Source: Flavobacterium sp. 11 (GTDB lineage Bacteria; Bacteroidota; Bacteroidia; Flavobacteriales; Flavobacteriaceae). From it: a stretch of DNA of 64,000 nucleotides. The stretch is taken from the NCBI RefSeq assembly GCF_002754315.1, contig NZ_PEFE01000001.1:744001-808000 (forward strand), read 5' to 3'. Under the pieces are notes generated by a model. It saw nothing but the letters and a program-made list of their open reading frames with translations. It did not search any database and was not told where the DNA came from. Shown here piece after piece: positions 1-64,000 of the stretch; within the stretch, counting starts at the first letter, position 1; every line of letters begins with the position of its first letter. The position numbers and the translations under genes were made by a program.

Positions 1-2245
1 AACTGATAGATTAGGCTATCAAAATATAACCAGTGCAGCAGAATTGAATGCTGGATTAAGCGTTGCTCCAGGAAATGACCCTAACAACAGTAATTACATC
101 AGTAATGTAAATACAGATTGGCAAGATGCCGCTTATGAAACTGGAATTATCGAGAATCATTCGTTAGCATTTAATGGTGGTACAGAAGATTTAGCCTATA
201 ATATGAATATGGATTATTTCAAAAACAGCAGTTATATCAAATCTCCTCAAGATTACGAAAGACTATCCATGAATTTGAATTTGAATGGTAAAAAAGGAAA
301 ATTCAAATACGGTACAAAAATAGGATTCACACAATCTGACAAAGAAAACTTTAACAGTTATGTAGGGGAAACTGCTATTGCAGCTTTGTTAGGTGCTATT
401 CCAACGATGCCAGTATACGATGAAAATAGATTAGGTGGTTACGGAGGTACTGATAATTTAACTCAAAGAGCCATTTCGCTTAACGTTATAGGATTCAACA
501 ACTTAATCGAAAACAACGGAAAAAGAAACCGTTTCATTGGGAACATTTGGGGAGAATATGAAATCGTAAAAGGATTAAAATATAAACTAGACGCCAGTTT
601 TGACAGATTAGATTATCAAAACAGAAAATTTGTTCCGCAAAGTGACTTAGGATGGTATTATATTACAACCAAAGAAGAAGCATCTCTAGATGTATCAACT
701 GGTAATGAAACTAAAACGTTTCTTAACAACCTACTAACCTACTCATTAGACATTAACAAACATAAATTTGATGCTTTAGCGGGTTGGGTACAAGAAAGAA
801 AAGACTATTACAACCACTGGTCAAGAGGTGTAGGATATGATTTTGGTGAAATCAGCAAATTGCAATATGCTGATGATAACAGTACAGGCGAGTCTAACAC
901 TACTATTACTGGTACATCATACATAAGCCGTATCAATTACTCATTTGATGATCGTTATTTGTTTCAAGCCAACTTTAGACAAGATAAATCGTCGCTTTTT
1001 AGTGAAAAATACAACACGACAAATGCGTACTCTTTCTCAGGAGCTTGGAAATTAAGCAACGAAAAATTCATTCACTTACCTGAATGGGTAAACACAATCA
1101 AACTAAGAGGTAGTTATGGTAAATTAGGAAACAACACAATTCCAGCCTATTTCTTTGCCACAACAATCAATAGCTTTGCTGGTTACAATTTTAATAACGA
1201 ATTGGCTCCAGGAACAACAGTTGTCGCTTCTTTAGATCCAAATGTACGATGGGAAGATAATAAAACAACAGACGTAGCAGTTGAGCTTGGATTGTTTAAT
1301 AATGCTTTACAGTTTACAGCAGAGTATTTTGTAAAAAACTCTTCTAATTTATTAGTTGGTGTTCCATTACCTTTTTCTACTGGAGCTTTCCCTGCAAGTA
1401 TTACTACTAATGCCGGTGCAATGAGAAACAAAGGATTTGAATTTTCTGCATCCTATAACAACAATAATAACGCCTTCAAATACAGCATATCTGCTAATTT
1501 AGGAACGTTGAAAAATGAAGTATTGCAAATTGGTATCAACGGAAATCCAATCTATGGTGCTGCTTCAAAAACAGAAGTTGGTCGATCTATGGGTGAAATT
1601 TATGCCTACGAGACAGATGGAATTTTCCAAAACGCTGCTGAACTTGCTGCTGCTCCAACGCAAACTAATGCTGGAGTTGGAGATATTAAATTCAAAGATA
1701 TCAATGGTGACGGAATGATTAGTGATCTTGACAGAACCTTTCAAGGAGTTACAATTCCAAAATACAGTTACGGAATGAACCTTAGCGGTTCTTACAAAAA
1801 CTGGGACATCTCTATGTTTTGGCAAGGTGCCGGAGGAAACAAAGTTTTCAATAGCATATACCGTAATTTAATGGCGGGACAATATGGTAACCACAGCACT
1901 GATATGCTTAACTACTGGACACCTACAAATACGAATACAAATGTTCCTCGTCCAATTATTGGTGACCCGAATGCCAACGGAAGAGATTCAAACCGATTCA
2001 TAGAAGATGGAGATTACATAAAACTGCAAACTATGGAAATTGGATATGAAATTCCAGTTCCGACTACCAGTTTTATTCAAAAAGCAAAATTGTTTGTAAA
2101 CGGGCAAAACCTATTAATTATCAGTAAATATAGAGGAAGCGATCCTGATTTTAATAGCAACGACGGATCCTTCTCAAGAGGATATGACGGAGGTTCTTTC
2201 CCTAATCCTAGAACGATTTCTTTAGGACTTGAAGTGAATTTTTAA
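1..2245 (+). CDS. SusC/RagA-family TonB-linked outer membrane transporter (5' end outside the window)
   Basis: The reading frame is open from the first bases of the window, so this is the C-terminal part (about 747 residues) of a SusC-like protein normally near 1000 residues long. The signal peptide, carboxypeptidase-like domain and plug lie upstream of the window. What is visible is the beta-barrel: alternating aromatic-rich strands, a calcium-binding-like DINGDG segment near nucleotide 1700, and the family-typical ending NPRTISLGLEVNF with a C-terminal phenylalanine. SusC proteins import oligosaccharides across the outer membrane with energy from TonB. The stop is 29 bp before a susD homologue, and glycosidases for arabinan follow, so the inferred substrate is arabino-oligosaccharide. 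Family assignment is firm; substrate is inference from context. Confidence 0.95.
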   Translation, partial: TDRLGYQNITSAAELNAGLSVAPGNDPNNSNYISNVNTDWQDAAYETGIIENHSLAFNGGTEDLAYNMNMDYFKNSSYIKSPQDYERLSMNLNLNGKKGKFKYGTKIGFTQSDKENFNSYVGETAIAALLGAIPTMPVYDENRLGGYGGTDNLTQRAISLNVIGFNNLIENNGKRNRFIGNIWGEYEIVKGLKYKLDASFDRLDYQNRKFVPQSDLGWYYITTKEEASLDVSTGNETKTFLNNLLTYSLDINKHKFDALAGWVQERKDYYNHWSRGVGYDFGEISKLQYADDNSTGESNTTITGTSYISRINYSFDDRYLFQANFRQDKSSLFSEKYNTTNAYSFSGAWKLSNEKFIHLPEWVNTIKLRGSYGKLGNNTIPAYFFATTINSFAGYNFNNELAPGTTVVASLDPNVRWEDNKTTDVAVELGLFNNALQFTAEYFVKNSSNLLVGVPLPFSTGAFPASITTNAGAMRNKGFEFSASYNNNNNAFKYSISANLGTLKNEVLQIGINGNPIYGAASKTEVGRSMGEIYAYETDGIFQNAAELAAAPTQTNAGVGDIKFKDINGDGMISDLDRTFQGVTIPKYSYGMNLSGSYKNWDISMFWQGAGGNKVFNSIYRNLMAGQYGNHSTDMLNYWTPTNTNTNVPRPIIGDPNANGRDSNRFIEDGDYIKLQTMEIGYEIPVPTTSFIQKAKLFVNGQNLLIISKYRGSDPDFNSNDGSFSRGYDGGSFPNPRTISLGLEVNF

Positions 2246-2274
2246 AATTAGCAAACCAATTAAAACGAATCAAA

Positions 2275-3837
2275 ATGAAATATAAAATATTTAATTATCT
2301 GGCTGGTTTCTTATCACTTGCAGTGGTAACAACAAGCTGTGTCAACGATGAAGATTTAATTCAACTTGACCCAAATAATGACGCTGCAGATTCATTCTGG
2401 AAAACAGATGAGGACGCTATAAAAGGGGTAAATGCAGCTTATGGCAGCTTATTGACCGATGGTACATACATGAGAAGTACTCCTTTATTGTTAGATTTAA
2501 AAGGAGATGATACCAGAAGTAACAGTCCATGGGGAGCGATGTACAATGTAGGTCGTTTTAACTCAAATGTGTCGGATGCAGCAATTTATGGTTGGGCTTA
2601 TGAAACCTACTATCAAGGTATTTACCGCGCCAATCAAGTACTTACCAACGTACCTAATATCGCTATCACTGATACTGCTCTTAAAAACAGAATTCTTGGT
2701 CAGGCTTATTTTTTAAGAGGATTGTATTTGTTTCATGCCGTAAACATGTTTCAAAACGTACCGCTTCCTACTGAAATTGCCGCTTTCTATCCACAAAAAA
2801 CAAACCAAGAAGGTTGGGCACAAGTTATTGCAGATTTTAAAGCTGCCGCAGAATTGCTTCCGGCATCATACAGTAATATTTCTGGTTTAGATGCAGGTCA
2901 AAAAGGACGAGCCACGAAAGGAGCTGCTCTAGGATATTTAGGAAAAGCATACTTGTTTACCAAAGATTTCCCAAATGCAAAAATCGCTTTCAAACAAGTT
3001 ATCGATTTAGGTGTTTATGCTTTAGTGCCTAATTACCGTGATAACTTTACAGACACAAACGAAAACAATTCAGAGTCATTGTTTGAAGTACAATTCAGCA
3101 GAGATGCAGGTGGAGTTGATTTAGGTTGGGGTGGTGCTCCGGCTTCCGGATGGGGGAAAACATCAGCAAGAGCTATTACTTACGGACCTAGAGCTTTTGG
3201 ATGGACTGACGTACAACCAACATGGGCATTATTCAATGAATACCATGATGAAAAAACTACTGCAAACACGACAGACCCACGTTTAGACGCTACTATTTTC
3301 TATAACAAACCAGGTGGAATGCAACTTTACGGACAAAACTTCGCTACTTTTTACGCAGCCAATCCGGGAGATTTGAATGACTTGTTTTGCAGAAAATACC
3401 AAAATTCTGATGGAAATTATGCAAATGAATACGACTGGCGTTCTGGTATAAACGAACGTTTATTGAGATATGCTGATGTATTGTTAATGTATGCTGAATG
3501 TTTAAATGAAACTGGCGATACTCCGGGTGCTTACACTTATATTCAAATGGTAAGAAGCAGAGTTGGTTTACCTAATTTAGCTACAGCAAAACCAGGACTA
3601 AGCCAAATTGCAATGAGAGAGCAAATTGGACACGAAAGATTCTTAGAATTCCCACTGGAAGGACACCGTTTTGACGATATTCGTCGTTGGGGATGGTTAC
3701 AAGATCCCGCAAAATTAGCTTGGTTAAAAACACGAGATGTAGAATTCAACTCCTACGCAGCAGGAAGAGAATTTTTCCCAATACCACAATTGGAAATGGA
3801 TAACAATCCAGGAACAATTCAAAACAGTGGCTATTAA
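2275..3837 (+). CDS. SusD/RagB-family nutrient-binding outer membrane lipoprotein
   Basis: A 520-residue protein with a lipoprotein signal peptide ending in TTSC, which makes Cys22 the lipidated residue. The N-terminal WKTDEDAIKGVNAAYGSL stretch and the C-terminal RRWGW and FFPIPQLEMDNNPG segments are hallmarks of the SusD TPR-like fold. SusD proteins form a lid on the SusC barrel at the cell surface and bind glycan. It lies 29 bp after the susC homologue and is surely cotranscribed with it. A hairpin follows the stop, which may limit read-through into the glycosidase genes. The substrate, arabinan, is inferred from the downstream enzymes. Confidence 0.96.
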   Translation: MKYKIFNYLAGFLSLAVVTTSCVNDEDLIQLDPNNDAADSFWKTDEDAIKGVNAAYGSLLTDGTYMRSTPLLLDLKGDDTRSNSPWGAMYNVGRFNSNVSDAAIYGWAYETYYQGIYRANQVLTNVPNIAITDTALKNRILGQAYFLRGLYLFHAVNMFQNVPLPTEIAAFYPQKTNQEGWAQVIADFKAAAELLPASYSNISGLDAGQKGRATKGAALGYLGKAYLFTKDFPNAKIAFKQVIDLGVYALVPNYRDNFTDTNENNSESLFEVQFSRDAGGVDLGWGGAPASGWGKTSARAITYGPRAFGWTDVQPTWALFNEYHDEKTTANTTDPRLDATIFYNKPGGMQLYGQNFATFYAANPGDLNDLFCRKYQNSDGNYANEYDWRSGINERLLRYADVLLMYAECLNETGDTPGAYTYIQMVRSRVGLPNLATAKPGLSQIAMREQIGHERFLEFPLEGHRFDDIRRWGWLQDPAKLAWLKTRDVEFNSYAAGREFFPIPQLEMDNNPGTIQNSGY

Positions 3838-3868
3838 TATTTATTTGATTTAGTTAGAATTTTAATGT

Positions 3869-3906
3869 CATGTGGTAAGCTTAACAAAGGCTTACCATGT
3901 GATTTT
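3869..3906 (+). terminator. Hairpin after susD (partial terminator or attenuator)
   Basis: GGTAAGC at 3874-3880 pairs with GCTTACC at 3890-3896, and flanking bases extend the stem with wobble pairs. A short T-rich run follows. Its position between susCD and the first glycosidase fits a leaky terminator that makes transport genes more abundant than enzyme genes; that role is inferred. Confidence 0.5.
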
Positions 3907-3922
3907 ATAACTTAAAAAGAAC

Positions 3923-5470
3923 ATGAAAAAAACCCTATTAATCTTATTTATTTTTACTTTTTGTAGTCAAGCTATTGTTGCACAAAAAGAAACAACAGTA
4001 CTTACTTTAAAAAATAGTAATGATGGACCAACTATCAGTAAACATATCTACGGACATTTTGCTGAGCATTTAGGAAAATGTATTTACGGTGGTTTTTTTG
4101 TTGGTGAAAAAAGTTCTATTCCAAATACAAAAGGAGTTCGTAACGATATTATTACTGCCTTAAAAGAATTAAAAATACCAAATTTAAGATGGCCTGGAGG
4201 TTGTTTTGCGGATACTTACCACTGGAAAGATGGTATTGGACCCAAAGAAGACCGACCAAGTATTGTAAACCGTTGGTGGGGAGGAACTACTGAAGACAAC
4301 AGTTTTGGAACACATGATTTTTTAAATTTATGTGAAGTATTGGGTACAGAACCATACTTGGCCAGCAATGTTGGTAGTGGAACCGTTCAGGAACTGGAGC
4401 AATGGGTACAATATGTAAACCATGACGGCGGTAGTCCAATGTCTGAGCTTAGAAAAAAGAATGATCGCGAAAAACCATGGGGTGTTACTTTTTGGGGAGT
4501 AGGAAATGAAATGTGGGGATGTGGTGGAAATATGACTCCGGAATATTATGCGAACCTTTACAAACAATATGCTACGTTCATGACCGATTGGTCTAATAAC
4601 GATAAACTTTTCCGAATCGCTTCAGGAGCAAATGTTGCTGATTACCACTGGACCGAAGTTTTAATGCGTGATATTCCTAAAAGTTTAATTGAAGGCGTTG
4701 CGCTTCACTCCTACTCTTTTGTAAAATGGGAAAAGAAAGGCTCTTCAACTAAATTTAATGAGGAACAATATTTTGCAACTATGCAAACTGCACTTAAAAT
4801 GGAAGAATTAGTGACTAAACATTCTGACATCATGGATAAATATGATCCAGAAAATAAAGTGGCACTTATTGTTGACGAATGGGGCGGATGGTATGATGTA
4901 GAAGAAGGTACAAATCCTGGGTTTCTATACCAACAAAACACCATGAGAGATGCTATGATTGCCGGTACAACATTAAACATTTTTAACAATCATTCTAAAA
5001 GAGTGAAAATGGCAAACCTTGCTCAAACCGTAAATGTTTTGCAAGCTGTTATTTTAACAGAGAATGAAAAAATGTTGCTTACGCCAACGTATCACGTTAT
5101 GAAAATGTACACTGTACATCACGATGCGCAATTATTGCCAATGACAATTAATTCTCCGTCATACACCTATAACGGTGAAAAACTTCCTGCTTTATCCGCT
5201 TCGGCATCCAAAGATAAAAACGGATTAATTCATATTTCATTGGTAAATATAGATTCTAAAAAAGACCACAAAATAGAAATTGACATGCAGGAACTTGGAA
5301 TTAAAAATGTTACCGGAACTATTCTGGCATCACCAAAATTACAAGACCACAACACATTTGATAACCCATCAAAAATCAAACCTGCCGTTTTCAAAGGTTT
5401 TGAAACAAAAAAGGGTAAACTGGAAATTACAATCCCTGCATTTACTGTAGTGGTTTTAGAAACCAAATAA
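3923..5470 (+). CDS. Secreted GH51 alpha-L-arabinofuranosidase (short form)
   Basis: A 515-residue protein with an N-terminal signal peptide ending near AIVAQ, so it acts in the periplasm or beyond. The GH51 catalytic acid/base is visible as Glu196 in VGNEMWG and the nucleophile as Glu319 in VDEWGGW. The (beta/alpha)8 barrel spans roughly residues 35-390, followed by the C-terminal beta-sandwich typical of GH51. Known members release terminal alpha-L-arabinofuranosyl residues from arabinan side chains or arabino-oligosaccharides. It starts a run of five further glycosidase genes. A second, longer GH51 protein is encoded at 11437, so the two probably differ in linkage or chain length preference. 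Confidence 0.95.
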
Positions 5471-5482
5471 AAAAACATAATA

Positions 5483-7102
5483 ATGAAAAATTCAAAATTC
5501 CTTTCAACATTAGTTTTGTATCTGACGCCTTTCTTAATCGTTGCTTCTATTAGCAGTTGTTCTGGCGATGATCCAGCTTCAGATCCTGTAGCAACGCCGA
5601 CGCCAACACCGACTCCGACGCCAACACCGACTGCTTTTGCCGGACCAACGTATTCAGACAATTACACCTCTATTTCCTCTTGGAATAGTCGTTCTCAATG
5701 GAATTTGGCAAACGTACATGATCCTTCTGTTGAAAAGTGTGGCGAATATTATTATATGTATCAAACCGATGCTTCCTATGGAAATGCGCATGAAGGACAC
5801 GGTCATTTCCCATACAGACGATCCAAAGATCTTATCACTTGGGAACACATGGGATCAGCAATGACACAAGCGCCAGCTTGGGTAAAAGATTCCTTGAACA
5901 ACAAAAGAGCCCGAATGGTTCCGGCTTTACCGCCTATTACAAATCCTCGTTATGGTTATTGGGCGCCTTACATCAAAAAAGTAGGGTCTAAATACAGAAT
6001 GTATTACAGTATTGTAGTAGACGAACCAATTATTGGTGCCGATTTCACCTATTCATGGTCAGAAAGAGCCTTTATTGGACTAGCAGAATCTGATGATTTA
6101 GCAACTAATGTTTGGGTAGATAAAGGAATGGTCGTTTGCTCTGAGCCAGATGGTTTAAAACCGTATTCCTTTACAGGCACTAGAAATTGGGAAAATGCAT
6201 ATTTTCAATTCAATGCTATCGATCCTACTTTTACCATTACTCCACAAGGAGAACATTATTTAATCTACGGTTCTTGGCATTCTGGTATTGCAGCATTAAA
6301 GTTAAATCCAACAACCGGAAAACCCGATCAATTAAAAACATTAAGTGATTACGGAACCCGCATTGCAAAACGAGGAAATAGCCGTTGGCAAGCTTCCGAA
6401 GGTCCAGAAATCATTTATAATGAAACGACTGGCTATTATTATTTATTTCTAGCTTATGACGAATTATCCGTTGCATATAACACGCGCGTTGCCCGTTCCA
6501 AAAACATAATGGGTCCTTACATAGGGATCAACGGAGGGGATGTCACTAATGGAGCAGATTGTTGGCCTATGCTGACACATCCTTATTCCTTTAACAACCA
6601 TACCGGATGGGTTGGTTTTTCTCACTGTTCTGTTTTTCAAAATCCAGATACCAAAGAATGGTTTTACTCCTCACAAGCCCGTTTACCGGAAAATGTACCC
6701 GGGATTAATGCGTCCAATGCTTTAATGATGGGACATGTTCGCGCCATTCAATGGACGGAAGACGGCTGGCCGGTAATCGCTCCGGAGCGTTATGCAGGAG
6801 TACCTAAAACGGCTATTACTGAAACTTCATTTATAGGATCTTGGGAACAAATCACAATGAATTATCAATACAAAACGATTCAAAAATCGGTTACTATATT
6901 CTTAACCGCAGATAAAAAAGTAAGCGGCGGCGTGACAGGAACTTGGTCGTATGACAGCGCCAAAGAAGTGCTTACCGTAAATGGCAATCAATGCAAAGTC
7001 AGCGATGCTTGGGATTGGGAAGCCATTCCTAGAAAAGTGACCCTGACCTATTCTGGATTTACTACCGGTGGACAACCCGTTTGGGCTAAAAAAATAAATT
7101 AA
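5483..7102 (+). CDS. GH43 endo-arabinanase-like lipoprotein with C-terminal beta domain
   Basis: A 539-residue lipoprotein: the signal peptide ends at Cys26 (SISSC) and is followed by SGDD, an acidic motif of the kind that directs lipoproteins to the flavobacterial cell surface. A flexible Thr-Pro linker (residues about 37-50) precedes the five-bladed propeller. GH43 catalytic residues are visible: Asp80 in VHDPSV, the Asp of NAIDPTF, and the Glu of SEGPEII. The last about 95 residues (GSWEQITMNY onward) form a separate beta domain as found at the C-terminus of extracellular endo-1,5-alpha-L-arabinanases. It starts 12 bp after the GH51 stop. Likely role: surface cleavage of arabinan backbone for import by SusCD. 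The family is certain and endo-action is probable. Confidence 0.93.
   Translation: MKNSKFLSTLVLYLTPFLIVASISSCSGDDPASDPVATPTPTPTPTPTPTAFAGPTYSDNYTSISSWNSRSQWNLANVHDPSVEKCGEYYYMYQTDASYGNAHEGHGHFPYRRSKDLITWEHMGSAMTQAPAWVKDSLNNKRARMVPALPPITNPRYGYWAPYIKKVGSKYRMYYSIVVDEPIIGADFTYSWSERAFIGLAESDDLATNVWVDKGMVVCSEPDGLKPYSFTGTRNWENAYFQFNAIDPTFTITPQGEHYLIYGSWHSGIAALKLNPTTGKPDQLKTLSDYGTRIAKRGNSRWQASEGPEIIYNETTGYYYLFLAYDELSVAYNTRVARSKNIMGPYIGINGGDVTNGADCWPMLTHPYSFNNHTGWVGFSHCSVFQNPDTKEWFYSSQARLPENVPGINASNALMMGHVRAIQWTEDGWPVIAPERYAGVPKTAITETSFIGSWEQITMNYQYKTIQKSVTIFLTADKKVSGGVTGTWSYDSAKEVLTVNGNQCKVSDAWDWEAIPRKVTLTYSGFTTGGQPVWAKKIN
5592..5634 (+). repeat. Thr-Pro linker tandem repeat in the GH43 lipoprotein gene
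   Basis: About 2.3 copies of the 18-base unit ACGCCAACACCGACTCCG encode an alternating Thr-Pro linker between the lipid anchor and the catalytic domain. The repeat is GC-richer than its surroundings and could change length by slippage. Confidence 0.85.
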
Positions 7103-7116
7103 TTTTCACTAAAAAC

Positions 7117-7148
7117 AGCTGTCTTTTTAATGATACAAAAAGGCAGCT
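7117..7148 (+). terminator. Hairpin between two GH43 genes
   Basis: A 12-bp stem pairs 7117-7128 with 7137-7148 (AGCTGTCTTTTT against AAAAAGGCAGCT, one G-U pair). There is no strong T-run after it, so it may stabilise or process the mRNA rather than terminate transcription. Confidence 0.45.
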
Positions 7149-7193
7149 ATTACAAATAAAGCGCCCTTTTCATTCTTTTACAGAAAAATCAAA

Positions 7194-8189
7194 ATGAAAA
7201 ATACAATTACAACCCTATTGCTTCTGGCATTTCTTTCCTCTTGTAAAACTATAAAAACAGAAAGTGTTACGGCTTCCGCCAATGATGGAAATCCGAGTCA
7301 ATCCATTCAAATCAATAACCCAATCATCAAAGACAAATACACAGGAGATCCAGCAGCTTTGGTGTATAAAGACAAAGTCTATCTCTATGCCGGTCATGAT
7401 GAAGCGCCAAATGATTTCAATTTTTATAAAATGAATGAATGGCTGGTATATTCCTCATCAGATATGGTGAACTGGCAAGAACATCCGGTTCCGCTAAAAG
7501 TAACCGATTTTACTTGGGCTAAATCCGATGCTTGGGCTGCTCAAGTCATTGAACGCAACGGAAAATTCTATTGGTATGTTACTGTTGAACATGGAACGAT
7601 TCCAGGAAAATCAATTGGAGTGGCTGTCGCTGACAGTCCAACAGGTCCTTTCAAAGATGCGTTAGGAAAAGCCATTATTACTAATGACATGACAACCAAA
7701 ACCAATATTAGTTGGGACGATATTGACCCAACTGTTATGATAGACAATGACGGCCAGGCCTATTTATTCTGGGGAAATACTGTTTGTCATTACGCCAAAT
7801 TAAAAGCAAACATGGTAGAACTTGATGGACCAATACAAACCATTTCCTTACCAAATTTCACCGAAGCGCCTTGGATTCACAAAAAAAAGGATTGGTATTA
7901 TCTATCGTATGCGTATCAGTTTCCTGAAAAAATCGCTTATGCTATGAGTAAATCTATCAACGGGCCATGGGAATACAAAGGAATTCTGAATGAAATAGCT
8001 GGAAACTCGAATACCAACCATCAATCGATTATTGAGTTCAAGGGAAAAGATTATTTCATTTATCACAATGGCGCAACTCAACCCAACGGTGGTAGTTTCA
8101 GAAGATCAGTGTGCATAGACCGTCTATATTACAATGAAGATGGAACGCTGAAACGTGTAATTATGACTACGGAAGGTATTCAAAAATAA
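7194..8189 (+). CDS. GH43 family lipoprotein (arabinofuranosidase-like)
   Basis: A 331-residue GH43 protein. The short signal peptide ends at Cys17 (FLSSC), giving a lipoprotein. The propeller begins at residue about 45. Catalytic residues visible are the Asp in TGDPAALV, the Asp in DDIDPTVMID and the Glu in FTEAPWIHK. GH43 enzymes of this shape act on arabinan, arabinoxylan or xylo-oligosaccharides; next to two other GH43 and two GH51 genes, debranching of arabinan or hydrolysis of short arabino-oligosaccharides is the best guess. It has no C-terminal domain beyond the propeller, in contrast to the protein encoded at 5483. Exact specificity cannot be read from sequence. Confidence 0.92.
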   Translation: MKNTITTLLLLAFLSSCKTIKTESVTASANDGNPSQSIQINNPIIKDKYTGDPAALVYKDKVYLYAGHDEAPNDFNFYKMNEWLVYSSSDMVNWQEHPVPLKVTDFTWAKSDAWAAQVIERNGKFYWYVTVEHGTIPGKSIGVAVADSPTGPFKDALGKAIITNDMTTKTNISWDDIDPTVMIDNDGQAYLFWGNTVCHYAKLKANMVELDGPIQTISLPNFTEAPWIHKKKDWYYLSYAYQFPEKIAYAMSKSINGPWEYKGILNEIAGNSNTNHQSIIEFKGKDYFIYHNGATQPNGGSFRRSVCIDRLYYNEDGTLKRVIMTTEGIQK

Positions 8190-8229
8190 GCACATTACAG
8201 GAAATAGCTTTAAACACAAACGATTAATA

Positions 8230-8360
8230 AAACCATTTAAACTTATATTTTCTTAAGTGGTTTAAAAATTTGAACCGTATAAGATGAAATTAAAAACAGT
8301 TCAAAAAATACACAATATCGAAAACTTATATTTTCTTAAATGACTTATATGGTTTAAAAA
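8230..8360 (+). repeat. Imperfect direct repeats with hairpin potential between GH43 genes
   Basis: AACTTATATTTTCTTAA occurs at 8239 and again at 8322, each time followed by a GGTTTAAAAA block; the second copy has an extra 8 bp (ACTTATAT). The first copy also forms a quasi-palindrome, AAACCATTTAA (8230-8240) with TTAAGTGGTTT (8253-8263). Function unknown; possibly regulatory or mRNA-processing. Confidence 0.6.
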
Positions 8361-8375
8361 ATAAAAAAATTAAGC

Positions 8376-9362
8376 ATGAAATTATATCAAAAAATACAAC
8401 CATTACTTCTCTTACTAATCATGACGGCTTCCGCTTGGGCGCAAGACATTACCGTTCACGACCCTGTAATGATTAAGCAAAAAGACACCTACTATTTATA
8501 CTGCACCGGAAAAGGAATCAGCGTTTTTAGTTCCAAAGATTTAAAAAACTGGCAGCCGGAACCCGCTATTTTCAAAGAAAAACCGGTTTGGATAGATAAA
8601 GTAGTGCCTAATTTCGACAACCATATTTGGGCGCCGGATGTTTCTTTTCACAACAATACCTATTATTTGTATTATTCGGTTTCTGCTTTCGCAAAAAATA
8701 CTTCGGCAATCGCATTAGCAACCAATACAACTTTGGACCCAAAAGACCCCGCATATAAATGGGTCGATCACGGAATTGTTATTCAATCAGTTCCAAATCG
8801 TGATTTATGGAATGCCATAGATCCCAATTTAACTTTTGATGACAACAACACGCCTTGGTTGGCATTTGGTTCGTTTTGGAATGGTTTGAAAATGGTAAAA
8901 TTAAATCCCGATTTAAAATCAGTGGCACAACCAGAAGAATGGTCCACCATTTCAAAACGCAAAAGAACTTTCGAATTAGCAGATACTGATCCGGGAGATG
9001 GCGCACTTGAAGCTCCGTTTATTTTCAAAAAGAACGGATATTATTATCAATTTCTTTCTTGGGATTTGTGTTGCCGAGGTGAAAAAAGTACCTACAAAGT
9101 AGTCGTAGGAAGATCTAAAACTATTACCGGTCCTTATGTGGATAAAGACGGAAAATCATTAAACGAAGGCGGCGGAACACTTCTTATTCAAGGAAACGAA
9201 AACTGGTTCGGAGCAGGACACAACAGCGCTTATACTTTTGACGGGAAAGATTACATCATTTTTCATGCGTACGATTCCAAGCAAAAAGGGAGACCTGTTT
9301 TAAAAATAAAACAAATGCAATGGGATGCTGATTTATGGCCTGTTGTAGCACCACTGAATTAA
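8376..9362 (+). CDS. GH43 arabinan endo-1,5-alpha-L-arabinosidase
   Basis: A 328-residue protein with a signal peptide cleaved after SAWAQ. It is almost only the five-bladed propeller. Catalytic residues: Asp in VHDPVMI, Asp in NAIDPNL and Glu in GALEAPF. The segments GSFWNGLKMVKL, FLSWDLCCRG and GPYVDKDG are typical of the endo-1,5-alpha-L-arabinanase group of GH43. It probably cuts imported or surface arabinan into short oligosaccharides in the periplasm. The preceding 186-bp gap holds direct repeats. It starts the block with GH127 (21 bp downstream) and GH51. Confidence 0.94.
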   Translation: MKLYQKIQPLLLLLIMTASAWAQDITVHDPVMIKQKDTYYLYCTGKGISVFSSKDLKNWQPEPAIFKEKPVWIDKVVPNFDNHIWAPDVSFHNNTYYLYYSVSAFAKNTSAIALATNTTLDPKDPAYKWVDHGIVIQSVPNRDLWNAIDPNLTFDDNNTPWLAFGSFWNGLKMVKLNPDLKSVAQPEEWSTISKRKRTFELADTDPGDGALEAPFIFKKNGYYYQFLSWDLCCRGEKSTYKVVVGRSKTITGPYVDKDGKSLNEGGGTLLIQGNENWFGAGHNSAYTFDGKDYIIFHAYDSKQKGRPVLKIKQMQWDADLWPVVAPLN

Positions 9363-9383
9363 AAACAGATTAATAGTAGGGAA

Positions 9384-11351
9384 ATGACCTTTATAAAAAA
9401 AACAATACTAGCAGTTTCGATTTTAATGACCGTTTGCGGACAAGCACAACAACGTTTAAAAAAATCGAATTCACCCAAAAAATCAGGTTACAGCATAACT
9501 CCTGTAAACATTCAAAATGTCAAGGTTACAGATGCTTTTTGGTTGCCTATCATCAAGAAAGTACAGGAAAAAACCATCGAATACGCTATCCAAAAATGTC
9601 AAGAAGAAGGACGCATGGACAACTTTTTAATTGCAGGTGGTAAAATGGAAGGAACCGTAAAAGGTCAAATGCCTTTTGACGATACCGATGTCTATAAAAT
9701 TATCGAAGGCGCTTCAAATACTTTAATTAGTGAACCCAATCCAAAACTCGAAATACTATTAGATTCACTAATTAGCATTGTGAAAATTGGTCAGGAAAAA
9801 GACGGTTATTTAACAACCTGGAGAACCATAAATCCTGCGAAACCGCCAGCTCCTTGGGTTCCCGTGATTGAAGGAAAGCGTTGGGAATCACTTCAAATCA
9901 GTCATGAATTGTACAATTCCGGTCATCTGATCGAAGCGGCTGTAGTACATTACGAAGCTACCGGAAAGAAAAACTTCTTAGACATTGCCATCAAAAATGC
10001 GGATATGCTAGTGAGCACTTTTGGCGACAGAGCAGACCAAGTTCATGGTGTTCCAGGACATCAAATTGTAGAAACAGGCTTGGTAAAATTATACCAAGTT
10101 ACCAATAACAAAGCCTATTTGAACTTGGCAAAATACTTTTTGGACAACCGCGGAAATCCAAAAAACCACACCTTATACGGTGCGTACTCCCAAGATGATA
10201 TTCCTGTTGTTCAACAAAAAGAAGCGGTGGGTCATGCTGTAAGAGCCGTGTATATGTATGCCGGAATGACGGATATTGCTGCTTTAGAAAATGATGCTGC
10301 TTACGGGAATGCGGTGAATCATTTGTGGAATAATATGGTCAATAAAAAAACATACATCACCGGAGGTATTGGTGCGAAACACGATGGAGAAGCCTTTGGC
10401 GAAAATTACGAATTGCCTAATCTTACCGCTTACAACGAAACGTGTGCTGCAATTGGCAATGTGTATTGGAACCATAGATTGCATAATATTTCTGGAAATT
10501 CAGATTATTTTGATGTGATTGAACGCTCTTTATACAACGGATTGATTTCTGGATTGTCATTGGACGGAAAAAAATTCTTTTATCCAAATGCTTTAGAATC
10601 GGATGGTGTTTATAAATTCAATCGTGGCGAATGTACGCGTCAATCTTGGTTTGACTGTTCTTGTTGTCCAACGAATTTGATTCGGTTTATTCCTTCGATT
10701 CCGGGATTGATTTATTCTAAAAGTAAAGATGTACTTTATGTGAATTTATATGCTTCGAATACAGCGAAAATAACATTGGACAAAACTGATTTAGAAATTG
10801 CACAGCAAACCAATTATCCTTGGGACGGAAAAGTTGCTCTTACTGTTTCTCCAAAAAAAGAAAGTGAATTTACCATAAAATTACGCATTCCAAGTTGGGC
10901 GAGAAATCAGGTTTTACCGGGAGATTTATACCGTTATTCGACTACCTCAACTGCAAAAACAACCGTTACTATAAACGGAAAAGCATTTGCATACCAAGAA
11001 GACAAAGGATACATCACCATTACCCGAAAATGGAAAAAAGGTGAAAAAATTGTCCTTGATTTCCCAATGGAAGTAAAACAAGTGGTAACCAATGCGAAGG
11101 TGGAAGGCAACAAAGGGAAAGTCGCTTTGGAATACGGACCTATTGTGTATGCAATTGAAGAAGCTGATAATGCTACTAATTTCGACGCGATAACCATTGG
11201 TGCAAACGATACTTTCAAAGTTAAAAAAGAAGAAAACCTTTTAGAAGGTGTAAATACCATCCAAACCCAAAAATTAAAAGCCATTCCGTATTATTCCTGG
11301 TCAAACAGAGGCGTTGGAAAAATGAAAGTTTGGATTGATTACAAAGAGTAA
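9384..11351 (+). CDS. Secreted GH127 beta-L-arabinofuranosidase
   Basis: A 655-residue protein with a signal peptide ending near CGQAQQ. The (alpha/alpha)6 barrel is followed from about residue 450 by beta-sandwich domains. The residues that in the characterised Bifidobacterium enzyme HypBA1 bind zinc and act as nucleophile are all in place: Glu352 and Cys354 in NETCA, and Cys427-Cys428 in DCSCCPT. Glu336, 16 residues before Glu352, matches the acid/base position. GH127 removes beta-linked L-arabinofuranose, which occurs in hydroxyproline-rich plant glycoproteins and in some pectic side chains. Its presence beside alpha-arabinan enzymes widens the range of arabinosides this locus can use. It starts 21 bp after the GH43 stop. 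Confidence 0.95.
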   Translation: MTFIKKTILAVSILMTVCGQAQQRLKKSNSPKKSGYSITPVNIQNVKVTDAFWLPIIKKVQEKTIEYAIQKCQEEGRMDNFLIAGGKMEGTVKGQMPFDDTDVYKIIEGASNTLISEPNPKLEILLDSLISIVKIGQEKDGYLTTWRTINPAKPPAPWVPVIEGKRWESLQISHELYNSGHLIEAAVVHYEATGKKNFLDIAIKNADMLVSTFGDRADQVHGVPGHQIVETGLVKLYQVTNNKAYLNLAKYFLDNRGNPKNHTLYGAYSQDDIPVVQQKEAVGHAVRAVYMYAGMTDIAALENDAAYGNAVNHLWNNMVNKKTYITGGIGAKHDGEAFGENYELPNLTAYNETCAAIGNVYWNHRLHNISGNSDYFDVIERSLYNGLISGLSLDGKKFFYPNALESDGVYKFNRGECTRQSWFDCSCCPTNLIRFIPSIPGLIYSKSKDVLYVNLYASNTAKITLDKTDLEIAQQTNYPWDGKVALTVSPKKESEFTIKLRIPSWARNQVLPGDLYRYSTTSTAKTTVTINGKAFAYQEDKGYITITRKWKKGEKIVLDFPMEVKQVVTNAKVEGNKGKVALEYGPIVYAIEEADNATNFDAITIGANDTFKVKKEENLLEGVNTIQTQKLKAIPYYSWSNRGVGKMKVWIDYKE

Positions 11352-11378
11352 AAAAACAAAGAGATAATAGACGAATCA

Positions 11379-11418
11379 TTAAAGTTTAAATGCGTACACC
11401 CACAACTTTAAACTTTAA
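11379..11418 (+). repeat. Perfect 12-bp inverted repeat between GH127 and GH51 genes
   Basis: TTAAAGTTTAAA (11379-11390) pairs with TTTAAACTTTAA (11407-11418) across a 16-nt loop. There is no T-run, so this is a weak terminator at best; similar hairpins stand before araA and before galM. Confidence 0.6.
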
Positions 11419-11436
11419 ACCTTAAACCAATAAAAA

Positions 11437-13422
11437 ATGAAACCAAATTTAATTACCAAAATCACCCTTTGTGGGCTTTTACTAAATGGCTTTTATGCCA
11501 ATGCACAAAAAACGAATCTGGAAGTTAATACCACTACTACGGTTACTAAAATTCAGCCAACAATGTACGGTGTGTTTTTTGAAGACATCAACTTTGCTGC
11601 CGATGGTGGTTTGTATGCCGAAATGATTAAAAATCGTTCTTTTGAATTTGAAGCGCCGCTTATGGGTTGGGAACAACCGAATAGCGATAAACATTCTTTC
11701 AATACAACATCCGGAATTGCTACAACTGTCAAAGCATTGGAAAACAAAACCAATCCAAGTTTTTGCAGAGTATTAATCAATGATGCCAAAGGATTTTCGA
11801 TCATTAATGAAGGATTCCGTGGCATGGGAATTAAGAAAGATGCCAAATACAATCTTTCGCTAAAAGCGGCAAATCACAACGGCGCTATCAAAAAAATCAT
11901 CATTCAATTTATTGATAAAAACAAAAAAGTATTAGGCGAAACCAGTATTGTCCCAACATCAAACGATTGGAAAAGCTATACTGCACAATTTACTGCTACT
12001 CAAACCGAGGCAAAAGCACAATTGAAAATCACCTTTGAAGGAAATGGAACCATCGATTTAGACATGATTTCTTTGTTTCCAGAAGACACTTGGATGAACA
12101 GAAAAAACGGAATGCGTAAAGACATTGTGCAACTTTTGCATGATATGAAACCGGGATTTTTGAGATTCCCTGGAGGTTGTATTGTTGAAGGAAGAACTTT
12201 GGCACAACGCTACCAATGGAAAAAAACAGTGGGTGATGTGGAAAAAAGAGAAACTTTAATCAACCGCTGGAACACTGAATTCACTCACAAACCGGCACCA
12301 GATTATTTCCAGACTTTTGGATTGGGATTTTTTGAATATTTCCAACTTTCCGAAGATTTAGGCGCGCAACCTTTGCCTATTTTGAGCTGTGGAATGGCGT
12401 GTCAGTTCAATACCGGAGAATTAGTTCCAATGGAAGAATTAGATCCTTACGTTCAAGATGCTTTGGATTTAATTGAATTTGCAAACGGCGGCACAGAAAC
12501 CCCTTGGGGAAGAATTCGTTCTGAAATGGGACATCCAAAACCGTTTAACCTAAAATACATTGGTGTTGGAAATGAGCAATGGGGACCAGATTACATCGAA
12601 AGATACAAAGTATTTGAAAAAGCGATTAAAGCAAAATATCCAAAAATGATTATTGTTTCCGGAAGCGGACCATTTCCAGAAGGAGATTATTTTGAATACG
12701 GCATGCAAGAACTTAAAAAATTGAATGCTGAAATCGTTGATGAGCATTATTATAAAAGCCCACAATGGTTTAGAGAAAATGCCACTCGTTACGACAGTTA
12801 TGATCGAAAAGGCCCTAAAATTTTCGCAGGAGAATATGCTGCTCAAAGTGTGGCTATTGCAAGTCCTGATAATAGAAACAATTGGGAATGTGCCTTCTCT
12901 GAAGCTGCTTTTATGACCGGTTTAGAAAGAAATGCTGAGGTCGTTAATTTAACTTCTTACGCACCATTGATGGCGCATGAAGAAGCGTGGCAATGGACAC
13001 CAGATTTACTTTGGTTCAACAATCTGGAAGCGTATGGGTCTGCTAACTATTATGTGCAAAAATTATTTGCCACCAATAGAGGAACCGATTTAATAGCAAT
13101 TACCAAAGACGGAAAACCGGTAACTGGGCAAAACAATCTGTTTGCATCGGCAGTGAAAGATAGCAACTCTAAAGAAGTAATTGTAAAATTAGTAAACACA
13201 TCGGCGACTGCACAAGAAGTAAATGTAGACTTAAAAGGAACCAAATTACAAGCTAAAGGAACTATAATTACCCTTACAAGTCCAAACTTACAAGACGAGA
13301 ATTCATTTGCAAATCCTAAGAAAATAAGCCCTACAGAAAAGGGATTTAATTTAAAAGGGGACAATGCACAAACGAGCCTTCCACCCTATTCTGTTACTGT
13401 TTTGAAGTTAAAAATGAAATAA
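11437..13422 (+). CDS. Secreted GH51 alpha-L-arabinofuranosidase (long form with CBM-like domain)
   Basis: A 661-residue protein with a signal peptide ending near GFYANAQ. Residues about 55-215 look like a carbohydrate-binding jelly-roll (CBM4/9-like, with AQLKITFEGNGTIDLDMISLFPEDTW at its end). The catalytic barrel follows, with acid/base Glu380 in VGNEQWG and nucleophile Glu466 in FAGEYAAQS, and then a C-terminal beta-sandwich that ends TSLPPYSVTVLKLK. Members of this longer GH51 group act on arabinan and arabinoxylan. It is the last polysaccharide-degrading gene before the sugar catabolism genes. The family is certain; preference for polymer over oligomer is inferred from the added binding domain. 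Confidence 0.95.
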   Translation: MKPNLITKITLCGLLLNGFYANAQKTNLEVNTTTTVTKIQPTMYGVFFEDINFAADGGLYAEMIKNRSFEFEAPLMGWEQPNSDKHSFNTTSGIATTVKALENKTNPSFCRVLINDAKGFSIINEGFRGMGIKKDAKYNLSLKAANHNGAIKKIIIQFIDKNKKVLGETSIVPTSNDWKSYTAQFTATQTEAKAQLKITFEGNGTIDLDMISLFPEDTWMNRKNGMRKDIVQLLHDMKPGFLRFPGGCIVEGRTLAQRYQWKKTVGDVEKRETLINRWNTEFTHKPAPDYFQTFGLGFFEYFQLSEDLGAQPLPILSCGMACQFNTGELVPMEELDPYVQDALDLIEFANGGTETPWGRIRSEMGHPKPFNLKYIGVGNEQWGPDYIERYKVFEKAIKAKYPKMIIVSGSGPFPEGDYFEYGMQELKKLNAEIVDEHYYKSPQWFRENATRYDSYDRKGPKIFAGEYAAQSVAIASPDNRNNWECAFSEAAFMTGLERNAEVVNLTSYAPLMAHEEAWQWTPDLLWFNNLEAYGSANYYVQKLFATNRGTDLIAITKDGKPVTGQNNLFASAVKDSNSKEVIVKLVNTSATAQEVNVDLKGTKLQAKGTIITLTSPNLQDENSFANPKKISPTEKGFNLKGDNAQTSLPPYSVTVLKLKMK

Positions 13423-13471
13423 TCGCAACAGAATAAATTTATATCATACGTTTGTTTTTTATTTTACTCGT

Positions 13472-13500
13472 AAAACGCTGTTTTAATGCGTTTTTGATAA
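13472..13500 (+). terminator. Weak terminator after the glycosidase run
   Basis: AAAACGC (13472-13478) pairs with GCGTTTT (13488-13494), and the T-run begins inside the right arm. This separates the glycosidase transcript from the araB promoter. Confidence 0.45.
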
Positions 13501-13522
13501 AAATTATAATACCAAATTAAAT

Positions 13523-13565
13523 TAAGTGTTTTTTATACACTTATAAAATAAATATATTATATTTG
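13523..13565 (+). promoter_or_regulatory. araB promoter with overlapping 21-bp palindromic operator
   Basis: TAAGTGT-N7-ACACTTA occupies 13523-13543. The flavobacterial -7 element TATATTTG lies at 13558-13565, 23 bp before the araB ATG, so the palindrome covers the -33 region, as expected for repression. The same 7+7+7 palindrome precedes the GH97 gene. An AraR-type regulator is plausible, but none is encoded in the window. Confidence 0.7.
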
Positions 13566-13587
13566 TAATTCTTTAAAAGATTTTGGG

Positions 13588-15279
13588 ATGAAAAATTATG
13601 TTATAGGATTAGATTACGGAACAGATTCTGTTCGAGCGATGTTAATAGACACTGAAAATGGGCAAGAGTTAGCATCAAATGTTTGTCAATACAAGCGATG
13701 GGCAACCAAAGAATATTGCAATGCATCCACAAATCAGTTTCGCCAGCATCCTTTAGATCATATCGAAGGATTAGAAACGACCATAAAATATGTTGTTCAA
13801 AACAGCAACATAGATCCTTCACTAATACGAAGCATTTGCATTGACACCACCGGTTCATCACCAGTACCAGTTACTAAAGATGGAATTCCTTTGGCTTTGA
13901 CTGAAGGTTTTGAACACAATCCGAATGCGATGATGGTGTTGTGGAAAGATCATACGTCTATCAACGAAGCAAACGAAATCAATGAACTTGCCGAAAATTG
14001 GGGTGGAGAAAATTTCACCAAATATGTAGGTGGGATTTATTCATCAGAATGGTTTTGGGCAAAAATTTTACACATCGCAAAAGTAGATACAGCTGTAAAA
14101 GATGCCGCTTATACTTGGATGGAACATTGTGATTTGATGACGTATTTATTGATTGACAATAAAGATTTAAAAACATTCAAAAGAAGTCGTTGTGCAGCCG
14201 GTCATAAAGCCATGTGGCACGAAGACTGGAATGGATTACCACCTGAAGAATTCTTAGGTCAATTGCATCCATATCTTGCCGCACTTCGCGGAAGATTATA
14301 CGATGAAACCTATACATCAGACCTTGTAGCCGGAAATTTAAGTCAAGAATGGGCAACACGATTAGGACTTACAACCGATACTGTAATTGCTGTGGGAACA
14401 TTCGACGCACATTCTGGAGCGGTAGGAGCAAAAATTGAAGAGAACACTTTGGTTCGCGTGATGGGAACCTCAACCTGTGATATTATTATTGATTCAAAAG
14501 AGTCAATCGGAACAAAAACCGTTCGTGGTATCTGCGGACAAGTTGATGGCTCGGTAATTCCAGGATTCATAGGTCTGGAAGCGGGACAATCTGCTTTTGG
14601 AGATTTATTGGCTTGGTACAAAGAATTACTACTTTGGCCAACAGAACATTTATTGGCTACTTCTACCCTTTTGACTGAAGAACAAAAAAAGCAGTTAAAA
14701 GCGGAAATGAGTGATAATTTAATCGTTCAATTGACCGCCGAAGCAGAAAAAATTCCTTTATCCGAAAGTGTACCAATCGCTTTAGACTGGATTAACGGAA
14801 GAAGAACTCCAGACGCTAACCAGGAAATTAAAAGCGCTATTTCTAATTTGAATTTAGGAACCAAAGCACCACATTTATTCAAATCTTTAGTAAACGCCAT
14901 CTGTTTTGGTTCTAAAAAAATAGTAGATCGCTTTGAGGAAGAAGGGGTGAAAATAAACAGCGTCATCGGGATAGGTGGTGTAGCGAGAAAATCGCCTTAC
15001 ATCATGCAAACCTTGGCAAATGTGTTGAATAAACCAATCAAGATTGCGGCTTCAGACCAAACACCAGCGTTGGGCGCAGCTATTTATGCAGCAGTTGCAG
15101 CAGGAATTTATCCGAATGTAATAGAAGCCAGCCAAAAAATGGGAAGTGATTTTGACGGTGAATATTTTCCACAATTAGACAAAGTTGCTGCTTATAATAA
15201 ATTGCTTTTGGCGTATGAACAACTAAGTTCTTTTGCCGATCCATCTATTAAAAAACTACACCATGAGCAGTATGTATAA
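13588..15279 (+). CDS. araB: Ribulokinase
   Basis: A 563-residue FGGY-family sugar kinase of the ribulokinase type. The N-terminal phosphate-binding motif GLDYGTDSVRAMLID and the second-domain motifs VMGTSTCDIII and GIGGVARKSPYIMQ are visible, and the length matches bacterial AraB. It phosphorylates L-ribulose to L-ribulose 5-phosphate in the cytoplasm with ATP. It has its own promoter with a palindromic operator. Its 3' end overlaps the araD start by 17 bp in another frame, which indicates translational coupling. Confidence 0.97.
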   Translation: MKNYVIGLDYGTDSVRAMLIDTENGQELASNVCQYKRWATKEYCNASTNQFRQHPLDHIEGLETTIKYVVQNSNIDPSLIRSICIDTTGSSPVPVTKDGIPLALTEGFEHNPNAMMVLWKDHTSINEANEINELAENWGGENFTKYVGGIYSSEWFWAKILHIAKVDTAVKDAAYTWMEHCDLMTYLLIDNKDLKTFKRSRCAAGHKAMWHEDWNGLPPEEFLGQLHPYLAALRGRLYDETYTSDLVAGNLSQEWATRLGLTTDTVIAVGTFDAHSGAVGAKIEENTLVRVMGTSTCDIIIDSKESIGTKTVRGICGQVDGSVIPGFIGLEAGQSAFGDLLAWYKELLLWPTEHLLATSTLLTEEQKKQLKAEMSDNLIVQLTAEAEKIPLSESVPIALDWINGRRTPDANQEIKSAISNLNLGTKAPHLFKSLVNAICFGSKKIVDRFEEEGVKINSVIGIGGVARKSPYIMQTLANVLNKPIKIAASDQTPALGAAIYAAVAAGIYPNVIEASQKMGSDFDGEYFPQLDKVAAYNKLLLAYEQLSSFADPSIKKLHHEQYV

Positions 15280-15964
15280 TGCTTTAAAACAAGAATGCTA
15301 CGACGCAAACATGCAATTGAATGCATTGAATTTAGTAGTCTATACTTTTGGAAACGTGAGTGCCGTAGATAGAAAAAATGGCGTTTTTGCGATAAAACCC
15401 AGCGGTGTTCCTTACGAAGATTTGAAACCCGAAGACATTGTTATTGTAGATTTTGACAATAACATTATCGAAGGCAGCATGCGTCCGTCATCGGATACAA
15501 AAACGCACGCTTATTTATATAAAAACTGGCCAAACATCGGTGGTGTAGCACACACTCACGCCACGTATTCTGTAGCTTGGGCACAGTCGCAAAGAGACAT
15601 TCCAATTTTTGGAACGACTCACGCCGATCATTTAACCACTGATATTCCTTGTGCTGCGCCAATGGCCGACGCACTTATCGAAGGCAATTATGAACACAAT
15701 ACCGGAATTCAGATTTTGGATTGTTTCAAAGAAAAAAACCTTTCGTACGAAGAAGTGGAAATGATTCTCATTGGAAATCACGGTCCTTTTGCTTGGGGAA
15801 AGAACGCAGCAAAAGCAGTTTACAATAGTAAAGTTTTAGAGGTAATTGCGGAAATGGCACACTTGACTTTGCAAATAAACCCAAATGCTCCAAGATTAAA
15901 AGATTCCTTAATAAAGAAACATTACGAACGCAAACACGGAAAAGATTCGTATTACGGACAATAA
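15263..15964 (+). CDS. araD: L-ribulose-5-phosphate 4-epimerase
   Basis: A 233-residue class II aldolase/epimerase. The first ATG at 15263 (MSSMYNALK) is preferred over an upstream TTG because it gives the family's normal length and start; an ATG at 15272 is an alternative. The metal-binding histidines are visible in HTHATYS and HADHLT, with the later HGPFAWG segment, and the protein ends KHGKDSYYGQ, as AraD does in Escherichia coli. It converts L-ribulose 5-phosphate to D-xylulose 5-phosphate, which enters the pentose phosphate pathway. It overlaps araB by 17 bp. Confidence 0.97.
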   Translation: MSSMYNALKQECYDANMQLNALNLVVYTFGNVSAVDRKNGVFAIKPSGVPYEDLKPEDIVIVDFDNNIIEGSMRPSSDTKTHAYLYKNWPNIGGVAHTHATYSVAWAQSQRDIPIFGTTHADHLTTDIPCAAPMADALIEGNYEHNTGIQILDCFKEKNLSYEEVEMILIGNHGPFAWGKNAAKAVYNSKVLEVIAEMAHLTLQINPNAPRLKDSLIKKHYERKHGKDSYYGQ

Positions 15965-15987
15965 TAGATTTTTGAATGATGATTAAC

Positions 15988-16060
15988 GATTTTTGATTTC
16001 AGATTTCATAGCACTAGATTTCTCGTTTTACACGAGTCTAAACTTCTGAAATCAAAAATC
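15988..16060 (+). repeat. Large branched hairpin between araD and araA
   Basis: A perfect 16-bp inverted repeat pairs 15988-16003 with 16045-16060. Inside it a second stem, CTCGT (16022-16026) with ACGAG (16032-16036), would form a branch. No T-run follows, so it looks more like an mRNA-processing or stability element than a terminator. Confidence 0.65.
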
Positions 16061-16140
16061 TTAAATCATTTTATAACTCAATGTTATTTTCCAGAATAGG
16101 TAAAACAATGTTATTCAATACTATATAAAATAATAAAATA

Positions 16141-17649
16141 ATGATAGATATATCTCAAAAAGAAGTTTGGTTTGTAGTAGGCAGCCAAGAATTATATGGC
16201 GAAGAAACGCTAAGAAAAGTAGCAGAGCATTCCCAACATATTGCAAAAGGGTTACACGCTTCGTCTCATATACCAGTGAAAATTGTATATAAAGATGTGG
16301 TGAAATCTCCAGCACAAATTACAAATGTATGCTTAGAGGCCAATTCGAACAAAAACTGTATTGGTATTATTGCTTGGATGCATACCTTCTCGCCTGCTAA
16401 AATGTGGATTGGCGGTTTAAATATTCTTAAAAAACCATTGTGCCATTTGCATTCACAATTCAACGCTGAAATTCCATGGGCTTCTATGGATATGGATTTT
16501 ATGAATTTAAACCAATCGGCTCATGGAGACAGAGAGTTTGGTTTTATCATGTCCAGAATGCGTAAAAAACGTAAAGTGGTTGTTGGACATTGGGAAGACG
16601 AACGCGTTCAAAAGAAATTAGGCATTTGGTCCAGAGTCGTTTTAGGTTGGGATGAGTTCCAAAACTTAAAAGTGGCAAGATTTGGAGACAATATGCGCGA
16701 AGTTGCAGTAACTGAAGGAGATAAAGTCGAAGCCCAAATCCGTTTTGGTTTTTCGGTAAATGGTTTCGACTCTTCAGATATTACCAAACACATTGACAAC
16801 GTTTCTGATGCTGACACCAATGCATTAGTTGCAGTATATGAAGCGTCTTATACTTTGGCTCCAGCCCTTCAAAAAGGAGGAGAAAAAAGAGATTCATTGC
16901 TAGAAGCTGCCCGAATAGAAATAGGATTAAGAGCATTTCTTGTAGAAGGAGGTTTTGGTGCTTTCACTGATACTTTCGAAAATCTGGGTTCATTAAAACA
17001 ACTTCCGGGAATTGCTGTGCAACGTCTTATGGCAGATGGATACGGTTTTGGTGGAGAAGGCGACTGGAAAACTGCCGCTTTACTCCGTGCGATGAAAGTA
17101 ATGAATGTAGGTCTTGAAGGAGGAACTTCTTTCATGGAAGATTATACGTATCATTTCACGCCTCAAAAATCGTATGTTTTAGGGTCTCACATGTTGGAAA
17201 TTTGCTCTTCTATTGCTGATGCAAAACCTTCTTGTGAAGTTCACCCATTAGGAATTGGAGGAAAAGAAGATCCGGTTCGTTTGGTATTTAATGTTGCTGC
17301 TGGAAATGCTATCAACGCTTCCCTGATTGATATGGGGAACCGTTTCCGATTGATTGTAAACGAAGTAGAAGCGGTAGCGCCAATGGCTGATTTGCCTAAA
17401 CTTCCTGTTGCTCGCGTCTTGTGGGATTGTAAACCAGACCTTGATATTGCTGCAACTACATGGATTTTAGCAGGTGGAGCACATCATACGGTATACAGTC
17501 AAGTTTTGACAACTGAATATATGGAAGATTTTGCCGATATTGCAGGTATAGAATTGCTTGTTATCGATGAGAAAACAACCGTTAGGGACTTTAAGGATAA
17601 AATTAATGCTAACGAAGCCTATTATCATTTGTTTCAGCACGGTCTATAA
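16141..17649 (+). CDS. araA: L-arabinose isomerase
   Basis: A 502-residue AraA protein of normal length. Recognisable family segments are [15 protein letters not shown] at the start, [12 protein letters not shown], the catalytic and metal-binding region [12 protein letters not shown], and [10 protein letters not shown]. It interconverts L-arabinose and L-ribulose in the cytoplasm with a divalent metal. It lies 176 bp downstream of araD, separated by a large hairpin, and probably belongs to the same operon, since no clear TAnnTTTG element was found before it. Confidence 0.98.
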
Positions 17650-17666
17650 TTTAAGTCTAATGTCAT

Positions 17667-17735
17667 AAAGTCTTAATGTCCAATGCAGAGGATTAAAGTT
17701 TTAGTTAATTTTTAAACTTTAGACTTTAAGACTTT
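17667..17735 (+). repeat. Inverted repeat between araA and galM
   Basis: AAAGTCTTAA (17667-17676) pairs with TTAAGACTTT (17726-17735), with further T/A-rich self-complementarity between. It resembles the hairpins before araA and before the second GH51 gene. Confidence 0.55.
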
Positions 17736-17758
17736 TAAAAACTAAAAAACGAATCATT

Positions 17759-18940
17759 ATGAATGTATTAAAACGTTGCATTTACGGAATTTCCATAGTA
17801 AGTTTGGCAAGTATGAATATTCAATGCAAAAGCGATAAAAAAGTGGAAGAAACTGTTACAGAAGCAAAAGCTACTGATGTGGTGACTATCGAAAAATCAG
17901 CTTATGGAACGACTCCAAAAGGCGAAAAAATTGACAGTTACAAACTGAAAAACCAAAAAGGAATGGAAGTGGATATTATCACTTATGGTGGAATTATCTC
18001 TTCTTTGAAAGTGCCTAACAAAGCCGGGAAATCAGAAGAAGTAGTGCTTGGTTTTAATTCATTGGAACAATACATGAAACCAAATCCGTATTTTGGAGCC
18101 CTTATCGGAAGATACGGAAACCGAATTGCAAAGGGAAAATTTACCTTGGACGGAAAAGAATATGCTTTGGCCATCAACAACGATCCTAATGCTTTGCACG
18201 GAGGACCTGAAGGTTTTCACAGAGTGGTTTGGACTGCCGAAGAAGCAAAATCCGGGGACAATGCTTCGCTAAAATTGAAGTATGTGAGTAAAGACATGGA
18301 AGAAGGATATCCTGGAAATCTAACTGTTTTTGTAACCTACACCTTGAACAATGACAACTCATTGGACGTGGTTTATGAAGCGACTACCGATAAGAAAACG
18401 GTGGTAAACTTAACACAACACTCGTATTTCAACTTGTCTTCTGATTTTTCTAAACCAATTTTAGATCATGAAATCACTATCGATGCAGATAAATTAGTTC
18501 CGGTTGCAGCAACACTTATTCCAACAGGAAAATTGACCGATGTAACCAATACGCCGTTTGATTTCAGAAAAGCGAAAAAAGTGGGTGCACAAATCGAAGG
18601 GAAAGACGAACAATTGAAAAACGGATTGGGTTACGACCATTGCTGGGTACTGAACAATCAAGATAAAGGAGAGCGTTTTGCAGCATCGGCTTATGATGCG
18701 GGAAGCGGAAGATTATTGGAAGTGTACACCGACCAACCGGGAATACAGTTCTATTCCGGTAACTTCTTAGACGGTACTTTACCCATGAGAAATGGCGGAA
18801 CGTATGCTCGCAGAACTGGTTTTTGTCTAGAAACACAACACTATCCAGATTCTCCAAATCAAAAAGATTTTCCAACTACGGTCTTGAATCCAGGTGAGAA
18901 TTATAAAACAAAAACAAGCTTTAAATTCTCTGTTAAATAA
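17759..18940 (+). CDS. galM: Aldose 1-epimerase (mutarotase), lipoprotein
   Basis: A 393-residue GalM-like protein. The N-terminus is a lipoprotein signal (NIQC, Cys23) followed by a lysine/glutamate-rich spacer, so it is anchored in the envelope rather than cytoplasmic. Family motifs visible are GRYGNRIA, NNDPNALHGGPEGFH, NLTQHSYFNL, and LETQHYPDSPNQKDFP near the C-terminus. Mutarotases interconvert sugar anomers; here it would act on arabinose released in the periplasm before uptake. It closes the arabinose locus and is followed by a strong terminator. Confidence 0.94.
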   Translation: MNVLKRCIYGISIVSLASMNIQCKSDKKVEETVTEAKATDVVTIEKSAYGTTPKGEKIDSYKLKNQKGMEVDIITYGGIISSLKVPNKAGKSEEVVLGFNSLEQYMKPNPYFGALIGRYGNRIAKGKFTLDGKEYALAINNDPNALHGGPEGFHRVVWTAEEAKSGDNASLKLKYVSKDMEEGYPGNLTVFVTYTLNNDNSLDVVYEATTDKKTVVNLTQHSYFNLSSDFSKPILDHEITIDADKLVPVAATLIPTGKLTDVTNTPFDFRKAKKVGAQIEGKDEQLKNGLGYDHCWVLNNQDKGERFAASAYDAGSGRLLEVYTDQPGIQFYSGNFLDGTLPMRNGGTYARRTGFCLETQHYPDSPNQKDFPTTVLNPGENYKTKTSFKFSVK

Positions 18941-19024
18941 CAATACACTAACTAATTATAGATTAGTTTCTATTCCCATAAATAAGTTGAATGGTTTGGT
19001 TTAAATATGGAACTAGTTAGTAAC

Positions 19025-19053
19025 CCCGAAAGTAAAACTTTCGGGTTTTTTTT
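19025..19053 (+). terminator. Strong intrinsic terminator of the arabinose locus
   Basis: CCCGAAAGT (19025-19033) pairs with ACTTTCGGG (19037-19045) across an AAA loop, and eight T follow directly. Confidence 0.9.
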
Positions 19054-19213
19054 ATGGTATCAGGTAATTTAATAGTGCTGTTTTAGTGTAGTTTTAGATA
19101 ACTTTCTTGATTGCGAGCGGGATGCTCATTCAATTACAATTTACAGTTATTTACTTTTGAGAGTGTTCGCGAGCGATACGCTATCGGTAGTTAGAGGATT
19201 TGACAAATCATCA

Positions 19214-19279
19214 CAAATACAAAACCAACTTTCCATTAAGCCAATTGCGCAAAACCGCTGTTAGTGGCTGTTATATACA
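19214..19279 (-). repeat. Partial cassette-type repeat (site A)
   Basis: The block CAAATACAAAACCA followed by ATTAAGCCAA and GTTAGTGGCTG aligns with the right part of the longer repeat at 20222-20362. The left half is missing or diverged. It stands directly after the stop of the gene ending at 19284. Confidence 0.6.
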
Positions 19280-19283
19280 GGTT

Positions 19284-20207
19284 TTATGCGTCCTTCATTT
19301 CCCAATGATATTCAACACCTCTAAAATTTCTATTTTTCAAACGTGAACCAAAAATGGAGGAATTATACATATCAACTAATCCTTTTGCTATTTCAGGTAA
19401 ATCCTCTTCAGTAAGATTTTCATCTATTAAATCAATTCTATTTGTAACTGTTGGTATATTTGGCTTGTAAATAGCCTCTTGAAATGGCTTTAAACTATTT
19501 CCTTGGTTATGAAACCATATACTTTGGGAATAATTATTATTTAAATTATCTCGATATTGAATATATATTTCAAAAGAGTTATCTCCAATTACGTAATCAA
19601 TTGGAATTATTATTTTCTTACTTTTTGGGAATGAGTGATAAATTCCACGTTCTGAAATGCCCCAAATTTCATCATCAATTAATTTTTTTAACTTAGCTAA
19701 ACTTTTATAATCATCTTTAACCCAATCTTTAATAAATGTTTCATACGAATAATTTTCATCACTTTCAGTAACAAAAAGCCAAATATCAATATCAAATGCA
19801 GGGTGGTCACTTTCATTCGATATTATTAGACAATTTTTAGCATTTATTACTTTAGAGTTATATTGTAAAAACGGTAAATTCGATAATCTAAGTTGTTCAT
19901 TAAACATTTTCACTGACTCTTCTTGAGCATTTGCTGTTCTTCTGAGTTCTTTTCTTGTATATTTAAGTTCTTTCCTTTGAAGGTTTAATTCAATTTTTTG
20001 TAAAAAAATTGTATAAATAATTCCCGATAAAGCTAATCCTGAAAATAGAGAATTAATCGCTCAAAAAGTATCTCCAAAAGATCCACTTTTTAACCAATCT
20101 GAAAAAGTAAACCAACTTACAATTGCAGAGATAATCCAAATAATAATAACTCCAATAATTAGTTGGCTAAAAGGTATAATTTTACTGTTGTTTTTGTCTT
20201 TTTTCAT
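19284..20207 (-). pseudogene. Two-TM coiled-coil protein of unknown function, interrupted by a TGA codon
   Basis: The intact downstream part (19284-19913, 209 residues) is only the C-terminal two thirds. The same frame runs upstream without another stop to an ATG at 20207, for 307 codons in total. It encodes a transmembrane segment (residues about 14-34), a TGA at codon 49 (20061-20063), a second hydrophobic segment (LFSGLALSGIIYTIFL) and a charged coiled coil (LQRKELKYTRKELRR). In homologues as I remember them the stop position is a glycine in GDTFGAINSLFSG, so one GGA-to-TGA change explains the break. The C-terminal domain is not one I recognise. A sequencing error, or a restart at 19913, are alternatives. 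It sits between two cassette-type repeats. Confidence 0.75.
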
Positions 20208-20221
20208 TTTTTTTTAAACTT

Positions 20222-20362
20222 GCATATAACGTTCCCGCGCTACACACAGGCTGGGATTAAGAAAGCCTAAACTTTCTGTTAAAAACTAATTTTTCAAATA
20301 CAAAACCATTTTCAAATTAAGCCAAATGCCCAGCTTGCTTGTAGCGTGTGTTAGCAGTTGGC
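20222..20362 (-). repeat. Cassette-type imperfect palindrome (site B)
   Basis: Left arm GCGCTACACACAGGCTGGG (20237-20255) pairs imperfectly with the CCCAGCTTGCTTGTAGCGTGT segment at 20329-20349. The middle contains CAAATACAAAACCA and ATTAAGCCAA, shared with site A. The outer ends are TATAACG and GTTAGCA. It fills the whole gap between two minus-strand genes, as recombination sites of gene cassettes do. An integron attC-like role is inference. Confidence 0.65.
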
Positions 20363-20848
20363 TTATTCATTTATGGACTTTAGTAATTCGTTGGCTTTTA
20401 TAAAGACTTTCACCTCTTCTCTTATATCGTCATAACTTTTTAAATTTGTTAGAGGAGTTATATTTTGATTTTGAAAATAAAATCTCTTTTTATTTAATAA
20501 GTTTTTTTTTCCACGCAATATAAACAGCTCAACGTATATGGGTTTTGTATTATAGTAATAATATATCCAAAATTCTTTTGAGTCAGTTTGGTTATAATTA
20601 ATTCTCAAAATTTCGTTCGAGTATTTTAAAATTCTAGTATTAATTTTACTTGATGTTGTAGGTTCACCATTAATTTTTGCGTGTCCAGGAATTTCATAAA
20701 TACTTTGAATTTCTTCAGGAGTAAAACTAGAAATACTATCAACATATTTTACATGAGATTTAATAAAATTGATTTCAATTAGATTATCAATTTTTTTTTG
20801 ACCAAATAAAAATATTGGTAATAGTATCAGGATAATTTTTAGTTTCAT
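20363..20848 (-). CDS. Small secreted protein of unknown function in a cassette-like setting
   Basis: I do not recognise the family. The ATG at 20848 is chosen because it gives a clean signal peptide (MKLKIILILLPIFLFGQKK), typical for exported flavobacterial proteins, and a 161-residue product; a longer frame to 20929 runs into a palindrome. The mature part is charged, with Lys/Glu/Asp-rich helices and several aromatic residues (FWIYYYYN), and has no visible catalytic motif. The stop abuts the cassette-type repeat at 20222-20362. Lone small genes between such repeats are often strain-specific. Confidence 0.65.
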   Translation of the reverse strand: MKLKIILILLPIFLFGQKKIDNLIEINFIKSHVKYVDSISSFTPEEIQSIYEIPGHAKINGEPTTSSKINTRILKYSNEILRINYNQTDSKEFWIYYYYNTKPIYVELFILRGKKNLLNKKRFYFQNQNITPLTNLKSYDDIREEVKVFIKANELLKSINE

Positions 20849-20901
20849 TTCAATATTATTTTTTCTTTTAGCATTTAGCTTGCTGCTAACTAATATATAC
20901 A

Positions 20902-20959
20902 CGAAACAAATCTTCGCATATACACCCAAAAATGGGTAGATTCACGAAGGTTTGTTTCG
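20902..20959. repeat. Long 27-bp imperfect hairpin
   Basis: Arms 20902-20928 and 20933-20959 pair over 27 positions with a few mismatches around an AAAA loop; CGAAACAAA starts one arm and TTTGTTTCG ends the other. There is no T-run. It could be a miniature mobile element, a cassette-site relic or a terminator-like structure. Confidence 0.65.
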
Positions 20960-21092
20960 CTTTATCTCTTTTCAAATATATTAAAATTTTCTTACAAATT
21001 ATAAAAAAGCCTTTTCATGTGTTGGAGTCATTTGACGCTAACACTACTTGAAATCTAGATTAGAAATAAGGTATTGGACATGCAGAATTCCC

Positions 21093-21190
21093 TAGCCCTG
21101 ATTGCAACGGAAATCCTTTTCTTAATCCTGTCTGGGTTTACCCAGACAGGATTAAGAAAAGATTGCAGTGTAAAGCGGGAAATAGCTCCT
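21093..21190 (-). repeat. Dispersed palindromic repeat, copy 1
   Basis: A perfect 21-bp inverted repeat (21116-21136 with 21141-21161, TTTA loop) is framed by TAGCCCTGATTGCAACGG on the left and GCGGGAAATAGCTCC on the right. The frame recurs in opposite orientation at 33917-34026. Here it follows the GH97 stop and may act as its terminator. Confidence 0.75.
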
Positions 21191-21197
21191 GAAAAAA

Positions 21198-23117
21198 CTA
21201 AATCTTCACGACAAACCCTCCATGAGGTTTCATAGTTACTTTTAATTTGGTACTTTTTGATACTGTTTTTTGCTGAAATCCGTTCTCGTCTTCGGCGATA
21301 CTAAAACCTTTGGAATTAGTTACAAAAGACAAATCAATTTCTATTTCTTTGGCAGTGGTTTCCCCGTTAATCCCAACGATATGCCATATATTGTCTTTCT
21401 TTCTGGCCATGATAATGTACTTTCCCGGATACCCATCAATAAATTTAGAATCATCCCAATTCGTTGGAATGTCTTTTAAATAATCGACTACATAAGCAGG
21501 CATTTTAGCCATTCCGTCAGGCGTTTCGGCCATGTGTTGAATTCCGGATAAGAATAAAACGGGCAAGGCTAATTCAAATGCTGGAGTTGTTTTTCGGGTA
21601 ATATTTGGAATAGAATCCAAAACCATTGGTGTAAAATCCATGGGGTCAAAAACATTTCGGGCAAAAGGGAGCATGGCACAATGTGTTGGGGCTAAATCAG
21701 CAATATCTTGAAAAAAAGTAATGTATTCATATCCTTTTACCGCTTCAGTCGTAAGCAAATTTGGATACGTGCGTTGCCAACCTCTGGGTAAAGTAGCTCC
21801 ATGTAAATTAATCACTAATTTATGCGCCGCAGCATCGGTCAGCATATCATGGTAATACGCAATCATCGATTGTCCGTCGCCACCAAAAAAATCAACTTTG
21901 ATTCCCGCAATTCCCATTTCATTCAATCTGGTAAACTCCCGAACTCTGTCGGCATGGGTAATCAATTTACTTTTTGGATGGTATTCCGTACTGTTCCAGG
22001 ATCCTGATGAATTGTACCAAACGAGTAATTTCACGTTTTTACCTTTGGCGTAAGCCGACAATTCTTTCATTTTTTTATCGCCAATTCGGGTATCCCAATC
22101 GGCATCTATCAAGCAATACGGCCAATTCATAGCAGCGGCATAATCAATAAATTTATGGGTAGTTTCATAATTAACCGATTCATCTTTCAGCAAAACCCAG
22201 CTCCAAGACGCAATTCCGCTTTTTATAAACGAAGTGTCTGCAACCGTTGACGGATCGGCTAAATCTGTTCCCATCGTACTTTCGGTAATGGTTTTGAGTG
22301 ACCCGATAGTAATGATGCGCCAAGGCGTGTACCAAGGCAAAACAGATTCCGGATTCAATGCTCCGTTAGGGAAAATTTCTTCTTTTTGCGGAAAAGTTAC
22401 CTGCATTGCTTTGGCTGTATCATTATATACCAATCGGCTCCCGCAATAATTGGCTTGCAATCCTGTTTCGGAAATCAAAACCCAAGTATCATTGGCATGA
22501 AACAAAGCCGGATACACCCAACCTTCTCCTATTGCAGGTTTTGTATTTACGGGAACGCCCATCGCATAATGCTCTTCATAGGAAGGATTGGTTTCTTTCC
22601 ATCCGGTTTTGGCTTTGGACATGGGTTGCAACCACGCTTTTGTGGTGGTGTCAAAATTATAAGTAGTTTTCTCTTCAACTATTTTTTTAATAGCTGTCGA
22701 AGTTTCTGGAAAATGGTATCGCAACGCAATTCCATCGTGGGATAGTTGAAAAATAACATTCATTCTTTCCCCTTTATTGTTTTGCAAGCTAACCGTGTAT
22801 TGATTTGCGGCATAAGCGATTTTTTTTCGTTTCCCTTGCAGCATCGAATAGTTGGATTGAATTGGTTTCGATTTAGAAACGGCCACTATCTTTAAATCCG
22901 TATAAAAATTAGCGTCTTCTCTGACAATCCCCAAATCAGAAGTATTAACAACCAATTTATCTTTGAAGAAAACCTTGTAAGAAGGCGTTTTCTTTAGGTT
23001 TAGACTAAATTCAATTTTTATTGTTTTATCCGAGTTGACAAAAAAATAACGGGTTGGTTTCCCCACAAATGAAGACAATGACAGCGCCAAAAAAGCTAGC
23101 AAAACTATTTTTTTCAT
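21198..23117 (-). CDS. GH97 family glycosidase, retaining alpha-galactosidase-like
   Basis: A 639-residue protein with a signal peptide (ALSLSSFVG), so periplasmic. The N-terminal beta-sandwich spans about residues 25-285, the TIM barrel about 290-540, and a C-terminal beta domain follows. The segment GIKVDFFGGDGQ places an Asp where retaining GH97 enzymes have their nucleophile; HGATLPRGWQRTYPN follows as in that subgroup. The glutamate bases of inverting SusB-type alpha-glucosidases are not seen. It is convergent to the arabinose locus but has the same 21-bp palindrome before its start as araB, so a role in arabinan or pectin use, for example removal of galactosyl or arabinopyranosyl caps, is inferred. 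Confidence 0.92.
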   Translation of the reverse strand: MKKIVLLAFLALSLSSFVGKPTRYFFVNSDKTIKIEFSLNLKKTPSYKVFFKDKLVVNTSDLGIVREDANFYTDLKIVAVSKSKPIQSNYSMLQGKRKKIAYAANQYTVSLQNNKGERMNVIFQLSHDGIALRYHFPETSTAIKKIVEEKTTYNFDTTTKAWLQPMSKAKTGWKETNPSYEEHYAMGVPVNTKPAIGEGWVYPALFHANDTWVLISETGLQANYCGSRLVYNDTAKAMQVTFPQKEEIFPNGALNPESVLPWYTPWRIITIGSLKTITESTMGTDLADPSTVADTSFIKSGIASWSWVLLKDESVNYETTHKFIDYAAAMNWPYCLIDADWDTRIGDKKMKELSAYAKGKNVKLLVWYNSSGSWNSTEYHPKSKLITHADRVREFTRLNEMGIAGIKVDFFGGDGQSMIAYYHDMLTDAAAHKLVINLHGATLPRGWQRTYPNLLTTEAVKGYEYITFFQDIADLAPTHCAMLPFARNVFDPMDFTPMVLDSIPNITRKTTPAFELALPVLFLSGIQHMAETPDGMAKMPAYVVDYLKDIPTNWDDSKFIDGYPGKYIIMARKKDNIWHIVGINGETTAKEIEIDLSFVTNSKGFSIAEDENGFQQKTVSKSTKLKVTMKPHGGFVVKI

Positions 23118-23120
23118 AAT

Positions 23121-23157
23121 TAAGTGTTTTATTTACACTTACAAGAATACAAAAATA
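23121..23157 (-). promoter_or_regulatory. GH97 promoter with 21-bp palindromic operator
   Basis: TAAGTGT-N7-ACACTTA lies at 23121-23141, just upstream of the ATG (23117). On the minus strand TATTTTTG (23157-23150) is a good -7 element, which puts the palindrome over the start of the transcript. The palindrome has the same arms and spacer length as the one at 13523-13543. Confidence 0.7.
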
Positions 23158-23317
23158 AAATTGTATAAATAACGATATCGTTAAAATTTTCAAACTCTAT
23201 TTAGAATATCACAAAAAAAACGTTTTGGGGTATAAAACTGCTACAAGTGAACCGATAATCAAGTGATTAACGCCATATTAATGGATATTTCAGGAGAAAA
23301 AAACCATCTAAAACCAA

Positions 23318-23345
23318 AAAAACCGCTTCTTTCGAAGCGGTTTTT
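23318..23345 (-). terminator. Bidirectional terminator, probably the original tRNA-Leu terminator
   Basis: CCGCTTC (23323-23329) pairs with GAAGCGG (23334-23340), flanked by A and T runs. Read on the minus strand it directly follows the duplicated tRNA 3' end at 23346, so before the island arrived it would have terminated the tRNA transcript. Confidence 0.8.
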
Positions 23346-23360
23346 GTACCCGGAGCCGGA
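23346..23360. other. Distal attachment site core
   Basis: Exact 15-bp copy of the tRNA-Leu 3' end, followed by ATTGAAACC, which still resembles the tRNA T-arm (GTCGAACC). Confidence 0.85.
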
Positions 23361-23510
23361 ATTGAAACCCCTCAATAAGGCAATTTTAAGAAACCCATAA
23401 AACACTACTAAAAACTACATAAACACTAACAAAATCAATTGATACAAAGGTTTAAGAACAAAGTGACTCGATTGAATTAAATCTAATAAAATGCAATAGA
23501 ATAGAAAAAA

Positions 23511-23531
23511 TGTCGGGCAAATGTCGGGCAA
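23511..23531. other. Left-end pair of putative integrase arm sites
   Basis: TGTCGGGCAA at 23511-23520 and 23522-23531, spaced 11 bp. The same pair arrangement occurs at the right end of the element (31788-31805). Confidence 0.6.
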
Positions 23532-23596
23532 CTTTGTAAATCGTATTATTTTAAAGGTTATCTTTGAATTGTTCAAAACGTTTAAAAGTTCAAAAA

Positions 23597-24976
23597 ATGG
23601 CAACAGTAAATTTTAGATTAAGAAGTAATGCAAACAAACACGTATCTATAAAAGTTCGTATTACATTAGGTCGAGATAAAGCAGACCTTGAATTAAATAC
23701 AGGGTTTTCAATCAATCCAAATGACTGGAACGACAATAAACAAAGACCAATACTAAGCAGTACTAAAAACCGCCCAACAGAAACTAAGGAAGCCGGAGAA
23801 AAATTTGACGAACATCAAAAATTCAAACAAGACCTTTTTGAGGATTTAGATAAATTAGAATCTTATCTTTTCAAAGAACAAAACAAAGATTTAGGGCAAA
23901 GTGTTTTGATTGACTCGTTTTGGTTAAAATCAAAAATAATCGAATGTTTTAATCGTGTTGAAAAAACAGACACCGGAATACTCACAAACTACATACAGGA
24001 CATTATAGACAATGCAAGTACTCGCAAAGTAAAAATAAAAGGTGGTTATAAAATAGGTATTTCAAAAAGCCGAGAGAATAGTTTTGAATCTACAAAAAAC
24101 ATTCTCAAAGAATATCAAACCAAAAAAATAAAGAAACAAATTCACTTTATTGATATTGACGAAACCTTTATTGACAAATTTACTAATTGGTTATTAAAAA
24201 CAAAAAAGTATGCAACAAACACCGCATCAAAACACATAGCCAATATAAAAACAGTTAGTATCGAAGCCGAAAGAAAAGGCAAAATTCAAGTTAATCCATA
24301 CGCAAAACATATCGTAATATTTACCGAAAGTGACGAGGACAGATTTATACAAACATTATCCTTTGACGAATTAGAAACTATTAGAACCACAGAGTTAACA
24401 AGTGAGGCATACAACAACGCCCGAAAATGGATACTATTAGGCTGTGAGTTCGGACAAAGAGGACAGGATTTAATGAATATCACAAAAGAAAACGTTCGAT
24501 ATAAAGGCGGTTTTCTATATTTAGACATCATACAACAGAAAACAAAAAAACCGGTTACAATACCCATAATTGCGCCCCACGTTGTGGATATAATAGAGAA
24601 TAGTTTCCCTTATAAAATCAGTACTCAAAAACTAAACTTGTATATTAAAAAGGTTTGTGAGATTGCTAAAATTGAAGTAATGACAGAGGGCAAAATATAC
24701 GACTCAAAAACTAAACGTAAAGAACTAAAGTTTTATGAGAAACATAAATTGATGACAACACACTCTTTTCGCAGAAGTTTTTGCTCTAACTATTATAAAA
24801 AGATAGCAACCCCAATATTAATGGCTATCAGCGGACATCAAAAAGAATCAGTTTTTTTAAAATACATAAACGAACCCGAAGACAAAGACGATAACGCAGA
24901 CTTATTTAGGAAGTTATACGAAGACCTCAACAAAAAACCCAAAATGGTATTATTACCAAACGGAACCAACGATTAA
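23597..24976 (+). CDS. Tyrosine recombinase (phage-type integrase)
   Basis: A 459-residue integrase. The ATG at 23597 (MATVNFRLRS) is chosen over a TTG at 23564 because the Bacteroidota arm-binding domain normally starts so. Residues 1-85 form the arm-binding domain, about 155-260 the SAM-like core-binding domain, and about 265-445 the catalytic domain. Catalytic residues are visible: Arg in GQRGQD, His and Arg in THSFRRSF, His in SGHQKES and the nucleophile Tyr in VFLKYIN. It catalyses integration and excision at the tRNA-Leu site. It is the first gene inside the distal end and reads inward. Confidence 0.95.
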   Translation: MATVNFRLRSNANKHVSIKVRITLGRDKADLELNTGFSINPNDWNDNKQRPILSSTKNRPTETKEAGEKFDEHQKFKQDLFEDLDKLESYLFKEQNKDLGQSVLIDSFWLKSKIIECFNRVEKTDTGILTNYIQDIIDNASTRKVKIKGGYKIGISKSRENSFESTKNILKEYQTKKIKKQIHFIDIDETFIDKFTNWLLKTKKYATNTASKHIANIKTVSIEAERKGKIQVNPYAKHIVIFTESDEDRFIQTLSFDELETIRTTELTSEAYNNARKWILLGCEFGQRGQDLMNITKENVRYKGGFLYLDIIQQKTKKPVTIPIIAPHVVDIIENSFPYKISTQKLNLYIKKVCEIAKIEVMTEGKIYDSKTKRKELKFYEKHKLMTTHSFRRSFCSNYYKKIATPILMAISGHQKESVFLKYINEPEDKDDNADLFRKLYEDLNKKPKMVLLPNGTND

Positions 24977-25386
24977 ATATTAAACACCCTGACTAAAACG
25001 AAAGATTAACAATTATTCGACGGTGGCGGATACGAACAATAAGCACCTAGACAAAATACCAGCAGGAAGAAAAGTATTGTATACGGCATAGAGGAATAAA
25101 ACGGCTTAACTTACTTGATTAATAATGAATTAAACAATAGTAGTTAGGCGAAATACAACCAACGGTAAAAGATAGTTTTCTATATTTACAGAAATAAGGG
25201 CAGTATTAGGTTATCCGGATAAAACAGAAGAGAATTTAAAATGAATTTGAAAAACAAAACCAAAAAAAAGACCCCCCACCCTTTATAAAAAGACTTTCCA
25301 TTTAAAAAGTAACACCCGTAAAACAGGATATAACATTGGGTCTCTAGTTGTAAGTACAAATAATTAACCCTAATAAACAATAGAAA
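24977..25386. other. Gap after the integrase gene
   Basis: I see no convincing gene in these 410 bp. A 64-codon minus-strand frame is AT-rich and hydrophobic but lacks any recognisable start context. The gap may hold promoters for the next genes. Confidence 0.5.
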
Positions 25387-25620
25387 ATGAGCAATTTAAA
25401 TCAAACACAAAAAGAGTTTTTAGAAACAGTTACAGACGGTAAGCAATGGCAAACACTTAAAAAAGCATTTGAAAAAGTGAATAGCGAAATTGCCGGTTTA
25501 ACTGACGACCAAATTTATTGCCTTGACAATACTGTTTATACAGATAGTGCAAGAAAGAAATTAATAAAAATATTTAGAATGGAAAATTTAATGATTAATA
25601 TTGATCCGTCAATCAATTAA
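25387..25620 (+). CDS. Small hypothetical protein of the island
   Basis: A 77-residue soluble protein with no recognised family. It is mostly helical by composition, charged, with a core TLKKAFEKVNSEIAGLTDDQIYCLDNTVY. It has its own clear ATG with an A-rich upstream region and is followed by a good hairpin, so it is likely a separately transcribed gene. Function unknown. Confidence 0.65.
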   Translation: MSNLNQTQKEFLETVTDGKQWQTLKKAFEKVNSEIAGLTDDQIYCLDNTVYTDSARKKLIKIFRMENLMINIDPSIN

Positions 25621-25630
25621 CATTTTACTA

Positions 25631-25684
25631 AACCCGTTAGGTATATTTAAAAATCAAAATATTTGAATATTCCTAACGGTTTTA
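25631..25684 (+). terminator. Terminator after the 77-residue gene
   Basis: AACCCGTTAGGTATATT (25631-25647) pairs, with one mismatch, with AATATTCCTAACGGTTT (25666-25682). The loop is A-rich and T residues end the right arm. Confidence 0.65.
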
Positions 25685-25714
25685 AATAAGTTCAAAATAC
25701 GAATTAACAGGCAA

Positions 25715-26410
25715 ATGAGAGAAAAATTAATCACGACTTTAAAAGAATACAAAGAAACATATTCATTGCGTTTAGAAAACCATATTTCAAAATATGAAGA
25801 CTATGATGAAGTACATTTCATAAATAATGAACTATATCTTTATCAAAACTGTTTTTCTACAGCAAACGTTATTGAAAGAAGAATATTGGAATATAACGAG
25901 GATTACGACGGATATAGGAATTGTTATCTAAACGATTTTGAGTTTGACGAAATGAACAATGAAGAATCAACAGGGAGAGAAAATTATACGGTAAAAGATT
26001 TGATTAAAAACGAAAGTAAATTTCTAACTGATGGATACGATTTAGAAATTTGCAATCAACTAACCACTAGTTTTCTAAAAATAAAATCATTTTTAGAATC
26101 TAAACTATTGGAACTAGAATCAAATGGACAAAAGGAAATGCACACAGATAAAACCTTAAACTGGATAGGAAACCAAACGGATTTAATGGAACTAATTAAA
26201 GCATTAATAGAAAACGGCAACATAGAAATAAAAAAGGGGGAACAAGGCAAAACAATTGAGATATTTTCTAATTTTTTCAATTTCCCAATTAAGAATCCAA
26301 ACAAATTAATTGCAGACCTTAAAATCCGAAATGTTGAAAGCGAAACATTATTTTTAGATCAATTAAAAAAATCCTTATTCAACTACATTACACGTGAAAA
26401 GAAAAAATAA
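25715..26410 (+). CDS. RteC-like protein
   Basis: A 231-residue protein. The C-terminal half, from LNWIGNQTDLMELIKALIENG to the end, matches the pattern of the RteC domain (W-x-G-x-x-T-x-L-x-E-L-I-x-A-L) found in the regulator of excision of Bacteroides conjugative transposons. The N-terminal half is charged and helical. Proteins of this type sit in integrative elements of Bacteroidota next to the excisionase-like gene, as here. A role in control of excision is likely from family and place but is not shown by the sequence. Confidence 0.75.
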   Translation: MREKLITTLKEYKETYSLRLENHISKYEDYDEVHFINNELYLYQNCFSTANVIERRILEYNEDYDGYRNCYLNDFEFDEMNNEESTGRENYTVKDLIKNESKFLTDGYDLEICNQLTTSFLKIKSFLESKLLELESNGQKEMHTDKTLNWIGNQTDLMELIKALIENGNIEIKKGEQGKTIEIFSNFFNFPIKNPNKLIADLKIRNVESETLFLDQLKKSLFNYITREKKK

Positions 26411-26414
26411 CACA

Positions 26415-26447
26415 CGTTACTAACCCGTTACTAACCTTTTAACGGGT
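26415..26447 (+). promoter_or_regulatory. 11-bp tandem duplication and palindrome before the excisionase-like gene
   Basis: CGTTACTAACC is present twice back to back (26415-26425 and 26426-26436). ACCCGTTA (26423-26430) also pairs with TAACGGGT (26440-26447). This is a plausible binding site for the HTH or RteC-like protein, or a terminator of the upstream gene. Confidence 0.5.
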
Positions 26448-26496
26448 GCAATTTGATAGAATTTTACAAAGTCAAACAATAAAAACACTTTGTAAA

Positions 26497-26772
26497 ATGG
26501 AATCAATTCAAATCATTACCACTCCAAATGAATTTAAAAAAGAAATCGCAAACGAGGTTAAAAGCCATTTAGACGATTTTCTAAAACATTTCGCACCAAT
26601 CCAACCAAAAGAATATTTGACCCGCTCAGAAGTGGCGAAAATGTTTAGTGTTGACATCAGTACTATACATAATTGGTGCAAGTCAAAACGTCTAAATCCT
26701 TTGGCGATTGGCGCACGTGTTTATTTCCTCCGTTCAGAAGTTGAGGCAAGTCTTAAACCTCTAAACGTTTAA
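26497..26772 (+). CDS. Excisionase-family helix-turn-helix DNA-binding protein
   Basis: A 91-residue protein. The ATG at 26497 is preferred to a GTG at 26446. A helical N-terminus (residues 1-42) precedes a MerR-like winged HTH of the excisionase type: EYLTRSEVAKMFSVDISTIHNWCKSKRLNPLAIGARVYFLRSEV, read in three parts as HTH (LTRSEVAKMF, ISTIHNWC) and wing (GARVYFLRSEV). Such proteins bend DNA at attachment sites or regulate transfer genes. It is separated by only 4 bp from the next gene. Confidence 0.88.
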   Translation: MESIQIITTPNEFKKEIANEVKSHLDDFLKHFAPIQPKEYLTRSEVAKMFSVDISTIHNWCKSKRLNPLAIGARVYFLRSEVEASLKPLNV

Positions 26773-26776
26773 GATT

Positions 26777-27181
26777 ATGAGTTCAACAGGCTTTATTCCA
26801 AAACCAACAACCCACATTTACAAAGAAATTAATGAGGGCAAATTTAAAACTACAAAACATTACCAACTTGTTGAGGTAGAAAACGGAACTCAAAAACTTA
26901 CTGACTTAATTAATATCGTCGTCGATAGAGGTTTTGCAAAATCAGCACCAAGTTTTTGGCTAAAAATCAGAAACGGCAAACGATGGGTAAACTTTACAGG
27001 ACTTTTTAAAACTCCTATTCCTGGTCTTTACTTCGCTGACAAAGGCATCAACAACCGAAAGGAAGATTTATTAATTGTCAAGCTTTCTAATTACGAAAGA
27101 GATTTGATGGTTTACTACTTCAAGGGCTACTATACAGCCAATTTAAGCGAAGTATTAAGATTAATAAACCAAACACTTTAA
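26777..27181 (+). CDS. Hypothetical island protein paired with the HTH gene
   Basis: A 134-residue protein without a family I recognise. It begins MSSTGFIPKP, contains a beta-rich middle with RNGKRWVNFTGLFKTPIPGLYFAD, and ends in a helical segment. It starts 4 bp after the HTH stop, so the two form an operon. An intrinsic terminator follows. Confidence 0.7.
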   Translation: MSSTGFIPKPTTHIYKEINEGKFKTTKHYQLVEVENGTQKLTDLINIVVDRGFAKSAPSFWLKIRNGKRWVNFTGLFKTPIPGLYFADKGINNRKEDLLIVKLSNYERDLMVYYFKGYYTANLSEVLRLINQTL

Positions 27182-27187
27182 AAACAA

Positions 27188-27214
27188 AAAAAAGCCTTGT
27201 TCAAGGGCTTTTTT
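27188..27214 (+). terminator. Intrinsic terminator
   Basis: AAAGCCTTG and CAAGGGCTTT form a stem with one bulge, followed by a T-run. Confidence 0.75.
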
Positions 27215-27277
27215 ACTTTGTTCAAAAGTTCGGCTTCCAACAGGCAATGTAAAAAACCTCTACAAAGATAGTGAAAA

Positions 27278-28633
27278 ATGGATTACGTAAATATTGAATT
27301 AAAAAACATAGACATAGAAAAGTTAAAACAATCTAAAATATTAAATTTTAATTGTAGAACTTCAACAAGTACTGGCGAGGTAGACGAAAGTATTTCGACT
27401 GCAAAATATATGTTTTGCACTATCGAAATTAAAACGATAAAGCCAGATGAAAAACACCCCAACGACCCTATAAAACAATATGTTACATTTCAAGGAAGTA
27501 TTCACAAAATGTGGAATGAATTACAGGGAATAAAAGCACCCAATTACATAATTGATAAACCATATAAGGGATTTAACGGTAATCAATTTAGTATTGATAA
27601 TATTTATGAAATTAGAAGACATTTAGAACACTTGTTTAATTGTAGTTCAAATCAAATGGTATTTCACGGTGTAGAGTTTGGAGTTAATACAACACCGGCA
27701 TTCAATCCTAAATTGTTTGTAAAAGGTTTACTTTATCACAGAAATAGCGAGTTTGAATTTACGTATGACCGAAATACCGCACTAGCAGAACACCAACGTT
27801 GGAACTTTAAAATATATAGCAAATCATTTCATTACAAGATGAATCACCACGTTTTAAGAGTAGAAATCAAAATAGTTAAAATGGAAGACATTAATTGTAA
27901 TCTTGACGACAAAGGTTTACTAAATAAATATTATGTAGGTATAGAAACATTTGCAGATGTTAACGAGAACACTCTTAAAAAAGCCAAAGAACTACTTTTA
28001 AAGAGGTTTGACGAAGTTGTGTATTATGATTATACTATCAATAAAAAAAGCCTCTCAAAAACTGATTTAAAAAACATTAAAAATTATTCAAATCAAGGTT
28101 ATTGGATTAATGATTTAAAATCAAATCACAGGGATAGACCCAAGAAAAATTTAAAATCAATAATTATAAATAATTCAGAAAATTTGCACCAACAAATAAG
28201 GAATAATATTATTGAAAAGTGTGTAATAAATAACCGCCTTTTTGAAAGTAGTAAATGTGTAATAAATAACTCCTTGACTATACTGTTAAGTACTACACAA
28301 AAAGAGCCCAAAAAAAGAGGTGTATTTTACCCTAAAAAACAAGATATCAAAAACACCATTTGCAATGTGACTGGTTTTAATATTTCGATGCAGAAAAACG
28401 ACAGTATTTTATTAAGTCATACAGGTTTAAAATACTACTACAAACACGACAAAAAAGTTTTTGAGCAAATCAAAAGGCGTTATTTGTCAAATCGTTGGTC
28501 GTCGTCGGATTTTGAAACACAAATAAAGGAGATTGCGCACAATATTAGGAACGCAAAGAGCAATCGAAGTATAAGACAGGAGAGGATTTACAAACCCCAA
28601 CAGATTAATATGTTTCCTTATTTCGACTTATGA
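27278..28633 (+). CDS. Possible replication initiator (gene II/X-like) of the element
   Basis: A 451-residue protein. The N-terminal 200 residues contain FQGSIHKMWN and later HGVEFGVNTTP, separated by a segment with FNGNQFS; this order resembles the GSL-x-K, N-rich and E-F-G-x-N blocks of filamentous-phage gene II/X-type replication proteins. The remainder is lysine-rich and includes the repeated peptide KCVINN (encoded by two exact 15-bp repeats). It ends in IYKPQQINMFPYFDL. If the assignment holds, the element can replicate as a circle after excision. Identification is tentative; a DNA-binding structural protein is an alternative. Confidence 0.5.
   Translation: MDYVNIELKNIDIEKLKQSKILNFNCRTSTSTGEVDESISTAKYMFCTIEIKTIKPDEKHPNDPIKQYVTFQGSIHKMWNELQGIKAPNYIIDKPYKGFNGNQFSIDNIYEIRRHLEHLFNCSSNQMVFHGVEFGVNTTPAFNPKLFVKGLLYHRNSEFEFTYDRNTALAEHQRWNFKIYSKSFHYKMNHHVLRVEIKIVKMEDINCNLDDKGLLNKYYVGIETFADVNENTLKKAKELLLKRFDEVVYYDYTINKKSLSKTDLKNIKNYSNQGYWINDLKSNHRDRPKKNLKSIIINNSENLHQQIRNNIIEKCVINNRLFESSKCVINNSLTILLSTTQKEPKKRGVFYPKKQDIKNTICNVTGFNISMQKNDSILLSHTGLKYYYKHDKKVFEQIKRRYLSNRWSSSDFETQIKEIAHNIRNAKSNRSIRQERIYKPQQINMFPYFDL
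28220..28270 (+). repeat. 15-bp direct repeats inside the putative rep gene
   Basis: TGTGTAATAAATAAC occurs at 28220-28234 and 28256-28270, 36 bp apart and in frame. Identity at every wobble position suggests a recent duplication or a protein-binding site. Confidence 0.7.
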
Positions 28634-28662
28634 CGTTTTTTAAATCTGAAAATTTAATTTTC

Positions 28663-28977
28663 CTAAATGGGTTTTTTAAATTTTCTATATTTAAGAAAAA
28701 ATGCAATTCCTCCAAAAATAACTACTTGAGGAATATTTTCAATAAGTTGCCCGATAAATGCAACGGGGTAGATATTAAATTCATTTAAATAAATAATATC
28801 ACACACAATTTTAACAACAGTAATTATTAACCAAACAGGTAAAAATACTGCAATTAATATTTTACCAGTACTTTTAGTTTTCTTTGAAAAAATTGAAAAA
28901 AAATAGTTTGTCAAAACAACAATTAAAAACCAAATAAAATAGGGCAAAAATCTTTGAGTTAAGTCAGGTGTAGTCAT
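28663..28977 (-). CDS. Small membrane protein
   Basis: A 104-residue protein with three predicted membrane segments: FLPYFIWFLIVVLTNYFF, ILIAVFLPVWLIITVVKIV, and FIGQLIENIPQVVIFGGIAFFL. It ends in a lysine-rich tail. No family recognised. It lies 8 bp downstream of the CPBP protease gene on the same strand, so the two may work together, for example as protease and partner or immunity protein. That is inference. Confidence 0.6.
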   Translation of the reverse strand: MTTPDLTQRFLPYFIWFLIVVLTNYFFSIFSKKTKSTGKILIAVFLPVWLIITVVKIVCDIIYLNEFNIYPVAFIGQLIENIPQVVIFGGIAFFLKYRKFKKPI

Positions 28978-28985
28978 CTTTTAAA

Positions 28986-29705
28986 TTATTTAATTATGGG
29001 ATATAAAAATACTATGAAATTATAGAAAAAATGTGAGGCAATTGGATATATTAAATTATTGTATCTATTTCTTAAATAACCGAGGAAAAACCCGAGAGGC
29101 AATACATATAGTATAGAAATGAAAGTTCCATAAATTAGATGCATTAAATAAAATAAAATACTACTTATAATTATTGTATTTTTAACTGAATAAATAAGTT
29201 TTAATTTATCAAAAATTAATCCTCTAAAAAATATTTCTTCGAAGACGGCGGGCAGAGTTGCGTAAAAGATTAATCCAAAAAGGATTTTGTAATCTGATAA
29301 ATAAATCCCATAATCATTGGGTAATTTACGATTAACCAAATTAAAAATATACTCTTGAAAATTTGATATTAATAACGCAAAAATTAATGAGACAAGTGCT
29401 ATTACAAATGCTTTTTTTAAATCAATTTTAAGTAAAAATAAATTATTAAAATAGTTTTTACATATAATAAAAATATACAAACTAATTATAAATGTCCTAA
29501 TAGATCCACCATAAATATTATAATATCCGCTATCAATAAAGCAATACTCAACTAAGAAAATTAAAGCAATAATTAGGTATAATTTTATTTGTTGAATGGA
29601 AACAAAATTGATAATTCTATGCTTATTTAAGTCATCATTAAATTTTAAAATAAAAAACAATAAACTATTAGCCATTATTAAAAAAACCCAATTTGAAGAA
29701 TTCAT
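28986..29705 (-). CDS. CPBP-family intramembrane metalloprotease (CAAX-like)
   Basis: A 239-residue protein with about seven membrane segments. The ATG at 29705 is preferred to a TTG at 29738. The signature of the family is visible: FEEIFFRG (motif EExxxR), a second-motif histidine in FYLMHLIYG, and a third-motif histidine in PIASHFFYN. Members cleave membrane peptides or CAAX proteins and often occur in bacteriocin immunity and phage-resistance settings. As cargo of an integrative element a defensive or immunity role is possible, but the target is unknown. Confidence 0.85.
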   Translation of the reverse strand: MNSSNWVFLIMANSLLFFILKFNDDLNKHRIINFVSIQQIKLYLIIALIFLVEYCFIDSGYYNIYGGSIRTFIISLYIFIICKNYFNNLFLLKIDLKKAFVIALVSLIFALLISNFQEYIFNLVNRKLPNDYGIYLSDYKILFGLIFYATLPAVFEEIFFRGLIFDKLKLIYSVKNTIIISSILFYLMHLIYGTFISILYVLPLGFFLGYLRNRYNNLIYPIASHFFYNFIVFLYPIIK

Positions 29706-29769
29706 CTTAAATACATTTATAATAATAATTATCCGCAATTTACAGCCTTAAACGCACTTAAGTTTTGAC

Positions 29770-30012
29770 CTATTCAAAATTAATTTTATTCTTATTCAAA
29801 TATTTATCTAATAACTCGCCTTGTTTAAAGTGTTTTTTATAAAGGATTTTATTTGAACTTACATCATAATAAACCTCTACAAAGAATTCATTTATTGCAT
29901 AAAGATTAATAACAACACTCTCTTCAAAACACTGGTCGATAAGCCTCCCAATATTCCAAACCGCATTGTATTGTTCTACTTCGGTAAGACGACAAAACTC
30001 GTAAAGTTTCAT
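29770..30012 (-). CDS. Small hypothetical protein
   Basis: An 80-residue protein starting MKLYEFCRLTEVEQYNAVW. The ATG at 30012 is used rather than the GTG at 30087, because the upstream part is covered by another small gene in a different frame. It contains a conserved-looking core VVINLYAINEFFVEVYYD and a basic tail. Proteins of this shape are common unnamed genes in Flavobacteriaceae mobile regions. No function can be assigned. Confidence 0.65.
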   Translation of the reverse strand: MKLYEFCRLTEVEQYNAVWNIGRLIDQCFEESVVINLYAINEFFVEVYYDVSSNKILYKKHFKQGELLDKYLNKNKINFE

Positions 30013-30031
30013 TATTATAGATTTGTATGTG

Positions 30032-30172
30032 TTATTTGTTTTTTCTTTTACGAGCCTCTTTCCAACTATCATTATGATACTTGTCACTTGGATGACTTTG
30101 GAATTTATCCCAAACCAATTTTATTACTAAAGCGAATACCACAATCGAGATTAATATATCAAGTATTTCCAT
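30032..30172 (-). CDS. Single-TM microprotein (46 residues)
   Basis: An open frame from the ATG at 30172 encodes MEILDILISIVVFALVIKLV, one membrane segment, followed by a charged tail rich in Lys/Arg and ending RKRKNK. The stop is 19 bp before the next gene start (30012), so the two are probably cotranscribed. The hydrophobic-then-basic layout is that of a real small membrane protein, not random sequence. Function unknown. Confidence 0.5.
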   Translation of the reverse strand: MEILDILISIVVFALVIKLVWDKFQSHPSDKYHNDSWKEARKRKNK

Positions 30173-30425
30173 AATCTAAAAAAGAAGTTTCTTTTTTCTC
30201 AAATAATTAAATTCTATTTTATAGAACTTTAACGGTAAATTTAAAAAAAATTAGGATAACAAGTAAGAATAATGCTAGTTATTTGTAATACTTAACAGGT
30301 GCGTTAAATAGATTGCTAATAATTTGCAAAGTCTTATATTTATTGACAAAGATTGATGTTTAGATAGGTTTACTGATATTAACTTTGATAGTTGTTTAAG
30401 TTAAATTGTTTATAAAACAAGAGAA

Positions 30426-30509
30426 ATGTTTGTAAAATCATTTAAAGTAATATACATTTGTATCGTTCTTTGCCTTTGGCTTGGAATCTACAGAGGTCTC
30501 AAACGCTGA
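30426..30509 (+). CDS. Candidate 27-residue hydrophobic microprotein
   Basis: ATG at 30426 follows an AAGAGA ribosome-binding-like stretch. The peptide is mainly one membrane segment (VIYICIVLCLWLGIY) with basic ends, and its stop codon lies inside the left arm of an intrinsic terminator. This layout is seen for small hydrophobic toxins and regulatory peptides, but no family is recognised. Confidence 0.35.
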   Translation: MFVKSFKVIYICIVLCLWLGIYRGLKR

Positions 30510-30530
30510 ACCAATAATCAGCGTTTTTCT
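30501..30530. terminator. Bidirectional terminator
   Basis: AAACGCTGA (30501-30509) pairs with TCAGCGTTT (30518-30526). The T-run on the plus strand and A-run on the minus strand serve both the microprotein frame and the minus-strand nuclease operon. Confidence 0.8.
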
Positions 30531-30533
30531 ATT

Positions 30534-30974
30534 TTATATACCTGTCCAAACAGGACTCATTAATATTTTTCCAATAGAATTGTCGGCAACATAAGCACTA
30601 ATAAAAATTGCTTTAGTTGGATTTATTATTGAAATAATTACTACATAATCATTTTTTACAATTGCAACTCTGCGTGAATTATCATATGATTTCGTCTTAT
30701 TATCCCAACCAATTCTTAAATCTGAAGTAGGATCTTCCAATGTTTCTTTAATCCATAATATTCGTTCAGCCCTTACTATTGAAAAAACATCTTTTGTCGG
30801 ATTTCTCCTGTTTGAACTTTCAAAAAAAGAATGGTTAAAATTATTAGGGCTAAAACTAACTCTTAGTCCATCATTTGTAAAAACAGGACTTGCAATATTG
30901 CAATATGTATTTAAAAATAATTGTCTATATGCTTGTTCGTCCGGTAGTGTTGTGATTATATACGCCATTACCAT
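30534..30974 (-). CDS. Putative BECR-fold nuclease partner of a DUF3800 protein
   Basis: A 146-residue protein. From residue about 40 it reads FNHSFFES, then DVFSIVRAERILWIKETLEDP, then RRVAIVKNDYVVIIS and FISAYVADN. This helix followed by beta-strands, with conserved His, Arg and Tyr, resembles PBECR (phage-barnase-EndoU-colicin-RelE-like) RNase domains. Its ATG overlaps the end of the DUF3800 gene by 7 bp, so the two are translationally coupled; a second ATG at 30968 would give a TAATG-type overlap. A toxin or defence RNase is inferred; the fold call is from pattern only. Confidence 0.55.
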   Translation of the reverse strand: MVMAYIITTLPDEQAYRQLFLNTYCNIASPVFTNDGLRVSFSPNNFNHSFFESSNRRNPTKDVFSIVRAERILWIKETLEDPTSDLRIGWDNKTKSYDNSRRVAIVKNDYVVIISIINPTKAIFISAYVADNSIGKILMSPVWTGI

Positions 30975-31662
30975 CCCCCTTGTAAATTAATTTTGAAAAC
31001 ATTAAATTTTTCTTCCCATTTTCCAGTTTGAGTTATTTGTTTCTTAATGTACTTATTTTCAATATGTTTTATTAAATTTAATTTTGCAATACTTACAATC
31101 TCGCCATTAAATTTTGCTGCGACTAAACCAGTAATAAAATCTGCCAACTGTATTCCTGAAGATTGATTAGAGGGTAACGCCTGAATCTGAGTAATATCTG
31201 AAGTCAAATTGGCATTATCCAGTTTACTTTCTAAAGTCAGAATCCTTCCCTTATCCCTATTTACTTTAAAATCAACAAAGATTTCATAATTATTAAAATC
31301 AAAAATCCAATGATGCAAGAGTTGATAATAAAATTTATAAAAACCCAATTCGGCGTCCGCATTGTTAAATTTGACATTATCAACTTTTATAGACTCAACT
31401 AACAATACTCTAGACCTCAATAAATCTGTACTAAAAAAATAATCAATCAGGTCTATGTATAAATCAAAATAAAATGGAGAAACCTTACTCCACTTTAATT
31501 CTCCATAAACTTTATGCTTTTGTTTTATTTCATTTATAGATGCCTTAAATTCATCTCTATAACTTGCGGGCATCCAAATCCCCCTATAGCCATATATTTA
31601 TGTGCTGTCTTTTCAGTTAGCGCTTCCAATCCACTTTCGTCACAATATATTTCAAAATCCAT
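30968..31662 (-). pseudogene. DUF3800 protein with a -1 frameshift
   Basis: The downstream part (30968-31573, 201 residues) contains typical DUF3800 features: GELKWSKV, FYKFYYQLLHHW, DFKVNRDKGR, and QALPSNQSSGIQLADFITGLVAAKF. It lacks the N-terminal DESG motif. That motif is present just upstream in another frame: an ATG at 31662 encodes MDFEIYCDESGLEAL, continuing to MAIGGF at about 31579. One missing base in GGATTTGG (about 31576-31585) joins the frames to the expected AIGGIWMPAS. DUF3800 proteins have an RNase H-like fold and often occur in defence contexts. If the shift is real the DESG half is disconnected; a sequencing error is the alternative. Confidence 0.75.
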
Positions 31663-31787
31663 TTATATTATTTATTAATTCCAAATATAGTGAAAACACT
31701 TAAACTTACCTTTTAAAATATTTGAGAGAGAAAAATCCATAAAAATTTAAAATATTAAATTGACAAATAAATCATATAAAATAAAAA

Positions 31788-31805
31788 TGTCGGGCAATGG
31801 TCGGG
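31788..31805. other. Right-end pair of putative integrase arm sites
   Basis: TGTCGGGCAA at 31788-31797 and a second GTCGGG at 31800-31805 (11-bp spacing) match the pair at the left end of the element. Confidence 0.55.
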
Positions 31806-31865
31806 TTTTTTAATTAAAAAAAGCCTGTAATGTATTGATTTACAATACAATTACAGACTTTTTAA
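31806..31865 (-). terminator. Terminator of tRNA-Leu supplied by the element
   Basis: On the minus strand, AGTCTGTAATTGTATTG and CAATACATTACAGGCT form a long imperfect stem that ends in seven T. It directly follows the tRNA 3' end and replaces the original terminator at 23318-23345. Confidence 0.75.
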
Positions 31866-31880
31866 GTACCCGGAGCCGGA
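31866..31880. other. tRNA-proximal attachment site core
   Basis: GTACCCGGAGCCGGA, the 3' end of tRNA-Leu on the opposite strand, identical to 23346-23360. Confidence 0.85.
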
Positions 31881-31946
31881 GTCGAACCGGCACGGTTTCC
31901 CACAGGTGTTTGAGACCAGCGCGTCTACCAATTCCGCCATCCGGGC
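31867..31946 (-). tRNA. tRNA-Leu (anticodon CAA)
   Basis: The minus strand folds into a class II tRNA of 80 nt: acceptor GCCCGGA with TCCGGGT (G1-U72 pair), D-arm GCGGAATTGGTAGACGC, anticodon loop CTCAAAC giving CAA (reads UUG), a long variable arm, and T-arm GCCGGTTCGACTCCGGC. CCA is not encoded. The anticodon stem CTGGT/ACCTG has a U-U mismatch at 28-42. The 3' end is the integration site of the element to its left. Confidence 0.95.
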
Positions 31947-31958
31947 TTAGCTAGACAT

Positions 31959-31978
31959 GAAATAACAACAGTTATTTC
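31959..31978 (-). repeat. Palindrome just upstream of tRNA-Leu
   Basis: GAAATAAC (31959-31966) and GTTATTTC (31971-31978) form an 8-bp stem with an AACA loop, 12 bp before the tRNA 5' end. It may guide 5' processing of the leader. Confidence 0.5.
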
Positions 31979-32035
31979 AACGCAATAAAAGATGTGATTG
32001 TGTTTAAATCAACCATCAATTCCTTTAACACGGTG

Positions 32036-32043
32036 CAAATGTA
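32036..32043 (-). promoter_or_regulatory. tRNA-Leu promoter -7 element
   Basis: TACATTTG on the minus strand matches TAnnTTTG, about 90 bp before the mature tRNA 5' end. Confidence 0.5.
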
Positions 32044-32109
32044 AAAAATAATATTAAATGTTCTACTAAAAATACTTAATTTTTTCCTTTCAGAGTTGAA
32101 TAAATTTTA

Positions 32110-32117
32110 TAAATTTG
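32110..32117 (+). promoter_or_regulatory. prs promoter -7 element
   Basis: TAAATTTG, matching TAnnTTTG, 48 bp before the prs ATG. Confidence 0.6.
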
Positions 32118-32165
32118 CACCTCGGTAAAACGAAACACACTAACTAACTACAAAACAACAAATTA

Positions 32166-33107
32166 ATGTCACACCTAGAACCAGAAGCTAAAATTTTTGC
32201 TTGTTCACAAAGTGTCTATCTTGCAGAAAAAATAGCAGAGCAATACGGAATCCCATTAGGGAAAGTCACCATGTCAAAATACAGCGACGGTGAATTTCAG
32301 CCTTCATACGAAGAGTCTATCAGAGGATTACGCGTTTTTATTGTTTGTTCGACTTTTCCAAATGCAGATAATTTGATGGAATTGTTATTAATGATTGACG
32401 CTGCAAAACGTGCTTCGGCAAGACATATAACTGCAGTAATTCCTTATTTTGGATGGGCAAGACAAGACAGAAAAGACAAGCCTAGAGTTCCGATAGGGGC
32501 AAAATTGACAGCGAAATTATTAGAAAGCGCTGGGGCAACACGAGTAATGACAATGGATTTGCATGCCGATCAAATTCAAGGATTCTTTGAAAAGCCGGTG
32601 GATCATCTTTTTGCTTCAACTATCTTTTTACCTTATGTAGAAAGTTTAGGTTTAGACAATTTGACTATTGCATCACCTGATATGGGAGGTTCTAAAAGAG
32701 CTTACGCCTATTCTAAATTTTTAAATTCAGATGTGGTTATCTGTTACAAACAGAGAAAAGCTGCCAATGTGATTGACACGATGGAATTAATTGGTGAGGT
32801 TAAAGGTAGAAATGTAATCTTAGTAGATGACATGATTGATACCGGAGGCACTTTGGCGAAAGCCGCCGATTTAATGATAGAAAAAGGAGCTTTGAGCGTA
32901 AGAGCAATTTGTACCCACGCTATTTTATCTGGCGAGGCTTACGAAAAAATTGAAAACTCAAAATTGAGCGAATTAATAGTTACCGATTCTATTCCGTTGA
33001 AGAAAGAATCAAACAAAATAAGAGTGTTGAGTTGTGCGCCTCTTTTTGCTGAAGTTATGCACATGGTGCACCACAACAATTCCATTAGTGGAAAGTTTAT
33101 AATGTAA
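32166..33107 (+). CDS. prs: Ribose-phosphate pyrophosphokinase
   Basis: A 313-residue PRPP synthetase of normal length. Visible motifs are the ATP-binding region PYFGWARQDRK, the metal-binding MDLHADQIQGFF, and the PRPP/ribose-5-phosphate loop VILVDDMIDTGGTL. It makes PRPP from ribose 5-phosphate and ATP in the cytoplasm, for nucleotide, histidine and tryptophan synthesis. It is followed after 90 bp by the ribosomal protein L25 gene, an order common in bacteria. Confidence 0.98.
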   Translation: MSHLEPEAKIFACSQSVYLAEKIAEQYGIPLGKVTMSKYSDGEFQPSYEESIRGLRVFIVCSTFPNADNLMELLLMIDAAKRASARHITAVIPYFGWARQDRKDKPRVPIGAKLTAKLLESAGATRVMTMDLHADQIQGFFEKPVDHLFASTIFLPYVESLGLDNLTIASPDMGGSKRAYAYSKFLNSDVVICYKQRKAANVIDTMELIGEVKGRNVILVDDMIDTGGTLAKAADLMIEKGALSVRAICTHAILSGEAYEKIENSKLSELIVTDSIPLKKESNKIRVLSCAPLFAEVMHMVHHNNSISGKFIM

Positions 33108-33197
33108 GACACAAGTCTTAAAGTTATAAATTCATGCCGATAGCCAAAAACTAAAGGCCAAACAAGTAATATTATTAATAACTATATTTTTTTTACA

Positions 33198-33809
33198 ATG
33201 AAATCGATTACAATTAAAGGATCAGAAAGAGAAAGCGTGGGTAAAGTAGCAACTAAAGCCCTACGTAATGCTGGATTGGTTCCTTGCGTATTATACGGAG
33301 GAAATCAGGCAGTTCATTTCTCAGCAGAAGTTATGGCTTTCAAAAACTTGGTTTACACTCCAAACGCTCACACAGTTGAGATCGATCTTGGAAAAGGAAA
33401 ATCATTTAACGCTATTTTACAAGACATTCAGGTTCACCCGGTGTCTGACAAGATTTTACATATTGACTTCTTTCAAATTTTTGATGACAAAGAAATCACT
33501 ATGGAAGTTCCAGTAAAAATCGTTGGTAACTCTAAAGGAGTTATGGCAGGTGGAGATTTACGTTTGAACAACCGTAAATTAAGAGTAAAAGCATTACCGA
33601 AAAATCTTCCAGATTTCGTTGAAGCTGATATTACACCGCTTGACATGGGTAACAAATTATACGTTACTAAAGTACCTACTCCAAACTTCAAAATCATGCA
33701 CCCAGACAATACCGTTATTTGTCAAGTGAAGATTTCTCGTGCGGCTATGAAAGCAGCTCAAGAAGCAGCAAAAGCAGCAAAAGCTCCTGCAAAAGGAAAG
33801 AAAAAATAA
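33198..33809 (+). CDS. rplY: 50S ribosomal protein L25 (Ctc/TL5 type)
   Basis: A 203-residue long-form L25. The 5S rRNA-binding domain is residues 1-95 ([16 protein letters not shown] and VPCVLYGG), followed by the C-terminal TL5 beta domain (about 96-185) and an Ala/Lys tail ([14 protein letters not shown]). It lies between prs and pth, the usual neighbours. A strong terminator follows. Confidence 0.97.
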
Positions 33810-33828
33810 TATTTTTTCAATCATTCAA

Positions 33829-33862
33829 GAAAGCATCAGTTGTAAAACTGGTGCTTTTTTTA
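33829..33862 (+). terminator. Terminator after rplY
   Basis: AAGCATCAGTT (33831-33841) pairs with AACTGGTGCTT (33846-33856, one G-T mismatch), followed by a T-run. Confidence 0.88.
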
Positions 33863-33916
33863 TTTAATCTGAACTCGTTTCAGATTCTATTCCTAAACCT
33901 GTTTCAGATTCTATTC

Positions 33917-34026
33917 AGGAGCACAGCTATCCATTTTCACAACAACTCATCTCCTGCTGTATGTTACAATCTTTTTATCCAGAAACAAGTTCAGGATAAA
34001 AAGGATTTCCACTCCCATCAGGGCTA
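33917..34026 (+). repeat. Dispersed palindromic repeat, copy 2
   Basis: The block GGAGCACAGCTATCC ... TTACAATCTTTTTATCC ... GGATAAAAAGGATTTCCACT ... CAGGGCTA matches copy 1 (21093-21190) in reverse orientation. The inner stem is CTTTTTATCC (33971-33980) with GGATAAAAAG (33994-34003). The arms have diverged from copy 1 while the frame is kept. Confidence 0.7.
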
Positions 34027-34092
34027 TCCAGAAATATTATGCTCTCCTTAACGATTTTCTAAAATCTAATAGTCCAATACTCTAATTAAGTT

Positions 34093-34100
34093 TATTTTTG
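34093..34100 (+). promoter_or_regulatory. pth -7 element directly before the ATG
   Basis: TATTTTTG (TAnnTTTG) ends 4 bp before the ATG at 34105, so transcription would begin at or next to the start codon and leave little or no leader. Confidence 0.6.
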
Positions 34101-34104
34101 CAAC

Positions 34105-34779
34105 ATGATAAAATGGATTTCAAATTTATTCTCATCAACAAACACAGATGACAATACGGATTATATAAAACCAGAGGTTCACAAACACCAAAAAAACAAT
34201 ATAGAAAGCGTGAGTAATAAATTTTTAATAGTTGGACTCGGTAACATTGGTGCCGAATATGTAAACACACGTCACAACATAGGATTTAAAGTAGTGGATT
34301 TTTTGGCTCGTAAAGAAGGAATTTCTTTCGAAACTGTAAAACTGGGTTCCCTTGCTCAATACAAATTTAAAGGAAAAACTTTTTTTCTTTTAAAACCAAA
34401 CACGTACATGAATTTGAGCGGAAAAGCAGTGAAATATTGGATGGATAAAGAAAATATCCCTTTGGAAAATATTTTTGTGATTACCGATGATTTGAATCTT
34501 TCCTTTGGAACCATCCGCATTAAACCGAAAGGAAGTGATGGCGGACACAACGGGTTAAAGAACATCAATTTGGTACTGAACACGCAAAACTACACTAGAT
34601 TCCGTTTTGGAATCAGCGACGAATTCAAAAAAGGAAAACAAGTTGACTATGTTCTTGGCGAATGGGATGACACAGAAAAACTGGCACTTCCTGAACGATT
34701 AGAACTGGCCTCGGAGATTATTAAATCATTTGGAGCCGCAGGGCTGGAAAATACCATGACCACATTTAACGGGAAATAA
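34105..34779 (+). CDS. pth: Peptidyl-tRNA hydrolase
   Basis: A 224-residue Pth with an N-terminal extension of about 38 residues (MIKWISNLFSSTN onward) before the family core FLIVGLGNIGAEY. The catalytic histidine is in NTRHNIGFKVVD, and the KPNTYMNLSG and GSDGGHNGLKNI segments are conserved. It releases tRNA from stalled peptidyl-tRNA in the cytoplasm. The extension is also known from other Flavobacteria as far as I recall; an ATG-less internal start is not apparent, so the long start is kept. Confidence 0.96.
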   Translation: MIKWISNLFSSTNTDDNTDYIKPEVHKHQKNNIESVSNKFLIVGLGNIGAEYVNTRHNIGFKVVDFLARKEGISFETVKLGSLAQYKFKGKTFFLLKPNTYMNLSGKAVKYWMDKENIPLENIFVITDDLNLSFGTIRIKPKGSDGGHNGLKNINLVLNTQNYTRFRFGISDEFKKGKQVDYVLGEWDDTEKLALPERLELASEIIKSFGAAGLENTMTTFNGK

Positions 34780-34932
34780 AATCGGTACATTCCTGACCAT
34801 TAATCAAATGGATTTTGAATTAATTTGTATTACACGATAATAATAATTAATTTTAATGCATCTTTATTAATTATCAGAAAAATTGACCTCTTATATCAAA
34901 ATTTTTTAGATAAAAATCAACGAGCTTATAAC

Positions 34933-36975
34933 ATGAAAAAAATTACTTTTATACTCCTACTCTCCCTTTTTTTTTCAGCCAATTATTCGTTTGCTCAAGT
35001 AAATAATCCAACTGAAGTCATCCTTTTTGGTAAAAAGAAAATTATCAAACAAGGTTCTTTCATTCGTTGTGCAACTACAGAATACGAAGAGTATTTGAAG
35101 TCCAAAAATCCAAATAGATTATCTACTTCTGAATTTGAACAATGGATTACTCCAAAAATTACAATTGAAAAAGAAAAAATAAAAAACACCTCTAAAGGAT
35201 TAAGACAAAACGCTGTCATAACAATTCCGGTTGTAGTTCACGTTATTCATAATGGAAACCTGATAGGTTCCGAGGAAAACATATTTGACCAACAAGTAAT
35301 CTCGCAAATTCAAGTACTAAACGAAGATTTTAGAAAAAAATCAGGAACTCCAGGTTTTAACACCAATCCTGTTGGAGCCGATGTTGAAATTGAATTCGCT
35401 CTGGCAAAACGAGATCCTTCGGGAATTTTATCAAATGGAATAAACCGTGTAGACTTAGGAAAAGAAAGCTGGTCAACTGATGAAATTGATGCTATTGTAA
35501 AACCTCAGACACAATGGAATCCTGAAAAATATCTTAATATTTGGGTCGTTAAATTCACGGGGAATAATCTTTTAGGATATGCACAATTTCCAAACGCATC
35601 CGGCTTACCGGGAATAAATCCAGATGAAGGTCCAGCTAACACTGATGGAGTTGTAATAGGTTATGCTTTTTTTGGTTCATCAAGCTACTTTCCAGGAGGA
35701 ACATACGTAACTGATTATGACAAAGGAAGAACAACCTCACATGAAGTAGGACATTGGCTTGGACTAAGACATATTTGGGGAGATGGAGGTTGTGACGTAG
35801 ATGATTTTTGCGCGGACACTCCAAATGCAGGTCAAGAAAATCAAGGGTGTCCGGTAGGAGTTGATTCCTGCCCAACATCGCCAGGGTTTGACATGATTGA
35901 AAATTATATGGACTATACGAATGATGCCTGCATGAACATATTCACAGCAGACCAAAAAACTCGTATGATAACCGTTATGAACAATTCCACAAGAAGAGTT
36001 TCGTTAAAAACTTCTGATGCACTTGTCCCAGGAGTCACTTTTAGCAATGATGCCTCAACTATGATTGTAACTCTAAATATTAACTGCAGTAAAAATTTCT
36101 CGCCAGTCGTAAAAATCACAAATAAAGGAACCTCTCCTTTAACCCAAGCGTCCATACAATATGGCATTGATAATCAAAACTTACAAACTTATAACTGGAC
36201 TGGCAATCTTGCCAATAATCAATCACAAGACATTACTTTAAGCAGCTTAACTACAACGGTAGGGAACCATAATTTTAGCTCCACCATAACTAGTGTAAAT
36301 GGAACGACTGATCAAAACGCTTCTAATAATAGTAGTACAATTAATTTTGAAATTGCAGACAATGTAAACTACTCGTCTAACACCATAAACTTCTCCCTGC
36401 AACTTGACCATTACGGCTCAGAAACTACATGGAAACTAACAAACACCGCAGGAGTAATATTGTATGAAGGCGGACCGTACGCGGATACCGATAATGAAAC
36501 TGGACCATTGCCAGCACTAATAACCACCAGTTTTAACCTTGCTAGTAATGACTGTTATACTTTTTCAATTTTTGACAGTCAAGACGATGGTATTTGTTGT
36601 GAATACGGAGCGGGATCTTATGTTTTAAATACCCCGACTGGTGAGGTTATTGCATCAGGAGATGAGTTTGGAGCTGGTGATACAACTAAGTTCAGCATCA
36701 ATTCACTAGCAACTAATGACGTTAAAAACTTAAATTCAGTTTATCTCTATCCAAATCCAACCTCTAACTTATTGAATATCGTTGTTGAAAATAAATTAGA
36801 CGCTCCCGAAGCTTACACTATTATTAACAGCTTAGGTCAAATAATAAAATCGAAAAAAATCGAATCAGCAGAAGACCTTAGTGTAAATGTTTCTAACTTA
36901 TCGCAAGGCATTTATTTTTTAAAATTATCGAAAAATCAATCCGAAACCAATACAATTCGGTTTATTAAAAAATAA
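34933..36975 (+). CDS. Secreted M43-type zinc metalloprotease with T9SS sorting domain
   Basis: A 680-residue protein. The ATG at 34933 gives a signal peptide (MKKITFILLLSLFFSANYSFAQ); the open frame upstream has no signal. The zinc motif HEVGHWLGLRH is at residues 270-280 and the Met-turn in ENYMDYTNDACMN follows, as in M43 pappalysin/cytophagalysin proteases. Between about 365 and 480 there is a CARDB-like beta domain, then a beta-sandwich (about 485-590), and the last about 80 residues (LYPNPTSNLLNIVVE to NTIRFIKK) are a type A Por/T9SS signal. It is exported to the surface or medium to digest protein. Cysteine-rich stretches near the active site may be disulphides. Confidence 0.93.
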   Translation: MKKITFILLLSLFFSANYSFAQVNNPTEVILFGKKKIIKQGSFIRCATTEYEEYLKSKNPNRLSTSEFEQWITPKITIEKEKIKNTSKGLRQNAVITIPVVVHVIHNGNLIGSEENIFDQQVISQIQVLNEDFRKKSGTPGFNTNPVGADVEIEFALAKRDPSGILSNGINRVDLGKESWSTDEIDAIVKPQTQWNPEKYLNIWVVKFTGNNLLGYAQFPNASGLPGINPDEGPANTDGVVIGYAFFGSSSYFPGGTYVTDYDKGRTTSHEVGHWLGLRHIWGDGGCDVDDFCADTPNAGQENQGCPVGVDSCPTSPGFDMIENYMDYTNDACMNIFTADQKTRMITVMNNSTRRVSLKTSDALVPGVTFSNDASTMIVTLNINCSKNFSPVVKITNKGTSPLTQASIQYGIDNQNLQTYNWTGNLANNQSQDITLSSLTTTVGNHNFSSTITSVNGTTDQNASNNSSTINFEIADNVNYSSNTINFSLQLDHYGSETTWKLTNTAGVILYEGGPYADTDNETGPLPALITTSFNLASNDCYTFSIFDSQDDGICCEYGAGSYVLNTPTGEVIASGDEFGAGDTTKFSINSLATNDVKNLNSVYLYPNPTSNLLNIVVENKLDAPEAYTIINSLGQIIKSKKIESAEDLSVNVSNLSQGIYFLKLSKNQSETNTIRFIKK

Positions 36976-36990
36976 AAAACATAAAATGAG

Positions 36991-37025
36991 CTAAAAAAGG
37001 ATTGAAGTTTTCAATCCTTTTTTAG
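36991..37025 (+). terminator. Perfect 16-bp terminator after the metalloprotease gene
   Basis: Arms 36991-37006 and 37010-37025 pair perfectly around a GTT loop; the right arm contains six T. Confidence 0.9.
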
Positions 37026-37044
37026 TTATATCAATTGGATACCT

Positions 37045-37052
37045 TAAATTTG
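37045..37052 (+). promoter_or_regulatory. ribF -7 element
   Basis: TAAATTTG matches TAnnTTTG. It lies inside the frame that an upstream TTG at 37035 would use, which argues for the TTG start at 37074. Confidence 0.6.
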
Positions 37053-37073
37053 CACTATTATAAAACACTTGCT

Positions 37074-38003
37074 TTGAAGATTTTCCATTCTATAAACGAT
37101 TTCAGCTCCACAAAAAAAACGATTCTAACCTTAGGCACTTTTGACGGAGTACACATTGGGCATAAAAAAATCCTGAAAAAATTAACCCAAAACACTGAAA
37201 ATCAAAAATACGAAAGCTTAGTTCTTACTTTTTTTCCTCATCCCAGAATGGTCTTACAAGAGCATTCTGACATAAAACTACTCAATACCATAGACGAAAA
37301 AATAGATTTGCTAGAAAAGATTGGTATTGAAAACCTTGTTATCCATCCTTTTGACGAAGCTTTTTCGAGACTAACCGCCGAAGAATTTGTGAGTAACATT
37401 CTTGTTGATCGATTTCATATTCAAAAAATAGTTATAGGTCATGACCATCGATTTGGAAGAAATCGAACGGCAAACATTGATGATCTTATCGCTTATGGAA
37501 AAGAATATGGTTTTGAAGTAGAACAAATATCAGTTCAGGAAATCAATGACATTTCGGTAAGCTCTACAAAAATCAGAAATGCGCTATTAGAAGGAGATAT
37601 GGCTTTGGCCAATGATTATTTAGGATACAATTACTTTCTAACCGGAAGTATTATCCAAGGAAAACAATTAGGAAGAACAATCGGTTTTCCTACTGCCAAC
37701 TTAAAAATCGAAGAAAATTACAAACTGATTCCGCAAAACGGAGTTTATATTGTAAAAAGCATAATTGATGGACAAAACGTTTTTGGAATGATGAACATTG
37801 GATTCAATCCTACTGTTGACGGACAAAAACAATCTATTGAAATTCATTATTTTGACTTTGATGCTGATTTATACAATCAAAAAATCAGCGTTTCGATACT
37901 GCAAAGGATTCGTTCAGAACAAAAATTTGAATCTGTTGACCTCCTAAAAGAACAACTTGAGAAAGACAAAAAAACGGCACTCGCGTTCTTAAATAAATTT
38001 TAA
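37074..38003 (+). CDS. ribF: Bifunctional riboflavin kinase / FAD synthetase
   Basis: A 309-residue RibF. No ATG lies before the first conserved block; the TTG at 37074 (KIFHSINDF) is chosen because the promoter's -7 element at 37045-37052 excludes the earlier TTG. The nucleotidyltransferase domain has LGTFDGVHIGH and the SSTKIRNAL loop; the kinase domain has GRTIGFPTANL and the catalytic-region NGVYIV. It makes FMN and then FAD in the cytoplasm. TTG as start codon is unusual but fits. Confidence 0.95.
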   Translation: MKIFHSINDFSSTKKTILTLGTFDGVHIGHKKILKKLTQNTENQKYESLVLTFFPHPRMVLQEHSDIKLLNTIDEKIDLLEKIGIENLVIHPFDEAFSRLTAEEFVSNILVDRFHIQKIVIGHDHRFGRNRTANIDDLIAYGKEYGFEVEQISVQEINDISVSSTKIRNALLEGDMALANDYLGYNYFLTGSIIQGKQLGRTIGFPTANLKIEENYKLIPQNGVYIVKSIIDGQNVFGMMNIGFNPTVDGQKQSIEIHYFDFDADLYNQKISVSILQRIRSEQKFESVDLLKEQLEKDKKTALAFLNKF

Positions 38004-38117
38004 TTCTGAATAAAAATCTTTTATATTTTCATAAAACATTGCTATTTTTTCTGTAAATTTGATTGTAATATACTGTTTATCATAAAGGTGTAATTTTTAA
38101 ATTTTAAAACTGGCCAT

Positions 38118-38567
38118 ATGAAACTACCGAAAGAATTATTGAACGGATTTATTATTTTCATTGGAATTGGACTTTATTTCTTATTAATGGAGGCTTTAGG
38201 TCTTGCTGATTTATATTATTTACGTCTGATTAACGTGCTGTTTGTATTTTACGGAACTCAAAGAACCTTAAAATCAAATTTTGCTGAAGGTAAAACTATA
38301 TTGGTTTCCAATGCTGTTTCAGCATTAATCACTTCACTTACAGGAATATTTTTAAGTATCATTGGACTGATAATTTACAGCTTTTCAAAGGGAGGTGATA
38401 CCTATGTAAGCTCATTGTCAAAAACCTTTTTATTTGGAGGAGATCCATCCGTGATGACCTATTCTATTTCCCTGTTATTTGAAGGAATCGTATCGGCCGT
38501 AATTGTTACATTCATGCTAATGCTGTATTGGGACACCCGTTACGCTTCAGACAAACACCAAAATTGA
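38118..38567 (+). CDS. Four-TM membrane protein, tandem paralogue 1
   Basis: A 149-residue protein with four hydrophobic segments (about residues 10-28, 30-45, 60-85 and 113-136). It begins MKLPKELLNGFIIFIGIG. I do not recognise the family. The next gene encodes a close paralogue, so this is a local duplication. The loop between segments 3 and 4 carries FLFGGDPSV, conserved in both copies. Function unknown. Confidence 0.8.
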   Translation: MKLPKELLNGFIIFIGIGLYFLLMEALGLADLYYLRLINVLFVFYGTQRTLKSNFAEGKTILVSNAVSALITSLTGIFLSIIGLIIYSFSKGGDTYVSSLSKTFLFGGDPSVMTYSISLLFEGIVSAVIVTFMLMLYWDTRYASDKHQN

Positions 38568-38794
38568 TTGAATCTATTTTACTTTTAGACTTTTAAAGAA
38601 GAAATAATTCATAGCTGTAATAAAAGAATACAGAACAAATATTCCACTGAAAACACACCAAAAGTATTTATCGAAAAACGATAAATAACACCATTATATA
38701 GCAATAGATTTCAAAAAAGAATACTACTTTTTAGTTCACATCGCTATTCTATTGCATAATGAAGTTTGTTTTTTAATTTTTAAAAACGAATCGT

Positions 38795-39232
38795 ATGAAA
38801 CTACCAAAAGAGTTATTAAACGGGGGAATTATTTTCATTGGAATTGGAGCATATTTTTTACTCATGAATGCACTCGGCTATGCTGATTTATTTTATTTGC
38901 GTCTTTTGAATGTGTTTTTTGTATTTTACGGTGTCAACAGAACAATTGAAATGAACATCAATGAAGGTAAAAAAAACTTTGTTGACAATGCAGTTTCGGC
39001 AATGATTACTTCACTAATAGGTGTCTTTTTAAGTATCATAGGATTAGTGACTTACAGTTACATGAATGGAGGAGACGCCTATGTAAAATCCTTACCAATG
39101 ACTTTTTTATTTGGCGGCAACCCTTCGGTAAATACTTATTCGATTTGCTTACTTTTTGAAGGAATAGCCTCTTCGGTAATTGTTACTATGTTGCTAATGT
39201 TATATTGGAACAACCGTCATATAACTGATTAA
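38795..39232 (+). CDS. Four-TM membrane protein, tandem paralogue 2
   Basis: A 145-residue paralogue of the preceding protein: MKLPKELLNGGIIFIGIG start, same four membrane segments, FLFGGNPSV loop. Most differences lie in the first loop and tail. The 227-bp spacer contains a small hairpin (38665-38687), and each copy is likely transcribed separately. Function unknown. Confidence 0.8.
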   Translation: MKLPKELLNGGIIFIGIGAYFLLMNALGYADLFYLRLLNVFFVFYGVNRTIEMNINEGKKNFVDNAVSAMITSLIGVFLSIIGLVTYSYMNGGDAYVKSLPMTFLFGGNPSVNTYSICLLFEGIASSVIVTMLLMLYWNNRHITD

Positions 39233-39297
39233 CTTAGCTATTGCATTGCTTCTTTAGAACAATTTAACTACTTTTGGTCCATCAAAAAATCGCATCG

Positions 39298-40383
39298 ATG
39301 AGTATTACAAAACACAATTGGACGAAAGACGAAATTATCGCAATATATAATAAACCTATGATGGATTTGCTTTTTGAAGCAGCTTCTATACATAGAGAAC
39401 ACCACGACCCTAATGTGGTTCAGGTTTCAACATTATTATCCATAAAAACTGGTGGATGTCCTGAGGATTGTGGCTATTGTCCACAAGCCGCAAGATACCA
39501 TACTGAAATTGAAGGCAATGATTTAATGTCAGTTAGCCAAGTGAAAGCGCAAGCTTTACGCGCAAAATCAAGCGGATCTTCACGTGTATGCATGGGAGCA
39601 GCTTGGAGAAACGTAAAAGACGGCCCTGAATTTGACCAAGTACTTGAAATGGTCCGTACCATAAACAAACTGGATATGGAAGTGTGCTGTACCCTTGGAA
39701 TGATTACTGAAAACCAAGCACACCGACTGGCGGAAGCAGGTTTATATGCCTACAACCACAATTTAGACACTTCAGAAGAATATTATAAAGAAGTAATTTC
39801 AACACGAGGATTTGAAGACCGTTTGCAAACCATAGAGAATGTTCGTAAAACGAATGTTACTGTTTGTAGCGGAGGAATAATTGGCATGGGGGAAAGCATC
39901 GAAGACAGAGCAGGAATGCTTGTAGCACTTTCTACATTGAACCCACAACCTGAATCTGTGCCAATCAATGCATTGGTAGCTGTTGAAGGAACTCCGATGG
40001 AAGAAGAAAAACCGGTAGAAATATGGGAAATGATTCGAATGGTAGCCACTACCAGAATTATCATGCCTGAAACTCAAGTACGTTTATCAGCCGGAAGAAT
40101 GAATATGAGCCGCGAAGGTCAAGCCATGTGTTTCTTTGCTGGTGCCAATTCTATTTTTGCAGGAGATAAATTACTTACTACACCAAATCCTGATGTAAAT
40201 GAAGACATGAAAATGTTTGAGATGTTAGGTTTAAATCCACAAAAACCATTTACAAAAGTTTCTCAGCCACAAACCGTTGAAGCTGAAGATTCTCAATTTG
40301 CACCATTGGGAGAAAAACCAAAATGGTCAAGACCAGGACATACTATTGAGAGAAATCTTGAAGCATCCGGTAAAGAAAAATAA
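39298..40383 (+). CDS. bioB: Biotin synthase
   Basis: A 361-residue radical SAM enzyme. The ATG at 39298 (MSITKHNW) is used; an upstream TTG is unneeded. The [4Fe-4S] cluster cysteines are Cys54, Cys58 and Cys61 in GGCPEDCGYC. Further family segments are CMGAAWR, CCTLGMIT, YNHNLDTS and RLSAGRMNMS. It inserts sulphur into dethiobiotin. The other biotin genes are a separate cluster 15 kb away on the minus strand. A terminator follows. Confidence 0.98.
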   Translation: MSITKHNWTKDEIIAIYNKPMMDLLFEAASIHREHHDPNVVQVSTLLSIKTGGCPEDCGYCPQAARYHTEIEGNDLMSVSQVKAQALRAKSSGSSRVCMGAAWRNVKDGPEFDQVLEMVRTINKLDMEVCCTLGMITENQAHRLAEAGLYAYNHNLDTSEEYYKEVISTRGFEDRLQTIENVRKTNVTVCSGGIIGMGESIEDRAGMLVALSTLNPQPESVPINALVAVEGTPMEEEKPVEIWEMIRMVATTRIIMPETQVRLSAGRMNMSREGQAMCFFAGANSIFAGDKLLTTPNPDVNEDMKMFEMLGLNPQKPFTKVSQPQTVEAEDSQFAPLGEKPKWSRPGHTIERNLEASGKEK

Positions 40384-40402
40384 ATATCGATTCAAATAAC
40401 AC

Positions 40403-40435
40403 AAAAACCATCTGTTTTGAACAGATGGTTTTTTT
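40403..40435. terminator. Bidirectional terminator between bioB and the delta-60 protein gene
   Basis: AACCATCTGT (40406-40415) pairs with ACAGATGGTT (40421-40430), flanked by A and T runs for both strands. Confidence 0.9.
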
Positions 40436-40446
40436 ATGCCAATATT

Positions 40447-43400
40447 TTAATAAACTACCTTTCTTACAACTGAATGACCATTTTGTAAAACTATATTTAT
40501 CACTAATGCCTGATGATTCGACGCCAAATTAAGTAACGAGAAATCAATATCATTTATATTATTCCTTTGATATATTTTTCTTCCAGCCAAATCATATATT
40601 GAAATTTCATCGATGAACTCTTTAGTAGAATTCACCTGTAATTGTTTATTATCATTGAACACTAAAACTGATTCTTTATCTTTTTCAAGTTCATTCAAAG
40701 CCAAAGTCTTATCGGTAAAACGCAATACAAAACGATCATTAAAAATCCCCACAGCAGTATTAAAAGTTAGAATCTCATTCTTTAAATTAATAATATTGTT
40801 GTTGAATTTATCCTCAACAAAAACATTTTGGCACGCTAGTAATTCATCCGCTTGATCGATTCTAATCGTAAAAGCACCCGCTATCGTAGTAGTAAACCCT
40901 AATTTAACTTCGTCAGTTTCTTCAAATGGCAAAGCCCTACCTTGAATTGCCAAATTCTTATCTTGAATAATACTGTAAAAGTCTAAATATTCATTGCCAT
41001 TAAAACTTTCACCATCAAAAGAATTATCAAAATCATCAGTCGCCCCAGTTGCATAACCCAGTAATATTTGTTTGAAAGCGCCTTCACTATTATATAAATC
41101 CAACCAAATGCGATGTCTTTCAATATCATTTGTTTTTGCTTTCTTGGTCGTATTTAATTTAAAAAAACTTGAATTCTGCCCAATTATTCGCATACTATTA
41201 TTGAATTTTACAATTCCGCCACCATTGATAGCAGTGACAAAAAAAGCTTGAGCAGAAGCAATTTTACCATCTGGCTTTGTATTATTAACGCCTGAACTCA
41301 AAGACGCACTCGTACCAACACCTCCCAATGAATTATAAACTGCATAATCATCCGAAGTATATATATTATTATTAATCGCAGTATTATGCGTCCAGAAGTA
41401 AATGGTTCCCTCTAAAATTCCATTATTTGCATTGATAAATAAATTGGCATCAATCGCTGAAGGATATGGGTTTCCAATAAGATTCGACGTATCTGTAGCA
41501 CCAATTGGAATTGACACCAATCCATTGTTAGGAACACCAACAAACACTGCTTCATGATACCCTTTAACTGCACCCGAAAAAGATTCTGGTCCACGGATAA
41601 TATATCCTTTACCAACCGTCATTGCAGATGTTGAAAGCTCATTAAACCATGAATCTAAAGAAGCATCAAAAGAATAAAACTTATCCGGAGGTGTATTTGG
41701 AGACACATCAATCAATTTTTGATTTAAAACCGGAGAAGACCAATACGTATAATCTGTTTTCAGGATTGGTGTCGTTTTTCTTTTTAACTGAATAATTCCA
41801 GTATTGCTGACCTGATCCTCGGATTGATAAAGTGCCGCATTGTTTTCTAAAATCAACGTGCCTAAACCCGAATAATCAAAAACTAATCCCAGAGTATTTC
41901 CGTCTGGAACAGTAACCGTATTTCCCAAACTAATTGAACAAGAACAGGAATTTACGGAAGCAAGTGAGCTGTAATTAGCATTGAAAATTAATGTTCTTTC
42001 AACTGATGGCAGCCCATTACTCCATGCAATCCCGTTCCATACAGAACTATTTGTACACAGTTTAATTCGGGCTACACGATGCTTTGTTATTCCAGAAACA
42101 GAATTGAAACTTCCTCCAATAATTACTTTATTATTTGGCGTAAAACAAGTGCTAAACAGCGTACCGTTTAAGTTTACGGAAAAAGTAGTGTCATAAACTC
42201 CCGAAGAAAGCAATCTCAGCATTCGTTTTACAGCTATTCCATTATAAGTTCCCGAGAAAGTTCCGCCAAGTAAAACCCGGTCATCCGGCTGAACCAAAAT
42301 AGTTCTAATCTCTCCATTACTAAAACCTGCTCCTGATGCAAAAGTGGTATCCAGACTCCCGTTGCTATTCAGCCTCAGAATTCTTTTTGCGGAAGCACCT
42401 CCATAACTTAAAAATGTTCCACCAACAATCAATTTATCATCAGACTGTAAGGCAATTGCATATACATTTTTATCAAAGCCAATGCCAACAGAAAAACCGG
42501 AATCAATACTTCCGTCAGTATTCAAACGAATCATTCGATTATAAGAACCTCCATTAAAAGTAGCAAAACGTCCCCCTAAAACTATTTTTCCATCCGGTTG
42601 CAACAAGACCGCTTCTACTATAGCATCAGCACCTAAACCTGTATTGAAAGTGAGATCAAGAATTCCATTGGGCAATAACCGGGCAATTCTATTCACCAAA
42701 ACCCCATTATAACTTGTGAAATTCCCAGCAATAATTATTTTCCCGTCTGCCTGCAATGCGAGCGCATAGATTTGATTATTTGAGCCTAATCCCGTGATAA
42801 AAGTGGGATCTAAAAGCCCGTCAGGAAGAATTCTGGTTATTCTGTTTGCCAGTACACCATTGTAAGTTGTAAAAACTCCTGCTAAAACAATTTTATTATC
42901 CGTTTGTATGATTGCACTTCTAATAGTATTATTTGCACCAGCACCAGATGTATTAAATGAAGAATCAACTGCACCGTCTTCAGACAAACGTGAAACTCTG
43001 TTACAAATAGTTCCGTTGAATTTCGTAAAACTACCAAATGCCATTGTTTTGTTATCTGATAAGGAAAGCACTTTCAAAACTGAATTATCAAAACCTACAC
43101 CAGCGGTAAGATACCCAATATCCAAAGCTCCGACAGGATCAACTTTAGCCAATCGCCCTTGATTTTGTGAATCAAAAATGGAGAAAGAACCTGCTACATA
43201 CCAAGAACCGTCAGAAGCATTAGCGACATCCAGAACTGATGCCGAGAATGGACCTGCTCCAATATCAAATATTGGATCTAAAATTCCATTAGAACTTAAA
43301 AACGTCAATCGATTTACATCTATTCCGTTATAAGTACCCGTGAAAGAACCTCCAACCATAACGGCTCCAGCTGAATTTAGTTTAATAACCTCAACAACAC

Positions 43401-44304
43401 CACCATTAAATCCTATGCCTGAAACAAAGCTGACATCAATAGAACCATCTATATTCAAGCGAACTATTTTATTTGCTATAATTCCGTTATAGGTTACAAA
43501 ATCCCCGCCAGCAATAATTTTCCCATCAGGTTGTAAGACAAGAGCTGACACGCCAGCATTAAAACCCGAGCCTATCACAAAAGAAGTATCAGGACTCCCA
43601 TCCGAATTTAATCTGATTATTTTATTTTTACTAATTCCGTTGAAAGAATCAAATGAACCTGCTAAAACTATCTTTCCATCAGGCTGAATTTGAACTTCTT
43701 CCACTACTCCATTAGCCGCGGATCCAGTGATAAAGCTAGCGTCTAAATTCCCATTAGGTAAAATTCTGGCTACTCGATTAGCTGTGATTCCATTGTATTT
43801 AGTAAAGCTACCTACAATAACCACGCTACCATTAGTTTGCAAAGCTAGTCCATACACTATTCCACTACTTGCAGCTACCAGAGTATTGAATGTAGCATCA
43901 ATGGAGCCATCACTATTCAATCGTATTAATCGGTTTGCACTTATTCCATTAAAGGTTGTGAAGGAACCTCCTAAAATTATCTTGCCATCAGGCTGTATTA
44001 AAGAACAATACACTTTACCATTAAAACTTGAACCTAGATTAAAGGATGTATCTTTAGACCCGTCTTGAAACAACCTACATAAATACGGAGTTATTGCACC
44101 GTTAAAATTCAAATAATCACCTCCTACAATCAGTTTACTATCTGGTTGCAAAGAGACTGTTCTAACAGTATTATCAAAACCGTCCCCTTGCAAACCATCA
44201 TCATAAACATTAAATGTTGCATCTGATTTTCCTTGTTGAGAATATGCCTTATTTTGAAACAAAAGACCAAATACTATAGCAAAGTAAACTAATATTGTTT
44301 TCAA
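40447..44304 (-). CDS. Large secreted delta-60 repeat protein with shared T9SS module
   Basis: A 1285-residue protein with signal peptide (FQNKAYSQQ). Residues about 30-775 hold some 14 repeats of about 50 residues of the delta-60 type, with the pattern QPDGKI-x-x-GG-x-F and NGI-x-x-NR-x-x-RL-x-x-DGS-x-D-x-x-F. These fold as a beta-propeller-like array. Residues about 780-1285 are a module (WNGIAWSNG, CSCSISLGN, DYTYWSSPV, GNPYPSAIDAN, YFWTHNT, NDRFVLRF) that recurs in three other proteins here. The last about 70 residues are a T9SS sorting signal. It is exported to the surface or medium; function unknown, possibly adhesive. Confidence 0.9.
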   Translation of the reverse strand: MKTILVYFAIVFGLLFQNKAYSQQGKSDATFNVYDDGLQGDGFDNTVRTVSLQPDSKLIVGGDYLNFNGAITPYLCRLFQDGSKDTSFNLGSSFNGKVYCSLIQPDGKIILGGSFTTFNGISANRLIRLNSDGSIDATFNTLVAASSGIVYGLALQTNGSVVIVGSFTKYNGITANRVARILPNGNLDASFITGSAANGVVEEVQIQPDGKIVLAGSFDSFNGISKNKIIRLNSDGSPDTSFVIGSGFNAGVSALVLQPDGKIIAGGDFVTYNGIIANKIVRLNIDGSIDVSFVSGIGFNGGVVEVIKLNSAGAVMVGGSFTGTYNGIDVNRLTFLSSNGILDPIFDIGAGPFSASVLDVANASDGSWYVAGSFSIFDSQNQGRLAKVDPVGALDIGYLTAGVGFDNSVLKVLSLSDNKTMAFGSFTKFNGTICNRVSRLSEDGAVDSSFNTSGAGANNTIRSAIIQTDNKIVLAGVFTTYNGVLANRITRILPDGLLDPTFITGLGSNNQIYALALQADGKIIIAGNFTSYNGVLVNRIARLLPNGILDLTFNTGLGADAIVEAVLLQPDGKIVLGGRFATFNGGSYNRMIRLNTDGSIDSGFSVGIGFDKNVYAIALQSDDKLIVGGTFLSYGGASAKRILRLNSNGSLDTTFASGAGFSNGEIRTILVQPDDRVLLGGTFSGTYNGIAVKRMLRLLSSGVYDTTFSVNLNGTLFSTCFTPNNKVIIGGSFNSVSGITKHRVARIKLCTNSSVWNGIAWSNGLPSVERTLIFNANYSSLASVNSCSCSISLGNTVTVPDGNTLGLVFDYSGLGTLILENNAALYQSEDQVSNTGIIQLKRKTTPILKTDYTYWSSPVLNQKLIDVSPNTPPDKFYSFDASLDSWFNELSTSAMTVGKGYIIRGPESFSGAVKGYHEAVFVGVPNNGLVSIPIGATDTSNLIGNPYPSAIDANLFINANNGILEGTIYFWTHNTAINNNIYTSDDYAVYNSLGGVGTSASLSSGVNNTKPDGKIASAQAFFVTAINGGGIVKFNNSMRIIGQNSSFFKLNTTKKAKTNDIERHRIWLDLYNSEGAFKQILLGYATGATDDFDNSFDGESFNGNEYLDFYSIIQDKNLAIQGRALPFEETDEVKLGFTTTIAGAFTIRIDQADELLACQNVFVEDKFNNNIINLKNEILTFNTAVGIFNDRFVLRFTDKTLALNELEKDKESVLVFNDNKQLQVNSTKEFIDEISIYDLAGRKIYQRNNINDIDFSLLNLASNHQALVINIVLQNGHSVVRKVVY

Positions 44305-44470
44305 ATTTAGATTGGATTTAGGCCGCTATTATGAATCTTGATACGACTCATAATTTCAACTTTGGTTAATAACATCTATAAATGTAAACACTATGACTCC
44401 CTTACACAATACCCACATTTAGTGATATTTAGCCTAAATCAAGAAATATTTTTGCTTTTATTGCTGCAAA

Positions 44471-44504
44471 AAAATCCCATCCTGAACAAACAGAATGGGA
44501 TTTT
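44471..44504 (-). terminator. Terminator after the gene ending at 44535
   Basis: AAAATCCCATCCTG (44471-44484) pairs, with one mismatch, with CAGAATGGGATTTT (44491-44504); T-rich on the minus strand. Confidence 0.85.
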
Positions 44505-44534
44505 TATATACGACTATGAAATTATTCTATTGTT

Positions 44535-47054
44535 CTAATAAATAACTTTTTTAGAGATTTCTTTTCCATTGGCTAATATCACTTTGACTATTACTAATTG
44601 TTTATTCAAAGTAATATTTGACGTGCGGAATTCATTACTATTTACAGCTTCTTTATCAAATATTTTTCTTCCAAGTAAATCAAAGACTGTGATTCGTTTT
44701 ATACTTTCAAGTTCAGATTTTATTTTTAATTCATTTTTATCTTTAGAAATTAAAACCGAATTATCAAATTCACCAACATTTTCTATTCCTAACGTTTTTT
44801 GTGTAAAAAGTAATACAAAACGATCATTAAAAGCTCCTGCTCCAGTTGAAAAACTATAAGCTCCTTCTTTTAGATTTTTAACACTATTAGTCATTTTATC
44901 TTCGATAAAAACATCTTCAGAGGTTAGTATTCCATCCACTTGATCAATACTTATTGAGAAAGTCCCTGCAATTGTAGAACTATACCCTAATGTTACCTCA
45001 TCATTTTTATCAAATGGCAAAGCTCTACCCTGTATGGTTAAGTTTTTATCATCATTGATACTATAAAAATCAACAAACTGATTTCCATCAAAACTTTCTC
45101 CATCAAAAGCATCATCATAATCGTTAGTAGCATCAGTAACATACCCAACTAACATTTGTTTGAAAGCACCTTCTGAATTAGTTAAATTAAGCCAAACACG
45201 GTGTTTCTCAATTGCATCCTTCGTTTTTGAGCTTTTGGCAGTCCTGAAAAATTGGGAATTATTTACACCTAAAGCACCTCCAGAGATACGCATACTATTA
45301 TTAAATATGATATCTCCACCAGCTACTTTACCAGTTGCAAAAAATCCTTGACCAGCAGCAATCTTACCATTAGGTTTATTTGATTCTTGCTCTACTCCTC
45401 CTACAAAATTACCAATTCTTGTTGCAGTCCCTCCAGTTAGATTATAAGTAGCATAATCATCTGATGAATAGGCATAAACACCAGTCCCTGGGTTGCTAAC
45501 CCCAATACCCATTGCTGTATTATGCGTCCAGAAATAAAGGGTTCCATCTAAAACGGAGCTATTTGTTGTTAAAAACAAATCTGCATTTAAAGCGGACGGA
45601 TAAGGATTACCTATAAGATTCGATGTTTCTCTTCCTAAAGATGGAATAGTAACATAAACGGAGCCATTATTTGGCACCCCTTGAAAAGGAGCTTCATAAA
45701 ACCCTGGAGGTGGTATTGTCTCATAATGAGGACCTCTAATGATGTACCCAAGACCTATTGTCATTGTATTATCAGAATCCTCTTGATTCCAATCATCTAC
45801 AACTGCGTTAAATGAATAAAAAAAATCAGAAGGGGTTTTAATAGAAACATTTTTCAATATTTGTCCTGTAACTGGTGAAGACCAATAAGTATAATCTGTC
45901 TCTCTAGTTGTAGAATTGCTTCTCATATAAGTTATATTCCCTATATTAGTAGTATTATCATTAATTTGAACCAAACTAGCATTATTTTCAAATTTTAATG
46001 ACCCACCAGAAACTTTCACTTCATTATTTACTTTTAATGTATGCCCTTTATTAATGATAACATTCCCCGTAGTGACTTCGCAAGAACAAATCTCCAAATC
46101 GGCAGTAGATGAAAAATTACCATTAAACACAATTTTATCTGCACTCGTTGGATTATTCGGTAACCATGAACTTCCATTCCAGGTTTTAGTAGCTACACTA
46201 TTTACAGTTACCTCTATTGCAGTCCTAGAAGTTGTATATGTACCAGCTCCTGTACCATAAGAAGCTTCAAGGTAATATGTTGCTGTTGAAGATATAGTAG
46301 ATGAGTAAGCACTACCTGTATAAATCGGAGAACCACCGCTTGGAACTGTATACCATTTGATAGTTGCTCCGATAGATGGTGTTGCAATAGCACTTATAGA
46401 AAAACTACTTGAACCACACAGAGATGTTTTTGACATTGATGCTTTTACAGCATTATAACCCCCATTGTTTATAACATCGGTGAAAGTATATGCTGCTGCC
46501 GGACTTCCTGTTCCAGAACAATATGCTAAAACATTACCTCCAATTGAAATTTCAATATTATTATTACATATTCCATTCCCGGGTGTTGGTAGCCCACCTT
46601 CCCCTACTTGAATAGATACATTTGTAGGTAAATTCAAAGTGACTTTATTTGCAAAATTAATATTAGCATAAGGGATAAGACCTGGGGTAATTATAAGGTT
46701 TTGAGTGTTTATTGTAAAAGTACCTCCTGCATTTCCCCCACTTCCTCCATCCAAAACTAATGTACCACTAATCGTTAATGTGCCCATTGTTGCTGTTGCT
46801 AAATCACTCGTCCCCATAGTTATGGTATGTCCAGCTTGAATAATAACCGCACCAGTACCCGTAAACTGTCCAGGATATCCTTGTGGTGATGTTCCTGAAG
46901 GAATGACCCATGAAACACCATTGTAATATTGCCAACTTGCAAGTACAATCCAGTTTCCGCTAGTTACATTCGAACGATAATCACCTACATTTTGAGAAAA
47001 AACAACAGTCTGAACTAAAACTAAAAAAAGAGTCAAGAGTAATTTTTTGATCAT
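44535..47054 (-). CDS. Secreted protein with shared T9SS module
   Basis: An 839-residue protein. The ATG at 47054 gives the signal peptide MIKKLLLTLFLVLVQTVVFSQ; the longer frame is discarded. Residues about 20-185 form a Gly/Thr-rich beta domain (GHTITMGTSDLATATMGTL), about 200-280 an Ig-like region (TTSRTAIEVTVNSV), and from about 285 the module WNGSSWLPNNPTS, CSCEVTTGN, DYTYWSSPV, GNPYPSALNAD, YFWTHNT, NDRFVLLFT follows, ending in a T9SS signal. Exported; function unknown. The module is closest to that of the neighbour at 47262. Confidence 0.88.
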   Translation of the reverse strand: MIKKLLLTLFLVLVQTVVFSQNVGDYRSNVTSGNWIVLASWQYYNGVSWVIPSGTSPQGYPGQFTGTGAVIIQAGHTITMGTSDLATATMGTLTISGTLVLDGGSGGNAGGTFTINTQNLIITPGLIPYANINFANKVTLNLPTNVSIQVGEGGLPTPGNGICNNNIEISIGGNVLAYCSGTGSPAAAYTFTDVINNGGYNAVKASMSKTSLCGSSSFSISAIATPSIGATIKWYTVPSGGSPIYTGSAYSSTISSTATYYLEASYGTGAGTYTTSRTAIEVTVNSVATKTWNGSSWLPNNPTSADKIVFNGNFSSTADLEICSCEVTTGNVIINKGHTLKVNNEVKVSGGSLKFENNASLVQINDNTTNIGNITYMRSNSTTRETDYTYWSSPVTGQILKNVSIKTPSDFFYSFNAVVDDWNQEDSDNTMTIGLGYIIRGPHYETIPPPGFYEAPFQGVPNNGSVYVTIPSLGRETSNLIGNPYPSALNADLFLTTNSSVLDGTLYFWTHNTAMGIGVSNPGTGVYAYSSDDYATYNLTGGTATRIGNFVGGVEQESNKPNGKIAAGQGFFATGKVAGGDIIFNNSMRISGGALGVNNSQFFRTAKSSKTKDAIEKHRVWLNLTNSEGAFKQMLVGYVTDATNDYDDAFDGESFDGNQFVDFYSINDDKNLTIQGRALPFDKNDEVTLGYSSTIAGTFSISIDQVDGILTSEDVFIEDKMTNSVKNLKEGAYSFSTGAGAFNDRFVLLFTQKTLGIENVGEFDNSVLISKDKNELKIKSELESIKRITVFDLLGRKIFDKEAVNSNEFRTSNITLNKQLVIVKVILANGKEISKKVIY

Positions 47055-47261
47055 GCTTTTGTATATTTTTTTTATAAATTCGATTTTAAATCTGCTTCTT
47101 TTCAAAAGAAAAAACCTACGTTAAATTCAAATTAAAAAAAACAAATCCACTTCACATAATAAAATCGTCGACATGCATTTATATTCGTTAAAAAGCTGTT
47201 TTACAAAATCTTAAAAACCACCAACTGTAACAAATTATTTAAAATTATACTTTAAGCTATT

Positions 47262-50200
47262 TTAAAATATAACTTTTTTAGAAACCATTTGACCATTTTG
47301 CAATACAATTTTTACAATTAAAGCTTGCTCACTTGAAGACAAATTGGGTATTACATGTTCACTATTCCCAACGTTTATCTTTTTATATAGTTGTTTTCCA
47401 ATTAGGTCAAAAATTAAAACCTTATCAATTGTTTCATCTGAAGAGTCTATTTTTATCTGTTTATTTTTGACAGAAATTACAACTTTATCATCAGCTGCTT
47501 CAAAATCTCCTGTCCCTAAAGTTTTATCTATATAACGCAAAACAAAACGATCATTAAACGTTCCCGCTTGTGTTGTAAAATCATACGATGAGGCTTTTAA
47601 ATCATGTACCACATTCAACAGCTTGTCTTCAATATAGACCTTTTGAGATTGCATCATTCCATCTACTTCATCAATGCCAATACTAAAATTCCCTATCGCG
47701 ACAGATCTATATCCTAGAGAAACTTCATCATTTTCATCAAATGGTAAAGCCCTCCCTTGAATCACAAATTTTTTATTTTGATTTACGCTGTAAAAATCCA
47801 TAAATTCATTTCCATCAAAAGTTTCACCATCGTAGCCATTATCGTAGTCATTAGTAGTTCCGGTAATATATCCCACTAACAATTGTTTGAAAGCACCTTC
47901 TGTATTAGTTAGATTTAGCCATACTCTGTTTTTCTCAATGGCACTTGTCGTTTTTGATTTGGTGCTATTTGTCTTGAAAATCTGAGAGTTATTCCCTGTA
48001 ATTCCTCCAACACCAACTCTCATACTATTATTAAATACAATTTCATTTGTACCTAAAATCGTTGTATTACTTGTAGCAAAAAAACCTTGTCCTGCCCCTA
48101 TCTTACCAGTTGGTTTGTTAGGATTACTTAGTGTCTTATCAGGGTCGCTATCAGCAACTGTTCCAACACCTCCAGTTAAGTTATAGGAAGCATAATCATC
48201 TCCAGAATAAGCATAAACACCAGTTCCGGGATTAACAACCCCAATTCCAATTTTTGTGCTGTGCGTCCAGAAATAAAGTGTTCCATCTATGACACCTGCG
48301 TTATCAGTCAAAAATTTATCTGCATCTAATGCCGAGGGATATGGATTTCCGATAAGATATGATTTAAAAGGATATATTCCTGTGATAGGATAGCGTCCAT
48401 TATTAGGCTTACCAGCAAATGTCACTTCCAACAGAGTCAAAGGACTTACTGATATTGGCCCAGGACCTCTAATACTATACCCTTTCCCCACAATCATCGG
48501 ACTTGCCACCGACTCACTTTTCCAATCTTCAGAGCCTGCAGTAACTTCGTAAGAATAAAATATACTACCCACAAGACTAGAAGGATTATACGAAATTCCT
48601 CCAGTACCTCCTAAATTTAAAGGCGATACAGGTGAAGACCAATACGTGTAATCGGTATTGCGTACTCCCGTATTTGTGAGTCTTTTGTATATTATATTTC
48701 CCGCATTGACAGCGGCATCATTAATTTGAACCAAGCTAGCCTTATTCTCAAAAGTCAAAGTTCCTCCTCCTACTACTTCCACTTCGTTTGTAATGGCGAG
48801 TGTACGATTTGATCTGATGATAACAGTTGCGCTTCCGGTAACTTTACAAGAACAGCCTACTAAATCTACATCTTGATTAAAATTTCCTGCAAAAACAATT
48901 TTTTGTGTGCTTGTTGGAACTAATCCAGTTGACCATGTAGTTCCATTCCATATATCAGTTAAAACGGGATTTATCACCACATTATCTGAAGCTAAAGATG
49001 TGCAAGTAGCATTTGAAACCGTAAAAGTATACGTTCCAGGAGCCAATCCTGAAATTGTAGTTGAACTCCCTGTCCCTGTAGTTATTGCCGATGATGTTCC
49101 GCTTCTTGTTAAAGTCCATATTCCAGTTGACGGCAAACTATTCAAAGTAACGCTTCCCGTAGCGGAAACACAATCAGGAGGAATAATATCCGCTGACAAA
49201 AATGTTGGCGCAGTTGGTAATTCAATTACAGTAAAAGAAGTTGGGCTAGTTGCAGTCCCTACAGGTGTAGCTACAGTAATTGTACCAGTAGTTGCAGTTG
49301 AAGGCAACATAGCAGTGATTTGTGTATTGCTATTTATAGAATAAGTTGCTAAAACCCCATTAAAACTCACCGCAGTAGCACCGGTAAAATTTGTCCCAGT
49401 TATCACTATGGAAGCCCCAGAAGAAACGCAAGAACTGGTAGGAGTAAAATTGGTTATAGTTGGCAATACTGTTACTGTCACTACTGAAGAAGTCCCTGAA
49501 CAACCCGTAATAGAATTTATAGCAGTAGCTGTGTAACTAGTTGTTTGTGTAGGATTGGCTATAATACTAGCATTAGACGCAGAAGAAGTTCCTGCTCCAG
49601 ATGGCATTCCTGCAGTTCCAGATGGAAGAGCTGTCCAACTGTAAGTGTAAGCAATTGTTTTATTACCCGAAATGGTAACATTATCAATTGCCCAAAACCA
49701 ATCAAATTGCGCATCATATTTAAAACGTACATATAAACTCGATTGATTGATATAGGCATCAAGATTAATTGTTGTCTTTAAAAAATTATTTTCAGCACCT
49801 TGAGTAGTTGTTGTATTAGATAAAGTTACCCAAGAACTACCGTTAGTTGAAACTTCTACTCTAGCATAATCTGTATTGTCGAAATCAAGATTATATTGGT
49901 AGAATTCTAACGAAAGACTAGTATATCCTGATGAATTCATGGCAGGCGATTGCAATATAGTAGCAGTTACTCCCCCACTCTGATCAGCACTATTAGATAA
50001 ATAAAACTGACTGTTATCGTTTGAATGAAATGTTCTTACTGGATATCCCCCACCGTAATTGTAAACATACCCATCCTGTCTTAATTTCCAAGCGGCATCT
50101 GCAACCGTTCCTCCTGTTGAATTATTAATTTTAGTCCAAAAATTTGTTGTATCATTAAAGCCTTCACTTAATAAAATGGCATTTTGAGCCGTGGGAGATG

Positions 50201-51146
50201 AAGATGCCGTTAAATTTACATTATCGCCACTATTAATTGAAGAAGAACTAGCAGCAGCAGTAACAGTAGGAGATAAATTGACCATAACAGGATAGTTTAC
50301 AGAAACCATTCCATTACCACAAGTATTCGTGCCCTGAACGTTAATAGCGCCAGAACTTGAAATTGAAGAGAAATTAACCATTATTGACCTAGTATTCATT
50401 CCAGAAACTATCGAAGCACCTAATGGCAAAGTCCAAACATATCCAGTTGCATTTGTTATAGCAGGAACTGAATAAGCGACATTATTTTGCCCTTGACATA
50501 CAACTGACACTCCACTAATTGCACTCGCTGCAACTGGTTTGATACAAGTAGTTCCACTAATAACAACATTTCTAATCCTTAATTCACGATTAGCAGCATC
50601 GGATTCCCATCCGTAAATTCTAACTGACAGAGTTGTATTATCAACATTTATATTAACTGTATTGTTATTTGTGTTTGGGAGTGTGCTACTTGAGCTGAAA
50701 GGCACTGCAATTGCAGTTGAAGTTAAAAAATCATCCGTAGAATAATAGGCTTGCACTTGCCAATTCCCATTTGATATACTATGTTCAAAATTAATTGCTG
50801 TAACATTAAAAATAGTGTTACTATTAGGAGTTACTTCAAATTCGTAGTATTCATCTGTTCTTAAACTATTGGCATCATTTGACCAACTAACAGTACTAAC
50901 ACCTATCCCGTTATTATAATTAATACTGTTAAGCCCAGCACCTATAGCTACTGAGGTTCCAGTTACATTTCCAGAATTTGTAGAATTTCCATTAGCAGTT
51001 AGAGCCCAAGTACTTGATGCAACTTGAGCAATCATGTTATTCCCGAACAAGAAAACAATTAGAACTATCAATAGCAAACGAAATGGGACAACGGATTTTA
51101 TTAGCGATAATAAACTTATTTTAGAGTCTGAGTAATTTTTATTCAT
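47262..51146 (-). CDS. Large secreted IPT/TIG protein with shared T9SS module
   Basis: A 1294-residue protein with a long signal region (LLLIVLIVFLFGNNMIAQ). After an N-terminal beta domain come a PKD-like region (ASAISGVSVVCQGQNNVAYSV), a MAM-like or jelly-roll domain (about 330-500, SEGFNDTTNFWTKINN, FWAIDNVTISG), an IPT/TIG domain (about 565-645, ITNFTPTSSCVSSGASIVITGTNF), a further beta domain, and from about 740 the shared module with YTYWSSPVSP, GNPYPSALDAD and YFWTHST, ending in a T9SS signal. It is likely a surface protein in adhesion or matrix roles; the function is inferred. Confidence 0.88.
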   Translation of the reverse strand: MNKNYSDSKISLLSLIKSVVPFRLLLIVLIVFLFGNNMIAQVASSTWALTANGNSTNSGNVTGTSVAIGAGLNSINYNNGIGVSTVSWSNDANSLRTDEYYEFEVTPNSNTIFNVTAINFEHSISNGNWQVQAYYSTDDFLTSTAIAVPFSSSSTLPNTNNNTVNINVDNTTLSVRIYGWESDAANRELRIRNVVISGTTCIKPVAASAISGVSVVCQGQNNVAYSVPAITNATGYVWTLPLGASIVSGMNTRSIMVNFSSISSSGAINVQGTNTCGNGMVSVNYPVMVNLSPTVTAAASSSSINSGDNVNLTASSSPTAQNAILLSEGFNDTTNFWTKINNSTGGTVADAAWKLRQDGYVYNYGGGYPVRTFHSNDNSQFYLSNSADQSGGVTATILQSPAMNSSGYTSLSLEFYQYNLDFDNTDYARVEVSTNGSSWVTLSNTTTTQGAENNFLKTTINLDAYINQSSLYVRFKYDAQFDWFWAIDNVTISGNKTIAYTYSWTALPSGTAGMPSGAGTSSASNASIIANPTQTTSYTATAINSITGCSGTSSVVTVTVLPTITNFTPTSSCVSSGASIVITGTNFTGATAVSFNGVLATYSINSNTQITAMLPSTATTGTITVATPVGTATSPTSFTVIELPTAPTFLSADIIPPDCVSATGSVTLNSLPSTGIWTLTRSGTSSAITTGTGSSTTISGLAPGTYTFTVSNATCTSLASDNVVINPVLTDIWNGTTWSTGLVPTSTQKIVFAGNFNQDVDLVGCSCKVTGSATVIIRSNRTLAITNEVEVVGGGTLTFENKASLVQINDAAVNAGNIIYKRLTNTGVRNTDYTYWSSPVSPLNLGGTGGISYNPSSLVGSIFYSYEVTAGSEDWKSESVASPMIVGKGYSIRGPGPISVSPLTLLEVTFAGKPNNGRYPITGIYPFKSYLIGNPYPSALDADKFLTDNAGVIDGTLYFWTHSTKIGIGVVNPGTGVYAYSGDDYASYNLTGGVGTVADSDPDKTLSNPNKPTGKIGAGQGFFATSNTTILGTNEIVFNNSMRVGVGGITGNNSQIFKTNSTKSKTTSAIEKNRVWLNLTNTEGAFKQLLVGYITGTTNDYDNGYDGETFDGNEFMDFYSVNQNKKFVIQGRALPFDENDEVSLGYRSVAIGNFSIGIDEVDGMMQSQKVYIEDKLLNVVHDLKASSYDFTTQAGTFNDRFVLRYIDKTLGTGDFEAADDKVVISVKNKQIKIDSSDETIDKVLIFDLIGKQLYKKINVGNSEHVIPNLSSSEQALIVKIVLQNGQMVSKKVIF

Positions 51147-51490
51147 ATGGTATTATTTGTAAATTCATTTGTTTTAAATACGGCATTAAAGAACCATATT
51201 TCAGTGTGTGTGTTTATCGAAAAAATCAGTTTGTACAATATCAATTACTTTTTCAAATCAAATGAAATTTCACCGACCATCAGTTAAAATAATCGACGTA
51301 ATACATGTTTGCATTTATAAAGAAAGAAAAATATCAAAAACAAAGCATTTTCAATTTCAATAGCCACAAAGACAAACTTTTGTCATTTTAATTGTAATAC
51401 TCTTGCTCAAAAAAATTATATTTTTAATGCGCAATTAACGACCATTATAATTAATTTCGCTTAATTACTAAAATCAAGAAACCACCACGA
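51147..51490. other. Divergent intergenic region before recX
   Basis: This 344-bp region should hold the promoters of the minus-strand IPT/TIG gene and of recX. No perfect TAnnTTTG element or RNA structure stands out; TAATTTCG near 51452 is one mismatch from the consensus for recX. Confidence 0.4.
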
Positions 51491-51961
51491 ATGAACCCAG
51501 TTTTTTCCATAAAAGAAGCCATCCATAAAATAGAGCATTATTGCGCCTATCAAGAACGCTGTCACGAAGAAGTAGTACAAAAACTGAAAAGTATGAAAAT
51601 GGATACTGATGAAATTGACACGATTATGGTGCATCTTATAAGTGATAATTTTCTTAATGAAGAACGTTTTGCCCAGAGTTTTGCAAGAGGAAAACACCGT
51701 ATCAAACATTGGGGGAAAATTAGGATTGTCAATGAATTAAAAGCAAAAAAAATAACACAAACTCTCATAAATATTGCCCTCAAAGAGATCTCTACTGAGG
51801 AATATTTATCCACTTTTCATACCCTTGCCGACAGAAATTGGGAATCTATAAAAGAAACGAATCTATTAAAAAAACGAAAAAAATTCTGTGACTATTTACT
51901 GCGCAGAGGATTCGAAAGCAATTTGATTTTCGAAAAAGCAAAAGAATTAGAAAATCTATAA
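51491..51961 (+). CDS. recX: Regulatory protein RecX
   Basis: A 156-residue helical protein with the three-repeat RecX pattern: IKEAIHKIEHYCAYQERCHEEVVQKL, the central DNFLNEERFAQSFARGKHRIKHWGKIRI (read in parts), and a C-terminal KFCDYLLRRGF. RecX binds the RecA filament and limits recombination. recA is not adjacent. It stands alone among the large secreted-protein genes. Confidence 0.93.
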   Translation: MNPVFSIKEAIHKIEHYCAYQERCHEEVVQKLKSMKMDTDEIDTIMVHLISDNFLNEERFAQSFARGKHRIKHWGKIRIVNELKAKKITQTLINIALKEISTEEYLSTFHTLADRNWESIKETNLLKKRKKFCDYLLRRGFESNLIFEKAKELENL

Positions 51962-52171
51962 ATCAAACAGTACTGATTGTTTTAGAAGTTCATATTAAAA
52001 CTTTTTTATCAGAAAGCAAAATACTCAAAAGGCAAAATTTTATCGTTTTTAAATTTCTTCACAAAATATTTATTATTTAAAATCCAAATGCAACTGTTTT
52101 TCGTAAGTCTAATTGCACTTGTAATTTTATTCAAAATAGAAAAGCATGTGAATTAATTTAAAAAATAGTTC

Positions 52172-55100
52172 ATGAAGAAAATTTTACTTTTATTTTTACT
52201 ATTACCTTTTATTGGAATCTCACAAGCCTTATCCGGAAACTACATCATTAAATCAACAAATGCTGCGCCTTTTAACACATTGACAAATGCAGTTACCAGA
52301 ATAAATAGTGTCGGAGCAGCTGGTCCAGTTGTTTTTTTACTTGACGATACTAGTTACAGCAATACAACCGGGGAAACGTTTCCTATTATCATTACTCAAT
52401 TCACGGGTACTAGCGCAACAAACACGCTGACCATTAAACCCAACATTGGAAAAACAGTAACAATTACCGCTACAAACAGAAACGGTTTTACAGGTGTTCC
52501 TGCAGTTATTGAGTTTAACGGAGCTGATAATATTATAATTGACGGGAACAATGCAACGGGAACAACCCGAAATCTTACTTTAATCAATAATGACGCTGTT
52601 AATTTCATAGACAGAACTGTACTTTGGGTTGCCAGTAATGGTGCTAATGGAGCAACAAATATTGATATAAGAAATACAATATTAAAATCAAACATCAGAA
52701 ATCAGCAAGCAAGGCAACTTTCAGGAATTTATTCCGGTAGCAATGAACTTGGCCTTAACAACAACATAAACATAAACAATGCTGCAACCGCAAACAATGC
52801 TACTACCAAAATCACAAATAATGAATTCATCAATGTCAGACAGGGTGTTTACATCAACAGTAGCGCAACATTAAAAACGAGTAAAACGGCTTTGGAGTCA
52901 AATATATTTGGAAGTACTATAAACACCGAAAAACCTTCCTTGCCTATTTACATGATTAATACTAATGATTTCACCATAACAAATAACGTAATCAATGGGG
53001 TTTTGAATGACAACACTGGAAATCCATCCATAAGCGGAATTACAATTGAAAACGGGAGTAATTATAATATCAAAAGAAATACAATATCCGATGTAATATT
53101 GACCACAAATCACATTATTCAATATGCAATCTTCATAAGTGGAACACAAACAAATGGAGTTATTTCTGAAAATAAAATAACAAACATAAAGAACACAGGA
53201 AATGGTATTATTAGAACGCTAAGTTTACAAATGAATGCCACTACTTCTGCAAACATGCTTGTTGCAAACAACTTTATTAGTGACATTACAACTACCGGAA
53301 CAACTACAAATGGTGCTTCAGGAATACAGATACAATCTGGTAGAAATATCAAATTATACCATAATTCAGTTGTCTTGAATGGAAACCAAAACAATATCTC
53401 TGCAGCATTGAATATAAATGCAGGAACAGAATTAGACATCATAAATAACATTTTCGGAAATACAAGTACTACTGGAACTGCTTATTCTGTTTATTCAACT
53501 GTTGCTGCTTCATCATTCTTGAACATCGATTATAACGATTATTATTCTGCGAGACATATCGGTTTTTTGGGCGGCAACAGAACAACATTAGCAAATTGGC
53601 AAACGGCAACTACAAAAGACCGAAATTCAATTAATGTGATTCCAACGTTTGTATCGATTGCCGATTTACATTTAAGCGGAACCAATGCAGCATTTGATGA
53701 CAAAGGAACTCCGCTAGCTATTATTCCTACTGATATTGACGAAGAATCCAGAAGTACAGTCGCTCCAGATATGGGTGCCGATGAATACAACAGATGTAAA
53801 ATTTCATCCACATGGAATGGCACTAATTGGTCAAACGGAACACCTACACTTTCCATAAAAGCAATAATAAACGGAACCTACAATACACAAATTCACGGAA
53901 ACATTACTACTTGTGAACTGACAATAAACACTGAAAAAACACTAACTATAACATCCGGAAAATTTGTAGAAGTACAGAATGATGTTACTGTGATAGGAAA
54001 TTTAATCATTGAAAATAACGGTAGTTTAATTCAAAATGATGATGATGCAAAAAGTACCGGAATTATAAATGTAATTAGAAATTCCTCATTCATGAAGCAA
54101 TACGATTATACGTATTGGTCTTCACCAGTTGCCGGTATTAAACTGTCTAATTTCAAAGAATCCTATCTATATTATTCTTTTAATGATGCAGTTGACAACT
54201 GGCAGTTCGAATCAGAGAATACCATAATGGCTCCCGGAAAAGGATATATTGCCCGTGCGCCTGAAAACGATTTGGCAACACAAATTGTATCAACAACTTT
54301 TACCGGTGTTCCTTTTACAGGTCTAATCGAACTTCCAATTGCTACAGCAGAAACAGGTTCTCTTGGGCTTATTGGAAACCCATATCCTAGTGCTTTAAAT
54401 GCGGATGCATTTCTTACAAACGCAAACAACAAAGATATTTTGGAAGGGACGCTGTATTTCTGGACACACAACACCGCTATAGCAGCAAACACTCCCAATC
54501 CAGGTTCTGGTGTTTTTGCATATTCCGGTGATGATTATGCATCATACAATTTAACGGGAAGTACTGTAACAACAAGTCCGGCACTATCTGGAAAAACTAA
54601 TAACAACAACAATAGGCCTCAAGGAAATATAGCTTCTGGGCAAGGTTTTTTCGCAGAAATTAAAGAAACTGCTCCAGCTACAAAAAAACTTGTTTTCAAT
54701 AACAGTATGAGAGTCAAAGGAGAGAATGGCAACACGCAATTTTTTAAAACAAAAGCTGCGAAAGGTACGTCTAACACTACTCTTGAAAAAAACAGAGTAT
54801 GGGTCAATATTACAAACGAGCAAGGAGCATACTCCGAAATGCTTTTGGGCTACATCACTGGCGCCACTAATGGTTACGACAATGGCTACGACGGAAAAAC
54901 ATTTTCTTCGGATAGTTTTGTTTCAATGTATTCCATTTTAGGTGAAGAAAATTTGTCTATTCAAGGCAGAAGCTTACCATTTGATGAAGAAGACAGCATT
55001 CCTCTTGGTTTTGAAAACACTATTGGCGGCACATTCTCAGTAGGAATTGACAGTTTTGACGGATTCTTTACCAATCAGGAAGTGTTTTTGCATGACAAAA

Positions 55101-55459
55101 AAAATGACGCTACAGTCAATTTAAAACAAGGTCGCTACACTTTTACAACCGAAAAAGGAACTTTTAACGACCGTTTTGAATTGAAATTTAAAGACAAAAC
55201 CTTAGGAGTAGAAAATCCTGAATTAGTCCAAAACGGAATAGTTGTGTTTAAAAATGGAAGTCAAATTCAACTTGTTTCGGAAGAGAAAAACATTCAAGAC
55301 ATTACAATTTATAACATATTGGGTAAATCTATTTATCAGAAAAAAAACATTAACACTTTGGAGCATACAACTAATGGAATCCAAACTCAAAAACAGCTTG
55401 TTATCGTTAAAATAAAAACAGAAGACGGTTTAGAAATCACAAAAAAAATGATGCTGTAA
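52172..55459 (+). CDS. Secreted beta-helix protein with shared T9SS module
   Basis: A 1095-residue protein with signal peptide MKKILLLFLLLPFIGISQA. Residues about 20-540 are a right-handed parallel beta-helix, seen as repeated short N-rich turns (NNIIIDGNNATGT, NITNNVINGV, NYNIKRNTI) and ending DIDEESRSTVAPDMGADEYNR. From about 545 the shared module follows: WNGTNWSNGTP, YDYTYWSSPV, GNPYPSALNAD, YFWTHNT, NDRFELKF, and a T9SS signal. The head could bind or cleave polysaccharide; no clear catalytic residues can be named. It is the only one of the four module proteins on the plus strand. Confidence 0.9.
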   Translation: MKKILLLFLLLPFIGISQALSGNYIIKSTNAAPFNTLTNAVTRINSVGAAGPVVFLLDDTSYSNTTGETFPIIITQFTGTSATNTLTIKPNIGKTVTITATNRNGFTGVPAVIEFNGADNIIIDGNNATGTTRNLTLINNDAVNFIDRTVLWVASNGANGATNIDIRNTILKSNIRNQQARQLSGIYSGSNELGLNNNININNAATANNATTKITNNEFINVRQGVYINSSATLKTSKTALESNIFGSTINTEKPSLPIYMINTNDFTITNNVINGVLNDNTGNPSISGITIENGSNYNIKRNTISDVILTTNHIIQYAIFISGTQTNGVISENKITNIKNTGNGIIRTLSLQMNATTSANMLVANNFISDITTTGTTTNGASGIQIQSGRNIKLYHNSVVLNGNQNNISAALNINAGTELDIINNIFGNTSTTGTAYSVYSTVAASSFLNIDYNDYYSARHIGFLGGNRTTLANWQTATTKDRNSINVIPTFVSIADLHLSGTNAAFDDKGTPLAIIPTDIDEESRSTVAPDMGADEYNRCKISSTWNGTNWSNGTPTLSIKAIINGTYNTQIHGNITTCELTINTEKTLTITSGKFVEVQNDVTVIGNLIIENNGSLIQNDDDAKSTGIINVIRNSSFMKQYDYTYWSSPVAGIKLSNFKESYLYYSFNDAVDNWQFESENTIMAPGKGYIARAPENDLATQIVSTTFTGVPFTGLIELPIATAETGSLGLIGNPYPSALNADAFLTNANNKDILEGTLYFWTHNTAIAANTPNPGSGVFAYSGDDYASYNLTGSTVTTSPALSGKTNNNNNRPQGNIASGQGFFAEIKETAPATKKLVFNNSMRVKGENGNTQFFKTKAAKGTSNTTLEKNRVWVNITNEQGAYSEMLLGYITGATNGYDNGYDGKTFSSDSFVSMYSILGEENLSIQGRSLPFDEEDSIPLGFENTIGGTFSVGIDSFDGFFTNQEVFLHDKKNDATVNLKQGRYTFTTEKGTFNDRFELKFKDKTLGVENPELVQNGIVVFKNGSQIQLVSEEKNIQDITIYNILGKSIYQKKNINTLEHTTNGIQTQKQLVIVKIKTEDGLEITKKMML

Positions 55460-55488
55460 CACCGCTAATTTCAACTAGTACAAAACAT

Positions 55489-55517
55489 GGCAGTCAATAA
55501 TCTGCTGGGTTTTTTTA
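55489..55517. terminator. Weak terminator between convergent genes
   Basis: GGCAG (55489-55493) can pair with CTGCT (55502-55506), followed by GGG and seven T. Short stem, so tentative. Confidence 0.35.
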
Positions 55518-56672
55518 TGCCTTTTGAATCAAAACACTCACCGCATTTCCACCAAAACCAACGGCATTAATCAGTACTTTTTTAATTGGTTTGGTTTGTA
55601 ATTGCGCTTCCGCAAAAGGAACTCCGATAAATCTGTTGTGTTGCATCATCAAAATAGCGAGTTCCATACTCAAAATCCCCGATGCACCAAAAGTGTGACC
55701 AATTTTCCATTTATTGGTAGTCAATAAAGGAAGGCTTTCGCCAAAGATTTTCTCTATCGCTTTATACTCCGTCAAATCGCCTTTTATAGTTCCCGGAGCA
55801 TGCATCACAATAACATCAACTTCGGATAAATCAGTGTTTTCCAATGCCATTTTCATTGATTTTTGGAAACAAGTTGCTTCCGCCGAAATAGAAATATTAT
55901 GTTCTAGAATTTCCGTAGCATAACCGATTCCTTCTATATAAGCCAAGGCATTTTCTTTTTTCCCTATTTCGAGACAACACACACCGGCACCTTCGCCAAG
56001 AATCATGGTGCTTTGTTTCTTTTCTAAATCAAGCGCACGATTCGGGTATGTTTCTGTACTATTCGAATAAATTTTTAACGCCCGCATTTGGGCAATCGTA
56101 AAATCAGTCAATGGCGCTTCACTGCCACCAACCAGAAATTTATCAGCCATTCCTGCTCGAAGCCAAGCCACTCCATTTAACACTGCGTGCAAAGCAGTGG
56201 AACACGTAATGGAATGAGATATTTCAGGACCAGAGCTTTGTAAATCATGGGCAACCCAAGAGGAAATATTTCCCAAAGTGGTCGTTGGAGAAGCTAGAGT
56301 TTGTGCTTTTCCGGTTTGTAAATAATCTTGATAGTGTTTTTCGAATAAATCTGTTGCTCCACGTGACGAACCAATATTAATCCCAAAAATATCTTTTTGT
56401 GTCCAACCCGCATTTTGCATCGCTTGTCGCGAAGCCGCCATGGCATACAAAACCGATTTATCTAAGGATTTATATTTGTTATCTGATTCTCGCAAACCGC
56501 CAACAACTTGCTCTGAATTAGCGTTTAAAGTCGCTACAAAGGTTTTTTTATGGTCTAAAATATGTTCCGTAAAACAATGATTTTCATTAAGATAATTTTC
56601 CCAAATAGCCTCAGGAGTATTTCCTAAAGGCGAAATGGAAGCTATGGCTGTTATGGAGATTATTGTTGACAA
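55515..56672 (-). CDS. Beta-ketoacyl-ACP synthase in the biotin cluster
   Basis: A 385-residue KAS I/II-type condensing enzyme with a complete triad: Cys157 in ITCSTALHA, His291 in VMHAPGTIKGD and His326 in KWKIGHTFGASG. The start codon appears to be TTG at 56672, 24 bp after a TAACTTTG promoter element (56703-56696). It condenses malonyl-ACP with an acyl primer. Its place directly upstream of bioA, bioD and bioF on the same strand suggests supply of the pimeloyl moiety for biotin; no bioC or bioH is seen here. That role is inference; a role in pigment or general lipid synthesis is the alternative. Confidence 0.9.
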   Translation of the reverse strand: MSTIISITAIASISPLGNTPEAIWENYLNENHCFTEHILDHKKTFVATLNANSEQVVGGLRESDNKYKSLDKSVLYAMAASRQAMQNAGWTQKDIFGINIGSSRGATDLFEKHYQDYLQTGKAQTLASPTTTLGNISSWVAHDLQSSGPEISHSITCSTALHAVLNGVAWLRAGMADKFLVGGSEAPLTDFTIAQMRALKIYSNSTETYPNRALDLEKKQSTMILGEGAGVCCLEIGKKENALAYIEGIGYATEILEHNISISAEATCFQKSMKMALENTDLSEVDVIVMHAPGTIKGDLTEYKAIEKIFGESLPLLTTNKWKIGHTFGASGILSMELAILMMQHNRFIGVPFAEAQLQTKPIKKVLINAVGFGGNAVSVLIQKA

Positions 56673-56695
56673 GATATTTTTTTTGGCAAAGGTCG

Positions 56696-56703
56696 CAAAG
56701 TTA
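56696..56703 (-). promoter_or_regulatory. Ketoacyl synthase gene -7 element
   Basis: TAACTTTG on the minus strand matches TAnnTTTG. Confidence 0.5.
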
Positions 56704-56797
56704 TTTACATTCTACATTCTATCAGTGAAAAAATAGCACACGGATGGCACGAATTCTCACAGATAAAAACTGATTTTTTTAATCTGTGACTTAAAAA

Positions 56798-58069
56798 TTA
56801 AACAATTTCTAAAGCATTTTCGACTACTTGATATACTTTTTCTAATTGTTCATCGGTAATAATGTAAGGAGGCAAAATGTACACAATATTACCAACAGGA
56901 CGCAGAATTATTCCGTTTTCGATAAAAAAATCATAGAGTTTATTACGCAATGTTCCATAATAACTGGCTGAACTTTCGGTTTTTATTTCTAATGCAAAAA
57001 TGACTCCCAGCACTCGTGTTGTAACAACTTTTGGGTGATTTTTAATTCGCTCCTGAAAATCCAAATGATTTTGATTAACACGAATTATATTCGCTTGCAT
57101 TTCATTGGTTTGTAACAATTCTAAACTGGCCAAAGCCGCCGCACAGCCTGTAGGATTTGCTGTAAATGTGTGTCCATGAAACAGCGCTTTATTGATATCG
57201 TCATCATAAAAAGCATCGAATAAATCCTGAGTAAAAGTGGTAATCGCCATGGGAATAGTTCCTCCGGTCAACGCTTTGGACAGACACATCATAGCTGGTT
57301 TTTCCACCAAATAATCTGTTGCAAAAATTTTTCCAGTTTTTCCAAAGCCCGTCATCACTTCGTCAGCAATGGTTAGCACATTATTCTCCTGACAAATTCG
57401 CATCAACATATCTAACGATTCCGGTTCGTACATTACCATTCCTGCAGCTCCTTGAACCAATGGCTCAAAAATAAAACCTGCACAAGTATTGTTTTTTATA
57501 ACGGATTGTAAAGCATTGTAACTTTCCTGCTCCTGTCCTTTAACTGGAACCGGTATCCGAACCACATCAATAAACATTCCTTGAAAAGCTTGTGTATAAA
57601 ATGAAATTCCGCTCGCTGCCATGGCTGCAAAAGTATCGCCGTGAAAAGCATTTTCGAAAGCGATTATCGTAGTTCTCTTTTCTCCTTTATTGAAAAAAAA
57701 TTGTAGCGCCACTTTAATTGCCACTTCAACTGCTGTAGATCCATTATCCGAAAAGAATATTTTCTGTTGGTTTTTTGGTAAGATTTCCATCAACTTCTCG
57801 GCTACCAAAATAGCGGGTTCGTGTGTAAATCCACCAAACAAAACATGCTCTAATGTAGTGAGTTGTTTGTAAATCGCATCGGCAATAAAGGTGTTCGAAT
57901 GTCCATAAGGATTGACCCACCACGAAGCGATTGCATCAATATATTCCTTCTCATTTTCATCCCAAAGCAAGGCGCCTTTTCCTTTTTTAATGGCAATTGG
58001 TAACGCTGCGGTTTTATGTTGGGTATACGGATGCCAAAGATATTGGCGGTCTCTTTCTGTTAAATTCAT
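56798..58069 (-). CDS. bioA: Adenosylmethionine-8-amino-7-oxononanoate aminotransferase
   Basis: A 423-residue PLP-dependent class III aminotransferase. The ATG at 58069 (MNLTERDRQYLWHPYTQ) is the normal BioA start; the upstream frame is dropped. Visible motifs are WHPYTQHK, SWWVNPYGHSN, the PLP-binding DEVMTGFGKTG and the lysine in CLSKALTGGTIP. It converts KAPA to DAPA using S-adenosylmethionine as amino donor. A TATCTTTG element ends 4 bp before the ATG, so the mRNA may be leaderless. Confidence 0.97.
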   Translation of the reverse strand: MNLTERDRQYLWHPYTQHKTAALPIAIKKGKGALLWDENEKEYIDAIASWWVNPYGHSNTFIADAIYKQLTTLEHVLFGGFTHEPAILVAEKLMEILPKNQQKIFFSDNGSTAVEVAIKVALQFFFNKGEKRTTIIAFENAFHGDTFAAMAASGISFYTQAFQGMFIDVVRIPVPVKGQEQESYNALQSVIKNNTCAGFIFEPLVQGAAGMVMYEPESLDMLMRICQENNVLTIADEVMTGFGKTGKIFATDYLVEKPAMMCLSKALTGGTIPMAITTFTQDLFDAFYDDDINKALFHGHTFTANPTGCAAALASLELLQTNEMQANIIRVNQNHLDFQERIKNHPKVVTTRVLGVIFALEIKTESSASYYGTLRNKLYDFFIENGIILRPVGNIVYILPPYIITDEQLEKVYQVVENALEIV

Positions 58070-58073
58070 TTTG

Positions 58074-58081
58074 CAAAGATA
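58074..58081 (-). promoter_or_regulatory. bioA -7 element directly before the ATG
   Basis: TATCTTTG on the minus strand, followed by CAAA and the ATG. The arrangement is the same as at pth (TATTTTTG-CAAC-ATG). Confidence 0.6.
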
Positions 58082-58153
58082 AAATAAGCAAGCTACAAGA
58101 AGCGAGAAAAACCTAAAAAACAAGTCTTGATTCTTTCTTCTTGATTCTTAATT

Positions 58154-58771
58154 TTATAAACTCAATAGATTTTCTCTAAATCGGTCTGCGTATTCTTTGA
58201 TTACATTTTTATCAAAATACGGCTCTTGTTCTATTCGTCCAATGCATTTTACTCTCGTTTTAGATAAAATAATCGATTCGGTTGCTTTATTTTCGTTACC
58301 AGAAAAAACTATTCCCACGACTGCGATTTTTCTGTTTTGCAAGGCTTCAATCGTCAATAACGTATGATTGATACTTCCCAAGTAATGTCGGGAAACCACA
58401 ATCACTTTATAATCCGGTTGAATCAAATCAATCACACAATCATTTGAATTCAACGGAACAAAAACACCTCCAGCACCTTCAACAACCAAATGATTCTCTG
58501 TTTTGGGCTCAATGATTTTCTTTAAATCAATAACAATTCCGTCCAATTCAGCAGCGAGATGTGGACTAGCCGGTGTATTTAAAGCATAACTGTTCGGATG
58601 AATTACCGTCTTTTCATTAGATAAAAAACATTTGATTTTATGACTGTCAGAATTTTCTAAATCGCCAGCTTGGATGGGTTTCCAATAATCTGCCTGCAAA
58701 GCTTCTGTAATAATAGCTGACGCGATGGTTTTACCAACATCGGTTCCAATTCCTGTTATAAATAGTTTCAT
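58154..58771 (-). CDS. bioD: Dethiobiotin synthetase
   Basis: A 205-residue P-loop enzyme. The ATG at 58771 (MKLFITGIGTDVGKT) is chosen because the P-loop GIGTDVGKT must lie at the N-terminus; the longer frame is spurious. WKPIQAGD and EGAGGVFVP are family motifs. It closes the ureido ring of dethiobiotin with ATP and CO2. It lies between the DUF2007 gene and bioA. Confidence 0.97.
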   Translation of the reverse strand: MKLFITGIGTDVGKTIASAIITEALQADYWKPIQAGDLENSDSHKIKCFLSNEKTVIHPNSYALNTPASPHLAAELDGIVIDLKKIIEPKTENHLVVEGAGGVFVPLNSNDCVIDLIQPDYKVIVVSRHYLGSINHTLLTIEALQNRKIAVVGIVFSGNENKATESIILSKTRVKCIGRIEQEPYFDKNVIKEYADRFRENLLSL

Positions 58772-58826
58772 ATAAATAGCACACGGATGACACAGATTTA
58801 ACTGATTGTCACTGATTTTTAAAAAT

Positions 58827-59237
58827 TTATTTAAATTCAAATTTGCAATTATCACATTTGTATTTATGCTTAGAATAAAATGGTATTGCAACTAAAAAAA
58901 CGGAAAAAAGAAATACTAAAAAAGATTTTAAATCTTGGATAGAAGTAACCATATCTATTTGTTCCGCTCCACATTTTGGACATTTTCTCAATTTTTCATT
59001 ATCATCTAATGAATACTGACTAATATTTGAAAAAATATCGGTAGCTTTTTCAAAATCATTATTTTGAACAAAAAGCTTGACACCTCCAACAGCATTACTG
59101 TATAATGGATTTGAATCTACTGTATTATTATCGCGCATAAATACTTCAATACCCTCGGATTCTAATTTTCCTTTGAAGATTATTGCTTCAGAGGAATATT
59201 GAAAAGTCGCTATTTTTTGAAAAGTGCTTTCTTCCAT
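58827..59237 (-). CDS. DUF2007-like protein with zinc ribbon
   Basis: A 136-residue protein. Residues 1-72 match the DUF2007 (putative signal-transducing) fold: ATFQYSSEAIIFKGKLESEGIEVFMRDNNTV. CPKCG near residue 86 and CDNC near the end form a zinc ribbon that flanks one membrane segment (FLVFLFSVFLVAIPFY). It is inserted in the biotin cluster between bioF and bioD, with 8 bp to bioF. Function unknown; a link to biotin is only positional. Confidence 0.82.
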   Translation of the reverse strand: MEESTFQKIATFQYSSEAIIFKGKLESEGIEVFMRDNNTVDSNPLYSNAVGGVKLFVQNNDFEKATDIFSNISQYSLDDNEKLRKCPKCGAEQIDMVTSIQDLKSFLVFLFSVFLVAIPFYSKHKYKCDNCKFEFK

Positions 59238-59244
59238 AATTTAT

Positions 59245-60384
59245 TTAAAAAACAAAAGTACTCAACAAACGCAACACTTCCGAGATTTCCTGTTGCGAAT
59301 TATAACTGTGCAAACAAAAACGCAAGCGTTCCTGTCCTTCGGGAACAGTTGGCGAAAGTATTGCTTTCACATCAAATCCTTTTTCCTGCAGTAAGTTGGC
59401 GATTGCTTTTACTTTTTCATTTCCTGGAATGATAGCGGATTGTATCGCAGATTTGCTTCGAACAAAAAGCGGCTTTAATCCCAATATATTTTTTTCCTGA
59501 TTAAAAAAAACAATGTTTTCTCTTAATTTTAAAATTGAAGCCGAATCTTTTTTTAAATGTTGGTATGCAACCAAAATCGTGGCAACGGAATGTGGCGAAA
59601 GCCCTGTGGTATAAATAAAACTTCGGGCAAAATTTACTAAATAATCCCTTAATTCAATCGAACTTAAAATCGCGGCTCCATGACAACCCAACCCTTTTCC
59701 GAAAGTCATAATGCGGGCAAAAACATGATTTTGCAAACCTAACATTTGTACGAATCCTTCTCCTTCTGTACCAAAAACGCCCAAAGCATGCGCTTCATCA
59801 ACAACAAGATAACAATTATATTTATCTGAAAGCTGAACTAATTCTTCTAGATTTGGACAATCTCCATCCATAGAAAAAACAGATTCGGTGACGATATAAA
59901 TATTGGTATTTGGATTCCGTAAAATCAATTTTTCTAAATCTTCAAAATCATTGTGATTGAATTTATAGGCTTTGGCATTAGACAGTTGAATTCCGTCCCG
60001 AATAGAAGCATGACACAATTCATCGTATAAAATCAAGTCGTTTTTTTGCGGAACAGCACTAAAAAAACCAACATTGGCATCATAGCCCGAATTAAAAATC
60101 AAAGCCGATTCAGATTTGTGGAAATTGGCAATAAAGTCTTCTGTTTCTTGATACAGTTTATGGTTTCCAGATAATAAACGAGAACCGGTTGCTCCGTTTT
60201 GAATGATGTTATTAGTAATTAAATGCTGATGCGTCTCCTTAAAAATAATTTCTGACTGAGAAAAACCCAAGTAATCATTGGAAGAAAAATCAATCTTTTT
60301 ACTTGACAAAGGTAATTTTCGCAAAGCATTATTCTGCTTTCTAATTTCAAGTTTAGCGGATAAATTTTCTGGAAAATGTTTCAT
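59245..60384 (-). CDS. bioF: 8-amino-7-oxononanoate synthase
   Basis: A 379-residue alpha-oxoamine synthase. The ATG at 60384 (MKHFPENLSAKLE) follows a TATTTTTG element by 6 bp. Motifs: FSSNDYLGFS, GATGSRLLSGN, VDEAHALGVFG and the PLP lysine in TFGKGLGCHG. It condenses pimeloyl-ACP (or -CoA) with alanine to give KAPA. It is the first gene of the minus-strand biotin run bioF, DUF2007, bioD, bioA, ketoacyl synthase. Confidence 0.97.
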   Translation of the reverse strand: MKHFPENLSAKLEIRKQNNALRKLPLSSKKIDFSSNDYLGFSQSEIIFKETHQHLITNNIIQNGATGSRLLSGNHKLYQETEDFIANFHKSESALIFNSGYDANVGFFSAVPQKNDLILYDELCHASIRDGIQLSNAKAYKFNHNDFEDLEKLILRNPNTNIYIVTESVFSMDGDCPNLEELVQLSDKYNCYLVVDEAHALGVFGTEGEGFVQMLGLQNHVFARIMTFGKGLGCHGAAILSSIELRDYLVNFARSFIYTTGLSPHSVATILVAYQHLKKDSASILKLRENIVFFNQEKNILGLKPLFVRSKSAIQSAIIPGNEKVKAIANLLQEKGFDVKAILSPTVPEGQERLRFCLHSYNSQQEISEVLRLLSTFVF

Positions 60385-60390
60385 AGTCAG

Positions 60391-60398
60391 CAAAAATA
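60391..60398 (-). promoter_or_regulatory. bioF -7 element directly before the ATG
   Basis: TATTTTTG on the minus strand, 6 bp before the ATG at 60384. Confidence 0.55.
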
Positions 60399-60679
60399 AG
60401 CATCTTTTTTGGTTTATGGATTTTGCGCCATTTTTGTTTGCTGATTTCTTCAAATTAATGAAATTTGAAATATAAATTCTAATTTAGAATCCCATTTCAT
60501 AAATCATAAAAATATAATTCATTAAAATTTAACAATTGAAAAATAGCAATGAAAAAAAAATCTATAAATTTTTCCGAAAACGGTTTCGATTTATAACTTT
60601 CATAAAATTATGTTAAAAAAAACTTAAAATTAATATCGAAGATGTTAACCTATGAAATAGTTTTCTACTTTCGGCAAAT

Positions 60680-61219
60680 ATGAAACGAATTGCATCACTT
60701 TTTCTAATAGTAACGTTGTTCTACAACGTGATGGGATACTATCTGATGTTTGCTTATCAAGAGGAGCAAGCGTGGGTGTCTTCTATGGAGAAAAAACATG
60801 ATTCAGAGTTTCAAGTAATCAAATTGAACGCCACTTTATACTCCTTTATCGAAGACACTGATTTTGAGTATGTAAATGAAGATGTGGTTATCAACAATAA
60901 AAGTTATCATATTTTCAAGAAAAGAATTCAAAACAACATACTAAGTCTTTATTACCTGCGCAATTCACATCAAGATGCAATAAGTCAGGATTTAAAAGAC
61001 ATTGTTGACAATCAATTATTCAACGGATCCTCATCAAAAGAGTCTCCAGTAAAAAAACTACTAAAATCTTTCCTAAAAGATTATGTAGCAAATACTGCTG
61101 TTTGCGTAAATTTTTCTCCAAAAACAGCTGTACTTTCAAGTGAACCTATCATTATGCCAAACCAGGCGCTAGATTCCGGATACATTTCCGTATCGTATTC
61201 ACCACCCGATTTCGTTTAA
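60680..61219 (+). CDS. Hypothetical secreted or membrane-anchored protein
   Basis: A 179-residue protein with an N-terminal hydrophobic segment (IASLFLIVTLFYNVMGYYLMFAY), then a charged domain (EKKHDSEFQVIKL, YVNEDVVINNKSYHIFKK) and a long C-terminal tail ending SVSYSPPDF. I do not recognise the family. TACTTTCG, one mismatch from TAnnTTTG, lies 6 bp before the ATG. It is upstream of a hairpin-rich gap and two outer-membrane protein genes. Function unknown. Confidence 0.75.
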   Translation: MKRIASLFLIVTLFYNVMGYYLMFAYQEEQAWVSSMEKKHDSEFQVIKLNATLYSFIEDTDFEYVNEDVVINNKSYHIFKKRIQNNILSLYYLRNSHQDAISQDLKDIVDNQLFNGSSSKESPVKKLLKSFLKDYVANTAVCVNFSPKTAVLSSEPIIMPNQALDSGYISVSYSPPDFV

Positions 61220-61708
61220 ATCTCCTTTCATTTTAGTGGAATCATTCGCTTTTATCTGGCATTTGTAAAGTCAAGATAATTCACGATTGCTTTTTAGCTA
61301 AATCTGTACATTTATTACATCCATTTATTAGAAATTATGCCCGTTATAAATACAAAATAGTCTTTTGTATTTATCCGAATTCGCTTTTTGCGAATGAATT
61401 CAAAGGTCTATTTTGTATTTCTATTCTGGTATATTTTGTACTACTAGCTTTAAGAATCATGATTTAAATGGATTTGCAAATTCAAAAAATGGATTTTTAA
61501 AAGAGTTCTTTATTTCAAATGCAACCTTCAATCTATCCTTTTGCCTTGTAAAATCAACGAGACTTTTTGGCGAAAGCCAAAGTAGATCTTGCTTTACAGT
61601 GATACTACCTATCCACTAACTTATCTGTTTTTAATGCCAAACTTCTTTTTAGAAAGAAGCAGTTGTTGGCCTGTTTTATACCATTAACCATTTTAAAAAA
61701 CCAAAAAC
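61220..61708. other. Hairpin-rich gap, possible noncoding RNA or gene remnant
   Basis: In this 489-bp gap AAATACAAAATAG (61348-61360) pairs with CTATTTTGTATTT (61408-61420), with an inner stem TTCGC/GCGAA (61380-61394). A second stem-loop TTTGGC-GAAA-GCCAAA lies at about 61566-61581. A 68-codon frame at 61413 has no credible start. It could be a leader, a small RNA or decayed sequence. Confidence 0.45.
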
Positions 61709-62836
61709 TTGAAAAATTTATCCGCTTTACAATCCGCTTGTATTTTTATCCTATTCCTTACAATTACTTTTAACACCCAAAATATGTCTGCTCAGGGTTG
61801 CGTCGCTATCAAGGGTAATGCCACAAGCTGTATGTCGATTCACGCAGACAGTACTAATGTTTCCGGATGGCAATTTGCCAGCAGTGGTCGCTATTTTAGA
61901 TCATTCAGACACTTTTCAGGAACAGAAGAAAACAAAGATAGATTAGTTCAAAAAACAGAAGTTATCAATTACACTTCCGTTTTCAATCTTTCACTCACCA
62001 GAATATTAAACAACCGTTGGTCCGTTATGGTCGACCTACCCATTTCAAACAACGTTCGTTCTTCATTGTACGAACATGGATTGGTAAATGGGACTTACGT
62101 AAAAAGAGAAAGACATTCAACCAGTTCTTTTGGAATAGGAGATATTAGATTTGCCGCTTACAGATGGATGTTAGATCCGGCAAAAAGCACAAAAGGAAAT
62201 ATACAATTAGGATTAGGGATAAAATTACCAACCGGTGATTACAACTACAAAGATTATTTTTACAATGTAGGTCCAAACGGGACAAAAGAATTGCGCACTG
62301 TAGATCAATCCATCCAGTTAGGAGACGGTGGTACTGGATTTACTTTTGAATTAAACACCTTTTACAACTTCATTGAGAACTTTGGAGTTTACGGTAATTT
62401 CTATTACTTAATTAATCCTCGTGAGCAAAATGGCACGAGAACCTATAGAGAAACAATTGTATCAAGATTAGCTAACGAAGCTATTATGAGCGTACCAGAT
62501 CAATATATGTTTAGAGCAGGTTTTAACTATTCCGTGAATCAAGTAAAAGGATTATCTGTGGCGGCAGGTGCACGATTAGAAGGGATTCCTGTTTATGATC
62601 TTGTGGGTGGCAGTGGCGATTTCCGTCGTCCGGGTTATATCTGGTCAGTAGAGCCTTCTGTAAACTATGAATACAAAAAAGTAGTCTTGTTTGTATCAGT
62701 GCCATTTGCAGTAGTTCGTAACCGTACACAAAGTGTTACTGACAAAGAAAATTCTGTAACAACAGGTACACATGTTCAGGGTGATGCGGCATTTGCTGAT
62801 TACACAATTAACATCGGTATATCAACCAGATTTTAG
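61709..62836 (+). CDS. Outer-membrane beta-barrel protein (transporter-like)
   Basis: A 375-residue protein. The start is TTG at 61709, since the next ATG lies past the signal peptide (ACIFILFLTITFNTQNMSAQG). The mature part alternates amphipathic strands and ends TINIGISTRF with a terminal Phe, as outer-membrane barrels do; SVMVDLPISNNV and GLGIKLPTGDY recall the MetA-pathway/phenol-degradation OMP group. Two cysteines (CVAIKGNATSC) near the N-terminus may form a disulphide. It is followed by a second similar barrel and a lipoprotein. Substrate unknown. Confidence 0.8.
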   Translation: MKNLSALQSACIFILFLTITFNTQNMSAQGCVAIKGNATSCMSIHADSTNVSGWQFASSGRYFRSFRHFSGTEENKDRLVQKTEVINYTSVFNLSLTRILNNRWSVMVDLPISNNVRSSLYEHGLVNGTYVKRERHSTSSFGIGDIRFAAYRWMLDPAKSTKGNIQLGLGIKLPTGDYNYKDYFYNVGPNGTKELRTVDQSIQLGDGGTGFTFELNTFYNFIENFGVYGNFYYLINPREQNGTRTYRETIVSRLANEAIMSVPDQYMFRAGFNYSVNQVKGLSVAAGARLEGIPVYDLVGGSGDFRRPGYIWSVEPSVNYEYKKVVLFVSVPFAVVRNRTQSVTDKENSVTTGTHVQGDAAFADYTINIGISTRF

Positions 62837-62967
62837 AGACATACCATTTAAGAATTAGTTGCATTTTACAAGAATATCAATAACACAATACGCTTTTAAA
62901 TAATATCAAAAAAAACCAATTATTTTAAATCGTAAAATACCAAACTACTAACCAAAACCATTTTTTA

Positions 62968-63891
62968 ATGAAAAAATTTTATCTGAGTTGCCTGCTGTTG
63001 GCACCTTTATTTATGAATGCTCAAACAGAGATTGACGGTATTATGATGAGCAAAAACAATTTTTGTTTTGGAGCTGTATACCAATATAGCAGCTGGGACG
63101 AGTATTGGGAAGGAACCTTTAAAAGAGAAAATCTTAATCTTGGTACCGTTTCTACAAAATCAGTTGCCTTAATGGGAAACTATGGTGTTTCTGATAAATT
63201 GAATATTATTTTCAGCCTTCCGTACGTAGAGACAAAGGCTTCTGCAGGAACAATGGAAGGTCAAAAAGGATTGCAGGACCTATCGTTAACCATAAAATAC
63301 ATGCCTTTTGAAAAAACAATTGGAAAAGCAACCTACTCTTTATATGCTTTAGGAGGACTTTCGGCTCCAGTTTCTAATTATTCAGCTGATTATTTGCCTT
63401 TAAGTCTTGGTCTAAAAAGCAAAACTGCTTCTTTACGATTGATGGGTGATTATCAAAGAGGTCGTTTTTTCAGCACTATTTCCGGAGCGTATGTAAAAAG
63501 AGCGAACATAACCATTGACAGAAATTCCTATTACACAAACGAAATACATTACACCAATGAAGTTGATATGCCTGACGCAATTTCTGTAAACTTCAGAATA
63601 GGGTATCGCTCAAACAGATTAATAGCCGAGGCAGTGGTAGACAACTGGGTTACACAATCTGGAGGATTTGACATTACAACAAACAATATGCCTTTTCCGA
63701 GCAATACTATGAATGCATTAAAAGTTGGCGTGAATACTAAATATACACTCAAGAAAATACCGGCATTATCTCTTATTGGAGGATGCAATTTTGTTACAGA
63801 AGGCAGAAATGTTGGACAATCGAATACCTTTTATGGCGGTTTATTTTATATCCTTAATTTAAAAAAAACAACTCAAGAAAATGAAAAATAA
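62968..63891 (+). CDS. Outer-membrane beta-barrel protein
   Basis: A 307-residue protein with signal peptide (LLLAPLFMNAQ). Short strands with alternating hydrophobic residues (ALMGNYGVSDKLNIIFSLPYVE, TIKYMPF) indicate a barrel similar to the previous gene product. The ending FYGGLFYILNLKKTTQENEK extends beyond the last strand. Its stop overlaps the next gene's start by 11 bp, so the two are coupled. Function unknown. Confidence 0.75.
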   Translation: MKKFYLSCLLLAPLFMNAQTEIDGIMMSKNNFCFGAVYQYSSWDEYWEGTFKRENLNLGTVSTKSVALMGNYGVSDKLNIIFSLPYVETKASAGTMEGQKGLQDLSLTIKYMPFEKTIGKATYSLYALGGLSAPVSNYSADYLPLSLGLKSKTASLRLMGDYQRGRFFSTISGAYVKRANITIDRNSYYTNEIHYTNEVDMPDAISVNFRIGYRSNRLIAEAVVDNWVTQSGGFDITTNNMPFPSNTMNALKVGVNTKYTLKKIPALSLIGGCNFVTEGRNVGQSNTFYGGLFYILNLKKTTQENEK

Positions 63892-64000
63892 AATACAAAA
63901 AATAGCCTATAACAGTCTTTTGGTTTTGTTTCTTACGTTGAACTATTCTTGTAGTGATGAGTTAACAGAACGCAACGAACAATTTCCTCAATTAAATCCG
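63881..64000 (+). CDS. Lipoprotein, 3' end outside the window
   Basis: Forty residues are visible. The signal peptide ends in NYSC followed by SDE, giving a lipidated Cys24. The mature start ELTERNEQFPQLNP is not enough for a family. In similar clusters from memory such lipoproteins can be PAP2/haloperoxidase-like; that is a guess only. The start overlaps the preceding stop by 11 bp. Confidence 0.75.
   Translation, partial: MKNKIQKIAYNSLLVLFLTLNYSCSDELTERNEQFPQLNP

Follow-up and report, generated by a model that had tools for sequence, protein, structure and literature searches.

Putative AraR operators at araB and at a GH97 glycosidase gene in Flavobacterium sp. 11

In Bacteroides thetaiotaomicron, AraR (BtAraR) is a repressor which is relieved by arabinose in vivo, with an effect of about 30-fold on araM; inactivation of araR left the steady-state mRNA of two arabinan genes unaltered, on glucose as on arabinose, and changed only the kinetics of their induction (excerpts of PMC5061871), so an AraR site is no guarantee of strong control. 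The BtAraR sites that were proven by EMSA and crystallised share GTGT-N7-ACAC, and the EMSA-proven BT0365 oligonucleotide contains AAAGTGT-AAAAAAG-ACACTTA. Six residues in contact with the DNA (K179, R180, N181, K184, K204 and R205) are called absolutely conserved, R183 being a further contact, and GH97 was already among the predicted Bacteroides AraR targets in 2015 (excerpts of PMC4666351). In Maribacter, a flavobacterial parallel, the araBDA–mutarotase genes are the most abundant on arabinose (excerpts of PMC11036162); GH97 has 0 occurrences in that paper on arabinogalactan. A literature search for AraR in Flavobacteriaceae found no description.

Two palindromes and the genes behind them

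The window, i.e., the whole stretch of 64,000 nucleotides that was analysed (Flavobacterium sp. 11, GCF_002754315.1, contig NZ_PEFE01000001.1, positions 744,001 to 808,000), has two copies of TAAGTGT-N7-ACACTTA: one lies 44 bp before the ATG of araB, and the other lies 3 bp before the ATG of a GH97 gene (Table 1). A sequence-only reading had given these positions and claimed equal arms and spacer lengths, and the DNA bears this out: the arms are the same 7 bp and the spacer is 7 bp in each, while the spacer sequences differ (TTTTTAT at araB, AAATAAA on the minus strand at GH97). Both sites are 21-bp palindromes with a GTGT-N7-ACAC core and A+T-rich flanks, as in the oligonucleotides of PMC4666351 (in excerpt); the BT0365 oligonucleotide shares 13 of their 14 fixed bases and the 7-bp spacer, which answers the reading's question of whether the Bacteroides site matches.

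The same reading proposed looking genome-wide for the motif near arabinose genes and a regulator gene and, to the extent that this was run (pattern searches and single stretches), the outcome agrees. The exact motif occurs solely at araB and GH97 in the whole 3.76-Mb genome (two copies vs an expectation of 0.018 on the dinucleotide make-up of the window and three 20-kb stretches of the same genome), and perfect matches to the relaxed AARTGTN7ACAYTT cluster at arabinose genes, six of the eight lying within one 39-kb stretch (binomial 3e-11, the stretch having been chosen after the fact). AraR-like sites also precede araR (one mismatch), susC, transketolase (tkt-tal) and an SSS transporter. The likely promoter region of the arabinan-type locus, left of the window, has three AraR-like sites (C1:742994, 743058 and 743157). 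The SusC/D and GH family names in that locus are putative assignments from the translations. Weak copies as the sign of a large regulon were rejected, as matches with up to three mismatches were equal to or under controls, both in the window (4 vs 5.15 expected) and genome-wide (211 vs 370 for the reversed pattern). Of nine off-cluster loci that were inspected, eight fell within mechanically called ORFs (80 codons or more), and the remaining one (L005, two mismatches) lies outside such ORFs, among several similar weak matches.

Table 1. Features in and around the two palindromes (window coordinates)
Feature	Position	Strand	Evidence
Arabinan-type locus: SusC remainder, SusD, GH51, three GH43-like, GH127-like, GH51-like	44..13422	+	ORFs, translations
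Predicted AraR operator at araB, TAAGTGT-TTTTTAT-ACACTTA, over -33 region	13523..13543	.	Pattern search; 49 exact pre-araB copies in 199 congeneric genomes
-7 box of araB promoter (TATATTTG, consensus TAnnTTTG)	13558..13565	+	Sequence; same box 13-15 bp past site at 49/49
araB, L-ribulokinase	13588..15279	+	NCBIfam NF003154, over cut-off
araD, L-ribulose-5-phosphate 4-epimerase	15254..15964	+	NCBIfam NF006047, over cut-off
araA, L-arabinose isomerase	16141..17649	+	NCBIfam NF002795, over cut-off
Aldose 1-epimerase (mutarotase, araM-like)	17759..18940	+	PF01263 E 5e-97; NF008277 over cut-off
GH97 glycosidase, retaining type, candidate beta-L-arabinopyranosidase/alpha-galactosidase	21198..23117	-	Pfam GH97_N, GH97, GH97_C; best PDB match 5xfm E 4.4e-138
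Predicted AraR operator at GH97, TAAGTGT-AAATAAA-ACACTTA on minus strand, over presumed transcription start and leader	23121..23141	.	AAGTGT-N7-ACACTT in 12/12 close orthologues
-7-like box of GH97 promoter (TATTCTTG), adjoining operator	23142..23149	-	TAnnNTTG kept in 11/12 orthologues

Past the araB palindrome, the box TATATTTG begins after 14 bp, so the palindrome covers the -33 region; the distance is 13–15 bp at every one of the 49 exact araB sites of the genus sample. At GH97, the box TATTCTTG abuts the palindrome, which thereby covers the presumed transcription start. Both placements agree with the earlier reading; TAnnTTTG is taken as the -7 consensus, and the start sites at both genes are presumed. 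A further palindrome upstream of GH97, AACGATATCGTT, was judged not to belong to the system: it is present in the window and absent from the other 11 orthologues. By eye, the araM-like mutarotase has a signal-peptide-like N-terminus.

The GH97 enzyme has the make-up of a retaining type, i.e., three GH97 domains with the Asp nucleophile and the Glu acid/base aligned: in the alignment to 5XFM, Asp409 and Glu464 fall on D408 and E463 of BT3661. We take 5XFM to be BT3661, and the numbering fits, since chain residues 403 and 458 each lie 5 below D408 and E463. Kikuchi 2017 is reportedly the paper on BT3661. D408 and E463 are the catalytic residues of BT3661, the nucleophile and the acid/base respectively (excerpts of PMC12102758), and its second activity is given as arabinofuranoside in PMC10492685 (in excerpt), unlike the title of the paper cited there, which has arabinopyranosidase. 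The NCBIfam equivalog model for retaining alpha-galactosidase is not reached by the window enzyme (215 vs a cut-off of 800 bits). The earlier label “alpha-galactosidase-like” is refined: the nearest structure is 5XFM, presumably the beta-L-arabinopyranosidase/alpha-galactosidase BT3661. Such an activity would explain the arabinose control of the gene.

The regulator and its conservation

The regulator which the sequence-only reading had predicted was outside its view: a NUDIX/NrtR-family araR gene lies 1.4 kb left of the window (C1:741880-742569, i.e., L030:17880-18569, minus strand), 15 kb from araB and beside the susC of the arabinan locus. Its product has a NUDIX domain followed by an NrtR/AraR winged helix (PF00293, PF21906 and PF19368, all over cut-off), and among solved structures it is closest to BtAraR (5BS6; E 3.7e-66; 47% identity over 215 residues). 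It was compared with the best 80 AraR loci (at most 10 kb on each side), of which 69 have a GH51a match and 36 an araB match. Among the L-arabinose contacts (R34, R86 and H131) and the other pocket residues (Y5, F36, F49, V92 and F129), seven of eight are identical to BtAraR in the Flavobacterium protein; V92 is T there and in 80/80 loci, and the others are kept in 80/80, or 79/80 for F49. Of the DNA contacts, K179, the intercalating R180 and N181 are kept in 80/80 loci, whereas K184 is replaced by S, T or N (80/80), R183 by I, T or V (80/80), R205 by K (79/80) and K204 by R or T (75/80; R in 71).

In 199 congeneric genomes (own included), there are 60 exact copies of the motif vs two of the reversed control: 49 lie 44–50 bp before araB, ten lie 3–7 bp before GH97 and one lies within an ORF. 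AraR is present in 47 of the 49 motif-bearing genomes vs 10 of the 150 motif-free ones (Fisher 3.8e-33, kinship ignored); conversely, the exact motif is absent from 10 of the 57 AraR-bearing genomes. All 12 close GH97 orthologues found in this sample are preceded by AAGTGT-N7-ACACTT and have AraR in their genomes, and mean pairwise identity is 0.98 in the arms vs 0.32–0.45 upstream (ungapped and anchored at the site, so that indels lower the upstream figure). As for the spacer of AARTGT-Nx-ACAYTT in the best 80 AraR loci, 207 copies have a spacer of seven, and each other length from 0 to 15 has 0–2. In a tally where one site may count for two genes, 39 of the 207 are more than 500 bp from any query gene start; 24 of these lie about 400–620 bp 5′ of araR, by position the araR–susC gap (the SusC query lacks the N-terminus).

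Further afield, the link to GH97 fades. The relaxed core is missing in two of ten GH97 relatives of the family at 54–72% identity and in nine of ten at 36–39%; outside the family (27 loci), the strict site is found in one and the relaxed core in four. An ancient, phylum-wide AraR–GH97 link was rejected: in 29 GH97 loci (these 27 and two congeneric ones, leaving out the own locus and three matches without a locus), the strict site is found in two (L239 and the congeneric L240), GTGT-N7-ACAC in three (adding L233) and the relaxed core in five (adding L235 and L241).

A predicted arabinose circuit and its rivals

Both palindromes are very probably operators of the arabinose-relieved repressor encoded by this araR, a confidence trimmed slightly in view of the two B. 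thetaiotaomicron arabinan genes. Without L-arabinose, an AraR dimer would sit on each site and block RNA polymerase, covering the -33 region at araB and the start point with nearly all of the leader at GH97. Cytoplasmic L-arabinose would bind the NUDIX domain and the dimer would leave the DNA, allowing joint expression of araBDA–araM, the arabinan locus, transketolase–transaldolase, the SSS-type sugar transporter and the exported GH97. The latter probably frees L-arabinose from terminal beta-L-arabinopyranosyl ends of arabinogalactan-type glycans or, alternatively, galactose from their alpha-galactosyl ends, so that induction would feed forward.

The genome encodes two more NrtR_WHD proteins (C1:362853 and C1:2924128), and BtAraR and BtXylR are paralogues with 33% identity (excerpts of PMC4666351), so that another regulator might read the sites. 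This is improbable: the 3.2-kb loci of these proteins (L177 and L178) have no [AG]TGT-N7-ACA[CT] site, several residues of the arabinose pocket are changed in the proteins (R34 to T in L177, F36 and F49 to H in L178), and in relatives the motif lies around araR and before arabinose genes, tracking AraR across genomes. It is less probable still that the GH97 palindrome works at the RNA level, folding in the transcript into a hairpin that controls translation. As RNA it could pair over 7 bp around a loop of 7 nt (-4.8 kcal/mol), 3 nt upstream of the AUG; however, this stem is weak, the same palindrome at araB lies upstream of the -7 box and so outside the presumed transcript, and in the 12 orthologues the GH97 arms are invariant rather than compensatory, except at the outermost base. 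That the copies arose by chance or as a functionless mobile repeat is scarcely credible; the near matches, no commoner than chance, would fit it, but two exact copies far exceed expectation, their spacers differ, and other species of the genus have the sites before araB and GH97 too.

With AraR as the preferred reading, the GH97 site extends a known regulon, the mechanism being known in gut bacteria and met here in a relative of theirs. New details appear to be the lineage-limited GH97 link, the changed DNA contacts and an operator nearly filling the presumed GH97 leader. Somewhat short of an even prospect, and so offered tentatively, is the wider view that a Flavobacteriaceae branch of AraR kept a Bacteroides-type operator with changed contacts and, in part of the family, captured an inducer-making, BT3661-like GH97, with the operator nearly replacing its 5′ leader. 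If true, the captured gene would give this lineage a feed-forward loop of its own, acting on glycans capped with arabinopyranose. From the comparison come a consensus for the operator and a first arabinose regulon in Flavobacteriaceae, with targets predictable from sequence; it also hints at what an otherwise ill-defined group of GH97 enzymes does. Contacts called absolutely conserved in Bacteroidetes AraR vary and the operator core does not, which lends itself well to testing the model of Arg180 intercalation.

Comparison with described systems

The BtAraR (BT0354) regulon likewise has an NrtR-family repressor with the L-arabinose pocket residues and a 21-bp GTGT-N7-ACAC site (excerpts of PMC4666351 and PMC5061871). 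Common targets are araBDA, the mutarotase and SusCD/arabinan genes, predicted here from the sites. According to the same excerpts, BtAraR is encoded inside an araMPRDAB operon and has tandem sites at araM, whereas here araR is a solitary gene oriented divergently from susC, with one predicted operator each at araB and GH97. The araR gene has a predicted site of its own here, as do tkt-tal and a separate SSS transporter, and the contact residues 183, 184, 204 and 205 are substituted. Inspection by eye of the ORFs in the window's left half showed no hybrid two-component regulator. NrtR (3GZ5/3GZ6), an ADP-ribose-responsive NUDIX regulator, has the same domain order and is a much weaker match (E 5e-21; NCBIfam NrtR model 137 vs a cut-off of 400 bits), and the AraR described here differs from it in having the BtAraR arabinose-pocket residues; we take 3GZ5 to be NrtR, the entry being titled MutT/nudix family protein. 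For the GH97 enzyme, BT3661 (taken as 5XFM) is the closest solved relative, well ahead of alpha-galactosidase 3A24 (E 3.1e-44); the two have the Asp nucleophile and the Glu acid/base in common, and this nearest-relative evidence makes the window enzyme a candidate for the hydrolysis of beta-L-arabinopyranosides.

The palindrome in the genome and across the genus

The sequence-only reading had placed one palindrome, TAAGTGT-N7-ACACTTA, before araB and before the GH97 gene, and both copies are present as it described. The genome-wide search that it proposed showed the exact motif to be infrequent: in the 3,763,919-base genome, the pattern search returned these two copies only, where 0.018 are expected from the dinucleotide content of stretches of the same genome. 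The looser pattern AARTGT-N7-ACAYTT has eight perfect matches genome-wide. Six fall between C1:728332 and 767140 (C1 being the contig whose positions 744001-808000 form the window), and the remaining two are within mechanical ORFs, one of 114 and one of 717 codons. When up to one mismatch is tolerated, this pattern is no commoner in the genome than its reversed control (104 versus 103), so only near-perfect or otherwise supported sites are informative.

A survey of 199 genus genomes gave 60 exact copies of the motif, spread over 49 of the genomes, against two copies of the reversed control. Forty-nine copies (including that of Flavobacterium sp. 11) lie 44-50 bp upstream of araB, ten lie 3-7 bp upstream of GH97, and one lies within a 506-codon ORF (L218, in genome G033). 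With an E limit of 1e-80, the arabinose regulator AraR was detected in 57 of the 199 genomes, among them 47 of the 49 that carry the motif; 10 of the 57 have no exact copy. The two motif-bearing genomes without an AraR match at this threshold are G033 and G181, the latter being 68% complete and having its site before araB.

Features in and around the window (bare coordinates are window positions; L030 is a stretch on its left side)
Feature	Position	Strand	Remarks
Exact site, araB	13523-13543		araB ATG at 13588
Exact site, GH97	23121-23141		GH97 ORF 21198-23117, minus
Perfect looser-pattern sites of the cluster			upstream of SSS transporter, transketolase, susC (two), araB, GH97
One-mismatch site, seventh of the cluster	C1:742623		52 bp upstream of araR
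Weaker site	C1:742994		araR-susC gap
araR	C1:741880-742569 (L030:17880-18569)	minus	229 aa, NUDIX + winged-helix
Galactose/galactan cluster	C1:726405-737473 (L030:2405-13473)		left of arabinose genes; SSS transporter, galE, galT, galK, GH2-like, two GH53-like, galM (named by eye)
Tyrosine recombinase-like ORF	23564-24976		by eye
tRNA-Leu	31866-31946
Imperfect direct repeat of tRNA end	23341-23366 and 31861-31886		26 nt, 85%
Perfect 12-bp palindrome AACGATATCGTT	23171-23182		GH97 promoter region

The regulator and its probable sites

An unseen regulator had been predicted from the palindromes, and an araR gene indeed lies 1.4 kb beyond the left edge of the window. The closest solved structure to its product is AraR of B. 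thetaiotaomicron (BtAraR; 5BS6, E 3.7e-66; 47% identity over 215 aligned residues), the runner-up being 3GZ5 (5e-21), and the closest named relatives, at 95% identity, are the AraRs of F. restrictum and F. cellulosilyticum. With residue numbers and roles taken from the BtAraR account in PMC4666351, the L-arabinose-holding residues R34, R86 and H131, together with Y5, F36 and F129 of the pocket, are identical in this AraR and in 80/80 relatives, F49 is identical in 79/80, and V92 is T throughout. The DNA contacts K179, R180 (intercalating) and N181 are identical in 80/80, whereas K184 is replaced by S, N or T in 80/80, R183 is I in 76/80, K204 is R in 71/80 and R205 is K in 79/80. Thus, the absolute conservation of six DNA contacts among Bacteroidetes AraR orthologues, as worded in PMC4666351, does not hold on this alignment, provided that the branch counts as AraR.

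Whether the Bacteroides site matches had been left as a question; the same source gives an EMSA-proven oligonucleotide (BT0365) including AAAGTGT-AAAAAAG-ACACTTA and a crystallised operator GTGT-TACTTTT-ACAC, in which the core and the 7-bp spacer are those of the window sites. Of 594 confirmed AraR-like stretches, the 80 best were examined; most come from Flavobacterium, the rest from Lutibacter, Galbibacter, Zunongwangia, Leeuwenhoekiella, Maribacter and others. They contain the looser pattern 207 times at a spacer of 7 bp, spread over 76/80 loci, and 0-2 times at each other spacer from 0 to 15; many of the loci are closely related, so the 207 sites are not independent. Within 500 bp downstream of these sites lie araR (69), araB (43), the SSS transporter (37) and GH51 (32), and less often tkt (12), tal (4) and GH127 (2), where one site may count twice and 39 have no query gene in reach.

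Tkt is preceded by such sites in relatives also, and in the present genome an AraR-like site lies at C1:738714 (L030:14714), 238 bp upstream of transketolase, which suggests that a pentose-phosphate step may be induced together with arabinose use. The galactose/galactan cluster encodes a GntR-type regulator (domain search), and its one perfect looser site, at C1:728331, precedes the SSS transporter, thereby suggesting a carrier common to galactose and arabinose. The genome has two more NrtR-family regulators (L177, C1:362853; L178, C1:2924128), with no AraR-type sites found in their 3.2-kb loci; the L177 regulator gene and a neighbouring glycosidase-like ORF are divergently arranged.

GH97 and its probable control

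The closest solved GH97 is 5XFM (E 4.4e-138), which we take to be BT3661, described as a beta-L-arabinopyranosidase/alpha-galactosidase. It is followed at about 1e-46 by the GH97 entries 8WG0 and 8WG1, named candidate alpha-glucosidase, and at about 1e-44 by the alpha-galactosidases 3A24 and 5E1Q. The residue numbering in PMC12102758 fits this assignment, and the nucleophile Asp409 and acid/base Glu464 are present in the alignment. An enzyme able to free L-arabinose would fit naturally into an arabinose regulon, L-arabinose release by this GH97 being putative.

Close orthologues (75-100% identity; search threshold E 1e-150) occur in 12/199 genus genomes, Flavobacterium sp. 11 included, and all 12 have AraR. 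All have AAGTGT-N7-ACACTT just upstream of the ATG, with 3-7 bp between the 21-mer and the start codon; the 21-mer is exact in ten, and the other two deviate at an outermost base. In an ungapped pairwise comparison of the 12 upstream regions, aligned on the site, mean identity falls from 0.98 (arms) through 0.82 (spacer) and 0.74 (abutting -7-like box) to 0.32-0.45 farther upstream, where indels depress the values in such an alignment. The palindrome AACGATATCGTT is not conserved in the 11 other orthologues. Adjoining GH97, 23341-31946 is likely an integrated element.

In the wider family (397 genomes sampled, about 560 bp scanned per locus), the relaxed core [AG]TGT-N7-ACA[CT] was found in 8/10 relatives at 54-72% identity versus 1/10 at 36-39%. 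In 395 genomes sampled across the phylum, the scan covered 27 loci beyond the family, of which one has a strict site and four have the relaxed core. Since sites are common in close relatives and scarce in distant family and phylum loci, the link of AraR site and GH97 is, on these surveys, a feature of this clade and not of GH97 as a whole. A distant-family GH97 (L239, 51% identity) has the exact motif about 220 bp upstream of the matched start; as the match begins at query residue 42, the distance to the true start may be some 100 bp. An AraR-like site also precedes a divergent paralogue (41-42% identity) found in three congeneric genomes (L154, L155, L240), lying about 50 bp upstream of the ATG in two measured cases, which possibly represents a second recruitment; of the two congeneric paralogue loci scanned in the phylum sample, one (L240) has the strict site.

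The araB copy had been read as covering the -33 region and the GH97 copy as covering the transcript start, and the promoter-like boxes agree with both placements. The -7 box TAnnTTTG starts 13-15 bp after the site in 49/49 araB cases of the genus sample, which puts the site over the -33 region; the GH97 site starts directly after a -7-like box and ends just short of the ATG, thus lying across the presumed transcription start and leader. Either position would suit repression in which bound AraR excludes or blocks polymerase. An RNA hairpin acting at GH97 is possible, one of -4.8 kcal/mol being predicted there, but it would fail to account for the araB site. For AraR repression, B. thetaiotaomicron araM offers a precedent (about 30-fold, lifted by arabinose; PMC5061871); the strength of GH97 control is not to be assumed, because loss of araR left two arabinan genes of that species unchanged at steady state, with kinetics alone altered (PMC5061871). 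The flavobacterium Maribacter has its araBDA-mutarotase genes at highest abundance on arabinose; GH97 is unmentioned in that study (PMC11036162).

Relation to the known AraR system

AraR has been described from 17 species of Bacteroides and 15 of Prevotella, with GH97 already listed as a predicted target (PMC4666351). In the literature searched, no description of an AraR/NrtR arabinose regulon in Flavobacterium was found, and that paper alone was found to join AraR with GH97. The present system shares with the known one the type of regulator and the predicted operator and logic, but differs in belonging to another family of the phylum, in having lineage-specific targets and in its altered DNA contacts.
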